This document shows, piece after piece, positions 1 through 64,000 of a stretch of 64,000 nucleotides of DNA. The notes beneath the pieces were generated by a model. That model was not told the DNA's origin and did not search any database. It saw only the letters and a program-made list of their open reading frames with translations. The position numbers and the translations under genes were made by a program. The stretch lies in assembly GCF_001955695.1 (NCBI RefSeq), contig NZ_CP019236.1, positions 744,001 to 808,000 of the forward strand, in the 5' to 3' direction. This stretch comes from Rhodoferax koreense (lineage in GTDB: Bacteria > Pseudomonadota > Gammaproteobacteria > Burkholderiales > Burkholderiaceae_C). Each line of letters opens with the position of its first letter. Position 1 is the stretch's first letter.

Positions 1-43
1 GAGGCAGTCTCGGGAACCAGGCCCGATCAGGGCAGGGAGAGAT

Positions 44-842
44 TCAGCGCACCGGTTCGTCTCCGGGGTGCTTCGCGGCGGTGTTCGATGCACCGGCCAG
101 GGCCAGATAGCCGCCAGTCATGTACGCCTGTGCACGCCGCAGAAGATGGCGCACCTGCGCGCGCAGTTCGCCATCCTCGTGCCAGCGCAGGACGACGGCT
201 TCGAGGCCGAATAGGGCCTGGGCGATGTCGCGATGCGACGCGCCCGCTTGCGAGGCATCGAGCGCCTGCAGGGCGCGCAGGTGCAGCAGCGCGGTGCGGG
301 TGGCCGCCCGTGCAGGATCGACCCGAGGCGCATGGCCTTCCAGGGCCTGCGCCTGCGCATAGAAGGCGTCGAGCTGGCCGCGCAGGCGCGGCGTCAGCGG
401 CGCGGCACCCGTGTACACCGCGCCGTCTGCGAGGGCCCCTGACAGCGACAAGCGCATGCGCTGGGCGCTGAGGTCGGCAGTCAGCGCCAAGTCGGGGCCA
501 TCAAGCGCTAGGCGCTTGCGGCCGGGGATGCGCCACAGGTCGAATCGGCGAGCTACTGCATTGTTGGCGTGCGCAGCACGCACATGCAGCAAGCCGTCAG
601 AGGACGACAGCCAGAGTGGCTGTGCGTTGCGACCATCCATGTCCGGATCTTCGGCGCTGTCGCAACCCCCAGCGTGCGAAAGACACTACGCGCTCGCGGC
701 ATGTCCAATCCGTGCGGTAGCCTGGATTGCGGCGCAAGTATTCCCAGGCGAGTGCTGGGTTGTCGAGGTCGAGCACGTAGAGGTAGGCGGCAGAGATGCC
801 CCATGGCGCGCCGGGCAGATCTTCGAGATTAGGGTTGGTCAC
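44..842 (-). pseudogene. DUF6499/DUF2285 protein, split by a frameshift
   Basis: Reading begins at a GTG (842-840) preceded by AGGAGG five bases upstream. The first 60 codons contain the DUF6499-like stretch YLYVLDLDNPALAWEYLRR, followed by a WGL triplet. Near 662-664 the homologous reading continues in another frame (DSAEDPDMDGRNAQPLWL, then about 180 residues of DUF2285 type ending at 44). One extra or two missing bases would explain this. Proteins of this kind normally carry both domains in one chain of about 250 residues and sit in integrative elements, where a DNA-related regulatory role is suspected but unproven. Either the gene is broken or the assembly has an indel here. The other - strand backbone genes follow it upstream. 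Confidence 0.75.
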
Positions 843-946
843 AGAGTCCTCCTTTGGAAGAGGAACGCTGCCACAGGGAATGAGGCGCAAGGTCGCTTTC
901 GAGGCGACGCTGGATCGCGCAAACGGCGACCCGGCCGGCGATCGCG

Positions 947-1288
947 TCAGTCGTTGATTGATCCGTCTCGCTGGGCGTCTGCCAGGTAGCCCGAGAGCGG
1001 CTGACGCGGCTTGAAGTGCGGATCGGCCACGATGCGCATGCCGCGCGGGCCGCGGACGCCTTCGAGGGCCGAGAGGCTGACTTGCCCCAGCTCTGGGCTG
1101 CCCGTGCCGGCGTCGCACAGGCCGAACGCCTTGTCCCCCTCGGCGTCAAGCTCAGTGAGCAGCCACGCCGCACCGGCGTCCAGGGTGTAGAGCTTGACCA
1201 CGGGCAGCGGGTCGACGGTTTCGCCATGCGCCCGCGCTGCGCCATTGGCCAGCAGCCGGATTCGCTGTTCTTCGGTCAGGAAAGTCAT
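947..1288 (-). CDS. DUF2958 domain protein, copy A
   Basis: A 113-residue protein of the DUF2958 family: N-terminal MTFLTEEQRIRLLANG, then PVVKLYTLDAGAAWLLTELD, AFGLCDAGTGSPELGQVSL and a C-terminal LSGYLADAQRDG. The family is abundant in integrative elements and plasmids and has no known biochemical function; the conserved TWLLTELD and FGLCD segments suggest a small globular fold. It lies between the frameshifted DUF2285 gene and a regulator on the opposite strand. A second copy is found at 1822-2169, clearly homologous along its whole length but diverged. The ATG at 1288 was chosen because it gives the family N-terminus; the ribosome site is weak. Confidence 0.85.
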   Translation of the reverse strand: MTFLTEEQRIRLLANGAARAHGETVDPLPVVKLYTLDAGAAWLLTELDAEGDKAFGLCDAGTGSPELGQVSLSALEGVRGPRGMRIVADPHFKPRQPLSGYLADAQRDGSIND

Positions 1289-1362
1289 GGTTCTCGCGTG
1301 AGGCCGTTAAATACTAATTCGCAGGTGGCATAAAGCAAGTCCCAGAAGCGACGCCCAGACGC

Positions 1363-1382
1363 TTCCTACCGGCCGGTAGGAA
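1363..1382. promoter_or_regulatory. Perfect 20-base palindrome, candidate operator
   Basis: TTCCTACCGGCCGGTAGGAA is a perfect inverted repeat without a spacer. It sits in the 197-base divergent gap between DUF2958 copy A (-) and the XRE regulator (+), in an otherwise AT-rich context. A dimeric repressor site is the simplest reading, with the neighbouring XRE protein as first candidate; a partition or replication site is an alternative. Confidence 0.5.
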
Positions 1383-1485
1383 TTCGTCTTTTTCAGCACG
1401 CCAAACCGAAAACGCTGCTGGCAAGCTATTTTATGAGTTAAAGATAACGTGGTTTTAATTGCTTTAAAACGTAACGCTTCTGTGT

Positions 1486-1776
1486 ATGCAGAAGCAGGGA
1501 ATACAGCGCGGGCGGCCGACCGGCGCGACGACATTCGAGGCAGGCCCGGCACGGGCCTTTGGTGATGCCGTGCGCGCCATGCGTACCGAGGATGGCGTTG
1601 CCCAGGAAACCCTGGCGCACCGGGCCGGCATCGAGCGTTCGCACATGGGCAAGATCGAGCGCGGCGAGCACATGCCGACCTTGGCGATGATCCTGAAGAT
1701 CGCGCGAGCGCTCGAACGCAGCGCTGGCGAATTGATGCTGGAGACCGAAGCACGTCTGCCCAAGAAAGAGGGTTAG
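1486..1776 (+). CDS. XRE-family helix-turn-helix regulator
   Basis: A 96-residue protein with a Cro/cI-type helix-turn-helix at about residues 22-80: FGDAVRAMRTEDGVAQETLA, then HRAGIERSHMGKIERGEHMP and MILKIARALERSAGEL. The ERSHMGKIERGE stretch is the recognition-helix region usual for such proteins. It probably represses or activates genes of the element. It lies on the + strand between two DUF2958 copies on the - strand, facing the 20-base palindrome. It is one of the few + strand genes of the backbone. The protein is a single domain without a sensor or peptidase part, so nothing indicates its inducer. Confidence 0.88.
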   Translation: MQKQGIQRGRPTGATTFEAGPARAFGDAVRAMRTEDGVAQETLAHRAGIERSHMGKIERGEHMPTLAMILKIARALERSAGELMLETEARLPKKEG

Positions 1777-1821
1777 GACGAGATTGGCCGCCGACCGTCG
1801 CCGGCGGCCAATGAACCGCGG

Positions 1822-2169
1822 CTAGACCACGATGCGCCCGGCGACACGCGCCTCTCGCGCATACGCGCTCAAGCGTTTCTGTGCCTCGAAATGCAGGTCC
1901 CGTTCAACGGGCAGGCCCAACCGGCCGCGCACGGTGGTGACCTCTGCAAGACTCACCCACCCCAGTTCGGGAAACCCCAGTCCGAGGTCGCAAAGCCCGA
2001 ACGCATGGTCGTGGTCGTCCGGGTCGATCTCGGTCAGCAGCCAGGTCGCCCCGGCGTCCGGGGTAAACAGCTTGACCACCGGGGCGGGATCGAAGTTTTC
2101 CTGTTCGAGGGACTGCCGGCCGTTGGCCAGCAGCAGCGCGCGTTGTTCATCGGTAATGAGCTTAGTCAT
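1822..2169 (-). CDS. DUF2958 domain protein, copy B
   Basis: A 115-residue DUF2958 protein starting MTKLITDEQRALLLANG, with PVVKLFTPDAGATWLLTEID, HAFGLCDLGLGFPELGWVSL and GRLGLPVERDLHFEAQKRLS. The ATG at 2169 is preceded by AAGGAGAAGACC, a good ribosome site, so longer readings upstream were rejected. It is the closer of the two copies to the family consensus as I know it. It is separated from copy A by the XRE regulator. Function unknown; the family is a standard passenger of integrative elements near ParB and DUF736 genes, as here. Confidence 0.88.
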   Translation of the reverse strand: MTKLITDEQRALLLANGRQSLEQENFDPAPVVKLFTPDAGATWLLTEIDPDDHDHAFGLCDLGLGFPELGWVSLAEVTTVRGRLGLPVERDLHFEAQKRLSAYAREARVAGRIVV

Positions 2170-2743
2170 GGTCTTCTCCTTGGAAGGATTCAGGGCGGGA
2201 TTGCCCGAGACCGGAAGCAGCACGGCGCAGCGCAGCCGTCAGGGTTCGACAGACGGCCGCAAGGCCGCCAGCGTGCACAGCACGCGCAGACCTTGACGGT
2301 GAGAACGGCGTGATACGGTACAGGGAACAGCAAGCCAGCCCTCCCCTCGCCCCTGCTCCTGCAAACGCAGTGCGCAGCGCCGACAGGCGCGAAGGCGTCA
2401 GCGATGAAAGCCCGAAGGGGCGAGACGCCACCGGCGGCTCGATGCGCAGCACGACAGCGCGGCCGGCATCGCCGGAGACGCACAAGAACGCTTGGGCTGG
2501 ATGACGGATATGTGGAGAGTCGTAGAGCCAGCGATCCGGCATTCAACAAACCCTCTGAAGCGCAAAGCCGCCTTCACGAATCGCCGTTGAACCGTGGAAC
2601 CGCAAAGCCAGGAAAGCGGATCGGCGAGTAGACGCAGATACGGGTTTACTCATTTGGGAACATCCGCAAAGCCGCTAGGCAGTTGCCTGCCTGCGCAGAT
2701 CTGCTGTCGCTCAACAGCAGCACCGAGCGAATACGATGTCAGC
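2170..2743. other. Gene-free stretch, 574 bases
   Basis: No reading frame here resembles a protein family I know. The segment contains short GC-rich inverted repeats (for example around 2253-2262, GGCCGCAAGGCC) and may carry the promoter of DUF2958 copy B at its left edge. Small RNA genes cannot be excluded. Confidence 0.4.
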
Positions 2744-3412
2744 ATGGAAGCTGCTCAACAAGGAACCTCGGACGATCCCCTGGAAATCATGCTCCGTCGT
2801 TCCGACCAGCTGCACGAAGCCCTGCTGCACCTGCTCGACGGCGCCGATTTCGATCCCTCACCTCGTGGCGAGGCTGCCTTCGGCATGTGCTCCGTGGCGC
2901 TCGAGCATGGGCTCAGCCTGCGCGCCTTGATGGCGATGGGATTGGCCACGTCGGCAGTCGGCCTGGTGCGACTTCAGTTCGAGGCCCTGACCCGCGCCAT
3001 GTGGCTGCAATATGCAGCCAGCGATCTGGCCATCGAGAAGCTCAGCGCACCGCTGACCCTGCAGAGCGAACAGGCCGCGAAGAATCTCCCCTCGGCCAGC
3101 GAGATGATCGAGCAGATCGGCAAGCGCGTCGGACCCAACGTGCCCGCGGCCGCGCATCAGATGCTGACGCATTTCAAGGACGTCTCCTGGCATTCCCTGA
3201 ACTCGTTCGTGCACGGCGGCATCCACCCGCTGCGCCGACAGTCCGAGGGCTTCCCGGTCCACCTGGCCCTGCAGATCCTGCGCAATTCCAATGGCCTGCT
3301 CACTATGACCGCCATGGCACTGGCGGTCCTGACCTGGGACGAATCCGTCGCCAAGCCCATGAGCAAGATCCAACCCGCCTTCGCCGATTGCCTGCCCGAC
3401 CTGTTGAAGTAG
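2744..3412 (+). CDS. Hypothetical protein, possibly DUF6988 family
   Basis: A 222-residue, largely alpha-helical soluble protein. The ATG at 2744 begins MEAAQQGTSDDPLEIMLRRS; the open frame extends further upstream but without family-like sequence. Visible features are a helical N-terminal part (SDQLHEALLHLLDG), a middle with LVRLQFEALTRAMWLQYAAS and a conserved-looking HSLNSFVHGGIHPLRR near residue 165. The combination of FEALTRAMWL and SFVHGG.HP resembles a family of accessory proteins (I think DUF6988) found in integrative elements and defence-rich regions. No catalytic motif is obvious and no function can be assigned. It is a lone + strand gene between - strand backbone genes. Confidence 0.6.
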   Translation: MEAAQQGTSDDPLEIMLRRSDQLHEALLHLLDGADFDPSPRGEAAFGMCSVALEHGLSLRALMAMGLATSAVGLVRLQFEALTRAMWLQYAASDLAIEKLSAPLTLQSEQAAKNLPSASEMIEQIGKRVGPNVPAAAHQMLTHFKDVSWHSLNSFVHGGIHPLRRQSEGFPVHLALQILRNSNGLLTMTAMALAVLTWDESVAKPMSKIQPAFADCLPDLLK

Positions 3413-3465
3413 CGGCCTCGCAGGGGAAAAGCGCCCCGCCGGTGGCGGGGCGCCGAGAGCGACGC

Positions 3466-3771
3466 TCAGTCGCCCTTGCTGCGCGACCAGATCAGGTTGT
3501 GCGCGCCGTCCTCGCCTTCGACCAGGCGGGCGTAGATGGTCGCCGGGAACGACGGATCATCCAGGGTCACCGACAGGTAGGGGCGCTCCGCCCGGCTGAG
3601 CTTCTTCCACGCCGCGCCGATCTCGAAGTTGCCGGCGACGATTCGGTAGTCAGGAGCGTTCTCGCTCTCCTTGTCGTTGGGAACGATCTTGACCTTGACG
3701 TTGAGCGTCAGGGTGCGAACCGTGCCGGTGTAGCTGTCGTTCTGTGCGGTGAAGGTGCCGATGTTGGCCAT
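3466..3771 (-). CDS. DUF736 family protein
   Basis: A 101-residue protein starting MANIGTFTAQNDSYTGTVRT, with the family's VKIVPNDKESENAPDYRI, GAAWKKLSRAERPYLSVTLD and FPATIYARL, ending in a short charged tail. The ATG at 3771 follows AAGAGGACTTCATC. DUF736 is a small single-domain family of about 100 residues that is nearly always carried by integrative conjugative elements and plasmids; its role is unknown. Full length and intact here. Its neighbour upstream on the same strand is the thioesterase gene, 590 bases away. Confidence 0.92.
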   Translation of the reverse strand: MANIGTFTAQNDSYTGTVRTLTLNVKVKIVPNDKESENAPDYRIVAGNFEIGAAWKKLSRAERPYLSVTLDDPSFPATIYARLVEGEDGAHNLIWSRSKGD

Positions 3772-4362
3772 GATGAAGTCCTCTTGAAGTTGACCAGGTC
3801 GCGCCCATCGCGGCCTTGGCGTGATCCGATGGGTGAGGGTCCGGGCGCGCCGCATCCCATAGCGAAGCGGAGGGGCCGCAACGCAGTGAAGGACCGGGAG
3901 GCCCGAGAAATTTGCCTCGCGAGGAAGACCGCAGGTCGGGGAAATTTGTCGGGCCGGACGGTTGCGGCGAACAAGCCCGAGGCGGCGCGAAACAAAGTGC
4001 AGCGCCTCCGTGCCCTCGCCAGGATTCACGACAAATACAAGGCCGCTGTGGGTGTGATCCTGTCGCGAAAGGACGCATGGCCCCAGCACCGTCTCCGCCG
4101 CAACAGTGTTTCCGGCACGGCCCCCGAAGCGATCCCAGTCCATGTCAGCCGCGCAACGAAAAGGAGGAACGATCCCACCGCATCCGCGCTGCCAGTGGAT
4201 CCGGCATTTGTGGCGCGGAAGGAGCTGCGCATCGGAACGCTCTCTGTGAGCCACCGTCGTCTGGCGGACTGTTAGTCCGCTTCCTTCAGGACGGCTCGCA
4301 CGACATTCGAGCGCAGCAAGTTGCGTCGTGTCCGCGCTCCACCACTGGCGGGGCGCGCATTT
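3772..4362. other. Gene-free stretch, 591 bases
   Basis: Several long open frames cross this segment but none resembles a protein family and their composition suggests non-coding reading. It probably holds the promoter of the DUF736 gene at its left end. Nothing else recognised. Confidence 0.35.
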
Positions 4363-4812
4363 CTAGGTTCCAGGGCATTGGAGTGCCAAAACCTTTGTCG
4401 CGATGCGCGACTCCATCTGTGCCCGCTGGACAGCCACCAGCGTGACAGTGGCTTCGCAGACGACCTCGTGCGCATCGTGGGCCTGAACGCGGAATGTCGC
4501 GCTCCGGTCCCCCAGCCGTTCAAGCCATCCGCGCAGTCGCAGCGGCGATCCTGGCGGAATTGGTCCTCGATGCTCGATACGGATCGAACGGCCGACCACC
4601 ACTTCAATTGCGGCATCGACGTGCTGCTGCATCTCACGAATGCAAATGGATTCGACCACCGCAACCAGGTACCCGGTGGCAAGACATTCGATCAGTCGCT
4701 CTGCATACCCGCTTCCGTGCGGAAGCCGCGAGAAAAGCGACTTCGCAGTCTGGTCGGCCGGCACGGTGTATGACTCTTCAAAGAATATCTCGCTGACGCC
4801 TTGGTGGTTCAT
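4363..4812 (-). CDS. Thioesterase-like hotdog-fold protein (FlK type)
   Basis: A 149-residue protein starting MNHQGVSEIFFEESYTVPAD. It has the layout of single-domain hotdog thioesterases related to fluoroacetyl-CoA thioesterase: an N-terminal strand, a helix with CLATGYLVAVVESICIREMQ, then VVVGRSIRIEHRGPIPPGSP, LRGWLERLGDRSATFRVQA and a final EATVTLVAVQRAQME. By family knowledge such proteins hydrolyse small acyl-CoA or acyl thioesters; the substrate here is unknown. The central V-E-S and the GRSIRIEH part correspond to the places where acid and histidine catalytic residues usually sit, but I cannot confirm the triad. It is an odd metabolic passenger among element backbone genes. Confidence 0.65.
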   Translation of the reverse strand: MNHQGVSEIFFEESYTVPADQTAKSLFSRLPHGSGYAERLIECLATGYLVAVVESICIREMQQHVDAAIEVVVGRSIRIEHRGPIPPGSPLRLRGWLERLGDRSATFRVQAHDAHEVVCEATVTLVAVQRAQMESRIATKVLALQCPGT

Positions 4813-5055
4813 GGGGTATCCGGGTGGGGTTGTCGAAGGCTCGATCAGCGCGCTGGATTGCAGGCGATCGGTGCTGTTCGATGCTCCCGTGACCAGCAGG
4901 CATCCCCAACCCACCGCAGCGAGCGCTGGCGTAGGGCGGCACGCAGGGAGCGTTGGGCTTGTGCGTTCCGGAAGTCAAAACGCGCGCGGCAGGTCTGCCG
5001 CGCGCGTCGCGCCGATTACTCGATCCCCGGCCTCGCGGCCGGGGATTCATGAGGA

Positions 5056-7062
5056 TCACACCGTTGCGTGCGCGTCCTCTTGGGCTTCCGCATCAGCCTG
5101 CCCCTCAGCAAGCGGTTCAGCGCCTGCAACGTCAACTGCCACTGCCTCCTGGGCGCGGAACATCGCGGGCAGCCAGCCTGTACCCGCCGCCAGCCGCTCG
5201 GCCTCGCTGGCGATCTGCGCCTTCTTGAGCTTGCCGAGCCGGTTCACCTCGCTGGACGCGAAGGCCTGCACTCCTTCCAGTGCCTTGGCCTTGGAAACGT
5301 GATCGAAGTAGCCTGCGGCGGTCGGTGCCCACCACGCATGCATGTCCAGCCCCACTGCCTGCGCCAGCGCAGCAGCCGGGGCTTCGTCCTCACGCGAAGC
5401 GATGGCCGTTACCGTGAAGCCCACGCACACAGACAGCAGCGACAGCAGTTCCTGCTGTGGCATTGCCAGCAACTCGGCGAACAGCGCATCCGGGTCGCTG
5501 GGCAGGCGTTCAGTCCAAGCCTCCCGCACCTGCCGCATGCCCACCGCAGCCGGTGCCTCGGCCAGGTCCGGGGCGTACCGTTCCAGCCTGTCCTGCGGAT
5601 TGGCGGTGATGTTGATGGGCGAACCGTAGTGCGCGTCATGGATGACGCGCAATGCAAGCCGATGCACCACGGCGACCAAGGCCACCTGCGGGTGCCGAGC
5701 AACTTCCGCCTGAAGGGCGGCGGTGCGATGGGCACTCAGACGCTTGACCAGCCTCTCAGAAATGGTGAGTTTGGCTTCCTGCTGTTCGCCGCCCCTTTCG
5801 GCTGCATCACCCGTACCGTGCCCATCGCGTTCCTGCTCCCGCAACGCCTTGGCCTGTTCCTCGCGCAGCAGCCCACGATGCACGATCACACCGCCCATGT
5901 GGTCGAGCGACACCACAGCCCCCGCCGCCGCCATCGTGCGTGGCGGATAGACCACCAGTGTGCGTTCGATGGCTTCGAGTTCGTTGCCCAGACCGTCCAT
6001 CTCGTCCTGCGCAGCCTGCGCCTGCTCGTCCGTCATGTCCTCGTTCTCGTCGTCGAGGCGGTCTTGCAGCTTACGTTGCAGCGCTTCGAGCTTGGCGATG
6101 CGCTTGGTCTCGGCCTTGCTCGGCTCGCGCCGCTTGCTGCGCATGCGCTGGAACTGGTGCAGGTCGGCGTAGGTGGCACGCGGGGCCACGTCCACCCAAC
6201 CCCAGCCCTCTGCCTGTACCTGCTCGGCCATCGGCGCGAGCCGGTCTTTCGCCAACGACTCAAGCAGGGCCGCGTCCGTGAGAAAGATGCCGTTCTGTTC
6301 ATCCGCGAACAAGTCACGCCGTACAGCGCCGCCAGCCTGCTCGTAGACCGGAACCCCTACGAACTTCGCCAGCGCATCGCGGTTCGCATCGATTTCCTCG
6401 TGCGTGAGGTGATCGCGCAGCGCCTCCGGACTGCGCTGCCACTGCGGGGACGCATAGAACGCCGCTTCCTGTGCCGCATGGTCGTCGGTGATGGCAAGCG
6501 CCATCAGCTGCTCCAGCGTCACTGCATCAATCCGGTAGTCGGCCAGCAGGCGCGGCGAGACGTTGGCGAGCTTCAACCGCCGCTGCACAACCAACGGGGT
6601 CACGCCGAAGTCGGCGGCAATGTCCTCGATGGGCCGTCCCTCGGCCACCAGATCGGCGAAAGCCTCGAACTGGTCGGCCGGGTGCATGGCCTCGCGCTGC
6701 ACGTTCTCGGTCAGGCTCACCGTGCGTGCCGCTGCATCAGACCCCAGCAGGCAGGCCACCTCGAAGTCCTTGGCGAGCTTGCGCCGCTTGACCAGCAGCT
6801 TAAGAGCGGCGAGGCGACGGCGACCGGCCACAACCTCGTAGTGCTCGCCATCAGCGGCCAGCACCACATTGAGGTTTTGCAGCAAGCCCACACGGGTGAT
6901 GCTCGCGGCCAGTTCGGGAATCGACGTGCCGCCGATCTTGCGCACGTTGCGGCTGGAAGGCCGCAGCTTGGACAGCGGAATTAGCAGCAGTTCCTGCGCA
7001 GCCGTGACGGCTGCGACAGCAGCGGCGATGGCAGTGGTTTCGTGAAGGGTAGCGGTGTTCAT
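5056..7062 (-). CDS. ParB/RepB/Spo0J-family partition protein, large
   Basis: A 668-residue protein. Residues 25-120 form the ParB N-terminal domain: IPLSKLRPSSRNVRKIGGTS, LAASITRVGLLQNLNVV, VVAGRRRLAALKLL and TENVQREAMHPADQFEAF, followed by a helix-turn-helix at about 125-165 (IEDIAADFGVTPLVVQRRL). The remaining 480 residues are the extension seen in plasmid and integrative-element ParB proteins, with a lysine/arginine-rich helical part (SKAETKRIAKLEALQRKLQD) and acidic stretches. Role: binding DNA sites and helping segregation or maintenance of the excised element, usually with a ParA partner, which is not in this window. The ATG at 7062 has CAGGAG ten bases upstream. Confidence 0.92.
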   Translation of the reverse strand: MNTATLHETTAIAAAVAAVTAAQELLLIPLSKLRPSSRNVRKIGGTSIPELAASITRVGLLQNLNVVLAADGEHYEVVAGRRRLAALKLLVKRRKLAKDFEVACLLGSDAAARTVSLTENVQREAMHPADQFEAFADLVAEGRPIEDIAADFGVTPLVVQRRLKLANVSPRLLADYRIDAVTLEQLMALAITDDHAAQEAAFYASPQWQRSPEALRDHLTHEEIDANRDALAKFVGVPVYEQAGGAVRRDLFADEQNGIFLTDAALLESLAKDRLAPMAEQVQAEGWGWVDVAPRATYADLHQFQRMRSKRREPSKAETKRIAKLEALQRKLQDRLDDENEDMTDEQAQAAQDEMDGLGNELEAIERTLVVYPPRTMAAAGAVVSLDHMGGVIVHRGLLREEQAKALREQERDGHGTGDAAERGGEQQEAKLTISERLVKRLSAHRTAALQAEVARHPQVALVAVVHRLALRVIHDAHYGSPINITANPQDRLERYAPDLAEAPAAVGMRQVREAWTERLPSDPDALFAELLAMPQQELLSLLSVCVGFTVTAIASREDEAPAAALAQAVGLDMHAWWAPTAAGYFDHVSKAKALEGVQAFASSEVNRLGKLKKAQIASEAERLAAGTGWLPAMFRAQEAVAVDVAGAEPLAEGQADAEAQEDAHATV

Positions 7063-7841
7063 ATTTGAAAACTCCTGTCCCGTGTCGGGACCTTGAAAAT
7101 GAAGAAAAAAAAGCGGAAGGGGGTTCAAGATGTCGGTGTCTGCATGCGCGGCTCTCCTGTGGTTTCCCACCCCAGCCGGATTCCAAGATTCGGAGCCCGG
7201 TGTTGGCTTCGGTGGGTTCGGCGCAGTGACCTGGGCTGGTCGCCGTTGCCGCCGTCTTTCCTGAGTTCATCGCCCGCGAAAAACCGGGCCGGCGGGGACT
7301 GGCCGTCAAGGAAACAAGCGCAGGGTTGGGGCGGCCCGCAGCCGAAGGCGAGGACACGGCCCTGCGCGCCTTGACGGCCAGGCCTCGGCGGCTACGGTCG
7401 CGGGATCAGCGATGAGGGAAGGGAAAGACGGATGCCCGGCCAACGGCCAGGGAAGCGACGGACCCACGGCCGCGCGGCGAGCGCCACCGCGTGTCGTGGG
7501 CACGCCTAGCTGGAGGTGAACAAGCGCGTAGCGCGCTTCGGCAATGTGCGCTGGCCGATCAGGCGCCGCCTGTTCGGCGGCATCGAGGGGCGCCAAGCTT
7601 GCGCGGCGGGGATTGGCGTCGCCAGTCCCCTGGAGGGACGTTCAATACAGTCAAGCGAAGATGACCGATCGCGCTCAATGCTCCAGTCCTTTGCACATGA
7701 CATCAAGCATCGCCGGCTCGACGGAGCTCAAGCTTGGCGGGCTATGAAAAACGATCGCTTTCTTGGTGACTCAGCGCACGACGTAATTGACTGACCCAAA
7801 CGTCGCGACAACGAGCTGCATGACAATCGGCGGCGCGGTAC
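7063..7841. other. Gene-free stretch between backbone and defence cargo
   Basis: About 780 bases with no convincing gene. The left part is GC-rich like the backbone and should carry the parB promoter. The right part becomes gradually more AT-rich towards dndB. A short open frame at 7516-7794 has a ribosome-like AGGTG before its ATG but no recognisable protein. The junction between element backbone and imported cargo probably lies here. Confidence 0.4.
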
Positions 7842-7867
7842 GTTTGTTCATAAATACACAAACAAAC
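7842..7867 (+). promoter_or_regulatory. Inverted repeat in the dndB promoter region
   Basis: GTTTGTT (7842-7848) and AACAAAC (7861-7867) form a perfect 7-base inverted repeat with a 12-base spacer, ending 18 bases before the dndB ATG in an AT-rich segment. DndB proteins are known repressors of dnd operons, so this is a candidate autoregulatory operator. A TAAAAT at 7872-7877 could be a -10 box. Confidence 0.45.
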
Positions 7868-7885
7868 CTGCTAAAATCGACAAAC

Positions 7886-9004
7886 ATGGCAGAAAATTTC
7901 TCATATGTTTTCCCCGCGATACGGGGGGTGCAGGCCGGACGCGAGTACTACGTGTCGATGTGCCCTCTGCGGTTGCTCCCGCGCCTCTTTTCTTTCGGCG
8001 AGGAAGAACTTGTTCCGGAGTTGCGCGCGCAGCGGACGCTCAACAAGGCCCGCGTGCCAGACATCGCGCGTTACATCGTAGAAAACAAGGATAGCTATAC
8101 GTTTTCGGCCATTACCGTTTCCATTGACGGATCCATCCAATTCGATCCTGTAGCCAACAAAGGCCCCGCGTCGTTTCGCATGGGTGCGTTGACCGTGTCG
8201 ATGGACGCAAAATTTATCGTGAACGATGGTCAGCATCGTCGCGCTGCGATTGTTCACGCGCTGGAAACGGCTCCGGAGCTTGGCGAAGAAACGATTGCTG
8301 TCGTGTTTTTTCTGGACCGCGGACTGAAACGCTGCCAGCAGATGTTCGCGGACCTCAACCGTTATGCCGTCAAGCCATCGGCCTCGCTAGGCGTGCTCTA
8401 TGACCACCGGAGTACAGCTGCGAGTCTGGTGCGGCACCTTAGCCTGGCTTCGCCCGTCTTTAAGAATCTCATCGAGATGGAAAGCTCGTCTCTTGCGCCT
8501 CGCGCTCGCAAGCTCTTCACGCTAAGCGCTTTGAACTTCGCAACATCTGAACTGCTTTCGGATAAGGAACTCGACGACTTCGAGTCTGCCAGCAAGAAGT
8601 GTCTTGAGTTCTGGGAAGCGGTCGGAGAACAGATTCCGGAGTGGACGTATGTGCGTCAATCGAAGATGACCTCGGGCGACCTTCGCCGCGATTTCATTCA
8701 CTCGCACGCCATCGTGCTGCAGGCATTGGGACGTGCCGGACGCGCTCTCTACCAGTTGTCGGCGACTGAACGGGCGAAGCGCCTCAAACGATTGCGCGAA
8801 GTCGACTGGTCCCGGAAAAATGCAACCACTTGGGAAGGCCGGGCGATGGTCGGCGGGGCGATGGCCAAGTCCGGCCAGAACATCACATTGACATGCAATG
8901 AGATCAAGCGAGTGCTTGGCCTCAAGTTGACACCTGAAGAGAGCGCGGCGGAGGAGGCATGGGCCTCCTCGCGACGTCCGCGTCGAAACACTGGACGTAA
9001 GTAA
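7886..9004 (+). CDS. dndB: DndB, regulator of DNA phosphorothioation
   Basis: A 372-residue protein of the DGQHR family. The signature DGQHR lies at residues 114-118 within FIVNDGQHRRAAIVHALE; the surrounding YTFSAITVSIDG and LNRYAVKPSASLGVLYD agree with DndB. DndB is not needed for the sulfur modification itself but is known in other bacteria to repress the dnd operon and to influence how often sites are modified. The ATG at 7886 (MAENFSYVFPAIRG) was preferred over an upstream in-frame start because the family begins there. The stop codon touches the ATG of dndC, so the two are surely cotranscribed. The inverted repeat just upstream may be its own operator. Confidence 0.93.
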   Translation: MAENFSYVFPAIRGVQAGREYYVSMCPLRLLPRLFSFGEEELVPELRAQRTLNKARVPDIARYIVENKDSYTFSAITVSIDGSIQFDPVANKGPASFRMGALTVSMDAKFIVNDGQHRRAAIVHALETAPELGEETIAVVFFLDRGLKRCQQMFADLNRYAVKPSASLGVLYDHRSTAASLVRHLSLASPVFKNLIEMESSSLAPRARKLFTLSALNFATSELLSDKELDDFESASKKCLEFWEAVGEQIPEWTYVRQSKMTSGDLRRDFIHSHAIVLQALGRAGRALYQLSATERAKRLKRLREVDWSRKNATTWEGRAMVGGAMAKSGQNITLTCNEIKRVLGLKLTPEESAAEEAWASSRRPRRNTGRK

Positions 9005-10459
9005 ATGAGTACTTCTTTTGAAGAGATCGTCGCGGAGATACGCGAACTGTATTTATCGGACTCGATCCCCTGGATCATTGGCTACAGCGGCGGTAAGGAT
9101 TCGACTGCGTCATTGCAGTTGGTGTGGTCTGCTGTCGCCTCGCTGCCGCAGGAGAAGCGCGTTAAGCCGATCCACGTGATCAGCACTGACACTTTGGTCG
9201 AGAATCCAGTGATTGCAGCCTGGGTGCACTTGTCGTTGCAGCGGATCAACATCTCCGCGCAGCAGCAAGGCCTGAACATCACTGCCCACAAGCTCACTCC
9301 ATCCCTCGAAAACCGCTTTTGGGTCAACCTGATCGGCAAGGGCTATCCAGCGCCGCGACCCAAGTTTCGCTGGTGCACGGACCGACTCAAGATCAGCGCA
9401 TCGACGACATTCATCCAGGAGTTGTCCGAAAACAATGGCGAGGCCATCTTGGTTCTGGGGCAGCGGCGGGGCGAGAGCCAAGCGCGCGACAAAGTGATGG
9501 ACCAGTACAAAAGCAGCACGCGTGCTCGCCTAAGCAAAAACAAGGACCCGAGGCTCTCCCGGGTGTGGGTCTATCCTCCTATCGAAAGTTGGACCAGCGA
9601 TGACGTTTGGGAATATCTGATCACGCAGCCGAATCCTTGGGGTATCGACAATCAGGAACTCTTCGCCATTTATCGCGGTGCCACACCAGATGCGGAGTGC
9701 CCAATCGTCGTTGACACGTCGACTCCAAGCTGCGGTGACAGCCGTTTCGGATGCTATGTTTGCACGATGGTCACGCAAGACAAGTCAATGCAGGCCATGA
9801 TTCAGAACGACGAGCAAAAGCAATGGATGCAGCCCATCCTGGATTTCCGGAACAAGCATCTCGCCATTGAGGATCGATCGTTGCGCGACTTCCGCAGGAT
9901 GAATGGCAGGCTCACTGTTTTTCACGGCGAGCTTGTACACGGACCTTATACACAAGACCATCGCAAGTTGCTTCTGACGCAACTGCTGGAAACGCAGAAA
10001 CTTGTCCAGAAAGCGGACGAAGCACAGGGGTCAAATCTCATCGAGCTGATCTCAATTGAGGAGCTTGAGGAAATCAGACGACTGTGGGTAGAGGAAAAAG
10101 GGGAGATTGAAGACTTCGTCCCCAGCATCTACGCAGGTGTCTTCGGCATCCCCTATCCCGGCAAGGACCTTGAGCAATCGCCACTAGACGCGCACGACCT
10201 GAAGCTTCTGGAAGATGTCGCATCGGAAGTGGATCCGGATGCATCGTCAGAGCTCTACAAACTGACGCGATCTCTTCTTGCCACACAGTTCCAGACGATC
10301 GAATCCCACAAACGGTCAAAGCATCTTGATCGCCTTGAAGAGGTGCTGCATCACTATGCCTTTCGCAATGAGGGCGAAGCACTCCAATTCGCGTTGGCAA
10401 GTCAGAAGGGTGAAGCTGGCGGTGCCAACGATGCAGACACAAACGGACTGGTTGCGTAG
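9005..10459 (+). CDS. dndC: DndC, ATP-pyrophosphatase/PAPS-reductase-like sulfurtransferase
   Basis: A 484-residue protein. The PP-loop nucleotide-binding motif SGGKDS is at residues 28-33. A W-C-T-D-R-L-K motif lies at about 123-129, and a cysteine cluster (C232, C243, C250 and C253, within PSCGDSRFGCYVCTMV) fits an iron-sulfur cluster site. In Dnd systems DndC activates the DNA backbone or carries sulfur using ATP, receiving sulfur from a cysteine desulfurase. It lies directly after dndB without a gap and three bases before dndD. Length and motifs are those of the family; nothing is missing. The desulfurase DndA is absent from the window. Confidence 0.96.
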   Translation: MSTSFEEIVAEIRELYLSDSIPWIIGYSGGKDSTASLQLVWSAVASLPQEKRVKPIHVISTDTLVENPVIAAWVHLSLQRINISAQQQGLNITAHKLTPSLENRFWVNLIGKGYPAPRPKFRWCTDRLKISASTTFIQELSENNGEAILVLGQRRGESQARDKVMDQYKSSTRARLSKNKDPRLSRVWVYPPIESWTSDDVWEYLITQPNPWGIDNQELFAIYRGATPDAECPIVVDTSTPSCGDSRFGCYVCTMVTQDKSMQAMIQNDEQKQWMQPILDFRNKHLAIEDRSLRDFRRMNGRLTVFHGELVHGPYTQDHRKLLLTQLLETQKLVQKADEAQGSNLIELISIEELEEIRRLWVEEKGEIEDFVPSIYAGVFGIPYPGKDLEQSPLDAHDLKLLEDVASEVDPDASSELYKLTRSLLATQFQTIESHKRSKHLDRLEEVLHHYAFRNEGEALQFALASQKGEAGGANDADTNGLVA

Positions 10460-10462
10460 ACG

Positions 10463-12448
10463 ATGGCAAAGCTAACAATCTTAAGCATTTCGGTCGAGAA
10501 TCTCGGTCCTTTCAAGGAGCGGCAGACCCTCGAGCTCCGTGTCACCGGCCGTCGTCCAGTCATTCTGGTGAAGGCACTCAACGGTAGTGGCAAGACAACC
10601 TTGCTTACAGCGCTTCAGGTCGGGCTGTATGGCCATAAAGCAATCAGCGGGATGAAGCGCACCGAGTACGAGCAGCTGATGCTTGGGATGCAACGCAAGG
10701 ACGCCGTTGGGAACAGTTCCGTAGAGGTTTTGGTTTTGGTGGAGATCGGCGGCGCGCCGCGCACCTTGACCGTTCGCCGGGAGTGGCGTCGAAAGGGATC
10801 TGACCTCATCGAGAGCTTGAGCATCTTTGAGGACGGCAGCAAGGATCTGATTTTCTCCGACACCTGGGATGAATTTATCGGATCAATTCTTCCGGCCGAG
10901 CTGGTCCAGCTTTTTCTCTTCGACGGGGAAAAAATTGAGGCTCTCGCCAATCCAGAACGACTCCCTGATCTGCTAAGACGGGCGACTGAGGTGTTCCTGG
11001 GTATCGGCGGCATTGAAGCCCTCGGGGGTGATCTGAAAGCACTGGAGCGTCGCTCCATGCTGAAGAACAAGGACTCGTCTGCCGAGTTCGAATCTGCCAG
11101 AGCAAACGTTGCCTCTTGGGAAGATCAAGAGCAATCGCTCGCGAACGAGCTTGGAAACTCAATCCAGGCGCAGGCGTCCGCGAAGAACGTAGTCGAACAG
11201 GCTCAGCGTGCCCTGAGCAAGTACACAGCCGAAGCGCAGCGGCGAGGGCTTGCCGCCTATGAGCAAGCTGCCAGCATTCGACACACAGTAGTTGTGAGCC
11301 AGAAGGAATCAGAAGCCGCTCGAAGCGCCCTGGCCGAAGTACTTTCGGACCCTGTCCTTCCCATGGTGTGGTTGCCGAGCCTTTGGCAACGCTATATCGA
11401 GAGCTGGGAAGCCGATCAACATTCGCGCCACTCCAAGTTATTGGCCCAAGAATTTAAGAAACGGGATCAGCGCCTCGTTGCCGCAATGGCCCAGAAGCTC
11501 CCGAAAAATGCGACGGATGCCTTCCGCCAAGCACTAGCGGAGGACCTACAGCAATTCTCTTCAAAACGGCCAAGCAACCAACCGACACTCCAGGACGCTC
11601 CACCCAAAGAGGCAGAACGCCAGATGGAAGATGGAAAGAAGCGACTCCGGCAAGCACTTGATCGATTGGCTGCAACGCGGGAAGACCTCGATCGGGCGGA
11701 GCAGCAGATCGGGCAGATTCCGGCTGAGGAACAGATTGCGACTATCCTCAAATCCTTGCAGGAGCGAACCAAGGAAGCTACTGCTGCAGAAGCCCAGCTT
11801 GCCGCGATCACCACGCGCATTGAGGAACTACAGACAAATCTCATCCATGTGCGAGCGCGACTGGGTGGAGCACAGGAGCGCCTCACGACCGAGTTTCGCG
11901 ATCGTTCCTTGGAAGCGAAGGGACTCGAAGCCTCCATACGCGCCCGAAAGGCGCTGCTTCTTTTTAAGGATAAGTTGCTAGCCTCCAAGGCCCAGTGGCT
12001 GTCGGAGATGATCACGAACGAGTTTCGCAATCTTCTTCGGAAGCGCAATCTTGTTTCAAAGGTCTTGGTCGATCCAGTGTCCTATCAGGTATCCATAGAG
12101 GATGGGAAAGGCCAGGAGCTTTCGATGGACAGGCTTTCGGCTGGAGAACGACAACTCCTTGCTATCTCGGTCCTCAGCGCGCTCATCAAGGAAAGAAAGG
12201 GCGGAAGATTTCCCGTCGTGGTCGATACCCCGCTTGCGAGGCTCGACCAAGAGCATCGTTCATCCTTGATCAAGCGTTTTTTTGCGACCGTGTCGCATCA
12301 AGTCGTCGTGCTGTCGACTGACCAGGAGGTCGACGGCATTGCTTACGACACCTTGAAGCCATACACCAATTCTGAGTATTCGCTGGATTACGACGATGGT
12401 GTCGGGTCCACCACCATCAACAAGACCACGGCCGAGAACTTCGCGTAA
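10463..12448 (+). CDS. dndD: DndD, SMC/Rad50-like ATPase of phosphorothioation
   Basis: A 661-residue ABC/SMC-type ATPase. Walker A is LNGSGKTT at residues 39-46, a conserved FDGEKIE is at 153-159, a long coiled-coil middle (about 190-500) follows, the signature LSAGERQ is at about 558-564, and Walker B VVVDTP at about 585-590. DndD is thought to alter DNA structure or supply energy while sulfur is inserted. I see no cysteine in the whole chain, so it has no zinc hook. It starts three bases after dndC and its stop overlaps the dndE start (TAATG). A related but different ATPase is encoded on the opposite strand at 13294-15375. Confidence 0.95.
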   Translation: MAKLTILSISVENLGPFKERQTLELRVTGRRPVILVKALNGSGKTTLLTALQVGLYGHKAISGMKRTEYEQLMLGMQRKDAVGNSSVEVLVLVEIGGAPRTLTVRREWRRKGSDLIESLSIFEDGSKDLIFSDTWDEFIGSILPAELVQLFLFDGEKIEALANPERLPDLLRRATEVFLGIGGIEALGGDLKALERRSMLKNKDSSAEFESARANVASWEDQEQSLANELGNSIQAQASAKNVVEQAQRALSKYTAEAQRRGLAAYEQAASIRHTVVVSQKESEAARSALAEVLSDPVLPMVWLPSLWQRYIESWEADQHSRHSKLLAQEFKKRDQRLVAAMAQKLPKNATDAFRQALAEDLQQFSSKRPSNQPTLQDAPPKEAERQMEDGKKRLRQALDRLAATREDLDRAEQQIGQIPAEEQIATILKSLQERTKEATAAEAQLAAITTRIEELQTNLIHVRARLGGAQERLTTEFRDRSLEAKGLEASIRARKALLLFKDKLLASKAQWLSEMITNEFRNLLRKRNLVSKVLVDPVSYQVSIEDGKGQELSMDRLSAGERQLLAISVLSALIKERKGGRFPVVVDTPLARLDQEHRSSLIKRFFATVSHQVVVLSTDQEVDGIAYDTLKPYTNSEYSLDYDDGVGSTTINKTTAENFA

Positions 12449-12828
12449 TGGATCGAATCAGACTAAATGCGTCCGCAAAGAATCAGTTGGCGACTTTGAA
12501 GCGACGGACGGGAATCGAACACAACAACGCGTTATGCCGACACGCGTTATGCATCTCGCTGGCCAACCCGTCTGTGCCGCCGCTCGAGTCCTTCTCCTTT
12601 GGCGGAGGCATCGAAATAGATTGGCGCACCCTAACCGGCGGCCAAGACGCGCTTTACCTGAACCTCTTGGCCGTTCGAATCTTGTCCGAGGGCAAAAAGG
12701 TGAGCGAAGAGGTTGTTCGGCAGACGTTCATCCAGCATGTGCACCGGGGGCTTTCATACCTCGTTAGTAGGCGGGAGGACGACTTGCTTGTCGAGCTCGC
12801 GAAATCGCTGGAAGCCATCGCGAACTGA
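12448..12828 (+). CDS. dndE: DndE, DNA-binding subunit of phosphorothioation
   Basis: A 126-residue protein beginning MDRIRLNASAKNQLATLKRR, followed by TGIEHNNALCRHALCISLAN and a central FGGGIEIDWRTLTGGQDALY; the end is helical (LSYLVSRREDDLLVELAKSL). DndE is a small, helical, DNA-binding protein, required in known systems for modification together with DndC and DndD. Its ATG overlaps the dndD stop by one base, the classic translational coupling within this operon. It is the last gene of the + strand operon and ends only 14 bases from the end of the convergent gene 12843-13301. Confidence 0.94.
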   Translation: MDRIRLNASAKNQLATLKRRTGIEHNNALCRHALCISLANPSVPPLESFSFGGGIEIDWRTLTGGQDALYLNLLAVRILSEGKKVSEEVVRQTFIQHVHRGLSYLVSRREDDLLVELAKSLEAIAN

Positions 12829-12842
12829 CGCGCGTGCAGTGG

Positions 12843-13301
12843 TCAGATTTTTAGCTTCGAGAGGTCGAATGTTGGCGTGTCAACGCTATCTCGTTTTCTT
12901 GTGTCGCTCACCATGAGCAGGATGGCCTGACTGAAGTCGACCTGCCCCTTGGTTTCTTCCGCAAGGATTGAAAGTCCGCCATTGGCAAACTCTTCAAACA
13001 CCAGTGAGCGCTTGGCAATCATCTCATCGGAGTCTTCCAGAATCGTCGCTGACTGCTCCGCTTGAACAGCTAGCAGGTTGATCAATGTGTCATAGCCCTG
13101 GCGATCAAAGACATCCTGTCGGATCGGCTCCGCAAGCGAATCCGGAAGCGGCTCCCGCCGTCCTCTCGCAGCTCCCAGAGCTGCCGAGAAGGCAATTACG
13201 TCGGCCTGCAATTTGAACGGCCCAGTCCCGTCGTCCACGGAAAGAAATTTTCGGATGAGCTCCTGCTTGTCTCTTGCAAAGCGGATGCGTCGTTCAACCA
13301 T
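12843..13301 (-). CDS. Small Dnd-associated protein (resembles dnd_assoc_4)
   Basis: A 152-residue protein starting MVERRIRFARDKQELIRKFL. It continues with ADVIAFSAALGAARGRREPL, SLAEPIRQDVFDRQGYDTLI and LVFEEFANGGLSILAEETKG. This resembles a family I recall as phosphorothioation-associated protein 4, present only beside dnd genes; its biochemical role is unknown. The ATG (13301) overlaps the end of the SMC-like gene by eight bases (ATGGTTGA), and GGGAG lies just upstream, so it is translationally coupled to it. It is the last gene of the - strand block and is convergent with dndE. An open frame extends ten codons further upstream, less likely the true start. Confidence 0.75.
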   Translation of the reverse strand: MVERRIRFARDKQELIRKFLSVDDGTGPFKLQADVIAFSAALGAARGRREPLPDSLAEPIRQDVFDRQGYDTLINLLAVQAEQSATILEDSDEMIAKRSLVFEEFANGGLSILAEETKGQVDFSQAILLMVSDTRKRDSVDTPTFDLSKLKI

Positions 13302-15375
13302 TGCTGATCTCCCGGATGATCGAATACTCAAATTCGTTGGCGCTCTTCACGACCAACGGGTAAGAATGACCGCGTATATCGATCAGTTCTGATGGGATAT
13401 CGCTCTTCGTCGTACAGTATTCAATTACGTATGCCTTGCCAGCTCGACTCGCCAAAGCGTTGGCAACTTCTCCGTTCCACTGGGTTGGCGTGACCATCAG
13501 GATTACCTGATCTGCAAGTGCTGTGATCTTGTCTGCAACTTGGGTGCGATAAGCGGATCCCAAGCTCCCAAACGGAGAGTCCATCACAATTGGATAGGTA
13601 CTCGCCTCAGGTCCGGGCAACTTCTCTTTGTTACGGGTGAAATCTCTCGCGACGTCAATGACGGCTCCGATGAACGCGAGGCTCAGGATTTGATTCTCGC
13701 CTTGAGAGGCAGCGACCGGTAGCGCGGTTCCGCCGGCGGATTCCAGTAGTCGAAGGGCGTAGGTCTCGGTGACCTCGGGGACATAGGGTGTATACGAAAT
13801 CTTTGCGAACAGGCTTCGTACCTTCTCTGTCAAGGTGCGCCTGAACGTGCTCTCGAAGAGGCCTCTCGATTCCTGAAGGCGCGAGATCGCGTCCAAGGTC
13901 GCCTGCAGGCGCCTTTGCGCCAACTGCTGCTTACCCTCGCTTTGCTCACTCTTACGCAGTTCAAGCAAGATAAGACGGAGGTCTTCTTCGTGGCGACGGC
14001 GGTCGTTCTTCGCGCTGCCGATTTCCTGATTCGCCTGCTCAATAGCTTCTACGGTGGCCTCAAACTGAGCTTCGAGATCCTTGACGCCCTCCTGCGGGCT
14101 TAGCCGCAGCCTTTGTCCAATGTCTTCCAGCTCTGTCTGAATGCGACTGATCTCTTCGCGATCAGCCGCAATCCTTCGCTGCTGCGCATCACTTTGATCC
14201 CAGAAGTTTTCTTGTTGCGTTCGCAGCTGTCTAACCTCTCCCCCCATACGGATCGCCTTTTCCTCAACTTGCGCCAGACCCGCTTTGTCTTTCCAGCGTT
14301 CCACAGCTTCACGTGCACTGCGCGACTCATTCATGTCTAGCGAACGCTCACAAATGCATGTGTACTTGCCAAGCAGATCATCAACGAACTGCCTTTTGAT
14401 CCCGGCGGGTAGTTCGCCCTTCGCGCGCAGACTCTCAATCAGATCTAAGAAATTCTGACTTGGCCCGGACAGAAACGCCTTGTAGGCATCTGCATTCAGA
14501 AGAGCGCTCAGCTGGCTTTTTGCGGCGGTCATGGTGTCCGTTGCGCGCTCCAAGTCTGTCTCGAGCTGCTCGCGCCGCTGTTGGTCGACCTTGACCTCAT
14601 CAAGCTTTGATAAGCGCTGTTTGAGTTCCTTCTGTCGCTCACGTTGCCCAACGAGGTTCTTGGTGGCCTGATCTGAGCGCGCCTCTACCCTCGCCAACTG
14701 TTCTTCGATGCCGGCCTTGCGCTGGAGAATCTCCTTTGTCGCGGCGTCACCCACTTGCTCAAGCTCCTTTTCAAGCGTCTTCCTCGCAGCACCGAGATGC
14801 CGCACCGCACGCTCAATCACCTCCAATCCGAGCAACTTCTTCGTCGCATTGGCGATGTCGTTCTGTTCTTCTCCCGAGGGTTGCACGATCCGCTCGATAC
14901 GTTCGCCGTCAAAAAAGAAGTATGTGTGTAAGTCTCTTGGAAGTACTCTTCCGATCACATCCGCAGTGTTGGTTTCCACTTTCCACTTACCATCCTCTGC
15001 AGCCCACATAAGGGTGGTAAGGGGTGGGCCTTTGGATACCAAGTCCCCGTCATCCCCCTTTACCGCTTGCACCAACTTTTTCAACAAGTACTGGCGTCCC
15101 AAGTGTTCGAACTTGATCTGCACCCACGCGTCTATCGTCGCACCAGGCGCAGACTCGCGAATTGCTCTCTTATTGATGATCTGGTCTTCGAAGAGAAAGC
15201 CCTTGCTGACTGAGTCGTACATTGCCCATGTGAACGAGTTGAGCACAGCGGTTTTACCGGCTCCGTTCGACCCATACAGGACTGTGACATTACCCTGGCC
15301 AGTCGCAAACTTGACTGGTGGCGTTTGTCCGTAGAACTGGCGAAAGTTGTTAAGCTGAAGTTCTAGGAGAATCAT
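13294..15375 (-). CDS. SMC/Rad50-like ATPase, DndD paralogue in the restriction block
   Basis: A 693-residue ATPase. Walker A GSNGAGKT is at residues 35-42, FDGERIE at 155-161, a long coiled coil at about 190-530, a CIC motif (C340 and C342, in KYTCICERSLD) near the middle, the signature SQGENQILSLA at about 557, and Walker B YPIVMDSPFG near 595-604. The FDGE(K/R)IE motif in the same position as in dndD, plus the overall layout, shows common ancestry. The CxC in mid coil could be a reduced zinc hook, unlike the cysteine-free DndD here. An AAGGAGGTG site before the ATG at 15375 supports the start. It overlaps both neighbours and should act with the helicase and nuclease genes, probably as DNA-sensing or DNA-clamping ATPase. 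Confidence 0.85.
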   Translation of the reverse strand: MILLELQLNNFRQFYGQTPPVKFATGQGNVTVLYGSNGAGKTAVLNSFTWAMYDSVSKGFLFEDQIINKRAIRESAPGATIDAWVQIKFEHLGRQYLLKKLVQAVKGDDGDLVSKGPPLTTLMWAAEDGKWKVETNTADVIGRVLPRDLHTYFFFDGERIERIVQPSGEEQNDIANATKKLLGLEVIERAVRHLGAARKTLEKELEQVGDAATKEILQRKAGIEEQLARVEARSDQATKNLVGQRERQKELKQRLSKLDEVKVDQQRREQLETDLERATDTMTAAKSQLSALLNADAYKAFLSGPSQNFLDLIESLRAKGELPAGIKRQFVDDLLGKYTCICERSLDMNESRSAREAVERWKDKAGLAQVEEKAIRMGGEVRQLRTQQENFWDQSDAQQRRIAADREEISRIQTELEDIGQRLRLSPQEGVKDLEAQFEATVEAIEQANQEIGSAKNDRRRHEEDLRLILLELRKSEQSEGKQQLAQRRLQATLDAISRLQESRGLFESTFRRTLTEKVRSLFAKISYTPYVPEVTETYALRLLESAGGTALPVAASQGENQILSLAFIGAVIDVARDFTRNKEKLPGPEASTYPIVMDSPFGSLGSAYRTQVADKITALADQVILMVTPTQWNGEVANALASRAGKAYVIEYCTTKSDIPSELIDIRGHSYPLVVKSANEFEYSIIREISNG

Positions 15376-15538
15376 TCACCACCTCCTTGATAATTCTGAG
15401 AATGTCGTCATTGATATGCGGACGTTCCAGATAGAGGCGCTCGGCCTCAAGCTTCAAAACTCTGGTAATTATTCCTCGCACCTCCGCAGGGTCACGCCGC
15501 AGTGGCTCCATCGGATCGATTGCTTTTTCTTCTTCCAT
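15350..15538 (-). CDS. 62-residue protein between helicase and SMC-like ATPase
   Basis: A small helical protein: MEEEKAIDPMEPLRRDPAEV, RGIITRVLKLEAERLYLERP, HINDDILRIIKEVVND and a short tail. It starts ten bases after the helicase stop, and its end overlaps the SMC-like gene by 26 bases, so it is part of the same transcript and coupled to translation of the ATPase. Such overlap, together with regular helical spacing, argues for a real gene. No family is recognised. It may be a bridging or regulatory subunit linking helicase and ATPase; this is inference from position only. Confidence 0.7.
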   Translation of the reverse strand: MEEEKAIDPMEPLRRDPAEVRGIITRVLKLEAERLYLERPHINDDILRIIKEVVNDSPRTSA

Positions 15539-15548
15539 ACTTTCCTCT

Positions 15549-17642
15549 TTAGAGATCCATCAGGTTGAACTTCTTTTGGAGAGGCAAGATTTTCGCGCGT
15601 GCCTCACCGGAATTGATCGCGAGATCTGCAAACTCCACGAATCGGACTAGCTCTTTGCGAAGCAGGCTACGCTCCGATTCGCCGACGACGCCCTCTTCGG
15701 GCGGGACAACGACCATGTCATAAACGACTGCAGCGTCTTTGCCTGGGGCGCGTCGAAGAACGCGCCCCCGCCGTTGGATGAACTGCCGGGGATTGCTGCT
15801 ACTGGCCAAGATAATTGCAGTCTGAATAGAGGGAATATCGACGCCTTCATCGAGGCAACGGATTGCGACAAGGCCCTGCAGGGTCCCATCATCGATTCCC
15901 TTGCGCAGAACTTCGCGTTGGTCGAGATTCTCATCGGCCGTGTACTTCGACACGCGCATCCCCAAATCGCTTCCCAGCAAGCGCATCGCTTCGTCAACTT
16001 GCCGCGCAACTCCTAAGTCAGTTTCCGTTTCCACCGTTCCGTCGCCGCAGTAAACGAGAAAATGACTTTGCCCTTGGAGGGTCGACGAGAACAACTGCGT
16101 GAGTGCCACCAGTTTGTTGCGGGCAGATGCAACCAGTCTTCCTCGCTCAAGCAGTTGGAACTTCAACGAAGTTGACTCCGCGTCGGCATTCCACAGTTTC
16201 GCGATCTTGGCGCTGATCTCCAGATACCGCTTGCGCTCGTCGTCGTCCAGCTCAATGAGAATTGGAACGTACCTGTAAGGCACCAGTACGCCTTTATTCA
16301 GCGCCATCTTGAGCGTGAACTTCGGCTCTATGACCGGACCAAAATAGTTGAATATTCGAGCAGTTCCCTCAAGATCGAACCACCGTTCGGGCGTGGCCGA
16401 AAGCCCCAGTCTCAAAGTAATTTTTTCGGGAAGAGCCGAAGCGAGGTTCTCTGAACCCAGGTTATGCACTTCATCACCAACAATGAAGGTCGTGGCAGGG
16501 AAGTACCGCAGCCGGCTTTGAAAGGAATCAGAAGAGAAGGTGCTGTTGGTTGTCAGCACGCACATGAATTTGCGCGTTCCACTATGCACGTCGTTCAGCT
16601 GTGCGGTCAATCGCTCGGCCCATCGATTGATGGACTCGAATGCCAGCAGAGGGTCAAAGCCAAAGCTCTCTGCCTCCCTGCACCACTGCTGAACAAGATG
16701 TCTGTATGGGCAGACAACGATAAGGGCTTGCAGCCCCATTTGTTCATAAAGCCGCACAGCCGCGGCGAGGGCGGTGATTGTTTTGCCCGCGCCGGTGGCC
16801 ATTTGCAGGACACCCTTTCCCCCTGCTGCTACCCAGTTGCGAATTCCGAGCAACTGATGATCCTGCAATCGGATAGTCTCGGGAATTTGCGGGCTGCGCG
16901 GTCCGCGCTTGGTACGACGTACCTGCTCTTCGTCAGGATCGAATTCTGGAGGCTGGTCCCGGCGAAATTTCGCCAATACCTCTTTCGCGATCTCGGTGAA
17001 GTCCTCCACCAAGAGGGCCGGATTACCAGGTGCGCCGGCCCACAAGTCATCGAAGTCAGCAGCCTTCGCCCTCGTACGGCCATGTGGGTCATCCCATGAC
17101 CAATACACGTCGATCGATTCAAAGTTTGAGACCAACCCGCCAGTGGTTTCGTTCTGTGAACCCGTGAATGCGATCATCGCGCCAGACGAGTCTTCGAAGA
17201 CACCAATTTTCTCGTGATAGATGCCCCGGCCTAGCTTCCCGGTGCGGGGGTCGACGCGCAGGGCCAGCTTGATCTCAAGCGCGTTGATCGAAATCAGCCA
17301 GGCCAGTGCATTCAATCGCTCTCGTTCGAGTTCATCCTGGAGTTGCTCAAGCTCAGTTTCGAAAAGCTTGCGAATTCGCTGACCTCGACTTTCGTAGCCC
17401 TTCTCGATGGCTTCGGTGTCCTCGGCAGACAGCTGCGGCGAGGTAATCAGCTGAATTTTCCCTCCCGACTTGATCAACCGTGCGGCGCCGCGCGCGGCGA
17501 GGCTCAACGACCCGCTGGTGAAGTATCCAACCGCACGACGGTACAGCACCGCATTGGTCATGCACGGCACATAGAAGTCATCGACGACGTTCCCCGCGTC
17601 TGATCGATAGGAGATCTTTGGCTTGATGCTCTGGAGGCTCAT
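15549..17642 (-). CDS. Phospholipase-D domain / superfamily 2 helicase fusion
   Basis: A 697-residue protein. Residues 1-230 form a PLD-type domain with H-x-K (H143, K145, in IYHEKIGVF) and GSxNE at 161-165 (FTGSQNETTGGL), the layout of PLD-family nucleases. Residues 255-690 form a superfamily 2 helicase/translocase: Walker A MATGAGKT at 281-288, DEVH at 390-393, LSATP at 414-418 and QRRGRVLR at about 623-630. Fusions of this sort are known next to dnd genes and, as I recall, are described as phosphorothioation-system restriction enzymes. It would move along DNA and cut unmodified invaders. It follows the DUF262 gene by 80 bases and leads into the 62-residue gene. Confidence 0.9.
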   Translation of the reverse strand: MSLQSIKPKISYRSDAGNVVDDFYVPCMTNAVLYRRAVGYFTSGSLSLAARGAARLIKSGGKIQLITSPQLSAEDTEAIEKGYESRGQRIRKLFETELEQLQDELERERLNALAWLISINALEIKLALRVDPRTGKLGRGIYHEKIGVFEDSSGAMIAFTGSQNETTGGLVSNFESIDVYWSWDDPHGRTRAKAADFDDLWAGAPGNPALLVEDFTEIAKEVLAKFRRDQPPEFDPDEEQVRRTKRGPRSPQIPETIRLQDHQLLGIRNWVAAGGKGVLQMATGAGKTITALAAAVRLYEQMGLQALIVVCPYRHLVQQWCREAESFGFDPLLAFESINRWAERLTAQLNDVHSGTRKFMCVLTTNSTFSSDSFQSRLRYFPATTFIVGDEVHNLGSENLASALPEKITLRLGLSATPERWFDLEGTARIFNYFGPVIEPKFTLKMALNKGVLVPYRYVPILIELDDDERKRYLEISAKIAKLWNADAESTSLKFQLLERGRLVASARNKLVALTQLFSSTLQGQSHFLVYCGDGTVETETDLGVARQVDEAMRLLGSDLGMRVSKYTADENLDQREVLRKGIDDGTLQGLVAIRCLDEGVDIPSIQTAIILASSSNPRQFIQRRGRVLRRAPGKDAAVVYDMVVVPPEEGVVGESERSLLRKELVRFVEFADLAINSGEARAKILPLQKKFNLMDL

Positions 17643-17722
17643 GACTAGCCAAGCCCTGCAGCTTCTACGCTGGTGAGCCCGATACCGTGGATCCGTTGGT
17701 CATGGCCGTACTTCATGACGGT

Positions 17723-19531
17723 TCAGACCACAAATATCTTCAGAGCCATCGTCTTGAGTCCTTCTTTCCAGGCATTGACGGCCGCCACGTTCCAAACCGC
17801 TAGGGATGAAATCTGGACATTGAGTGAGATGGTTGACTTGGCAAATACCGCCTTCTTCTGTAGAAATGGCTTGTTGCCTACTGCATCATTGTCTGTTGGC
17901 CCGAGAATGGTGAGATTGCCTAGTGACTGTACGACCGGTGTTAAGTGGGGATCGCTCGGCGAGCTGTTTTGTGGGTAAATGTGCTCGAGAGTTGTATTGG
18001 CAAAGTCGAGAACCCGAGACTTGTCTTTGCACACCGGAGCCCCGTTCGCACCGTCCTGATACCAGCGGGCATAGTGCTCGATGGTCATCAGGAAGTACTT
18101 GATCGTTTTGTTACTTGCAAGGGTTGAGTACTCCAATTCGCCAAGGGCGGTCGTGAACCGACTGTCGCTGGCGTGGGTAAGCAAGAGCGGTTGCAAATCT
18201 GCCCTTAGCGTCGTCACTTTATATGTCGATGGGGCAGCCCTAATTGCCACCGCATGCTTGTTATAAACGTTGGTCGCAGGTCCGATATGAGCATTCGAAA
18301 CACTTTTATAGCGAAAGACGAACCGCTCCAACATCTGAACGATATCGGAGAACGTTTTCTGCTTCAGCGCAGTGGCGGCGATCAGCAGCGGGATGCAGTT
18401 CGTGTGTTTCAACTCGCGGAGCAGCAGCCCCAACCGGTCTCGGTCCCAAGCAGTGACAGTTGAATGACCTGGCAGTGGCCATTGTCCGTCCAACATCAAG
18501 GCGATCTTCTTGAAGTCCTTTCCGAGGTTTTCGACAGCGGTTACCAGGCTAGCAGCTTGACTTGCCGTAAGAACAGCGGGGTGGCTAGGGATGAGATGCT
18601 GAAGAAATTCATCATAGAGCGTCGTCTTGCCCGGCCGTTTCCCAGTGTGTGACGCGAATATCCATCGCAAGACTTCTTCGACCCGGCCTGGAGCCTCACT
18701 TAGGATGTCGTCCCAACATTTTTCGATTCGATCCAGCTGCTCTTGAGTTGCGACGGCATCCAAGACCTCCATCGTCTTCGCACGCAATAGCTCGCCTTCC
18801 GTGAGTCCAACACCGCGATCGTTGAGGACTTGGAAAAGGTTGTATGCATGTTGGACAGTGGTTGTTTCCATGTGGATCACCGTCCAGTCGACCTCCAAGA
18901 CTTTCGCAATATTGGCAAGCTGAGTGACTTTTTGATGATCAATTGATTCCTGGGCAACAAGGTCGGCGATGTACTTGCCAAGCGATACGTAGGCCGCCTT
19001 GAGGAGCTTGTGGGACGTTCGCTCGGCGTCGTCGGGATTGTTCCCTTGAATCAATTGCACAAAGAATAGGTAGTCTGGCTTTGAGAGCTCCAGACGGGCG
19101 ACGTCCTCAACCTTGAGGGAAACCGTGTCGTCCAGTCGCAAGAACTGGGCGCGCAGCGTGCCTGCACGGTCTTCGAGAAATTTGCGCAAAGAGCCATCTG
19201 CATCCGCGACAAGCTTTGTAGAAAGCTCCAACATTACGTTTATGACTTGCGCGACCAAGATCACAAACGTCGCGAGGCGCTGCTGTCCATCTATAACTTC
19301 AAGCTTGGTCGCGCTTCCGGCATGCGGTCTGGCTACTGTCACCAGGCCGCCGAAAAAATGTGGGCGCTCCTGCGATGCCTTTCGCGCCTTCAGGCTGCCG
19401 GCAAGATCTGCCTTGAGGTCATCGATCTCTTCGGCGGTCCACGCATAGTGGCGCTGGTACTTCGGCACCCTGAAGATTCTCGTGGGACCGAACAGTCCTG
19501 CAATGCTCTCATGACGAGGTGTGATGACCAA
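17723..19531 (-). CDS. DUF262/DUF1524 protein (GmrSD/SspE-like nuclease)
   Basis: A 602-residue protein. The N-terminal DUF262 domain shows VPKYQRHYAW (22-31) and DGQQRLAT (81-88), the nucleotide-hydrolysing ParB-like motifs. The C-terminal DUF1524 His-Me nuclease shows EHIYPQ (516-521), SLGNLTIL (about 536-543) and NKPF (about 553-556). GmrSD cuts modified DNA, and SspE, with the same two domains, is the restriction partner of single-stranded phosphorothioation. Here it is first in a Dnd-linked block, which is unusual. The start is TTG at 19531 with GGAGG four bases upstream; no in-frame ATG fits the domain. The middle (200-480) is helical and unassigned. Confidence 0.88.
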   Translation of the reverse strand: MVITPRHESIAGLFGPTRIFRVPKYQRHYAWTAEEIDDLKADLAGSLKARKASQERPHFFGGLVTVARPHAGSATKLEVIDGQQRLATFVILVAQVINVMLELSTKLVADADGSLRKFLEDRAGTLRAQFLRLDDTVSLKVEDVARLELSKPDYLFFVQLIQGNNPDDAERTSHKLLKAAYVSLGKYIADLVAQESIDHQKVTQLANIAKVLEVDWTVIHMETTTVQHAYNLFQVLNDRGVGLTEGELLRAKTMEVLDAVATQEQLDRIEKCWDDILSEAPGRVEEVLRWIFASHTGKRPGKTTLYDEFLQHLIPSHPAVLTASQAASLVTAVENLGKDFKKIALMLDGQWPLPGHSTVTAWDRDRLGLLLRELKHTNCIPLLIAATALKQKTFSDIVQMLERFVFRYKSVSNAHIGPATNVYNKHAVAIRAAPSTYKVTTLRADLQPLLLTHASDSRFTTALGELEYSTLASNKTIKYFLMTIEHYARWYQDGANGAPVCKDKSRVLDFANTTLEHIYPQNSSPSDPHLTPVVQSLGNLTILGPTDNDAVGNKPFLQKKAVFAKSTISLNVQISSLAVWNVAAVNAWKEGLKTMALKIFVV

Positions 19532-19575
19532 AATGCCTCCGTGGAATCGGCATTTCCCACGCCGGGCATGCCTAT

Positions 19576-19602
19576 CTGTTCATTTTGTAACAGTGTAAAC
19601 AG
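19576..19602 (-). promoter_or_regulatory. Candidate promoter/operator of the restriction block
   Basis: A CTGTT (19576-19580) and AACAG (19598-19602) inverted repeat encloses an AT-rich stretch with TTTACA (on the - strand), 45 to 70 bases upstream of the TTG start at 19531. It is the only AT-rich promoter-like segment before this operon. No match to a known operator. Confidence 0.3.
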
Positions 19603-19762
19603 ATTCTGAGGCAGGCAGCTATCGTTTCTCGAGCGGACTTGAACACGCCTGAACCCAAGGGAACCGCTAGCTTGTACCTGCTGCGCTGCGGGTTGCTGCC
19701 GTGAGTTTGCCTGGAACGCTATGGGACGCATTCTTGGGCATTTGGACCATATCGAGATCGAC

Positions 19763-20053
19763 ATGCACTTTCATCAGTCGCTGCCCAAACCCAGCATTTC
19801 CAAGGCTCCCCCCGCGTTCTACCGGTTACGCGATGTCATGCGGATCACGGCTCTGAGCAGGTCCACCATCTATCGCCGCGTTGCCGAGGGCCGATTTCCA
19901 GCGCCCGTCCATCTTGGCGGTCGCGCCTCGGCGTGGTCTAGCGCCACTTTGCAACAGTGGATCGATGACCCAGAGAACTATGGCGTGCTTACGCGGCAAG
20001 CCTGGGCGCTTCAGCCGGTCCCCCTAGGGGCTCATGCCTCGGTTTTGGAGTGA
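19763..20053 (+). CDS. AlpA-like DNA-binding regulator/excisionase
   Basis: A protein of about 96 residues if started at 19763 (MHFHQSLPKPSISK); an earlier ATG at 19721 is possible. The core is YRLRDVMRITALSRSTIYRR followed by VAEGRFPAPVHLGGRAS and AWSSATLQQWIDD, the winged helix-turn-helix pattern of the AlpA family. These proteins activate integrase transcription or bend DNA during excision of P4-like islands. Its 3' end overlaps the end of the convergent integrase gene by 65 bases. Neighbour context fits a recombination directionality factor for this island. Confidence 0.85.
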   Translation: MHFHQSLPKPSISKAPPAFYRLRDVMRITALSRSTIYRRVAEGRFPAPVHLGGRASAWSSATLQQWIDDPENYGVLTRQAWALQPVPLGAHASVLE

Positions 20054-21323
20054 GGCCGCGCAGCTCAATCCACGGGGTTACTGATTTTTCTTCTGCCAGG
20101 TCGTCGAGCAAATTGGCCCATAGCTGAACCATTTCACGACGTTGGGCCAGGAAGGTGGCGCGGTCGTAGCTGCCGCCTAGTTCCTCGTCTGATACATGGG
20201 CAAGGTGGCGTTCAATCACGTCACGGTCCCATCCCAGCAGCTCTCGGATAAGGGTTCGCGCCGTGGCGCGGAAGCCGTGCCCCGTAATTTGCTCCCTCGT
20301 GTCGTAGCCGAGTGTTCGTAAAGCACTGTTTAGGGTGTTGTCGCTCATATATCGGCTTGCCTCCGAGCGCTTCGCCATGCTTTTGAAGATGGGACCGGCC
20401 GGTCCTGTAAGCGGAAAGATGTCGCGGAGAATGTCGATCGCTTGCGTAGGCAACGGGACCACGTGGGCAGGCGTCCGAATGTCCCGCTTCATCCATTCGC
20501 GTAGCTTCATCTTTTCGGGAGGGCATCGCCACAGGGCCTTCTCGAAATCGATGTCCTCCCAGTCTGCGAGGCGCAATTGCCCTGGGCGCTGAAACAGCAT
20601 TGGGGACAGCTGAAGCGCGGCGCGCGTTATGACGTGGCCGTTGTAGCCGCGGATGTCGCGTAGCAGTTGACCCAGTTTCCCTGGATCTGTGATGGCGGGA
20701 TAGTGACGCGCGCGTGGTGGCGGCAGGCCGCCGGTCCGGCTATTCACAAAATTCTTTGCTGGCTCCAATGCCCCGACGTCCACTGCGTACTGGAAGGCGT
20801 GCTGGACGACCTCTCGCACGCGTTGCGCGGTCTCAAGATTGCCCCGCTCCTTGATACGGTGCAGGCAGCGCACGAGTTCGGTTGGCTTGATAGCCTCCAT
20901 AGTCAAAGAGCCAAGCCACGGAAAGATGTGCAGCTCCAGATGCCGCATGACCTTTTCGGCGTAGTTCAGGGACCATTCACGGTCTTTCTGGGCTTGCGCG
21001 TGCCAAGCTCGCGCCATCAACTCAAATGTATTGAGCTTCGCCGCCCTATCGCGCTCAGCTTGATCCCGGCGGGACTCCCGCGGGTCAATCCCGCCTGCTC
21101 GTTTCTCGCCCTCTTCCCGGGCCTTCTTTCGCGCCAGGGCTAGGCCTACTACCGGATAGGCGCCCAAGCTGAGCTTTGCCTGTTTGCCTGCCTGCTTGTA
21201 CCGGTAGATCCACACCTTGCCGTTCGGCCTGACGCGAAGGTAGAGCCCTTCGCCGTCAGAAAGCAGGTATTCGTTGCCGCGCGGATTGGCCGCTTTGATC
21301 TGGAGTTCGGTGAGCTGTCCCAT
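19989..21323 (-). CDS. P4-type tyrosine integrase
   Basis: A 444-residue integrase. An N-terminal arm-binding domain of the DUF4102 type (EYLLSDGEGLYLRVRPNGK, LGAYPVVGLALARKKARE) is followed by a core-binding domain (about 100-200) and the catalytic domain. Catalytic residues visible are R246 (QRPGQLRLADW), H349 and R352 (GHGFRATARTLIRE), H373 (ERHLAH) and nucleophile Y386 (GGSYDRATFLAQRREMVQLW). The protein is intact and should integrate and excise DNA at the 3' end of a tRNA gene. It starts about 170 bases from tRNA-Phe and is read away from it. It lacks nothing for activity, but ends in a tail overlapping the AlpA-like gene. Confidence 0.95.
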   Translation of the reverse strand: MGQLTELQIKAANPRGNEYLLSDGEGLYLRVRPNGKVWIYRYKQAGKQAKLSLGAYPVVGLALARKKAREEGEKRAGGIDPRESRRDQAERDRAAKLNTFELMARAWHAQAQKDREWSLNYAEKVMRHLELHIFPWLGSLTMEAIKPTELVRCLHRIKERGNLETAQRVREVVQHAFQYAVDVGALEPAKNFVNSRTGGLPPPRARHYPAITDPGKLGQLLRDIRGYNGHVITRAALQLSPMLFQRPGQLRLADWEDIDFEKALWRCPPEKMKLREWMKRDIRTPAHVVPLPTQAIDILRDIFPLTGPAGPIFKSMAKRSEASRYMSDNTLNSALRTLGYDTREQITGHGFRATARTLIRELLGWDRDVIERHLAHVSDEELGGSYDRATFLAQRREMVQLWANLLDDLAEEKSVTPWIELRGLTPKPRHEPLGGPAEAPRLAA

Positions 21324-21495
21324 GGTGTACCCCCGGAGAGACTGAAGTTAAAAATCAGTCTGGGGTACACCTAGGGGTACACGCAAGAACGGGACGTTCT
21401 GGGATTCAGTGACACCGCTTGAGCCGCCTTTTCAGGCTAAGCCCTTGATTTACAAGGACTTGTGAGCTGACTTGGGATCTACTGAGAAAGAAAGA

Positions 21496-21571
21496 TGGTG
21501 GCCTGGGGCGGAATCGAACCACCGACACAAGGATTTTCAATCCTCTGCTCTACCGACTGAGCTACCGGGCC
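21496..21571 (-). tRNA. tRNA-Phe (GAA), island attachment site
   Basis: A 76-base cloverleaf with encoded CCA: acceptor GGCCCGG, D-arm GCTC/GAGC, anticodon loop TTGAAAA (anticodon GAA), T-arm GGTGG TTCGATT CCGCC, acceptor return CCAGGCC, A, CCA. Position 5 (C) faces an A at 68, a mismatch inside the acceptor stem. The 3' half adjoins the island and is the probable attachment core, so the mismatch may mark sequence supplied by the element. Lies 18 bases after the response regulator gene. Confidence 0.97.
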
Positions 21572-21581
21572 TGAGCCTTCA

Positions 21582-21587
21582 ATTATA
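21582..21587 (-). promoter_or_regulatory. -10 box of tRNA-Phe promoter
   Basis: A perfect TATAAT on the - strand, ten bases before the tRNA 5' end and just after the stop codon of the response regulator gene. The -35 region would fall inside the end of that gene and matches the consensus poorly. Confidence 0.65.
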
Positions 21588-21589
21588 TA

Positions 21590-22285
21590 TCAAACCAGAC
21601 CGCGTTTTCCACGTCCGAGGTCCACACCGAGCTGTTTTAATTTGCGGTAGAGATGGGTGCGTTCCAGGCCGGTCTGTTCGGCCACGCGGGTCATCGAGCC
21701 GCCTTCCTGGGCGAGGTGGAACTCGAAGTAGGCTTTTTCGAAGCCGTCGCGGGCTTCGCGCAGGGGTTTGTTGAGGTCGAAGGCCTGGCGGGCCTGCGGG
21801 CCGAGGTCGGCCATGGCGAGCATGGCCGGGTTGTTCTGGCCGATGGCCATGTCGGCGACTTCCTGGCGGTCGTCGATGGCGCCCGGGCCGCGGCCCAGCG
21901 CGGCGGCGGGCAGACGGGCCGGCGTGCGGGCCAGGGCCTGTTCCACGGCCTTGAGCAGCTTTTGCAGCGTGATCGGCTTTTCGAGGAACGAGTGGGCGCC
22001 GATCTTGGTGGCTTCGACGGCGGTGTCGATGGTGGCGTGGCCGCTCATCATGATCACGGGCATGGTCAGCGCGCCGGAGGACGACCATTCCTTGAGCAGG
22101 GAGACGCCGTCGGTGTCCGGCATCCAGATGTCGAGCAGGACCAGGTCGGGGCGGCCACGCAGGCGCGCGGCGCGGGCCTGGGCAGCGTTTTCAGCCAGTT
22201 CGATGGTATGGCCTTCGTCGTTCAGGATTTCCGAGAGCAGGTCCCGGATCCCCAGTTCGTCGTCGACCACCAATATGTTTGCCAT
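21590..22285 (-). CDS. Response regulator, receiver plus Fis-type DNA-binding domain
   Basis: A 231-residue regulator. The receiver domain (1-120) starts MANILVVDDELGIRDLLSEI, with the phosphorylation aspartate in LVLLDIWMPDTDG, the switch SGH and the K of LEKPITL. The C-terminal 45 residues are a Fis-type helix-turn-helix (MTRVAEQTGLERTHLYRKLK). The sigma-54 AAA domain of NtrX-type regulators is missing; the two ends are joined by about 65 linker residues. Its partner should be the NtrY-like kinase 62 bases upstream in the same operon. The pair probably senses nitrogen or redox/envelope conditions, as in NtrYX, but the lack of the ATPase means it cannot activate sigma-54 promoters in the usual way. 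Confidence 0.9.
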   Translation of the reverse strand: MANILVVDDELGIRDLLSEILNDEGHTIELAENAAQARAARLRGRPDLVLLDIWMPDTDGVSLLKEWSSSGALTMPVIMMSGHATIDTAVEATKIGAHSFLEKPITLQKLLKAVEQALARTPARLPAAALGRGPGAIDDRQEVADMAIGQNNPAMLAMADLGPQARQAFDLNKPLREARDGFEKAYFEFHLAQEGGSMTRVAEQTGLERTHLYRKLKQLGVDLGRGKRGLV

Positions 22286-22347
22286 GTGAAATCGGATCCC
22301 GATAGAAAAATGAAGCGTGAAAGCCGGTAGCCTGTAGCATTTTGTTG

Positions 22348-24663
22348 CTAGATCGCCACATTGGGGCTGGTGGCGAATGATAACGACACTTGGGCGCCTT
22401 CAATGATCCCGTCGGTAACTCTGTTGGTCAGGTCGATGCGCGCGCCGTGTTCGTCGGCGATCTTCTTCACCACCGCCAGGCCCAGCCCGGTGCCGCGCGC
22501 CTTGGTGGTGACGTACGGCTCGAAGGCGCGCTTGAGGATGTGCTCGGGGAAGCCGGTGCCGTGGTCCAGCACCACCAGGCGCACGCGCTGCACCGATGGA
22601 ATCCATTGCGTGCGCAGCAGCACGGCGGGCGTGTCGGCTTCGGGGTGGGCCTTCTGTGCGGACTCGGTGGCATCCTGCGCGTTCTGCAGCAGGTTGTGGA
22701 TCACCTGGCGCAGTTGCTGGGCGTCACCCAGGATCAGCGGGCAGTCCGGGGCGAGGTCGGTCTGCACGGCCACGGTGGCGTTGTCGGCGTCATAGAGCTG
22801 CAGGATGTCCAATACGAGCGCATTCAAATCCACGGGCTTCAGTTCGGCCGCGGGCAGGCGCGCATAGTCGCGGAATTCGTTGACCAGCCGTTTCATCGCG
22901 TCGACCTGGTCGACGATGGTCTTCACGGATTTCTTCAGCAAAGCCTGGTCCGTGCCTTCGACCTTGCTGGCGAGTTTCATCTCCAGCCGTTCGGCCGAGA
23001 GCTGGATCGGCGTGAGCGGGTTCTTGATTTCATGGGCCAGCCGGCGTGCCACCTCGCCCCAGGCCTGGGAGCGTTGCGCGGACACGATCTCGGAAATATC
23101 GTCGAACACCAAAAGCCTTGTCGCGTCCGGCAGTTCTGCGCCTCTAGCTACCAAAGTAATAGCATCCTGGGAAAATGGCGACTGCGTGGCATGCAGCTCG
23201 AAAGATTGCTGCCAGTGGTCCAACCCATGCTGCCCGCGTTCGCTGAGGAACATCTCGAACTGCGCCTGCACCCGTTCGGCAAAGGCTTCGAGGCCGGGCA
23301 CGCCGGCCAGCGGCCGGCCTTCGTGCGCGGCCAGCGGCACACGCAGGATGCGGGTGGCGCCGGGGTTGGCCGATTCGATCCGACCCTGGGCGTCGAGCAC
23401 GATCACGCCGGCCGTGAGGTTGTCCAGGATGGTCTGCAGGTTGGCCCGCGCGGCCACCACCTGGGCCATGCTGAGGTCGACGGCGTTGCGCGCGTCGGCG
23501 AGTTGCTGGGTCATGTCGGCGAACGACCGCGTGAGGCCGCCGAGTTCGTCCTTGCCCTGCAGCACGGCCTTGGGCGTGAGGTCGCCGGCGGCCACCTGGC
23601 GCACGCCGTCGGCCAGCAGCAGCAGGGGCCGTGCGAGTTGGTTGCCCAGCAGCACGGCCAGCAGCACCGCGCCGAAGACGGCCAGGAACAGGCTCAGCGT
23701 GAGGGTGCCGATGTACATGCGCTTCAAGCCGTTGCGCGCCAGCGCGCGTTCCTGGTATTCGCGGTTGGCCGCCTGCACGGCCAGGGCGTCGTTCACCAGT
23801 TGTGGCGGCAGGCTCTGCACCACCTGCAGGAAACGCGGCTCGGCCAGCAATCCGACGTTCGACGTCGGCACCAGCACGATGGCCTTGATGTGCGCCTTGG
23901 GTGCGGATGATCCGTCGGTGCCGCCCGTCTCGTCGAAGCCCTCGACGACGGAAGTGGCGCGTTGCGCGCGCACCTGCCGCAGTTGCTGGGCGCTCGGCCG
24001 CTCGGGGTTGAGCAGGAACTTGGACTGGCCCACGCTGGCGATCATCTGGCCGGCGTTGCTCCACAGCACGACGTCGTTCACGCCGAGCTGGTCGCGGATG
24101 CGCTCCAGCGTGAGGCCGGCCGCGGCGTCGGGGGTTTCGGTGAGCAGGGCGCTGGCGCCGCGGGCCTTGCTGGCCAGGTCGTTGGACAACACGTCGAGCG
24201 TGGTGCGGCCGAGGTTCACGCCGGCATCGAGTGCGCCTTCGACCTTCACGTCGAACCAGCTTTCGATCGAGCGCGCCACGAACTGGTAGGACACCACGTA
24301 GATCAGCAGCCCGGGCGCCAGGCCCACCAGCGCAAAGATCATCGCCAGCTTGACCAGCAGCCGGCTGCCGAACTTGCCACGGCGCAGGCGGACCAGCAGG
24401 CGCGCCGCGATCCACGCGATCACCGCCAGCAACACGCCGGCCACGACCATGTTGATGACGAACAGCCGGGCGTAATTGCGCTCGTAGAGTTCGCGGTTGT
24501 TGGTGGACAGCGTGAGCAGGAACAGCAGCACCAGGCCGACCCCAATCACCGCCGCCGCGCCGATGCCCATGGCCCAGCGCAGCGCGCGCGAATTCTGCAG
24601 GCTGCGGCGCGAACCCGGTTCGTGTGGCGGCGTGCCGGCCGGTGAGCCGGATGCGGGGCTCAC
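22348..24663 (-). CDS. NtrY-like membrane sensor histidine kinase
   Basis: About 771 residues from a GTG that overlaps the DUF4390 stop (GTGA). Three N-terminal membrane helices lie at about residues 35-130 (MGIGAAAVIGVGLVLLFLLT, VVAGVLLAVIAWIAARLLV, LAMIFALVGLAPGLLIYVVS), then a periplasmic part, another helix (LTLSLFLAVFGAVLLAVLLG), HAMP, PAS (LQTILDNLTAGVIVLDAQG) and the kinase: H-box RRLAHEIKNPLTPIQLSAER, N-box HNLLQNAQDA, G-boxes DHGTGFPEHI and GTGLGLAVVKKI. This layout is that of NtrY. It phosphorylates the neighbouring response regulator. A longer open frame upstream is only an overlap with DUF4390. A short AT-rich patch lies inside the PAS-kinase linker. Confidence 0.93.
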   Translation of the reverse strand: MSPASGSPAGTPPHEPGSRRSLQNSRALRWAMGIGAAAVIGVGLVLLFLLTLSTNNRELYERNYARLFVINMVVAGVLLAVIAWIAARLLVRLRRGKFGSRLLVKLAMIFALVGLAPGLLIYVVSYQFVARSIESWFDVKVEGALDAGVNLGRTTLDVLSNDLASKARGASALLTETPDAAAGLTLERIRDQLGVNDVVLWSNAGQMIASVGQSKFLLNPERPSAQQLRQVRAQRATSVVEGFDETGGTDGSSAPKAHIKAIVLVPTSNVGLLAEPRFLQVVQSLPPQLVNDALAVQAANREYQERALARNGLKRMYIGTLTLSLFLAVFGAVLLAVLLGNQLARPLLLLADGVRQVAAGDLTPKAVLQGKDELGGLTRSFADMTQQLADARNAVDLSMAQVVAARANLQTILDNLTAGVIVLDAQGRIESANPGATRILRVPLAAHEGRPLAGVPGLEAFAERVQAQFEMFLSERGQHGLDHWQQSFELHATQSPFSQDAITLVARGAELPDATRLLVFDDISEIVSAQRSQAWGEVARRLAHEIKNPLTPIQLSAERLEMKLASKVEGTDQALLKKSVKTIVDQVDAMKRLVNEFRDYARLPAAELKPVDLNALVLDILQLYDADNATVAVQTDLAPDCPLILGDAQQLRQVIHNLLQNAQDATESAQKAHPEADTPAVLLRTQWIPSVQRVRLVVLDHGTGFPEHILKRAFEPYVTTKARGTGLGLAVVKKIADEHGARIDLTNRVTDGIIEGAQVSLSFATSPNVAI

Positions 24664-25277
24664 TTGGTGCCGCCTTCGAAGACCAGGCGGAAGCTGCGGT
24701 TGACCGACAGGTTCCAGTCGGATTGGCCGACGGCGCCGATCTGGAAAGGACGCGGCAGCTGAGACACGTCCAGCCGGAAGCTGAATTCGACATGCAGCCG
24801 GGAATCGGGCTCGACCTCGGCCACGTCGGCGATCTTCCAGCGCGCGAAACGCTGCACCGCGGCCATCGCGTCGGAAAGCGAATCGAAACTCTGGTTGAGC
24901 GTGACGCCCAGGCCGGAATTGCCGATCGGTGTCGGCGCCACGTTGAGCCGCCAGCGGCGCGTCAACGGCTGGAACGACAGCCGCATGTGGCGGGCTTCGG
25001 TGCTGAGTTTCTGGTCGGCCCAGTACCAGCGGTCGCGGAAGAGTTCCGCCTCGGCCACGAAATACATCGGAATGCCCTTGCGCAGGGCATCCTCCACGGG
25101 TGCACTGAGGTCGAACTTGAGGTTGGCCGAGAGGAAAACGCCGCCTTCGGTCCAGTCGAGCTGCATCTGCTGCACATCGATCTGCGTGCCCTGCGCGCGC
25201 GCCGGGACCGCCGCCAGCAGCATCGCCGTGGCCATGAGCCAGGCGCAGGCCAGCCACGCGGCCTTTTTAGACCACAC
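24660..25277 (-). CDS. DUF4390 exported protein
   Basis: About 205 residues from a GTG at 25277, which overlaps the rsmB stop codon. An N-terminal signal sequence (WLACAWLMATAMLLAAVPAR) is followed by a mature part with QQMQLDWTEGGVFLSANLKF, RKGIPMYFVAEAELFRDRWY and LSFQPLTRRWRLNV. These match DUF4390, a periplasmic family found almost only next to rsmB and NtrY-type kinases in betaproteobacteria. Function unknown; the constant linkage suggests it assists the sensor kinase. Overlaps on both sides imply a tightly coupled operon: rsmB, DUF4390, kinase, regulator. Confidence 0.88.
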   Translation of the reverse strand: MWSKKAAWLACAWLMATAMLLAAVPARAQGTQIDVQQMQLDWTEGGVFLSANLKFDLSAPVEDALRKGIPMYFVAEAELFRDRWYWADQKLSTEARHMRLSFQPLTRRWRLNVAPTPIGNSGLGVTLNQSFDSLSDAMAAVQRFARWKIADVAEVEPDSRLHVEFSFRLDVSQLPRPFQIGAVGQSDWNLSVNRSFRLVFEGGTK

Positions 25278-26643
25278 GTTTTTCCAGCAGGGCGTAGAAG
25301 AAACCGTCGTTGTCACCCAATCCATTGTCCGAGAAGGTCTGCCCATCCACCCCGTTTTGGGGCATCAAATGGCCGGGAGAAGGCCTGAATACGGCATCGG
25401 TGTGGCGTGTTAGAAACGTTTCGATCTGTTCCCGGCCTTCGGCCTGGAACACCGAGCAGGTGCAGTACAGCATGCGCCCGCCGGGCCGCAGCAGGGGCCA
25501 GAGCCGGTGCAGCAGCTGGGCCTGGATGCCCGCCAGCTGCGCGATGTCGCTCTCGCGGCGCAGCCAACGCACGTCCGGATGGCGGCGCACGATGCCCGAG
25601 GCGGTGCACGGGGCGTCGAGCAGGATGCCGTCGAACGGCAGGCCGTTCCACCAGGCGTCGGGGTTGGCGGCGTCGGCGGCCACCACCTCGGCCCGCAGGC
25701 CCAGGCGCTGCAGGTTCTGGTGGATGCGCTCGCAGCGCTGGGCGTCGATGTCCAGCGCGGTCACGTGGGCATCGGCCAGCTCCAGCAGGTGCGCGGTCTT
25801 GCCGCCGGGCGCGGCGCAGGCGTCGAGCAGGCGCAGCGGCTGGCGGGTGTCGAGCTCGCGCAGCAGCAATGGTGCGGCCAGTTGCGCGGCCGCGTCCTGC
25901 ACGGAAAACGTGCCACTTTCGAAGCCGGGAATGGCCTGGACCGGATGCGGCGCGTTGAGTTGCACGCCGGAAGCACCGACGGCTTCCGCTCCGATATTAG
26001 TAGCGGTCAACGCAGCAATGAAATGCGCTACGGTGGATTTTCTTTGGTTGATCCGCAAGGTCATCGGCGCGTGGCGGTTGTTCGCGGCCAAGACGGCCTG
26101 CCAGCGTTCGGGCTGTTCCTTCTTCAGCCGCTGGATCCACCAACGCGGATGGTTCCAGACCGCCACCGGGTCACGTTCGCTGATCGCCACCAACTCCTCG
26201 CGTTCGCGCAGGAAACGGCGCAGGCAGGCGTTCAGAAAAGAGGCCTGCGCCTTGGCCGGGCCGCGGTTGGCGGCTTCCACGGCCTGGTTGACCAGGGTGA
26301 ACGGCTCGTAGGGCGCGTCTTCCGCGCGCCACGCCAGGGCCAGCGCCAGGCACAACAAGGCGTCGGCCTTGGGCGGCGGCGTGCGGTTGGCCAGCAGGCT
26401 GCGCAGCACCTCGGCCCGGCCGAGATGGCGCAGCGCGTGGAACACCAGGGCCTGCACACCGGGGCGGAGGGGGGCATCGACGGCGGCCAGGGCCGGCGTG
26501 GCCGAGGTGCCTTCGCGGATGGCCTGCAGCACGCTGGCCGCAGCCTGCAACTGGCGCCACAGCGGGGTCAAAGCCGCGTGAGAAGGGGCAACAGCAGGGG
26601 CAACAGCAGGGGTGTGAGCGGCGGGTGGAATGGATTTGTTCAA
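25267..26643 (-). CDS. rsmB: 16S rRNA m5C967 methyltransferase RsmB
   Basis: About 458 residues. The N-terminal NusB-like helical domain (30-160) includes RPGVQALVFHALRHLGRAEV and FLNACLRRFLRERE. The methyltransferase has the S-adenosylmethionine motif LLDACAAPGGKTAHLLELAD, ALDIDAQR, the catalytic DAPCTASGIVRRHPDVRWLR and the second cysteine in MLYCTCSVFQAEG. It methylates C967 of 16S rRNA. The best start is TTG at 26643 (LNKSIPPAAHTPAVA); no ATG precedes the conserved part, and the ribosome site is poor, so the start is uncertain. An alanine/proline repeat near the N-terminus comes from a 12-base tandem repeat. First gene of the operon with DUF4390 and the two-component genes. Confidence 0.95.
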   Translation of the reverse strand: MNKSIPPAAHTPAVAPAVAPSHAALTPLWRQLQAAASVLQAIREGTSATPALAAVDAPLRPGVQALVFHALRHLGRAEVLRSLLANRTPPPKADALLCLALALAWRAEDAPYEPFTLVNQAVEAANRGPAKAQASFLNACLRRFLREREELVAISERDPVAVWNHPRWWIQRLKKEQPERWQAVLAANNRHAPMTLRINQRKSTVAHFIAALTATNIGAEAVGASGVQLNAPHPVQAIPGFESGTFSVQDAAAQLAAPLLLRELDTRQPLRLLDACAAPGGKTAHLLELADAHVTALDIDAQRCERIHQNLQRLGLRAEVVAADAANPDAWWNGLPFDGILLDAPCTASGIVRRHPDVRWLRRESDIAQLAGIQAQLLHRLWPLLRPGGRMLYCTCSVFQAEGREQIETFLTRHTDAVFRPSPGHLMPQNGVDGQTFSDNGLGDNDGFFYALLEKRVV

Positions 26644-26783
26644 ACGGTGGTGGCGACCCGCGCGGCGCGGGCCCTGTGGAAAGCAAAAAGGCGTTGTGAA
26701 TGGGCGGCGGGTGAGTGCCTGCGGCCCAGGGTCGGCGAAATGTAGCAGGTGTGTGTCAAGCGATGGCCTTCGTCGTTTGGCGC

Positions 26784-27290
26784 TCAGGCGGGCGGCAGGG
26801 CCAGCGGCTGGGCCTTGCGAAAGCCGAACAGCCAGGCCAGCAGGGCGGCCGGGAATTGGGTGACGGCGGCGTTGTAGGCCAGGACCGAGGCCGTGAATTC
26901 CCGCGCGGCCATCCCGGCTTCGCGGTAGATGTCCGCCCAAGGCTGCGGCCCGGAGACGGTATCGGCGGTATCGGCGGCCTCGGCCGCGCGTCGCCAAGCC
27001 ATCTGCAGCACCGCGCAGGCGGCACCGAGCGCCGCCATCGCCTCGGCGTCCAGCGGCTTGATGCGTGCCACGGCCAGCGAGGCGGCGAACTGCGTGGCCG
27101 CACCCTGCACATCGGCCGGCAGCGGCGCCGCGGCCACCACATGTTCGGTGAAGCGCTGCAGCTTCGGTTCGAGCAAGGTGAAGGCGCGCAGCGCTTCCGA
27201 GCGCAGCCGCACCAACCGGTTGTAGGCGCCCACGCCCCAGAACAGCAACACGGCGGCAATGCTCCAGCCGAGCAGATGGCCGGAAATCAT
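26784..27290 (-). CDS. LemA-like membrane-anchored protein
   Basis: A 168-residue protein: one N-terminal membrane helix (LLGWSIAAVLLFWGVGAYNR) followed by an all-helical cytoplasm- or periplasm-facing domain with YNRLVRLRSEALRAFTLLEP and the C-terminal AYNAAVTQFPAALLAWLFGF. The YN.LV and YN..V..FP motifs are typical of the LemA family. Function is poorly known; relatives are linked to membrane signalling and, in E. coli, to membrane-stress genes. It is shorter than usual and its middle is alanine-rich. It stands between rpoC's terminator and rsmB, all on the same strand, with 140 bases to rsmB. Confidence 0.8.
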   Translation of the reverse strand: MISGHLLGWSIAAVLLFWGVGAYNRLVRLRSEALRAFTLLEPKLQRFTEHVVAAAPLPADVQGAATQFAASLAVARIKPLDAEAMAALGAACAVLQMAWRRAAEAADTADTVSGPQPWADIYREAGMAAREFTASVLAYNAAVTQFPAALLAWLFGFRKAQPLALPPA

Positions 27291-27351
27291 GCATCGCCCC
27301 TGGCTGGGCGCCGGATCACGGGCAGTGGTTTCAACATGGCGGCAGGCTCAT

Positions 27352-27391
27352 AAAAAAACACCTCGAATCCATGGGCATGAATTCGAGGTGT
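27352..27391 (-). terminator. Rho-independent terminator after rpoC
   Basis: On the - strand an 11-base stem, ACACCTCGAAT with ATTCGAGGTGT, encloses a 12-base loop and is followed by a run of seven T. It lies 47 bases downstream of the rpoC stop and ends the ribosomal/RNA polymerase transcript. Confidence 0.93.
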
Positions 27392-27438
27392 CGTCACGCC
27401 AAAAGGCGGTCGGGGAGGCGACGGGGCTTTATGCGCCC

Positions 27439-31662
<4,224 letters not shown>

Positions 31663-31689
31663 GAGTTAAATCCTTTTCTTTCCTGTGAA

Positions 31690-35802
<4,113 letters not shown>

Positions 35803-36022
35803 GAGATCTCCGGGGCAAGGACTTGGGAATCCTAGGGGTCCTGTCGAACTGTCGCGTCGGGCATCACACCCAACATTCTTGGCGGTTGGCCACTACCAAC
35901 CATGGCGGACGATTGCGCGTTGCACGCAATCCGAACCAAGGCATCTTCTGCAGTCGGGGCCAGAAGACACTGAAAAACACGCCACTGGCGGGCTTTTCAG
36001 TATGTTCTCTACAAGCACGAAA

Positions 36023-36051
36023 GGCTGGGGCCCCTTTCGGAGTCCCCAGCC
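36023..36051 (-). terminator. Stem-loop/attenuator between rplL and rpoB
   Basis: On the - strand an 8-base stem (GGCTGGGG with CCCCAGCC) extends past one bulge into four more pairs around a GAAA loop, followed by TTTCGTGCTTG. It sits 17 bases after the rplL stop. In other proteobacteria a partial terminator and RNA-processing site here lowers rpoB relative to ribosomal protein expression. Confidence 0.75.
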
Positions 36052-36067
36052 CTGTCGGCAAAGTCGA

Positions 36068-36442
<375 letters not shown>

Positions 36443-36481
36443 TTTGATTTCCTAAATATTGGTTAAAACTGCGCCGGGCCA

Positions 36482-37024
36482 TCAGGCTGCGGCTGCCTCG
36501 GGTGCTGCATCGGCAGCCGTTTCGGCTGCTGGCGCGCCCGCGCCTTTTTTCTCGGCCAAAGCGGACAGCACACGGGCCGTACGCGAAATTGGCGATTGCA
36601 TCAAGCCCAACAATTGCGCCAACAGCACTTCCTTCGAAGGAATGCTGGCCAACTGCTTCACGCCTGCGACGTCCAGGACTTTTCCACCGTAGGCGCCACC
36701 CCGAATCACCAACTTGTCGTTGGTCTTCGAGAATTCGGCCACCACTTTCGCGGCAGCCACGGCATCTTCGGAAAAGCCATAGATCAACGGGCCGGTCATC
36801 TGGTCGGACACGACTTCAAACGAGCTGCCTGCGACAGCACGGCGGGCCAGCGTGTTTTTCAACACGCTGAGCGTTACGCCGTTGCTGCGCGCGGTCGAGC
36901 GCAATTTGGTCATGTCAGCGACCGTGATGCCACGGTATTCCGCCATCACGAGCGTTTGAGCTTTAGCGGCGAGGCTGGTCACATCACTGATGACCGCTTC
37001 TTTCTCACTGCGATTCAGACTCAA
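36482..37024 (-). CDS. rplJ: Ribosomal protein uL10
   Basis: A 180-residue L10: the N-terminal rRNA-binding domain ([51 protein letters not shown]) and a C-terminal alanine-rich helix that carries L7/L12 dimers. The start is TTG at 37024, supported by AAGGAG six bases upstream; no ATG fits. The C-terminus (about 20 residues) is alanine/glutamate-rich. A 240-base untranslated leader precedes it, which in other bacteria binds the L10-L12 complex for feedback repression of rplJL. Confidence 0.98.
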
Positions 37025-37265
37025 GGTCTACTCCTTAAAAGTGTCGTCTGGCAAAAAGCCATTCAACACACCACTCTGCAGCGACCAACTGTTCAGGAAT
37101 CAAATCCATCTGCAGCGGGATCGCCATCTGCGTTGGCTCTCACTGATTAAGCGCAGCTGAACTGCACACCAACGGTCTTGGATGACCCGCACGGCGAAAA
37201 ATTCCTTCTCTGCCGCACGACCCACCACCTCGGCACCTTCTTGCGAAGACACCGAATTCTTGCGA
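37025..37265 (-). promoter_or_regulatory. rplJ leader (candidate L10 autoregulatory leader)
   Basis: A 241-base gene-free stretch between rplA and rplJ on the same strand. Its position equals that of the L10 leader RNA of gammaproteobacteria, where L10-L12 binding blocks translation. I see several short complementary segments (for example GTTGGTG with AGCCAAC spacing) but have not folded it, so the call is by position. Confidence 0.5.
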
Positions 37266-37961
37266 TTACGCTGCGATGGTTTGGGTGTCCACGCGGACGC
37301 CCACACCCATCGTCGACGAAATCGCGACTTTCTTCAGATACACACCCTTGCTGGTGGCCGGCTTGGCCTTGTTCAGCGCATCGATCAATGCGGCCAGGTT
37401 GCCCCGCAGCTTGTCGGAGTCAAACGAACGACGGCCGATGGTGCCGTGCACGATACCGGCCTTGTCGACGCGGAACTGCACCTGACCTGCCTTGGCGTTG
37501 CGGACGGCTTGCGCCACGTCCGGTGTGACCGTGCCGACCTTGGGGTTGGGCATCAGGCCGCGTGGGCCCAGGATCTGGCCCAGCGTACCGACGATGCGCA
37601 TGGCGTCCGGCGCGGCGATGACCACGTCGAAAGGCATGTCGCCTGCCTTGATGCGGGCAGCCAGGTCATCCATGCCGACGATGTCGGCGCCGGCGGCCTT
37701 GGCTTCTTCAGCCTTGGCGCCTTGGGCGAACACAGCGACACGCTTGGTCTTGCCGGTGCCGTTGGGCAACACGACGGCGCCGCGCACCACTTGGTCCGAC
37801 TTCTTGGCATCGACGCCGAGTTGCACAGCCACGTCGATCGACTCGTCGAACTTCGCGTTGGCGCATTCCTTGATCAGCACCAGGGCATCGCCCAGGGGGT
37901 ACAGCTTGCCGCTGTCCACTTTGCCAACGAAGGCCTTTTGTTTCTTGGTCAGCTTGGACAT
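37266..37961 (-). CDS. rplA: Ribosomal protein uL1
   Basis: A 231-residue L1: [20 protein letters not shown], then the first domain with [20 protein letters not shown], the inserted second domain ([38 protein letters not shown]) and a return to the first. L1 forms the mobile stalk at the E site and binds 23S rRNA; it also represses its own operon by binding the rplK leader in other bacteria. Its ATG directly follows the rplK stop (TAAATG). Confidence 0.99.
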
Positions 37962-38393
37962 TTAGACGCCCTCCACATTCACGCCCATGGAACGGGCGGT
38001 ACCGGCGATGGTGCGAACAGCGGCGTTCAGATCGGCAGCCGTCATGTCCTTCATCTTGGTTTTTGCAATTTCTTCGAGCTGGGCACGCGTGATCTTGCCG
38101 ACCTTGTCGCTGTGCGGACGGGCGGAACCCTTGTCCAGCTTGATGGACTTCTTGATCAGGACGGTCGCAGGCGGCGTCTTGATGATGAAGGTGAAGCTCT
38201 TGTCGGCAAAAGCGGTGATCACCACCGGCAGTGGCAGACCCGGCTCGACACCCTGGGTCTGCGCATTGAATGCCTTGCAGAATTCCATGATGTTCAGACC
38301 GCGCTGACCCAATGCGGGGCCGATCGGTGGGGATGGGTTGGCCTTACCAGCTGGCACTTGCAGCTTGATGAAACCGACGATTTTTTTCGCCAT
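37962..38393 (-). CDS. rplK: Ribosomal protein uL11
   Basis: A 143-residue L11: [40 protein letters not shown] (the proline-rich thiostrepton-region domain), then the C-terminal rRNA-binding domain with [20 protein letters not shown]. It sits at the GTPase-associated centre and is needed for RelA activation. AAGGAG lies seven bases before the ATG. It follows nusG with a 158-base gap that contains a GGCCCC hairpin (38519-38534) and may carry the L1-binding leader. Confidence 0.99.
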
Positions 38394-38551
38394 TTCTTTA
38401 CTCCTTGCGGGTTTTAACGCCTGGAACCGTCAACATCGACCGTTCTGGCTCCCCGGGGGTTGCGACTCGCTTCAAACATCCATGCCGAGTCGAAAAGCAT
38501 GGAATCCAATCGATGACGGCCCCAAGAGGGGCCTTGTCCGGAAAATGCGGG

Positions 38552-39166
38552 TCAGGTCTTCTCGATCTGACTGAACTCCAACTCCACCGGAGTGGCCCGG
38601 CCGAAGATGGTGACCGACACGCGGACCTTGCTCTTTTCGTAGTTGACTTCTTCCACCGAACCATTGAAGTCGGTAAACGGACCTTCCTTGACGCGGACCA
38701 GTTCACCCGGCAGGAATTCGATCTTGTGGCGAGGCTTGTCGCTGCCTTCCTGCATCTGGCTGACGATCTTCTGGACTTCGGCTTCCGAGATCGGTGCCGG
38801 GCGATTCTTGGCGCCACCGACGAAACCGGTGACCTTGTTGGTGTGTTTCACCAAATGCCAGGATTCGTCGTCCATGATCATTTCCACGAAAACGTAGCCT
38901 GGGAACAGGCGACGCTCGGTGGTCTTGCGCTGGCCGTTCTTGATCTCGACCACTTCTTCCGTCGGCACCAGGATGCGCGCGAACTTGCTCTGCATGCCCG
39001 ACTGCGCAATGCGTTCGGTGATGTTGCGTTCCACCGCCTTTTCCATGCCCGAATAGGCATGGACGATGTACCAGCGCATGTCCGGGTTCACCGGGGCGGC
39101 TGGCGCAGCTTGCGTTTCAGGGGTTTCGGGCGTTTCAGCCGCGGAGGTTTCCACGATATCGGTCAT
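38552..39166 (-). CDS. nusG: Transcription elongation/antitermination factor NusG
   Basis: A 204-residue NusG. An N-terminal extension of about 30 residues rich in A, T, P and E ([12 protein letters not shown] type) precedes the NGN domain: [60 protein letters not shown]. The C-terminal KOW domain has [20 protein letters not shown]. It binds RNA polymerase beta', suppresses pauses and links to Rho or ribosomal S10. The start ATG overlaps the secE stop (TAATG). The extension is longer than in E. coli but usual for this bacterial group. Confidence 0.98.
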
Positions 39167-39549
39167 TATTTTCTCCAGCCCAGAATCAGGTCATAAAACA
39201 CCCACTCGAGTGTTTTGTCGGTCAGCCAGAGAAACAAGGCCATGATCACCACGAAGCCGAACACATACAGCGTCATCTGCACCGCTTCCTTGCGGGTGGG
39301 CCAGACGACCTTCTTGACTTCGCGCCAGGAATCGCGGCCGAAGGCGATCAGCTGCTTGCCGGGCTCGGAAACGACGAACACGCCGACCGCAGCAGCCAGG
39401 CCCACGATCAGCGCGCCCCACTGCGCCACCTGGCCTTGTTTGCCAAGCAGATAAAACGCTGCCAGCGCCGCCAGCACCAAGGCAGCCGCGACAGCGAGCT
39501 TGGCCTTGTCGGCGCCAGTACTGACAGTTTCAACTTGCGAAGTGGCCAT
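39166..39549 (-). CDS. secE: Preprotein translocase subunit SecE
   Basis: A 127-residue SecE with three membrane helices: [35 protein letters not shown] and [19 protein letters not shown]. Between the second and third is the conserved amphipathic [20 protein letters not shown]. It clamps SecY in the inner-membrane protein channel. It lies after tRNA-Trp in the same direction and is translationally coupled to nusG. The three-helix form is that of proteobacteria. Confidence 0.98.
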
Positions 39550-39596
39550 TTTTGGCTATTTCCTGAATCTTATGCATGGTGTCCCTTGAGACACAG

Positions 39597-39621
39597 AAGC
39601 CCGTCAGGTCATGACGGGCTT
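39597..39621 (-). terminator. Stem-loop between tRNA-Trp and secE
   Basis: AAGCCCGTCA and TGACGGGCTT form a perfect 10-base stem with a five-base loop. On the - strand it is followed by CTGTGT rather than a T run; on the + strand by GTTTTG. It may separate the tuf/tRNA-Trp transcript from secE-nusG, or act as an RNA-processing stem. Confidence 0.55.
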
Positions 39622-39660
39622 GTTTTGCCACCTAATCTGTCAAATCGACATCGGTTTAGG

Positions 39661-39736
39661 TGGCAGGGGCAGTAGGAATCGAACCTACAACCTTCGGTTT
39701 TGGAGACCGACGCTCTGCCAATTGAGCTATACCCCT
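39661..39736 (-). tRNA. tRNA-Trp (CCA)
   Basis: A 76-base cloverleaf with acceptor AGGGGTA/TGCCCCT, anticodon loop CTCCAAA (anticodon CCA), T-loop TTCGATT and encoded CCA end. Placed between tuf and secE as in many proteobacteria, 14 bases downstream of tuf. Confidence 0.98.
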
Positions 39737-39750
39737 AGAGACTTCGCTGG

Positions 39751-40941
<1,191 letters not shown>

Positions 40942-41050
40942 TTTTCAACTCTCCAAGGAGCTCCGAAAAAACAAACCGATCAAAAGGCCTGCGCCGTCCA
41001 GTCGATGGTTCGCGTTCTCACGCGACCGCTGGGTTACGGCGCTGTAACAC

Positions 41051-41125
41051 TGGTGCCCATTCCGGGAATCGGACCCGGGACCTCTCCCTTACCAAGGGAG
41101 TGCTCTGCCACTGAGCCAAATGGGC
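41051..41125 (-). tRNA. tRNA-Thr (GGT)
   Basis: A 75-base cloverleaf: acceptor GCCCATT/AATGGGC, anticodon stem CTCCC/GGGAG with loop TTGGTAA (anticodon GGT), T-arm CCGGG TCCGATT CCCGG, encoded CCA. Third tRNA of the tuf cluster. Confidence 0.97.
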
Positions 41126-41190
41126 ATCTGGAACACCGTCCGGGCGGACAACATTCCGAAAACTTCGACATCTCGTACCTGCCTGCGCTC

Positions 41191-41264
41191 TGGAGCGGGA
41201 GACGGGAATCGAACCCGCGTCATTAGCTTGGAAGGCTAGGGTTCTACCATTGAACTACTCCCGC
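41191..41264 (-). tRNA. tRNA-Gly (TCC)
   Basis: A 74-base cloverleaf: acceptor GCGGGAG/CTCCCGC, D-arm GTTC/GAAC, anticodon loop CTTCCAA (anticodon TCC), T-loop TTCGATT, encoded CCA. The outermost pair of the anticodon stem is a C-A mismatch. Confidence 0.97.
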
Positions 41265-41386
41265 GAAGAAGTTGCTCAAGTGAGTCACTTCCAAGCGTCG
41301 CATCCCAACACGCCGCCGATACAGATATCTCAAAAAACTCGACTGACTTCGTCATTCACTTCTCGTGAACCCATCGACCAAGCCGA

Positions 41387-41472
41387 TGGTGGAGAGGGCT
41401 GGATTCGAACCAGCGTACTCGTAAGAGGGCAGATTTACAGTCTGCTGCCATTAACCACTCGGCCACCTCTCC
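41387..41472 (-). tRNA. tRNA-Tyr (GTA)
   Basis: An 86-base tRNA with a long variable arm: acceptor GGAGAGG/CCTCTCC, anticodon loop CTGTAAA (anticodon GTA), T-loop TTCGAAT, encoded CCA. First tRNA of the cluster, just behind a good promoter. Confidence 0.97.
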
Positions 41473-41484
41473 AGCGAACCTCGA

Positions 41485-41514
41485 AATATAGCACGGTTTG
41501 ATGACGAATACCAA
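41485..41514 (-). promoter_or_regulatory. Promoter of the tRNA-Tyr/Gly/Thr-tuf operon
   Basis: On the - strand TTGGTA (41514-41509) and TATATT (41490-41485) are separated by 18 bases, and the tRNA-Tyr 5' end lies 13 bases downstream. This matches a sigma-70 promoter for a stable-RNA operon. Confidence 0.75.
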
Positions 41515-41581
41515 GCGGTGCTAATTCGGTGGCGTCATTCTAGGCGATTTAAGGCCTGGTTCTGGCCGGGCGACGAGGAAT

Positions 41582-42373
41582 TCAGTGCTTTCCCGCAGCC
41601 AGCGTCCAGTCGATGGGGCAGTCCCGCTCGGTCAACCAATGCTGCGCGGCGGAAAAATGGCCGCAGCCGAGGAACGGGACGGGCGGGCGCAAAGCCGACA
41701 GCGGGGAAGGGTGATTGGCTGTCAACACCAGGGCCTGGCGCCCGTGGGCCGCAGCTGTGTTCTCGATCAGGGGCGCCTTGGCTTGTGCATGGGCGCCCCA
41801 CAGCAAGTACACACAAGCGGGCGCATGGGCTGCCACGGCGACGAGCACGGCGTCGGTCAGCCCTTCCCAGCCCTGTTTCGCATGGCTGGCAGGCAGGCCT
41901 TCCTCTACGGTGAGGCTGCTGTTGAGCAGCAGTACGCCGCGTTCGGCCCAGGCGCTCAGCGATCCGCTGACCGGCGCTTGCTGCAGGCAGCCGTCGCGCA
42001 CCAGTTCCTTGAAGATGTTGCGCAGCGACGGCGGTATCTTCACGCCCGGTGCCACGGAAAAAGCCAGTCCTTCGGCCTGGCCCGCACCATGGTAGGGGTC
42101 TTGGCCGAGGATGACCACGCGGATCCTGTCGAGTGGCGTGAAGGCCAGCGCGCGCAAAGGCTCGGGCGGATAGACCACGGCGCCGGCCGCGAGCCGCTGC
42201 GTCACGAACTGCGCGATCCGTTGCCCCGCTGGGCTGTCGAGGAAGGTCTGCACCACGTCCCGCCAGCCGGGCGCCACCGTCCAGGCGGCGGGCTGCCAGG
42301 CGGTGAGGCGGGCGGGCCCTTCTTCAGTGGGCGCGGAATCGAAAGCCAGATCGGCCTGTTGCATGCGCGGCAT
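41582..42373 (-). CDS. ung: Uracil-DNA glycosylase
   Basis: A 263-residue family 1 uracil-DNA glycosylase: VVILGQDPYHGAGQAEGLAF holds the water-activating D and the Y that blocks thymine; LLLNSSLTVEEGLPASH, VYLLWGAHAQAKAPLIE and the DNA-intercalating ANHPSPLSALR follow. It removes uracil from DNA and starts base excision repair. The ATG at 42373 (MPRMQQADL) is seven bases after the trpC stop, so the two are likely cotranscribed; a second ATG three codons later is possible. An N-terminal extension of about 40 residues precedes the conserved core. Confidence 0.97.
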   Translation of the reverse strand: MPRMQQADLAFDSAPTEEGPARLTAWQPAAWTVAPGWRDVVQTFLDSPAGQRIAQFVTQRLAAGAVVYPPEPLRALAFTPLDRIRVVILGQDPYHGAGQAEGLAFSVAPGVKIPPSLRNIFKELVRDGCLQQAPVSGSLSAWAERGVLLLNSSLTVEEGLPASHAKQGWEGLTDAVLVAVAAHAPACVYLLWGAHAQAKAPLIENTAAAHGRQALVLTANHPSPLSALRPPVPFLGCGHFSAAQHWLTERDCPIDWTLAAGKH

Positions 42374-42380
42374 GACCGGC

Positions 42381-43178
42381 TCAGGGCTGGCCGAACAGCT
42401 TCGCCAGCGCTTCGCCGGGTTCGTCTGCGCGCATGAAAGCCTCGCCGACCAGGAAAGCATTCACGTTCGCGTCACGCATGCGTTTCACGTCGGCCGCGGC
42501 CAGGATGCCGCTTTCGGTGACCAGGATGCGGTCCGCCGGCACGTTTTTCTGCAGCGCCAGTGTGGTGTCCAGCGTGACCTCGAAGGTCCTCAGGTTGCGG
42601 TTGTTGATGCCGATGAGCGGCGTCTTGAGCTGGAGCGCCCGGTCGAGTTCGGCGCCGTCGTGCACCTCGACCAGCACGGCCATGTCGAGCGTGCGCGCGA
42701 TGGCCTCCATTTCGGCCATCTGCGCGTCGTCGAGGATCGCGGCGATCAGCAGTACGCAGTCGGCGCCCATGGCCCGCGATTCGTAGATCTGGTACGGGTC
42801 GATCATGAAATCCTTGCGCAGCACCGGCAGCTGGCAGGAGGCGCGTGCCTGTTTCAGGTAATCGACTTCGCCCTGGAAGAACTGCTTGTCCGTCAGCACC
42901 GACAGGCAGGCCGCGCCGCCTTCGGCGTAACTCTGGGCGATGTCGGCGGGAATGAATTCGCCGCCGCGCAGCACGCCCTTGGACGGGCTGGCCTTCTTGA
43001 TCTCGGCGATCACCGCGGCCTGGCCGGCGGCGATCTTGCCGCGCAGGGCGCCGACGAAGTCCCGCGTGAGCACGCGTGATTCGGCATCTTCGCGCACGGC
43101 GGCCAGGGGTTTGCGCTTGAGGGCGGCGGCGAGCTCGGCGCGCTTGACCTCGACGATTTGGTTCAGGATGTCGGACAT
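42381..43178 (-). CDS. trpC: Indole-3-glycerol phosphate synthase
   Basis: A 265-residue single-function TrpC, a TIM barrel: [20 protein letters not shown], then [20 protein letters not shown] (with the catalytic lysine), [84 protein letters not shown] and [15 protein letters not shown]. It makes indole-glycerol phosphate in tryptophan synthesis. In related bacteria it directly follows trpD; here trpD is 18.9 kb away (62084-63118), and the gene immediately upstream is iolG, ending only 22 bases before the trpC start. Confidence 0.98.
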
Positions 43179-43200
43179 GCCCCGATTAAAACACCGGCGG

Positions 43201-44199
43201 CTAACCCAGCTTCACCACCTGGCCACTCTGCAGCGACTGAGCCGCCGCGTCGGCCAGCTTCTGCGCGGCCACGCCGTCCGAAATGCTGGTACGGAACGCC
43301 GCACCCGACTGCAGGTTCTCGAAGAAATGCGTGATCTCGAGGCGATAGGCCTCACGGTAACGCTGCAGGAAGAAGTTCTCCGGCGTGTCGGCGCGGACAC
43401 CCTTCGCGTCCGACTGCACGACCTCGCTCGGCCGCAGGTTGCCGCACTGCAGCATGCCGGTGGAGCCCAGCACTTCGAAGCGTTGGTCGTAGCCGTAGGC
43501 CGCGCGGCGCGAGGTGTTGATCTGCGCCAGGCGGCCCTTCTTCGTGCGGATCGTGACGGCGGCGCAGTCGATGTCGCCGATGAGCGCGATGGCCGGGTCG
43601 ATCAAGCAGGAGCCCGTGGCGTGCAGCGTGTCGGCCTCGTCGCCGTCGGCGCACAGGATCCAGCGGAAGATGTCGAAGTCGTGGATCAGCATGTCGCGGA
43701 AGATGCCGCCCGAGGCTTTCAAGTATTCGGCCGGGGGTGCGCCCGGGTCGCGGCTGGTCACGACCAGCATTTCCGGGTTGCCGATCTCACCGCGGTCCAT
43801 GCGGCTGCGGGCCTCGTTGAAGGTCGGGTCGAAGCGGCGCTGGAAGCCGATCATGCAGGCCACGCCCGCGGCCTTGACCGCGTCGGCACAGGCCTGGGCG
43901 CGCGGCACGGACAGGTCCACCGGCTTTTCGCAGAAGATGTGTTTGCCGGCCCTGGCCGCGCGTGTGATCAGGTCGCTGTGCGTATCGGTGGACGAGGCGA
44001 TGGCCACCACGTCCACGGTCGGGTCGGCAAAGGCGGCCTCGATGTCCGAAGCCTGGGCGCCATGCTGTCGCGCCAGGTCGGCCGCCGCCGTGCCCATCGG
44101 GTCGCACACGTATTTGAGTTGCACGCCCGGCAGGGCGGCGAGGTTGCCCGCGTGGATGCGGCCGATGCGGCCTGCGCCGAATAAAGCGACGGTTTTCAT
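43201..44199 (-). CDS. iolG: myo-Inositol 2-dehydrogenase
   Basis: A 332-residue Gfo/Idh/MocA oxidoreductase. The Rossmann motif [14 protein letters not shown] is at the N-terminus; EKPVDLSV carries the conserved lysine of the EKP motif, and [18 protein letters not shown] has the D and H of the active site. It oxidises myo-inositol to 2-keto-myo-inositol with NAD, the first catabolic step. Its place beside an RpiR regulator and iolCDEB supports inositol rather than another sugar. It lies 36 bases after the regulator gene, in the same direction, and is followed by trpC. Confidence 0.92.
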
Positions 44200-44235
44200 G
44201 TTGTCTCCGGTGTTGTGGTTAATTTCTGAAGGTTT

Positions 44236-45243
44236 TTAAAGTTCGCGGATGGAACCACCCGCAGCGGTGGAAGTCGGTGAGATCGGCGAGTACGCCAGCT
44301 CGGTCTGGTAGGCCAGCGCGATGAACAGGCTCTGCGCCAGGCACATGGTGTTGGTCAGCGCACGAAAGCCGAAGGTGGCGCTTTCGGGCACCACCAGCGT
44401 GGCCGAGGACAGGTCGGCCAGCGGGCTCATCCGGCTGTCGGTGATGGCGATGAGTTTGGCGCCGGCGGCCACCGCCGCGCGTGCGCAATGCATCGATTCC
44501 TCGGCATAGGGCAGGAAACTCACGACCACCATCACGTCGCCACGTGCCATGCTGCGCATCTGCCCATCGCTCATGCCGCCCAGGCCCGAGAGCAGCTCGA
44601 TGCGCTTGTCGGTGTGCTGCAGTGCGTAGACGAGATAGGCGGCCACCGGGAACGAGCGGCGCGAGCCGGCGACCCAGATCGTCGGGGCCTCGGCCAGCAA
44701 GGCCACGGCTTCATCGAACACCGTGCTGTGCAGGTCGCGCTGCAACTCCTGCATGCCGGCGATGCTGCCGCCGATGAATTCGTGCGCGATGTCGGCGCTC
44801 GACAGTTGGCCCTGCGCCGCTTCGATCAGGCTGCGGATGCGCGCCTGGTAGTCGCGGTTGGGCGCGATCTGCTTGGCGATCCCGTCGCGGAAGATCTTCT
44901 GCATGCCGCTGTAGCCCGAGAAGCCGAAATGCTTGGCGAAACGGATCACGGCGGAAGGCTGCACGCCGCAGCGTTCGGCTACATCCTGGATGCGGTCCAG
45001 GCCGATGTGGTCGCGGTTCTGCTCGACGTAGCGCGCGATCAGCTTGAGCTGGCGACTCAAGGCTTCGAACTCGTCGCGGATGGCCTTGAGCAGTTGCTCG
45101 GCCGCGGAATGCGCGGGCATCGGCCGTGGCGTCACGGCGGGCTGCCGGGGGCGCGGGCTGGAGGACGGGCTGAAGGACGGGGTGGGGGCCGCGGCTCTAG
45201 AGGGCTTGGCAGGCCGGGCGCCTGGGGGCTTGTTCTTGCTCAA
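44236..45243 (-). CDS. RpiR/MurR-family regulator, probable inositol regulator
   Basis: A 335-residue regulator. A proline/alanine-rich N-terminal tail of about 45 residues is followed by the HTH_6 domain (IQDVAERCGVQPSAVIRFAK and HFGFSGYSGMQKIFRDGIAK) and a SIS sugar-phosphate-binding domain (about 185-310: IWVAGSRRSFPVAAYLVYAL, VVSFLPYAEESMHCARAAVA, AKLIAITDSRMSPLADLSSA). In rhizobia an RpiR-type protein, IolR, represses inositol genes and binds GGAA-N6-TTCC. Here the gene is divergent from the ABC transporter operon and precedes iolG, and a similar RGAA-N6-TTCT box is present in the divergent gap and before iolC. Likely effector: a phosphorylated inositol breakdown product. Confidence 0.9.
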   Translation of the reverse strand: MSKNKPPGARPAKPSRAAAPTPSFSPSSSPRPRQPAVTPRPMPAHSAAEQLLKAIRDEFEALSRQLKLIARYVEQNRDHIGLDRIQDVAERCGVQPSAVIRFAKHFGFSGYSGMQKIFRDGIAKQIAPNRDYQARIRSLIEAAQGQLSSADIAHEFIGGSIAGMQELQRDLHSTVFDEAVALLAEAPTIWVAGSRRSFPVAAYLVYALQHTDKRIELLSGLGGMSDGQMRSMARGDVMVVVSFLPYAEESMHCARAAVAAGAKLIAITDSRMSPLADLSSATLVVPESATFGFRALTNTMCLAQSLFIALAYQTELAYSPISPTSTAAGGSIREL

Positions 45244-45270
45244 AGGTCCGGCTCCTGCTGAATAGAAAAC

Positions 45271-45297
45271 AGAAAAAATATTCTAAGTGTTTTTTCT
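45271..45297. promoter_or_regulatory. Candidate regulator operator A (divergent promoter)
   Basis: AGAAAAAATATTCT (45271-45284) fits RGAA-N6-TTCT. The same segment forms a larger inverted repeat, AGAAAAAA (45271-45278) with TTTTTTCT (45290-45297). TTTTCTAATG at 45292-45301 recurs exactly before iolC. It lies 28 bases upstream of the RpiR start, in the gap shared with the ABC transporter operon. Confidence 0.6.
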
Positions 45298-45459
45298 AAT
45301 GCAACTATTTTCGGTTCTGTCACGATTTGGACATTATTTTCCGCGACGATGCCGACGCACGCCAAGCTGCCACATTGCGAAATTTCAGCACCCGCCCGTG
45401 TCAGCTTCGTTGCAATCCTGTTTCACACACACCGAGCTCCGGAAGAACACGTCCAGCCC

Positions 45460-46560
45460 ATGCCGACCCCAGCCAAAATTTCCGTGCGCGGCCTGCGCGT
45501 GGCCTACGGTGCCAACGAGGTGCTCAAGGGCATCGACCTCGACATCGAGCCCGGCAGCTTCATGGCGTTGCTCGGTGCCTCGGGTTGCGGCAAGACCACG
45601 TTGCTGCGCACCCTGTCGGGCTTCAACCCGGCCAGCGGGGGCAGCATCCTGGTGAACGGGCGCGACATCCTCGCCGAGCCGCCGGAGCGCCGCGGCATGG
45701 CCATGGTGTTCCAGTCGTACGCCCTGTGGTCGCACATGGACGTGGCGCAGAACATGGGTTATGGGCTCAAGCTGCGCAAGGTGGCCCCGGCAGAGATCCG
45801 CCGCCGTGTGGCGGCGCTGCTCGAGATGCTGGGCCTGGCCGGTTATGAAGACCGGCCGGTGACCGCACTCTCCGGCGGCCAGCGCCAGCGCGTGGCGCTC
45901 GGCCGGGCGCTGGCGGTCGAGCCCGAGATCCTGCTGCTCGACGAGCCCCTGTCCAACCTCGATGCGCGCATCCGCCTGCAGATGCGCCACGAGATCCGTT
46001 CCATCCAGCGCCGGCTTGGCCTCACGGCCATCCTCGTCACGCACGACCGCGAGGAGGCCATGGTCATGGCCGACCGGGTGGTGGTGCTCGACCAGGGCCG
46101 GATCGCGCAGATCGGCTCGCCGGAGGACGTGTTCCAGCGGCCGGCCTCGCCCTATGTGGCGTCCTTCATGGGGGCGGAAAACATCATCGATTGCGAGGCC
46201 ACCCGACAGGGCGACGGCGTGTCGCTGCGCGTGCCGAGCGCACCCGCCGCCGCCGTGCGTGGCGCCCAAATGACCGATAGCGCAAACGGCGCCGTGCAAG
46301 TGCATTTCCGCAGCGAACGCGCGTCGCTCCTGCTGGAGAGTCCGTCGCCCGACGGTGCGCTGCAACTGCCCGGCCGCATCAGCCAGGTGAGCTACCTCGG
46401 CGGCGGCTACCGCTGCGAGGTGGCCACGCCCAGCGGCAGCTTCTTCATCGACCACCCGAGCGCCGTGCCCCATGGGGCCGATGTCACCGTCTGTGTGCCT
46501 GCGGGCGACCTGCACGTCTACCCGCGTGATCCGCAGCGTGCGCCAGCCGTGCACGCATAA
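45460..46560 (+). CDS. ABC transporter ATPase (PotA/FbpC type), transporter 1
   Basis: A 366-residue ATPase: Walker A GASGCGKTT (about 40-48), Q-loop VFQSYALWSHM, signature LSGGQRQRVALGRAL, Walker B ILLLDEPLSNLDAR, H-loop VTHDREEAMVM, and a C-terminal TOBE regulatory domain. It powers the importer with the binding protein and two permeases encoded next. The start MPTPAKISVRGLRVAYGANE at 45460 was chosen over a longer frame because the family starts there. Family members import iron, polyamines, phosphonates or organophosphates; the iol context suggests an inositol derivative. Confidence 0.93.
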   Translation: MPTPAKISVRGLRVAYGANEVLKGIDLDIEPGSFMALLGASGCGKTTLLRTLSGFNPASGGSILVNGRDILAEPPERRGMAMVFQSYALWSHMDVAQNMGYGLKLRKVAPAEIRRRVAALLEMLGLAGYEDRPVTALSGGQRQRVALGRALAVEPEILLLDEPLSNLDARIRLQMRHEIRSIQRRLGLTAILVTHDREEAMVMADRVVVLDQGRIAQIGSPEDVFQRPASPYVASFMGAENIIDCEATRQGDGVSLRVPSAPAAAVRGAQMTDSANGAVQVHFRSERASLLLESPSPDGALQLPGRISQVSYLGGGYRCEVATPSGSFFIDHPSAVPHGADVTVCVPAGDLHVYPRDPQRAPAVHA

Positions 46561-46594
46561 GTTCGTTTCTCTAATCATCGAAGGAGTTTTCGTC

Positions 46595-47746
46595 ATGAAG
46601 AACATGCACCGTTCCCTCGCGATCTCGATCGCCATCGCCCTGGGGGCCCATGGCGGGCTGGCCCAGGCCCAGACCACGCTGAACGTGATCAGCGGCGGCT
46701 CGCAGAACATGGTCGACTACATCACCGATTACCTCGGCCCGCTGTTCGAGAAGCAGAACCCCGGCGTCAAGGTCAGCGTCGTCGGCACCGGCCCGGACGA
46801 CGCCGGCTCGCAGAAGATGCTGGAGAAGCTGCAGGCGCAGAAAAGCGCCGGTGTCGCCGCCTGGGACACCGATGTGGTCATCCCCAACCAGCAAAAGACC
46901 GGCGAGATGGTGCAGGACGGCCTGCTCATGAAATACCGCGACAGCATTCCCACCGGCAAATACGCGGTCAGCCAGTCGGCCAAGCAGGCGCTGGGTGTGA
47001 ACGTGGACGGCTACGTGATGCCGATGTTCGAAAGCCAGACCGCCATCGCCTACAACCCCGACCTGGTGAAGAACCCGCCCGGCTCGTACGACGAGATGCG
47101 CGCTTTCGTCGCCAAGAACCCCAAGGCCTTCGGCTACAACGGCCTGAAGAACGGTATGTCCGGCGTGGCCTTCGTGGTCGGCTGGATGTATGCCTACGGT
47201 GGCAACCCCGAGGCCGTGCAGCAGGGCCCGTACGACGCGAAGAACTCGGCCGGCTGGAAGAAGGCCTTCGCCGACCTCAAGGCCTTCAACCAGCAGGTCG
47301 TGTTCACGCCGGGCAACGCCGGCACGCTCGACATGCTCAACCGCGGCGAGATCGCCATGGGCCCGGTCTGGGTCGACATGTTCCAGAGCTGGAAGGCCGA
47401 AGGCCGGCTCGCACCCAATCTGCGCCTGAAGATCCTGTCGCCCGGCATGCCTGGCCAGCCGTATTACTACGCGATTCCGGCCAAGGCCAAGAACGTCGAT
47501 CTCGCCAAGAAGTTCATCGCGCTGGCCACCAGCCCCGAGGTGCAGGCCGAGGGCATCGTCAAGCGTTTCAACTGGTATCCCGGTATTGACGCCAACGTCG
47601 TCAAGCCCGCGCTCGATCCGAAGGTGTGGAACTCGCTGTTCGTCGACATCACGCCCGCCGACCTGGCCAAGAACGGCAAGCCGTTCCCGCTCGCGCCTTA
47701 TTTCAAGGACCTGCGCGAGCAATACGAAGCTCAGGTGCAGAACTGA
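46595..47746 (+). CDS. ABC transporter periplasmic binding protein, transporter 1
   Basis: A 383-residue binding protein with a signal peptide (HRSLAISIAIALGAHGGLAQ, cleaved near AQA) and a two-lobe fold of the PotD/iron-binding superfamily: DVVIPNQQKTGEMVQDGLLM, FESQTAIAYNPDLVKNPPGS, GNAGTLDMLNRGEIAMGPVW and KKFIALATSPEVQAEGIVKR. AAGGAG stands eight bases before the ATG. It captures the substrate in the periplasm. It lies between the ATPase (34 bases upstream) and the first permease. Ligand not determinable by eye. Confidence 0.92.
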   Translation: MKNMHRSLAISIAIALGAHGGLAQAQTTLNVISGGSQNMVDYITDYLGPLFEKQNPGVKVSVVGTGPDDAGSQKMLEKLQAQKSAGVAAWDTDVVIPNQQKTGEMVQDGLLMKYRDSIPTGKYAVSQSAKQALGVNVDGYVMPMFESQTAIAYNPDLVKNPPGSYDEMRAFVAKNPKAFGYNGLKNGMSGVAFVVGWMYAYGGNPEAVQQGPYDAKNSAGWKKAFADLKAFNQQVVFTPGNAGTLDMLNRGEIAMGPVWVDMFQSWKAEGRLAPNLRLKILSPGMPGQPYYYAIPAKAKNVDLAKKFIALATSPEVQAEGIVKRFNWYPGIDANVVKPALDPKVWNSLFVDITPADLAKNGKPFPLAPYFKDLREQYEAQVQN

Positions 47747-47748
47747 GC

Positions 47749-48612
47749 GTGGCACGGCTTAGCAGTACTTCCGGCCTCGGCCGGCTCGGTCCAGCCTTGT
47801 TGCTGATGGCGCCGGCCGTGGTCATGGTCGGCCTGCTGTTCGTCTATCCCTTGCTGGTGTCCTTGGCCTTTGCATTCCGTAATGAATCGACCGGCGCCTG
47901 GGACTTGGCCAATTTCCAGAAGGCTTTCTCGCTCTACGGCAACGACATCGCGCTCACGGCCGGTGTCACGGTGCTGGCGACGGCGCTGGTCGGCGTGTTG
48001 GCCATCGCCATCGCCGGCTACCTCACACTCGGCGAGAACCCGCGGGCCGTGTTCGTCCTGCGCTGGCTCTACCGCTGGCCGCTGTTCATCCCGTTCGTGG
48101 TGGCGGCGCAGCTGATGCGCACTTTCCTGGCCAAGAACGGCATGCTCAACAATGCGCTGATGTCGCTCGGCGTGGTCGATCCCCTGCATGCCATCAGCCT
48201 GCTCGACTGGCGCGGCGTGGTCATCACCTTCGTGTGGAAACAGTTGCCGTTCGCGGCCCTGCTGATCAGCGGCGCCATGGCCTCGATGGACCGTTCCATG
48301 ATCGAATCGGCCCGCGGCCTGGGGGCCGGGCGCTTTCGCATCCTGCTGGAGATCGTCGTGCCGCAGGTGATGTCCACGGTGTTCGTGGCGCTGATCCTGT
48401 CCTTCGTGACCATGCTGTCCGCCCTGTCGGTGCCGATGATGATCGTGGCCGGCTCGCCCACCTTGCTGACGGTGGACATGGCCTGGCGCGTCAACTCCTA
48501 CGGCGACTACGGCGTGGCCAATGCGCTCGGTTTCGTGTCGTTCGCCATGAGCGGCGTGGCAGCCTGGTTCTACCTGAGGCAAGGCCTGCGCGAAGGAGGC
48601 AAGCCGCGATGA
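47749..48612 (+). CDS. ABC transporter permease 1, transporter 1
   Basis: A 287-residue permease from a GTG at 47749, two bases after the binding protein stop. Six membrane helices are visible, among them LLMAPAVVMVGLLFVYPLLV, TVLATALVGVLAIAIAGYLT and VFVALILSFVTMLSALSVPM. The coupling loop ESARGLGAGRFRILLEIVVP has the EAA-like motif. Family: binding-protein-dependent inner-membrane component. Its stop overlaps the ATG of the second permease. Confidence 0.92.
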   Translation: MARLSSTSGLGRLGPALLLMAPAVVMVGLLFVYPLLVSLAFAFRNESTGAWDLANFQKAFSLYGNDIALTAGVTVLATALVGVLAIAIAGYLTLGENPRAVFVLRWLYRWPLFIPFVVAAQLMRTFLAKNGMLNNALMSLGVVDPLHAISLLDWRGVVITFVWKQLPFAALLISGAMASMDRSMIESARGLGAGRFRILLEIVVPQVMSTVFVALILSFVTMLSALSVPMMIVAGSPTLLTVDMAWRVNSYGDYGVANALGFVSFAMSGVAAWFYLRQGLREGGKPR

Positions 48613-49472
48613 ACCAGCCCGTTTCCCTTTCGTCGCTTCCGCCCTTGCATCCACGCGCGTTCCGCATGCCGGCGGCCGTCGGCGGTATCGTGCGCGGCCT
48701 GCTCATCGGTCTGTTGGCCGTGGCCATCTTCGGCCCGCTGCTGAACATGCTGATCTGGACCGTCACCGAAGCCTGGTACTTCCCGGCCAAGCTGCCCGTG
48801 CGCTGGGGCTTCGCCTTCTGGACCAAGGTGTTCCGCCCCGAGGCTGGCGCCATGCAGGCGCTGTGGACCAGCCTGGTGATCGCCGTGCTCACGGTGTTGC
48901 TCAGCCTGGCCATCGCCATTCCGGCCGGTTACGCCCTGTCCAAGCGCGACCTGCCGCTGCGCAGCCTGTTCCTGCTGTTCTTCCTGCTGCCGCAGGCGTT
49001 CCCGACGATCGCAGTGCACCTGAACATCGCGCGCATCTTCTACGGCCTGGGCCTGACCGGCACCATCGCCGGCGTGATGCTGGTGCACGCCATCCAGGGG
49101 CTGGTGTTCGCCGTGTGGATCGCCTCGGCCACCTTCGCCGCCATCGGCAGCGAACAGGTCGAGGCCGCGCGCAACCTCGGGGCCTCGCCGCTGCGCGCGT
49201 TCTTGACGATCTCGCTGCCGCTGGCCGCGCCGGGGCTGATGGCCAGCGCCATCTTCGTGTTCCTGATCTCGCTCGACGAGTTCTCCGGCACGTTCTTCGT
49301 CGGTGTGCCCAACGTGCGCACGCTGCCGCTGACCATGCTCAACGCCGCCCTCGAGGGCAACTACCAGATTGCCTCCATCACGGCGCTGCTGCTGCTCGTG
49401 CCCTCGGTGCTGTTCATGCTGTTCGTGGAACGCTTCCTCAAGGCCGATGTGCTGTCGGGTGTCGGCAAATGA
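48609..49472 (+). CDS. ABC transporter permease 2, transporter 1
   Basis: A 287-residue permease whose ATG overlaps the stop of permease 1 (ATGA). Six membrane helices, including GIVRGLLIGLLAVAIFGPLL, LVIAVLTVLLSLAIAIPAGY, LFLLFFLLPQAFPTIAV and LLLLVPSVLFMLFVERFL. The EAA loop EAARNLGASPLRAFLTISLP is intact. It pairs with permease 1 to form the channel. Its own stop overlaps the start of the phosphoesterase gene, so that enzyme is part of the transporter operon. Confidence 0.92.
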   Translation: MNQPVSLSSLPPLHPRAFRMPAAVGGIVRGLLIGLLAVAIFGPLLNMLIWTVTEAWYFPAKLPVRWGFAFWTKVFRPEAGAMQALWTSLVIAVLTVLLSLAIAIPAGYALSKRDLPLRSLFLLFFLLPQAFPTIAVHLNIARIFYGLGLTGTIAGVMLVHAIQGLVFAVWIASATFAAIGSEQVEAARNLGASPLRAFLTISLPLAAPGLMASAIFVFLISLDEFSGTFFVGVPNVRTLPLTMLNAALEGNYQIASITALLLLVPSVLFMLFVERFLKADVLSGVGK

Positions 49473-50002
49473 AACCCCAGTATTCGATCTGGCTCATGCC
49501 CGCCGCGCCAGACGCGGCCGAGCTGCAGGCGCTCGTCGACGAACTCGCGCCGCAGTTCGGCCAGCCCGCCTTCGTGCCGCACGTCACCATCCAGGGCGAC
49601 CTGGACTTGCCGCTCGATGTCCTGGTCGGGCACGTGCGCGGTCTGGCGGCCGCATGGCCGGTCCAGACCTGGCCGGTCGGCGAGGTGGAGCGCAGCGATT
49701 TCTTCTTTCGTTGCCTGTACCTGCGCTTTGCCGTCCATGCCGCTTTCGACGGCCTGCAGCGCCAGGCGCAGGCCTCGACCGGAACGGCCGAAGGCTTGTC
49801 GCCCTATCCGCACCTGAGCCTGGCCTACGGCCAGGTGCAGCCGGGGCAAGGCGCGCTGGTCGAGGCACTGCGCGCGCGCTTCAGGGGCCGGCGTCTGGTG
49901 TTCGACCACCTGTCGGTCTGCCTGTCTTCCAAGCACACGCCGATCGCTGACTGGGCGTGTGTGTTCGACGCGCCGCTGAAGTCGGCGACCGCCCGCGACT
50001 GA
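49469..50002 (+). CDS. 2H phosphoesterase (cyclic phosphodiesterase/RNA-ligase-like)
   Basis: A 177-residue protein with the two histidine motifs of the 2H superfamily: VPHVTIQG (about 34-41) and PHLSLAYG (about 110-117), in a chain starting MKPQYSIWLMPAAPDAAELQ. Family members open 2',3'-cyclic or other cyclic phosphodiesters. Translational coupling to the transporter permease is striking: it suggests the enzyme acts on the imported compound, for which an inositol cyclic phosphate or a glycerophosphodiester would fit. RNA repair remains an alternative but the context argues against it. A 146-base gap with a candidate operator follows before iolC. Confidence 0.8.
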   Translation: MKPQYSIWLMPAAPDAAELQALVDELAPQFGQPAFVPHVTIQGDLDLPLDVLVGHVRGLAAAWPVQTWPVGEVERSDFFFRCLYLRFAVHAAFDGLQRQAQASTGTAEGLSPYPHLSLAYGQVQPGQGALVEALRARFRGRRLVFDHLSVCLSSKHTPIADWACVFDAPLKSATARD

Positions 50003-50041
50003 GCATTGTCCGCCGGCTGGAAATAGCGAACGATCGGTGTC

Positions 50042-50074
50042 TTCCAAAAATGGAATATATTTTCTAATGGAAAA
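50042..50074 (+). promoter_or_regulatory. Candidate regulator operator B (before iolC)
   Basis: GGAATATATTTTCT (50052-50065) fits RGAA-N6-TTCT, and TTTTCTAATG (50060-50069) repeats the sequence at 45292-45301. It overlaps TTCC-N6-GGAA (50042-50055) and TTTTC/GAAAA half-sites. AT-rich island in GC-rich surroundings, 75-107 bases before iolC; probable operator for the RpiR-type regulator. Confidence 0.6.
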
Positions 50075-50148
50075 CACGATGAAAAAATTCAGCCGAATTT
50101 GGTAAGCTGTCGCCAAGCCGTGCCCACCCCTCATTTCCTTCGCCGCCC

Positions 50149-52107
50149 ATGACCGCACCCCTGTCCATCCCCTCCGGCCGTCGGTTCGACCTGGCCTGCC
50201 TGGGCCGCCTGGCGGTCGATCTTTACGCGCAGCAGGTCGGTGCGCGGCTGGAGGACGTTTCCTCCTTCGCCAAATACCTCGGCGGCAGTTCCGCCAACAT
50301 CGCTTTCGGCGTGGCCCGGCTCGGCCTGCGCGCGGCCATGGTGTCGCGGGTGGGCGACGAGCAGATGGGGCGTTTCCTCACCGAGACCCTGCAGCGCGAA
50401 GGCTGCGATACCTCCCAGGTTCAGCTGGATCCGCAGCGCCTCACCGGCCTGGTGTTGCTCGGCCTGAAGGACCGCGACACCTTTCCGCTGCTGTTCTACC
50501 GCGAGAATTGCGCCGACATGGCCATCGACGCCACGGCCATCCGCGAGGATTTCCTGGCGCAATGCCGCGCGCTGCTGATCACCGGCACGCACCTGAGTGC
50601 GCCCACGGTGCGCGCCGCATCCATCGCCGCACTCGGCCACGCCAGGAAGCACGGGCTGCTGCGGGTGTTGGACATCGACTACCGCCCCGTGCTCTGGGGC
50701 CTGACCAAGCGCGGCGAAGGTGCGAACCGCTTCGTGGCCGATGCCAGCGTCACCGCGCAGCTGCAGGCCGTGTTGCCCGAATTCGACCTGCTGATCGGCA
50801 CCGAGGAAGAGTTCCTCATCGCCGGTGGCGTGCCCGGCGATCTGCTGGCCTCGCTGCGGGCGGTGCGGGCCGTGTCCAAGGCTGCGCTGGTCGTCAAGCT
50901 GGGTGCCCAGGGGTGTTGCTTCATTCCCGCCGAAGTGCCGGCGCGGATCCAGGATGCGGTGACGGTCCAGGGCGAACGCATCGAGGTCATGAACGTGCTC
51001 GGTGCGGGCGACGCATTCGCGGCCGGCCTGATGACGGGTTTCCTGCGCGGCGAGGGGTTCGAGTCCGCCGCGCGCCTGGCCAACGCCTGCGGTGCCATCG
51101 TCGTCTCGCGCCACGCCTGTGCGCCGGCCATGCCCACGCCGGCCGAGCTCGCACACTGGTTTGGCGGCAGCCGCAACCCCAAGGTCGATGCCGACCGGCA
51201 ATTGGCCCACCTGCACCGCACCACCGCTGCGCGCCGGGACTGGCCCGAGCTCAACGTGATGGCCTTCGACCACCGCAGCCAGTTCTTCGAGATGGCACGG
51301 GCTGCAGGCGCCAGCGAAAAACGCATTCCCGCACTGAAGAAGCTGCTGCAGCAGGCCTTCGCCCAGGTCGAGCAGAGTCATGGCCTGCAGGGTCGCGGCG
51401 GGGTGCTGATCGATGGCGGCGACTACGGCTTCGACGCGCTGGCCGACGCCACCGGCCGCGGCTGGTGGGTGGGCCGTCCGGTCGAGTTGCCGGGTTCGCG
51501 CCCGCTGCGCTTCGACGGCACCTTGTCGATCGGCAGCGCGCTGCGCACCTGGCCGGCCGAGCAAGTCGTGAAGTGCCTGGTGCACTACCACCCGGACGAT
51601 GCATGCGAACTGCGGCTGGCCCAGGAGCTCAAGCTCATGGAGCTGTGGGAGGCCACGCGCGAAAGCGGCCATGAGCTGCTGCTCGAGATCATCTGCCCGC
51701 CGGCATTGACGCCGGCGGGCACGGTGGATGCCGCCGTGCTGCGCGCGGTGCAGCGCATCTACAACCTCGGCATCCGGCCCGAATGGTGGAAGCTCGCGCC
51801 GATGGGGGTGGCCGGGTGGTCGGCCCTCGCTGAACTGGTGGCCGCGCGCGATCCGCAATGCCGCGGCGCGGTCATCCTCGGCCTGAACCAGCCGCTGGCC
51901 GAGCTGGCCGACAGCTTCCGCATGGCCACCAATCCCCTCGTCAAGGGCTTCATGGTCGGGCGTTCGCTGTGGGCCTCGGCCGCGCAGCGCTGGCTTGGCG
52001 GCAGCCTGGGCGATCAGGGGCTGGTCGACGAAGTGGCGCTCAACTTCGCGCGGCTGGTCGACGCCTGGCGTGGCCGCAAGGCAACCACGGAAGGAAGACC
52101 GGCATGA
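50149..52107 (+). CDS. iolC: 5-Dehydro-2-deoxygluconokinase fused to DUF2090 aldolase-like domain
   Basis: A 652-residue two-domain protein. Residues 1-330 are a PfkB-type kinase: the substrate side GGSSANIAFGVARLGL and the anion-hole/catalytic NVLGAGDAFAAGLMTGF. Residues 340-650 are a DUF2090 TIM-barrel domain (ELNVMAFDHRSQFFEMARAA, HELLLEIICPPALTPAGTVD, EWWKLAPMGVAGWSALAELV), the part thought to act as the IolJ-type aldolase. It would phosphorylate 2-deoxy-5-keto-gluconate and split it into dihydroxyacetone phosphate and malonate semialdehyde. This fusion is common in proteobacteria. Its stop overlaps the iolD ATG. Confidence 0.93.
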   Translation: MTAPLSIPSGRRFDLACLGRLAVDLYAQQVGARLEDVSSFAKYLGGSSANIAFGVARLGLRAAMVSRVGDEQMGRFLTETLQREGCDTSQVQLDPQRLTGLVLLGLKDRDTFPLLFYRENCADMAIDATAIREDFLAQCRALLITGTHLSAPTVRAASIAALGHARKHGLLRVLDIDYRPVLWGLTKRGEGANRFVADASVTAQLQAVLPEFDLLIGTEEEFLIAGGVPGDLLASLRAVRAVSKAALVVKLGAQGCCFIPAEVPARIQDAVTVQGERIEVMNVLGAGDAFAAGLMTGFLRGEGFESAARLANACGAIVVSRHACAPAMPTPAELAHWFGGSRNPKVDADRQLAHLHRTTAARRDWPELNVMAFDHRSQFFEMARAAGASEKRIPALKKLLQQAFAQVEQSHGLQGRGGVLIDGGDYGFDALADATGRGWWVGRPVELPGSRPLRFDGTLSIGSALRTWPAEQVVKCLVHYHPDDACELRLAQELKLMELWEATRESGHELLLEIICPPALTPAGTVDAAVLRAVQRIYNLGIRPEWWKLAPMGVAGWSALAELVAARDPQCRGAVILGLNQPLAELADSFRMATNPLVKGFMVGRSLWASAAQRWLGGSLGDQGLVDEVALNFARLVDAWRGRKATTEGRPA

Positions 52108-53981
52108 AGACCGTCGTCAAGACCCAGCGTCTCACCATGACGCAGGCGCTGGTCAAGCACCTGGCCGCGTTGCGCATCGAGATGGACGATGGCAGCGTGC
52201 TGCCGTATTGCGGCGGCGTGTTTTCCATCTTCGGCCACGGCAATGTGGCTGGCCTTGGCGAGGCCCTGTGGGCCGAGCGGGCCAGCCTCAGGACCTACCG
52301 CGCGCACAACGAACAGGGCATGGCCCACGCCGCCATCGCCTATGGCAAAGCGTATTTCCGCCAGCGCATGATGGCCGTCACCACCTCCATCGGCCCGGGT
52401 GCCACCAACCTGCTGACGGCCGCGGCGCTGGCCCATGTGAACCGCCTGCCGGTGCTGCTGTTGCCCGGCGACACCTTCGCCTCGCGCGCGCCCGACCCGG
52501 TGCTGCAGCAGCTCGAGGACTTCGGCCATGGCGACGTGAGCGTGAACGACGCGTTTCGCCCGCTCACGCGCTTCTTCGACCGTATCAGCCGGCCGGAACA
52601 GATCCTCACCGCGCTGCCGCGGGCGATCCAGGTCATGACCGATCCGGCCCAGTGCGGCCCGGTCTGCCTGGCCCTGCCGCAGGACGTGCAGGCCCAGGCC
52701 TTCGACTGCCCGGAAGACTTCCTGCGGCCGGCCGTGCTGCGCGTGCGCCGCGCACCGGCCGACGCGGGCGAGCTGGCCCGCGCCGCCAGCCTGCTGCGCA
52801 ACGCGCGCCGCCCGCTGATCGTGGCCGGCGGCGGCGTGTTGTACAGCCAGGCGGGCGAGATGCTGCGGGTGTTCGCCCACAGTTGCGGCATTCCGGTGGC
52901 GGAGACGCAGGCCGGCAAGAGCAGCCTGGCCTGGAACGACACGCTCAACGTCGGCGCCATCGGCGTGACCGGTTCGCCTGCGGCCAACACCCTGGCGCGC
53001 GAGGCCGATCTGGTGTGCGCCATCGGCACGCGCCTGCAGGATTTCACCACCGGATCGCACAGCCTGTTTGCGGGCACGCCGATCCTCGGCCTGAACGTGC
53101 AGGTGGCCGATGCCGGCAAATGGCACAGCACCACACTGGTGGCCGATGCGCGTACCGCGCTGGCGCAGCTGATGCTGGACCAGTTGGGCGACTGGCGCGC
53201 CGACGCCGCCTGGACCACCCGCGCCGAACACTTCGCCCAGGGCTGGACCGAACGCGTCGACGCCGTCACCACCTTCGACCCGCAGAGCGCCGGGGCCGTG
53301 CCCTACGACGCCGAGGTGATCGGCGCCGTGCGCGATTCGGCCGCGGACAGCGACAGCCGCGACGTGGTGGTCTGTGCCGCCGGCACCCTGCCAGCCGAAC
53401 TGCACAAACTCTGGCGTGCGGCGCGCCCCGGCAACTACCACATGGAATACGGCTATTCGTGCATGGGCTATGAGATCGCCGGCGGCCTGGGGGTGAAGAT
53501 GGCGCGGCCCGAGCAGGAAGTCGTCGTGATGGTCGGCGACGGCTCGTACCTGATGCTGAACTCCGAGATCGCCACCTCGGTGATGCTCGGCAGAAAGCTC
53601 ATCATCGTGGTGCTCGACAACCGCGGCTACGGCTGTATTCAGCGGCTGCAGATCGCCTCCGGCAGCCCGCGCTTCAACAACATGCTCGAAGACTGCGCCG
53701 ACGAGGCCGGCAGCCTGCCCGAGATCGACTTCGCGATGCATGCGAGAAGCCTCGGTGCCGAGGCGGTGCACGTGGCCGGCATCGGTGAGCTCAAGGCCGC
53801 GATGGCCCGCGCGCGCGCGGCCAGCCGCACCCAGGTCATCGTCATCGACACCACGCACACGCGCACCACCGACGACGGCGGCTGCTGGTGGGAGGTGGCG
53901 ATTCCCGAGGTATCGGAACGCCTGGAGGTGCAGGCCGCCCACGCGCAATATCTGCAAGAAAAACAAGGACAGCATCCATGA
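52104..53981 (+). CDS. iolD: 3D-trihydroxycyclohexane-1,2-dione hydrolase
   Basis: A 625-residue thiamin-diphosphate enzyme. The N-terminal domain has the catalytic glutamate in TYRAHNEQGMAHAAIAYGKA; the C-terminal domain has GDGSYLMLNSEI and the following asparagine of the ThDP/Mg motif (VLDNRGYGCI). It opens the ring of trihydroxycyclohexane-dione to 5-deoxy-glucuronate. The start ATG at 52104 overlaps the iolC stop and is preceded by GGAAGGAAGACC; an upstream reading is out of context. Length is normal for IolD. Confidence 0.96.
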   Translation: MKTVVKTQRLTMTQALVKHLAALRIEMDDGSVLPYCGGVFSIFGHGNVAGLGEALWAERASLRTYRAHNEQGMAHAAIAYGKAYFRQRMMAVTTSIGPGATNLLTAAALAHVNRLPVLLLPGDTFASRAPDPVLQQLEDFGHGDVSVNDAFRPLTRFFDRISRPEQILTALPRAIQVMTDPAQCGPVCLALPQDVQAQAFDCPEDFLRPAVLRVRRAPADAGELARAASLLRNARRPLIVAGGGVLYSQAGEMLRVFAHSCGIPVAETQAGKSSLAWNDTLNVGAIGVTGSPAANTLAREADLVCAIGTRLQDFTTGSHSLFAGTPILGLNVQVADAGKWHSTTLVADARTALAQLMLDQLGDWRADAAWTTRAEHFAQGWTERVDAVTTFDPQSAGAVPYDAEVIGAVRDSAADSDSRDVVVCAAGTLPAELHKLWRAARPGNYHMEYGYSCMGYEIAGGLGVKMARPEQEVVVMVGDGSYLMLNSEIATSVMLGRKLIIVVLDNRGYGCIQRLQIASGSPRFNNMLEDCADEAGSLPEIDFAMHARSLGAEAVHVAGIGELKAAMARARAASRTQVIVIDTTHTRTTDDGGCWWEVAIPEVSERLEVQAAHAQYLQEKQGQHP

Positions 53982-54904
53982 ACTGGAACGTACGTATCGG
54001 CGTGAATCCGCTGAGCTGGATGAACGACGACCTGCCATCGCTCGGCGGTGAGACCGCGCTGGAGACGGCCTTGTCCGAAGGCAAGGAGATCGGCTACGAG
54101 GGATTCGAGCTCGGCAACAAGTTCCCGAAGGACGGTCCCGGCCTCAAGGCCAAGCTCGACGCCTTCGGCCTGGCCTGCGTGTCGGGCTGGTACTCGGGCT
54201 TTCTCGGCGAGGACAGCGATGGCAACGCATTACAGGCCGAGATCGAACGCTGCCAGGCCCACATGGCCAAGCTGCAATACAACGACGTCAAGGTCGTCGT
54301 CTACGGCGAATGTGCGGGCACCATCCAGGGCCAGATCGACACGCCGCTGGCCAAGCGCCCGCGCTTTGCGAACGAAGCGGCCTGGCAGGCCTATGCCGAG
54401 CGGCTGAATGCCTTCGGCGCCCACCTGATCGCCACCTATGGCATCCGCCTGGCGTATCACCACCACATGGGGGCCTATGTCGAGTCGCCCGAGGACGTGG
54501 ACCAGCTCATGGCCCTCACCGATCCGGCCAAGGTCGGCCTGCTGTTCGATACCGGCCATGCCTATTTCGGCGGCGCCGCCGATCCGGCCGCGCTGCTGAG
54601 GAAACACGTCTCCCGCGTGGTGCACGTGCATTGCAAGGACGTGCGGCCCAAGGTCATCGCCCAGGCGCGCAACGACGGCTGGAGCTTTCTCAACGGCGTG
54701 CTCTTCGGCACCTTCACCGTACCCGGCGACGGCGTGATCGACTACGAGGCCGTGCTGACCACGCTGCGCGACGCCGGCTACCAGGGCTGGCTGGTGGTGG
54801 AGGCCGAGCAGGACCCGGCCGTGGCGCCGAGTTACGCCTATGCCAAGAAGGGCTACGAGACGCTGCGCAGCCTCGTGGATCGCCTCGGTGCGAAGGGGGC
54901 CTGA
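53978..54904 (+). CDS. iolE: Inosose dehydratase
   Basis: A 308-residue TIM-barrel (xylose-isomerase-like) enzyme: VRIGVNPLSWMNDDLPSLGG, YEGFELGNKFP, LAYHHHMGAYVESPEDVDQL, GLLFDTGHAYFGGAADPAAL, HVHCKDVRPKVIAQARN and LVVEAEQDPAVAP. The histidines, D and E of these motifs bind the metal. It removes water from 2-keto-myo-inositol, step two of the pathway. Its ATG overlaps the iolD stop, and the iolB start follows its own stop by one base, so it is in the middle of a tightly coupled operon. Confidence 0.96.
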   Translation: MNWNVRIGVNPLSWMNDDLPSLGGETALETALSEGKEIGYEGFELGNKFPKDGPGLKAKLDAFGLACVSGWYSGFLGEDSDGNALQAEIERCQAHMAKLQYNDVKVVVYGECAGTIQGQIDTPLAKRPRFANEAAWQAYAERLNAFGAHLIATYGIRLAYHHHMGAYVESPEDVDQLMALTDPAKVGLLFDTGHAYFGGAADPAALLRKHVSRVVHVHCKDVRPKVIAQARNDGWSFLNGVLFGTFTVPGDGVIDYEAVLTTLRDAGYQGWLVVEAEQDPAVAPSYAYAKKGYETLRSLVDRLGAKGA

Positions 54905-54905
54905 G

Positions 54906-55757
54906 ATGGTCAGTCCACTGCTTGCCAAGGCCGCGCCGGAGGGCCGCGAGATCGTCAACGTCACGCCCGCGCGCGCGGGATGGCGCTACGTTGGGTTTCG
55001 CGCGATCCGCTTGAAAACGGGTGAAAAGGAAAGCCTGAACACCGGCACCAACGAGTTATGCCTGGTGGTCCTCACCGGCACGGTGGATGTGACGGTGGAC
55101 GGCGAAACGTTTGCGCATCTGGGCACGCGCAACAGCGTGTTCGAACCCGTGGCGCCGGCGGCGGTGTTCGTGCCAAGCGGCCAGGCCGTGGGCATCACCG
55201 CCAGCCGTGATGCCGAAGTCGCCCTGTGCACCGCGCCGGCGGGGAAGGACGCGAGAGAAGCGCCGCGCGCGGTGCGCGTGATCGATCCGGCCAGCATGCG
55301 CCGCAGCGTGCGCGGCGCGGGCAGCAACACGCGCTACGTGTGCGATATCCTGCCGCACGACGACCCCACGGCCGACCACCTGCTGGTGGTGGAAGTCATC
55401 ACGCCGGCCGGCCATTCGTCCAGCTACCCGCCGCACAAGCACGACCGAGAGACGCCGCCGACCGAGACGCAGCTCGAGGAAACCTACTACCACCGGCTGA
55501 ACCCGCCCCAGGGCTTCGCCTTCCAGCGCGTCTACACCGACGACCGCAGCCTCGACGAGGCCTGCGCCGTGGAGGACCACGACGTGGTCATGGTGCCGCG
55601 TGGCTACCACCCGGTGGTGGCGCCGCACGGCTACGACCTGTACTACCTCAACGTGATGGCCGGCCCGAACCGCTTCTGGGTCTTCAGGAACGATCCGGCG
55701 CACGAATGGATGCTGGCCAATCCACCCACCCCTTACGCGCCTTCTAAGGCGTCCTGA
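54906..55757 (+). CDS. iolB: 5-Deoxy-glucuronate isomerase
   Basis: A 283-residue double cupin: N-terminal LCLVVLTGTVDVTVDGETFA, then the metal site region SSYPPHKHDRETPPTETQLE with its histidines and glutamate, followed by YYHRLNPPQGFAFQRVYTDD and VMVPRGYHPVVAPHGYDLYY. It converts 5-deoxy-glucuronate to 2-deoxy-5-keto-gluconate, the substrate of IolC. The ATG is one base after the iolE stop. The next gene begins two bases after its stop. Confidence 0.96.
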   Translation: MVSPLLAKAAPEGREIVNVTPARAGWRYVGFRAIRLKTGEKESLNTGTNELCLVVLTGTVDVTVDGETFAHLGTRNSVFEPVAPAAVFVPSGQAVGITASRDAEVALCTAPAGKDAREAPRAVRVIDPASMRRSVRGAGSNTRYVCDILPHDDPTADHLLVVEVITPAGHSSSYPPHKHDRETPPTETQLEETYYHRLNPPQGFAFQRVYTDDRSLDEACAVEDHDVVMVPRGYHPVVAPHGYDLYYLNVMAGPNRFWVFRNDPAHEWMLANPPTPYAPSKAS

Positions 55758-55759
55758 CC

Positions 55760-56536
55760 ATGAGCGATGTGACCAAAGCCATCGAAGAGATCGTGCGCGC
55801 CGCCGGTACGATGATGCGCGAAGCCTTCAACGACCCGCGCAAACCCGCGTATTCGCTCAAGGGTCGGCAGGACTACCTGACCGTGACCGACGGTGCCGTC
55901 GAGCGTTTCGTGCGCGGCGAAGTGGAGCGCCGCTTCCCTGGCGACGGCGTGCTCGGCGAGGAAGACGGCGGCGCGGTGGACGGCGCGCGGCTGTGGATCG
56001 TCGACCCCATCGACGGCACGGCCAACTTCGCGCGGCAGATCCCGCATTTCTGCATCTCGCTGGGGCTGATGGTGAACGGCCGCCTGGAGGCCGGCGCCAT
56101 CTTCGAGCCGATGCACAACGAACTGTTCATCGCCGAACGCGGGCAGGGCGCCTGGTGCAACGGAGCGCGCATGAGGGTTAGCAGCCAGACGGAATTGCCG
56201 GCCGCTTCGGTGGAGATCGGCTGGTCAACGCGTGAGCCGACCGCCACCTACCTCGGCCTCATCCAGCGCAGCATGGAGGCCGGCTGCTCCGTGCGGCGTG
56301 CGGGTTCGGGCGCGCTCGGCCTGGCCTATGTGGCCGCCGGCCGCAGCGAGGCTTATGCCGAGGCCCACATCAACGCCTGGGACGTGGCGGCGGGCCTGCT
56401 GCTGGTGGAGGAAGCCGGCGGCCGCGTCAACGACTTCTGGGCCGACGGCGGACTTCGCCGCGGGAATGCCGTGCTGGCCACGAACGCGGCGCTGGCCGAG
56501 CAGATAGGCGTTTTAACGGGTATCGCTTTGAAGTAG
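55760..56536 (+). CDS. Inositol-monophosphatase-family phosphatase
   Basis: A 258-residue lithium-sensitive-type phosphatase: metal site 1 GEEDGG (about 67-72), WIVDPIDGTANFARQIPHFC (about 85-105) and the C-terminal WDVAAGLLLVEEAGGRVNDF. These are the three signatures of the family. It would remove phosphate from inositol-1-phosphate or a similar sugar phosphate, giving free inositol for IolG. It is part of the iol operon (two bases after iolB), which supports a catabolic rather than housekeeping role. The housekeeping SuhB copy would be elsewhere. Confidence 0.92.
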   Translation: MSDVTKAIEEIVRAAGTMMREAFNDPRKPAYSLKGRQDYLTVTDGAVERFVRGEVERRFPGDGVLGEEDGGAVDGARLWIVDPIDGTANFARQIPHFCISLGLMVNGRLEAGAIFEPMHNELFIAERGQGAWCNGARMRVSSQTELPAASVEIGWSTREPTATYLGLIQRSMEAGCSVRRAGSGALGLAYVAAGRSEAYAEAHINAWDVAAGLLLVEEAGGRVNDFWADGGLRRGNAVLATNAALAEQIGVLTGIALK

Positions 56537-56609
56537 AGCTGGTTAGTCTGAAGGTCCGCCATAACAAGAATGGGTTGCGGGCAGGTTGGCAACAAGACAG
56601 GAGACAAAC

Positions 56610-57644
56610 ATGAAGATGACAAACCTCAAATCGGTGACGCTGGCGGTGATGGCCGCCGGCGCATTCGCGAGCTTTCCCGCGCGCGCCGCGGAAGAGCTGG
56701 TGGTGTATTGCAACGTGCAGGAGGAATGGTGCCGGCCGATGGTCACCGCCTTCGAGAAGGCCACCGGCATCAAGGTGCTGATGACCCGCAAGAGCGTGGG
56801 CGAGACCTATGCGCAGATCAAGGCCGAAGCCGCCAACCCCAAGGCCGACATCTGGTGGGGCGGCACCGGCGATCCGCACCTGCAGGCCGCCGAGGAAGGC
56901 CTGACCGAACCCTACAAGTCGCCCAAGCTGGCCGAACTGCAGCCCTGGGCCGTGAAGCAGGCCGAGGCCGCGAAATACCGTACCGTCGGTGTCTATGCGG
57001 GTGCGCTGGGCTTCAGCTACAACACCGAGGAGCTGGCCAAGCGCAAGCTGGCCGCGCCCAAGTGCTGGGCCGACCTGACCAAGGCCGACTTCAAGGGCGA
57101 GGTGCAGGTGGCCAATCCCAACGCTTCGGGCACCTCCTACAACATGTTGGCCACGCTGGTGCAGGTGATGGGCGAGGACAAGGCCTTCGACTACCTCAAG
57201 GCGCTGCACAAGAACGTCAACCAGTACACCAAGGCCGGTGCCGCGCCGGCGCGTGCGGTGGCCACCGGCGAAAGCATGGTCGGCATCACCTTCATGCATG
57301 ACGCGGTGACACAGGTCGTCGAAGGCGCGCCGGTCAAGGTGGTGGCGCCATGCGAAGGCACGGGTTACGAGATCGGCAGCATGAGCATCGTCAAGGGTGC
57401 GAAGAACATGGCCAATGCGAAGAAGTGGTATGAATGGGCGCTCACGCCTGAGGCCCAGGGTATTGCCGTGGGTGCCAAGGCCTACCAGGTGCCGAGCAAC
57501 AAGGCCGCGCCCACGCCCGCCCAGGCGCCGAAGTTCGCGGAAATCAAGCTCATCGACTACGACTTTGTGAAATACGGATCGACCGCCGAGCGTTCGCGCC
57601 TGCTCGCCAAGTGGGACAAGGAAGTCGGCGCACTGCCCAAGTAA
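56610..57644 (+). CDS. ABC transporter periplasmic binding protein, transporter 2
   Basis: A 344-residue binding protein of the iron(III)/phosphonate-like family. Signal peptide KSVTLAVMAAGAFASFPARA; mature part ELVVYCNVQEEWCRPMVTAF, ADIWWGGTGDPHLQAAEEGL, YAGALGFSYNTEELAKRKL, ANPNASGTSYNMLATLVQVM and PCEGTGYEIGSMSIVKGAKN. AGGAG stands eight bases before the ATG. Two mature cysteines near the N-terminus could form a disulphide. It follows the phosphatase gene by 73 bases. Its ligand could be a phosphorylated compound, since relatives bind phosphonates and organophosphates, but this is inferred. Confidence 0.92.
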   Translation: MKMTNLKSVTLAVMAAGAFASFPARAAEELVVYCNVQEEWCRPMVTAFEKATGIKVLMTRKSVGETYAQIKAEAANPKADIWWGGTGDPHLQAAEEGLTEPYKSPKLAELQPWAVKQAEAAKYRTVGVYAGALGFSYNTEELAKRKLAAPKCWADLTKADFKGEVQVANPNASGTSYNMLATLVQVMGEDKAFDYLKALHKNVNQYTKAGAAPARAVATGESMVGITFMHDAVTQVVEGAPVKVVAPCEGTGYEIGSMSIVKGAKNMANAKKWYEWALTPEAQGIAVGAKAYQVPSNKAAPTPAQAPKFAEIKLIDYDFVKYGSTAERSRLLAKWDKEVGALPK

Positions 57645-57681
57645 GTCGCCCGAACTCTCGCTTCCTTTTTCCTTCAATGGC

Positions 57682-57699
57682 CTGCCCCGACCGGGGCAG
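57682..57699 (+). other. Stem-loop between binding protein and permease genes
   Basis: CTGCCCC and GGGGCAG form a 7-base stem with a GACC loop in the 77-base gap of the transporter operon, with no T run. Such structures commonly stabilise the upstream message so that binding protein is made in excess over membrane subunits. Confidence 0.5.
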
Positions 57700-57721
57700 T
57701 GCACAACCCTGAGCGAACAGC

Positions 57722-59635
57722 GTGAATAACACCATGACCACGCGGATCAGTCCCGCCACGCATGCCGACCCCTACGGCTGGCTGCTCACCATCGCGGCGG
57801 TGGTCGTCGGCGTGCTGCTGATGCCATGGACCTCGGCTTCGCTGAACATCGGCGTGGCCTGCGCCGTGGTCGGCATCGGCAGCTGGTTCGCGGCGCGGGC
57901 CGGCGCCTTCAAGAACGATGCGACCATCTCCGGCGTGGTTTGCGTGGTGTCGCTGCTGCTGCTGGTCTTCGTGGCCTACCCGATCGGCCGCATGCTGCTT
58001 GCGGCCTTCATCGACCAGAACGGTGCCTGGGGCCTGGGCAATGCGGCCGACCGCTTCTTCAACGCCGACGTCTGGGGCACGGGTTGCATCACCGGCAACG
58101 TGCGCTGCGGTGTGGCCATCAACTCCATGACGCTGGCCGTGCTCGCGGGCGGGCTGAGCACCCTGTTTGGCTTCGCGCTGGCGCTGCTGGCCGAGCGCGG
58201 TGCGCGGCGCAACAAGGTCTGGCTGCGCATCCTGTCGATCCTGCCGGTGGTCACGCCGCCGTTTGTCATCGGCCTGGCCATCGTCATCCTGTTCGGCCGC
58301 ACCGGCATCGCCACGCAACTGGCCAGCGAATGGTTCGGCATCCCGCGCTCGCGCTGGATCTACGGGCTGCCCGGGGTGTTGCTGGCGCAGACCATCAGCT
58401 TCACGCCGCTGGCCTTCCTGCTGATCGGCGGGGCGCTGCGGTTGGTCAGCCCCACGCTCGAGGAAGCCGGCCAGGTGCTGCGCGGCACGCCCTGGCATGT
58501 GTTCCGCACCGTGACCTGGCCGCTGGTGCGCCCGGCCATCGCCAACGCCTTCCTGCTCGGCTTCGTGGAAAGCCTGGCCGACTTCGCCAACCCGCTGGTG
58601 CTGTCGGGCAACTTCGAGGTGCTCTCGACCAAGATCTTCTTCGCCATCGCCGGTGCCCAGCAGGATGCGTCCCGCGCCGCCATCCTGGCCTTGACGCTGC
58701 TGCTGCTGACCGTGGGCGTCTTCGCGCTGCAGCAGAAATGGCTGGGCAATGCGTCGTACACCTCGGTGGGCGGCAAGGGCGACAACGGCGTGCCCGCGCC
58801 CTTGCCACAGGGTGTGAAGTGGGGCGCGATCGCGCTTGTCACGCCGTGGGTGCTGCTGACCGTGATCGCCTACGGCGTGATCCTGGTGGGTGGCTTCGTC
58901 AAGGACATCGGCCGCTTCGACCTCACGCCCACGCTGGCCCATTTCGGCACGGGCTTCGGCTTCAATTTCGACGGTGGCCTGCACCTCACCGGCTCGGCCT
59001 GGGACAGCCTGTTCACCACCCTCGGCGTGGCCGCGGTGGCGGCGCCGCTGACCACGGCCTTCGGCGTGCTGGCCGGCTATGTGGTGAGCCGCCACGTGTT
59101 CGTCGGGCGGCGCAGCTTCGAGTTCCTGACCATGGTCAACTTCGCCGTGCCGGGCACGGTACTCGGCGTGGCCTACATCGTGGCCTTCAACGTGCCGCCG
59201 CTCGAGTTCACCGGCAGCTTCGCCATCATCGTCCTGTGCCTGACCTTCCGCAACATGCCGGTGGGCGTGCGCTCCACCATCGCCTCGCTGTCGCAGCTCG
59301 ACAAGTCACTGGACGAGGCTTCGGCCACGTTGCGCGCCAGCACCTCGCGCACCTTCATCAAGGTGGTGCTGCCGCTGCTGCGCCCGGCCATCATCGCCAG
59401 CACGGTGTTCGGCTTCACGCATGCCATCACCGCGGTGAGCGCGGTGATCTTCCTGGCCACCGCGCGGCACAACCTGGCCACGGTCTACATCGCCGGCCGC
59501 GTAGATGCGGGTGAATACGCGCTGGCCATCGCCTATTCGTCGGTGCTGATCGTGATCATGCTGTTCTGCGTGCTGATGATCCAGCGGCTGGTCGGCACGG
59601 CCGATCTGGGGCGGCGCGCCGCGGTGGGCACATGA
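57722..59635 (+). CDS. Fused double ABC permease, transporter 2
   Basis: A 637-residue permease containing two complete binding-protein-dependent permease units in one chain (about 120-330 and 420-620), with around twelve membrane helices. Two EAA loops are visible: TLEEAGQVLRGTPWHVFRTV and SLDEASATLRASTSRTFIKV. This FbpB-like fusion replaces the two separate permeases of transporter 1. The first reading is GTG at 57722; an ATG four codons later is a possible start. Its stop is 32 bases before the ATPase start chosen here. Confidence 0.93.
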   Translation: MNNTMTTRISPATHADPYGWLLTIAAVVVGVLLMPWTSASLNIGVACAVVGIGSWFAARAGAFKNDATISGVVCVVSLLLLVFVAYPIGRMLLAAFIDQNGAWGLGNAADRFFNADVWGTGCITGNVRCGVAINSMTLAVLAGGLSTLFGFALALLAERGARRNKVWLRILSILPVVTPPFVIGLAIVILFGRTGIATQLASEWFGIPRSRWIYGLPGVLLAQTISFTPLAFLLIGGALRLVSPTLEEAGQVLRGTPWHVFRTVTWPLVRPAIANAFLLGFVESLADFANPLVLSGNFEVLSTKIFFAIAGAQQDASRAAILALTLLLLTVGVFALQQKWLGNASYTSVGGKGDNGVPAPLPQGVKWGAIALVTPWVLLTVIAYGVILVGGFVKDIGRFDLTPTLAHFGTGFGFNFDGGLHLTGSAWDSLFTTLGVAAVAAPLTTAFGVLAGYVVSRHVFVGRRSFEFLTMVNFAVPGTVLGVAYIVAFNVPPLEFTGSFAIIVLCLTFRNMPVGVRSTIASLSQLDKSLDEASATLRASTSRTFIKVVLPLLRPAIIASTVFGFTHAITAVSAVIFLATARHNLATVYIAGRVDAGEYALAIAYSSVLIVIMLFCVLMIQRLVGTADLGRRAAVGT

Positions 59636-59667
59636 TGGATTCGAATCGGAACACGGGAGAAAGCAAT

Positions 59668-60726
59668 ATGGCGCAGACCACGGTGGCAGTGGAGTTCAAG
59701 CAGGTGGTCAAACGTTTCGGCCCGGTCGTGGTGCTGCATCCGCTGGACCTGCGCATCGGCAAGGGGGAACTGGTCACGCTGCTCGGCCCTTCGGGCTGCG
59801 GCAAGACCACGCTGCTGCGCCTGATCGCGGGGCTGGAGCTGCCCTCGGAGGGCACGATCCGCATCGACGGCCGCGATGTGACCGGCATGTCGGCCAACCA
59901 GCGCGACGTGAGCCTGGTGTTCCAGTCGTATGCGCTGTTCCCGCACATGACGGTGCTCGACAACGTCTGCTACGGCCTGACCGCGTCCGGCGTGAAGAAG
60001 CCGCAGGCCGTCGAGATGGCGCGTGCCAAGATGGAACTGCTGGGCATCGCCGACCTTGGCGACCGGCTCTCGTCGCAGCTCTCCGGCGGCCAGCAGCAGC
60101 GCGTGGCCGTGGCACGCTCACTGGTGCTGGAGCCGGCGGTGCTGATGTTCGACGAGCCCCTGTCCAACCTCGACGCCAAGCTGCGCCGCAAGGTGCGCCA
60201 GGACATCCGCGACCTGCAGCAAAGCCTGAACCTCACCGTGGTCTACGTCACGCACGACCAGGAAGAAGCCCTGGCCGTGAGCGACCGCATCGTGGTCATG
60301 GAGAAGGGTCGCATCGCCGCCATGGGCGCGCCCCACGAACTCTACGAAGCACCGGCCACGCGGTTCATCGCCGATTTCATCGGCGACGCGAACCTGATCA
60401 ACGGCGACCTGGTGCAGGTGGGAGGCCAGCACTTCTTCCGCGCCGCAGGGGTCGACGTGCCGGTGCTGCCGCCGAAGGGCATGGCGGAAGGGCCGGTGGC
60501 ACTCGCCATCCGTCCGCACCGCATCCGGCTGGGCGAGGTGGAGGGCAGTGTGCTGCCGGGGCAGGTGCTGCGGCAGGCCTATCTCGGCAGCCGCATGGAA
60601 AGCCTGGTGGCCACGCCGCTGGGCGAGTTGCTGGTGTTCAGCGACGCGCTGCAGCCGGTGGCCGGGCCGGGGCAGCAGGTGGGGGTGCATTTTGCGCCAG
60701 CGGATGCGCGGGTAACCAGTCGCTAG
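59668..60726 (+). CDS. ABC transporter ATPase, transporter 2
   Basis: A 352-residue ATPase of the FbpC/PotA group: Walker A GPSGCGKTT, Q-loop VFQSYALFPHM, signature LSGGQQQRVAVARSL, Walker B VLMFDEPLSNLDAK, H-loop VTHDQEEALAV and a C-terminal TOBE domain (AIRPHRIRLGEVEGSVLPGQ). The ATG at 59668 has GGAG eight bases upstream; an earlier ATG at 59632, overlapping the permease stop, adds twelve residues. Last gene of the inositol region, convergent with the DUF2254 gene 32 bases away. Confidence 0.93.
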   Translation: MAQTTVAVEFKQVVKRFGPVVVLHPLDLRIGKGELVTLLGPSGCGKTTLLRLIAGLELPSEGTIRIDGRDVTGMSANQRDVSLVFQSYALFPHMTVLDNVCYGLTASGVKKPQAVEMARAKMELLGIADLGDRLSSQLSGGQQQRVAVARSLVLEPAVLMFDEPLSNLDAKLRRKVRQDIRDLQQSLNLTVVYVTHDQEEALAVSDRIVVMEKGRIAAMGAPHELYEAPATRFIADFIGDANLINGDLVQVGGQHFFRAAGVDVPVLPPKGMAEGPVALAIRPHRIRLGEVEGSVLPGQVLRQAYLGSRMESLVATPLGELLVFSDALQPVAGPGQQVGVHFAPADARVTSR

Positions 60727-60758
60727 GTGTCTGGCTGCCAAGGCTGCCAACACCGTCG

Positions 60759-62009
60759 CTAATGACCTTCGGCGGCGGCTCGCAGCAGGGCCAGGTCGCC
60801 TTCACCGAGGCCGCCGTGGGCTGCACGCTCCAGCGCGTAGCGTGACAGCACGCGTGCCGCTTCGGGGAGATCGCCGCCCAAACGGCTCACCGAGCGCAGG
60901 GCGCGCTGCAGCGTGATGCCGACCTCGACCGCCTCCGCGCCGTAGCGCGCGATCGGCGTGAACACATCCTCGAGCATGCCGGCCTCGCGCAGGCCCGGCA
61001 CGGTCACGTCTTCGAACGCCACCACGGGCTGGCCGGCGGCGTCATGGCGTTGTCTCTCCGCCGACCAGTGACCGAGGACCTTGACGCCCGTGGCGAGCAC
61101 GTCGAACGAGGTGCCCGGGTCGTTGACGGCCGCCGACAGCGCCCTTGCGGCGATTTCGCCCATCACCACCAGGCCGAAGCGCGGGTCGTGGTCGAAGGTG
61201 CGGCCGGGCCCCATCAGCACGGCGTCCTGGACGGCCTTGCGCGCGTCATCGTCCAGGGGCCCGTCGCTGCTGGCCAGGGCCATCGTGGGCTCGACGAAGG
61301 CACCGGGCAACACATGCAGGTGCAGCGGCGCACCCAGCTGCTTTGCTCGGGTCTGCAGCAGGTCCATCGACACATGCTGCACGAAGCCGGTGGTGGTGGC
61401 CATCACCTCGTTGGCGCCGCGTGCGCCGGGGGGCTGGCGCTGGCCGCCGAGGAACGGCTTCTCGAGGCGCTGGTTCATGGCCTTGATGGTGGCGGCTTCG
61501 ACGCGGCGAATGGTTTCCCCGAGCCGGCCCAGGACCGAGAGGTAGTCGATCCAGCGCAGCAGCACGATCACCACCAGCAACAGCATCGCCACCGTGAAAC
61601 CGAACAGCACCAGCCGCCCGCCATCGCCGTAGATGTGCGCGTGCAGGCCGACGAGTGCGATGACGCTGTACAGGAACGCACCGATGAAGGCTGCCAGCGT
61701 GTTCTGGATCGTGGTGTCTTCGATCAGGAGTTGCGAGGCCCGCGGCGTGGCGCTGTTGGCCACCGCGCCGAATGCGGACACCATGGTGCTCGCCGAAAAG
61801 ATGGCCACCGTCAACATGCTGGAGGCCAGGATGTTCAGCAGGCTGTCGATCGAGTCCGAACCGAGCTTCAGTGCCACGTCCTGTGCGATGTACGGCCCGA
61901 GCACGGTGGACAGCACAACGGCCAGCACGGCGAACAGCGAGAACAGTGCGCAGCGCCACCAAGTCTTCCGCAGGATCCGCTGCAGCAGGTAGATGATTTT
62001 CTCGGACAT
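60759..62009 (-). CDS. DUF2254 membrane protein
   Basis: About 416 residues, starting MSEKIIYLLQRILRKTWWRC (an ATG nine bases further upstream is also possible). Four N-terminal membrane helices lie within 170 residues: CALFSLFAVLAVVLSTVLG, ILASSMLTVAIFSASTMVSA, FIGAFLYSVIALVGLH and LFGFTVAMLLLVVIVLLRW. The soluble rest holds GRTFDHDPRFGLVVMGEIAA, RALSAAVNDPGTSFDVLATG and is typical of DUF2254, whose function is unknown. The same direction and nearness to trpD (74 bases) could mean shared transcription. Not clearly linked to inositol use. Confidence 0.88.
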   Translation of the reverse strand: MSEKIIYLLQRILRKTWWRCALFSLFAVLAVVLSTVLGPYIAQDVALKLGSDSIDSLLNILASSMLTVAIFSASTMVSAFGAVANSATPRASQLLIEDTTIQNTLAAFIGAFLYSVIALVGLHAHIYGDGGRLVLFGFTVAMLLLVVIVLLRWIDYLSVLGRLGETIRRVEAATIKAMNQRLEKPFLGGQRQPPGARGANEVMATTTGFVQHVSMDLLQTRAKQLGAPLHLHVLPGAFVEPTMALASSDGPLDDDARKAVQDAVLMGPGRTFDHDPRFGLVVMGEIAARALSAAVNDPGTSFDVLATGVKVLGHWSAERQRHDAAGQPVVAFEDVTVPGLREAGMLEDVFTPIARYGAEAVEVGITLQRALRSVSRLGGDLPEAARVLSRYALERAAHGGLGEGDLALLRAAAEGH

Positions 62010-62083
62010 GCGAGGCATGATAGCCAAGCGATCCGAAACCAGCTTTTTGGAGGGCGCCGGCAAGGCCGTGCGCACCTGGCGGC

Positions 62084-63118
62084 TCAGCGCTGGCTAGCCT
62101 CCACCAGCGCCTGCAACTTCGCCCGCGCCGCCCCCGATTCGATCGCCTGGCGCGCCAGTGCAAACCCTTCCGGCATTGATGCCGCCACGTTCGCCGCATA
62201 CAGCGCCGCACCCGCGTTCAGGATCACGATGTCGCGCGCCGGGCCGCGTTTGTCGTCGAGCACGCCGAGCAGCATCGCGCGCGATTCGGCGGGGGTGTCC
62301 ACACGCAGGGAGCGGTGGCTGGCCATGGTCATGCCGAAGTCTTCGGGGTGGATCTCGTATTCGGTGATCTCGCCGTTCCTGAGTTCGCCGACCACGGTGG
62401 CTGCGCCGAGGCTGACCTCGTCCATGCCGTCCTTGCCGTAGACCACGATGGCGTGTTCGGCGCCCAGGCGCTGCAGCGCGCGCACCTGGATGCCGACCAG
62501 GTCGGAATGGAACACGCCCATCAGGATGTTCGGCGCACCGGCCGGGTTGGTCAGCGGGCCGAGGATGTTGAAGATGGTGCGCACGCCGAGCTCCTTGCGC
62601 ACCGGCGCCACGTTTTTCATGGCCGGGTGGTGGTTGGGCGCGAACATGAAGCCGATGCCGACCTCGGCGATGCAGTCGGCGATGCGCGCGGGCGTGAGGT
62701 TGATGTTCACGCCCAGGCTCTCCAGCACGTCGGCGCTGCCGCTGCTGCTGCTCACGCTGCGCCCGCCGTGTTTGCTGACCTTGGCGCCCGCGGCGGCGGC
62801 CACGAACATGCTGCAGGTGCTGATGTTGAAGGTGTGCGAGCCGTCGCCGCCGGTGCCCACGATGTCGACCAGGTGGGTCGCGTCGGCCACATGCACCTTG
62901 GTCGAATATTCGCGCATCACCTGCGCCGCGGCCGTGATCTCGCCGATGGTTTCCTTCTTCACGCGCAGGCCGGTGATCAGCGCGGCCATCATCACCGGCG
63001 ACATCTCGCCGCTCATGATCAGCCGCATGATGTGCAGCATCTCGTCGTGGAAGATCTCACGGTGTTCGATGGTGCGCTGCAGGGCTTCCTGCGGCGTGAT
63101 CTTGTGGCTGTCGGGCAT
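62084..63118 (-). CDS. trpD: Anthranilate phosphoribosyltransferase
   Basis: A 344-residue TrpD: the helical N-terminal domain, then [20 protein letters not shown] (phosphoribosyl-diphosphate loop), [60 protein letters not shown] and the C-terminal [20 protein letters not shown]. It transfers phosphoribose to anthranilate in tryptophan synthesis. GAGGAG lies six bases before the ATG. It follows LysE and threonine aldolase genes, and would normally lead into trpC; trpC is instead at 42381-43178, beyond the inositol region. Confidence 0.98.
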
Positions 63119-63134
63119 GGCGGTCTCCTCGGGT

Positions 63135-63800
63135 TTAGCGTGTGGGGGCGTCGGTCAGCGCGAGCTTGACGCCGAAGGCAATGAACATGGCGCCGGCAAA
63201 GCGGTCGAGCCAGCGCATGGCGCGCTGCACGGTGCCCATGCGTCGGGCCATCCAGGCGGCGAGCACGGCCCAGCCGACGTTGACGAAGATGGCGTTGAAG
63301 TTGAACAGGCTGCCCAGCAGCAGGAAGGCCAATGGCGTGTTGGCCGTGCCTGGCGCGATGAATTGCGGCAAGAAGGCCAGGAAGAACAGCGCCACCTTCG
63401 GGTTCAGCACATTGGTCCAGAAGCCACCGAAAAATACGCCTTTCAGGCCGCTGGCGCTTGATCCATCGGCGGAGGATGCTATCAAATCAGGAGTTTTTGA
63501 GGCGCCGGGCGAAGGGCGCGCGAACAACATGCGCAGGCCGATCCACAAGAGGTAGGCCGCGCCGGCCCATTTCAAAACCGTGAAGGCCGTGCTCGACGCC
63601 GCCATCAGCGCGCTCACACCCACGGCGGCGGCGAAGATGTGCACGAAGCAGCCCGCGGTGATGCCGAAGCCGGCGACGATGCCCGCCCGCACGCCGGAGC
63701 GCAAGGCATGCGTCACGATGTAGAGCACGTCGGGGCCGGGCGTGAGGTTCAGCAGCAGGCCGGCGGCGACGAACAGCAGCAGGTGGTGCAGGTCCGGCAT
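63135..63800 (-). CDS. LysE/RhtB-family exporter
   Basis: A 221-residue membrane protein with five to six helices: [20 protein letters not shown] (with the family's TPGPD motif), [70 protein letters not shown] and a final helix. LysE-type proteins export amino acids; position between threonine aldolase and trpD fits export of threonine, homoserine or an aromatic amino acid. The cytoplasmic loop at about residues 100-118 ([17 protein letters not shown]) is encoded by an AT-rich insert (63473-63497) absent from most relatives. Confidence 0.93.
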
Positions 63801-63814
63801 GGCGGTGGTTCCGC

Positions 63815-64000
63815 TCAGGGCTTGAAGAACGAACGCACGGCGGCGATCGCGCGGTCGATGCCGGCGGCGTCCACGTCGAGGTGGGTCACGAAACGCAACT
63901 GGTACAGGCCGAGCGCCAGCACGCCATGCGCCTTCAGGTGCGCCAGCAGTTCGGCGGAGCGTTCGCGCGCGGCGCCGGTGAGTTCGACGAACAGGATGTT
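63815..64000 (-). CDS. Low-specificity L-threonine aldolase, C-terminal part
   Basis: The last 61 codons of a gene running out of the window: NILFVELTGAARERSAELLA, HLKAHGVLALGLYQLRFVTH, LDVDAAGIDRAIAAVRSFFK. The GLYQLRFVTHLDVD stretch is typical of the small domain of PLP-dependent threonine aldolases, which split threonine to glycine and acetaldehyde. Ends 14 bases before the LysE-family gene, same direction, so likely one operon. Confidence 0.85.
   Translation of the reverse strand, partial: NILFVELTGAARERSAELLAHLKAHGVLALGLYQLRFVTHLDVDAAGIDRAIAAVRSFFKP

Follow-up and report, generated by a model that had tools for sequence, protein, structure and literature searches.

A predicted phosphorothioate locus of Rhodoferax koreense combining dndBCDE with PbeABCD and a DndI homologue

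Introduction

The effectors that act with DNA phosphorothioate (PT) modification, namely DndFGH, PbeABCD, SspE and DndI, have in the literature consulted so far been described singly. In the window (the whole stretch of 64,000 nucleotides that was analyzed), nine intact open frames are arranged as two convergent modules: dndBCDE on the + strand, facing five genes on the - strand. All the frames and coordinates given for this arrangement in an earlier note were confirmed by reading the open frames of the window, including the gap of 14 bases between the facing stops of dndE (12828) and of the nearest - strand gene, pbeD (12843).

Modification Genes and Sulfur Supply

The products of the four + strand genes all scored above the curated NCBI cut-offs: DndB (7886..9004) reached 536 bits against TIGR03233 (cut-off 328); the sulfurtransferase DndC (9005..10459) 637 bits against TIGR03183 (cut-off 290); DndD (10463..12448), an ABC ATPase without a CxC hook, 562 bits against TIGR03185 (cut-off 246); and DndE (12448..12828) 91 bits against TIGR03184 (cut-off 72) and 96 bits against PF08870. 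The open frame of dndB begins at 7787, and the ATG at 7886 agrees with the start of the domain; counted in the long frame, the DGQHR motif lies at residue 147. DndC contains SGGKDS at residue 28 and cysteines at 124, 232, 243, 250 and 253. In PADLOC, the top model for the gene at 10463..12448 is labelled PbeC (949 bits, versus 467 for the top DndD model); it was named DndD because it matches the NCBIfam model, adjoins dndC and dndE, and has no CxC hook, the whole protein containing no cysteine. A cysteine desulfurase, IscS, is encoded elsewhere in the same genome (G000:C1:3969408-3970607; 722 bits, cut-off 643).

Four Genes Matching the PbeABCD Module

Judged by sequence, four of the five - strand genes are PbeABCD, an already published module and not a novel one, and their order is that of the known system (PLD+ResIII+helicase, a protein of ~60 aa, an AAA_23 ATPase and a protein of ~150 aa). 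pbeA (15549..17642, - strand) codes for a PLD/HKD nuclease domain followed by an SF2 helicase, and scored 803 bits with the PADLOC PbeA model. Its product contains HEK...D at 143, GKT at 286 and DEVH at 390; it stayed under the cut-off of 600 for TIGR04095, "DNA phosphorothioation system restriction enzyme" (587 bits), and below the Pfam cut-off of 27 for PLDc_2 (23.4 bits). pbeB (15350..15538, - strand) was assigned from its position and its frame overlap with pbeC. Its 62-residue product matched none of the family models searched, and in a search within the 30 kb Pseudanabaena locus it was 47% identical over residues 11-62 to the small gene there (E 6e-8). pbeC (13294..15375, - strand) codes for a CxC-type ABC ATPase (PADLOC PbeC PDLC02753, 831 bits), with Walker A GSNGAGKT and CIC at residues 340-342. 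A CxC was present in 11 of the 12 PbeC proteins compared and a CxxC in the remaining one (L070), and both motifs were missing from all six DndD proteins compared. The last gene, pbeD (12843..13331, - strand), probably starts at the ATG at 13301 and matched TIGR04062 (dnd_assoc_4) with 125 bits (cut-off 74), a name also received by the pbeD genes of Pseudanabaena and Pontibrevibacter. Its product is what the earlier note had called a small Dnd-associated protein. Comparison of PbeD with DndE by hhalign gave a probability of 0.3%, from profiles of 8 rows, and its single-sequence structure model had a pLDDT of 42.

PbeABCD was described in 2019 (Xiong et al.; PMC6459918), in archaea as well as in numerous bacteria. 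The block resembles the DndCDEA-PbeABCD system of that work in pbe gene order, domains, sizes (PLD+ResIII+helicase; 66 aa; AAA_23; 152 aa) and position adjoining the PT genes; it differs in having dndB, dndI and convergent modules, and in lacking dndA at the locus, IscS being encoded elsewhere. The block was thus rightly described before as Pbe-like; the restriction of Pbe to archaeal Dnd systems has to be dropped, since 235 bacterial pbeAC adjoining dndCD were already listed there. The CxC ATPase of the CxC ABC ATPase-DndE systems (PMC10853773) corresponds to PbeC, and tandem DndD and CxC systems are reported there from 936 bacterial taxa. The main text of PMC6459918 makes no mention of DUF262, GmrSD or orf5, and that of PMC10853773 none of GmrSD, DUF262 or DUF1524.

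The absence of DndFGH had also been noted. DptF (TIGR03238) and DptH (TIGR03237) were indeed absent from the entire 5.9 Mb genome in searches in which a Priestia plasmid used as positive control was matched; the profile search for DptG (TIGR03236) was negative as well, with no control matched there.

The Fifth Gene, a dndI Homologue

The remaining - strand gene (17723..19531) codes for a protein of 602 aa with DUF262 (GmrSD_N) and HNH DUF1524 (GmrSD_C) domains. It matched the DndI of PDB 9JFL with 266 bits (E 5.5e-78), residues 3-600 aligning with residues 3-593, and in PADLOC it scored 747 bits with Orf5 versus 68 with the top SspE model. Residues P23, Y25, Q26, D81GQQR85, E516-H517, N539 and N548 are kept, in invariant columns of four rows; the phosphorothioate-sensing tyrosine Y25, the DGQQR motif and the HNH asparagine (N541 in DndI, N548 here) are all retained, so that residues for sensing, NTPase and HNH function are conserved. 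The protein resembles the DndI of the IscS-DndBCDE-DndI system of Salmonella Cerro 87 (PMC11662687) in its company (iscS-dndBCDE), its size (596-602 aa), its DUF262-DUF1524 architecture and these same residues, whereas in Salmonella dndI is co-transcribed with dndFGH and in the window it stands with pbeABCD. PMC11662687 also counts 61 genomes that have dndBCD and dndI but lack dndFGH. Since the window protein is only ~28% identical to the DndI of Salmonella Infantis, it may recognize another PT motif and use nucleotides differently. The single-sequence structure model had a pLDDT of 39. The branches of the DndI tree were very long and none of its forks was starred, so that nothing was inferred from the tree.

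This gene had earlier been read as SspE-like, and a wider version of that reading would make it an SspE or GmrSD-type enzyme acting on modified bases and unrelated to PT. The DUF262 and DUF1524 domains are common to all of these, and the SspE of the SspABCD-SspE system (PMC9646914) also has a PT-sensing tyrosine and DGQQR in its N-domain and an HNH in its C-domain. SspE, however, is a GTPase of 771 aa turned on by PT, with SspABCD as partner, and is similar to the window protein with only 24 bits; the identification as SspE was rejected because similarity did not extend over the full length (602 versus ~770 aa) and scored 23.6 bits versus 266 for DndI. The modification genes adjoining the fifth gene are dndBCDE and not SspABCD, and no type IV enzyme was among the 25 listed of the 34 PADLOC families matching it. 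We regard this wider reading as very improbable. What had been called a mixed system is mixed indeed, as PbeABCD plus DndI on one dndBCDE module.

Recurrence of the Combination and Relationship Between the Two Effectors

The same nine genes were found in Variovorax ginsengisoli, full-length, adjoining tRNA-Phe and with 96-100% protein identity. Methylobacterium bullatum and two further genomes (G804 and G1096) carry dndBCDE with a desulfurase gene (dndBCDEA), pbeABCD and dndI, with a Pbe lineage and a gene order different from those of the window: dndI lies upstream of pbeABCD in the window and downstream in these three loci. Most PbeA loci with DndC (7 of 9, loci found via PbeA) lacked DndI, which indicated that DndI is accessory and not required. 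dndI adjoined dndC in all six DndI loci, and none of 15 PbeA loci without dndC contained DndI.

Building on the observed gene identities, intact motifs, combination and recurrence, we read the locus, with a probability of about 0.78, as an anti-phage PT locus on a tRNA-Phe island, in which one mark would serve two separate effectors, PbeABCD and DndI. What the proteins do, which PT motif is marked and whether the effectors act independently we infer from homologues. Host IscS together with DndC, DndD and DndE would put sulfur marks on host DNA, in an amount adjusted by DndB. PbeABCD (helicase-nuclease, small protein, CxC ATPase and PbeD) would stop unmarked phage DNA from replicating. DndI would scan DNA and nick it via its HNH domain; PT sites would stimulate its ATPase, and there it would release self DNA.

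PbeABCD and DndI might instead form one five-part complex, in which DndI would give Pbe its DNA-cutting or PT-reading step. dndI lies in the apparent operon of pbeABCD, the frames even overlap in M. bullatum and in G1096, and PbeA was also present in the three genomes with a clear DndI in a 398-genome phylum sample that included the window's own. Against this, a 31.7 kb stretch of Salmonella Infantis contains DndI with dndBCDE and no PbeA; DndI is effective without Pbe in published tests (PMC11662687), as is archaeal Pbe without DndI (PMC6459918). The DndI-bearing PbeAs, moreover, form no single clade, being split between two regions of the PbeA tree, and gene order varies; the clade tested had been picked after a first tree had been seen, and its p value is accordingly no strict a priori test. 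We consider a single complex unlikely.

Less likely again is that the two effectors met by chance and that one of them is a redundant or decaying passenger, with a single one active. The seven loci without DndI, and the wide mixing and matching reported among PT loci (PMC10853773), would fit such an origin. The frames of the window, however, are open, the motifs examined are intact, the V. ginsengisoli matches are full-length, and DndI occurs with PbeAs from two distinct regions of the tree; these observations speak against a passenger.

Opposite Reported Responses of the Two Effectors to PT

According to PMC6459918, Pbe blocks viral replication in a PT-dependent manner without cleavage and is harmless when PT is absent, whereas DndI cuts DNA and is toxic if PT is missing (PMC11662687). 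Because Pbe acts only with PT and DndI is toxic without it, the two would follow opposite logics. This suggests, as a tentative and on balance doubtful extension, a fail-deadly system in which the pairing guards the modification machinery itself: a phage disabling the sulfur-marking enzymes would silence Pbe and free DndI to cut unmarked phage and host DNA. Such guarding would explain the presence of DndI with two different Pbe lineages. Each module is already known and the combination alone appears to be undescribed; no published description of the pairing was found in a search limited to main texts. One modification module with two effectors of reported opposite PT response, carried on an island in this genome and in Variovorax, makes the locus a natural test of whether effectors work together, stand in for one another or protect the enzymes that place the mark.

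Minor Matches and the Surrounding Island

Weaker GmrSD-type matches (E 1e-10) were obtained in 20 of 368 non-own genomes and, in a second search, in 30 of 398; none exceeded 107 bits and they were not taken as DndI. A match of 156 bits in genome G932 was also rejected, its best score being with HEC-06. Salmonella dndI DNA gave no match in E. coli genomes. A scan of viral contigs returned a single weak match.

The locus lies on a mobile, apparently conjugative island inserted in tRNA-Phe. A tyrosine integrase with Pfam integrase domains is encoded at 19989..21323 (- strand), and the tRNA-Phe gene lies at 21496..21571 (- strand), same-genus homology of the chromosomal flank starting at 21496. 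No exact att repeat (14-mers) matching the tRNA-Phe end was present within an 83 kb stretch, so that the island is mapped at its tRNA-Phe end only. Promoter scans stayed at chance level (3 found versus 4.5 expected), and terminator-like sites, none of which was used in the interpretation, were above it (21 versus 13.4).

Organization of the dnd Locus and Its Facing Block

The nine frames described in the earlier note were recovered: dndB, dndC, dndD, and dndE on the + strand, ending at 12828, and, 14 bases later, five genes on the - strand (12843 to 19531). Since the gaps between the listed frames of the latter are 80, 10, -26, and -38 bases, their spacing fits a single operon. Pfam, NCBIfam, and PADLOC scans of the window named DndB, C, D, and E above NCBI cut-offs. 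The profile searches that the note had advised for the facing proteins named PbeD (TIGR04062), PbeC, PbeA, and a GmrSD/'Orf5' protein, and no model of the three collections matched the 62-residue protein. PbeA scored 587 against the NCBI model TIGR04095, under the cut-off of 600, and its name therefore rests on the PADLOC PbeA model (803 bits), its domains, and gene order. PADLOC labelled DndD as PbeC (949 bits versus 467 for its best DndD model); the name DndD was kept because the protein scored 562 against the NCBIfam DndD model (cut-off 246), lies beside dndC and dndE, and has no CxC hook.

DndC keeps the SGGKDS motif and has cysteines at 124, 232, 243, 250, and 253, the last four with a spacing that we take to be that of S. 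lividans DndC. The locus lacks dndA, and an IscS is encoded elsewhere in the genome (722 bits, cut-off 643), the same arrangement as Salmonella iscS-dndBCDE. The lack of DndF and DndH noticed in the block extended to the whole genome, where neither DptF (TIGR03238) nor DptH (TIGR03237) was matched, a Priestia plasmid control being positive; DptG (TIGR03236) was not matched either, in a search with no positive control that proves nothing by itself.

The proposal of a Pbe-like restriction module was borne out, the block agreeing in order, size, and domains with published PbeABCD. In PMC6459918 (2019), the module consists of a protein with PLD, ResIII, and helicase domains, a second of 66 aa, a third with an AAA_23 domain, and a fourth of 152 aa, the pbeABCD genes being co-transcribed and adjoining dnd genes; 26 archaeal genomes and 235 bacterial cases of pbeAC beside dndCD are counted there. 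The PLD domain of the window protein scored 23.4, under the Pfam cut-off of 27. PMC10853773 (2024) redefines PbeC as a CxC ABC ATPase, describes PbeB as small and fast-evolving, treats PbeD as cognate to DndE, and reports tandem DndD + CxC systems in 936 bacterial taxa. The CxC is present in the window PbeC (CIC at 340-342), and the window DndD has zero cysteines. CxC was found in 11 of 12 PbeC proteins compared and CxxC in the remaining one, neither motif occurring in DndD (0/6). Neither profile comparison nor a low-confidence structure model confirmed DndE likeness of the window PbeD. In another locus, on Priestia megaterium pBMG4 (L114, 1-16461), dptFGH, dndBCDE, and pbeABCD occur together, with a PLP enzyme at the dndA position.

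The Fifth Gene Encodes a DndI Homologue

A phmmer search against solved structures matched the fifth gene product to Salmonella DndI (9JFL; 266 bits, residues 3-600), versus 23.6 bits for SspE, and the SspE-like naming first given to this gene was abandoned. The PADLOC label 'Orf5', which no text found equates with DndI, would denote the same protein. According to PMC11662687, Y25 of DndI mediates sensing of phosphorothioate (PT), its NTPase motif is D83GQQR87, and nuclease activity and defence are lost in the N541A mutant. In the window protein, Y25 has the identical number, DGQQR occupies residues 81-85, and N541 is matched by N548, a pairing read by eye from the phmmer alignment to 9JFL. 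All of these residues are unchanged among the proteins of the window, Variovorax, Methylobacterium, and Salmonella Infantis.

Recurrence of the PbeABCD and DndI Pairing

DndI was searched for in partly overlapping genome sets. Matches were obtained in 21 of 369 genomes of the class (E 1e-10; next best 107 bits) and 31 of 399 of the family (next best 89 bits), the window's own genome alone being clear in each. At phylum level (E 1e-40), 4 of 398 matched: the own genome (1095 bits), G804 (657), G1096 (424), and G932 (156), the last being rejected since its best score was HEC-06. Within the families of G804 and G1096, DndI occurred in themselves alone (1/199 and 1/29). Among 72,556 plasmid records one, from Methylobacterium bullatum, carried DndI; 4 of 50,697 records of a phage collection matched, one over the greater part of its length (a Salmonella Infantis contig); and a genome-contig scan, sensitive to close relatives alone, gave one match, Variovorax ginsengisoli.

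The neighbourhood survey recommended in the earlier note found the full nine-gene set in V. ginsengisoli and related sets in M. bullatum, G804, and G1096. In these three the order is pbeA, a small protein, a 644-645 aa CxC ATPase, a 163-166 aa protein, and dndI, adjoining dndBCDE and a desulfurase gene whose product matched the DndA model best, yet under its cut-off of 480 (473, 445, and 393 in the three loci). The ATPase is weakly PbeC in the two scanned (G804, 85 bits; M. bullatum, 69 bits). The fourth gene of these loci (L056 19487-19978, L079 6182-6682, L080 6387-6878) matched no PADLOC or NCBIfam model and showed no profile link to PbeD or DndE; its position suggests PbeD. Priestia queries detected no DptF, DptG, or DptH relative in the three loci. 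In the Salmonella Infantis contig (L057 13896-16779), dndI, next to a second DGQHR-domain gene, faces dndBCDE, and the surrounding genes carry the annotation of a PFGI-1-class integrating conjugative element; that stretch gave no PbeA match, nor DptF/G/H matches with the Priestia queries.

From the Pbe side, 24 PbeA loci were compared. They came from all 8 non-own genomes with a match, from 12 of 24 plasmid records (Lactiplantibacillus accounting for 8 of the 12 omitted), and from a further search, which contributed 4 of its 8 records (the other 4 being already in the set); L116/L117 and L074/L078 are near copies. DndC (>300 bits) was present in 9 of the 24, and DndI in 2 of those 9 (L079 and L080) and in 0 of 15 loci without DndC, absence being weak in the short stretches L060, L077, and L083; neither DndC nor DndI was found in another 14 kb of sequence from the L077 contig. 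Adding M. bullatum, first met through DndI and again in the PbeA search, would bring DndI to 3 of 10 PbeA + DndC loci. From the DndI side, DndC was found in 6/6 loci (window, V. ginsengisoli L026, L056, L057, L079, and L080; the first two near copies) and PbeA in 5/6. DndI therefore goes with PT genes, Pbe being an optional partner.

In a 14-row PbeA tree, from which L114-L119 are absent, DndI-bearing PbeAs do not form a single clade and three label changes are required; an AU test on these rows rejected the single clade, named after the first tree was seen (p 1.8e-70). The window PbeA groups with that of Pseudanabaena (no DndI or dnd in 30 kb there), and those of M. bullatum, G804, and G1096 with that of G1000 (no DndI in 19.9 kb). 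Separate joinings of Pbe and DndI are suggested, although three changes may also represent one old gain and two losses. The difference in gene order likewise favours separate joinings: dndI is first in the block in the window and last in the other three loci.

The Locus Lies on a Mobile Island

An integrase gene (19989-21323) adjoins tRNA-Phe (21496-21571). The best match of the chromosomal flank starts at query base 97 (= 21496) in four of five same-genus genomes, and in the fifth a second match piece starts at 21496. V. ginsengisoli carries the same nine genes and integrase (96-100% protein identity) beside tRNA-Phe. We take the nine-gene locus to have moved recently between Rhodoferax and V. 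ginsengisoli, as judged from sequence identities of ~98% for >30 kb of DNA left of the locus versus 74-78% in the tRNA-side flank, a comparison that does not give host kinship. Genes for a replication initiator, ParA, S26 peptidase, and a DUF3363 protein within ~6 kb left of the window start (stretch L092) likely form a conjugative-element backbone, presumably Tn4371-like. A 704-aa ORF without Pfam match (5056-7170) likely belongs to the island backbone together with these L092 genes.

Mode of Action and Novelty

In the tests of PMC6459918, PbeABCD arrested viral replication but made no cuts; its action depended on PT, virus carrying PT marks escaped it, and it caused no toxicity when dnd was missing. 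DndI, according to PMC11662687, nicks DNA and is toxic without PT, PT-stimulated ATP hydrolysis freeing it from self DNA. Joined to a single modification module, these effectors would show opposite responses to PT loss, which might make the pairing fail-deadly: a phage disabling PT marking would silence Pbe but free DndI to cut unmarked DNA. Two parallel effectors widening phage range would be a plainer reading, and one no less plausible.

Among the main texts of the papers listed (25 of 135 for GmrSD/DUF262 with PT; supplements, and most subscription papers, fell outside this scope), PMC11662687 was the sole one found naming both DndI and PbeABCD, the latter once, in its introduction. The main text of PMC10853773 mentions no GmrSD, DUF262, or DUF1524. 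PMC11662687 reports 61 DndI genomes without dndFGH, and such PbeABCD + DndI loci may be among them. We therefore regard the pairing of these two known modules as a new variant and not as a new system.

Other Pbe neighbourhoods were also observed. In a Rhizobium indigoferae plasmid (L071 11342-22401) and a Sphingomonadaceae plasmid (L074 3208-14306), Pbe adjoins SspABCD-looking genes, whose annotations are cysteine desulfurase, DUF4007, ATP-binding or hypothetical, and PAPS reductase; Pbe thus seems to be paired with Ssp-type modification in place of Dnd. In three dnd + pbe loci (L068 10948-14001, L116 9694-11940, and L117 9647-11941), a 2-3 kb gene with a sigma factor-like HTH annotation directly precedes pbeABCD, with an annotated DGQHR protein near it in two of the three.
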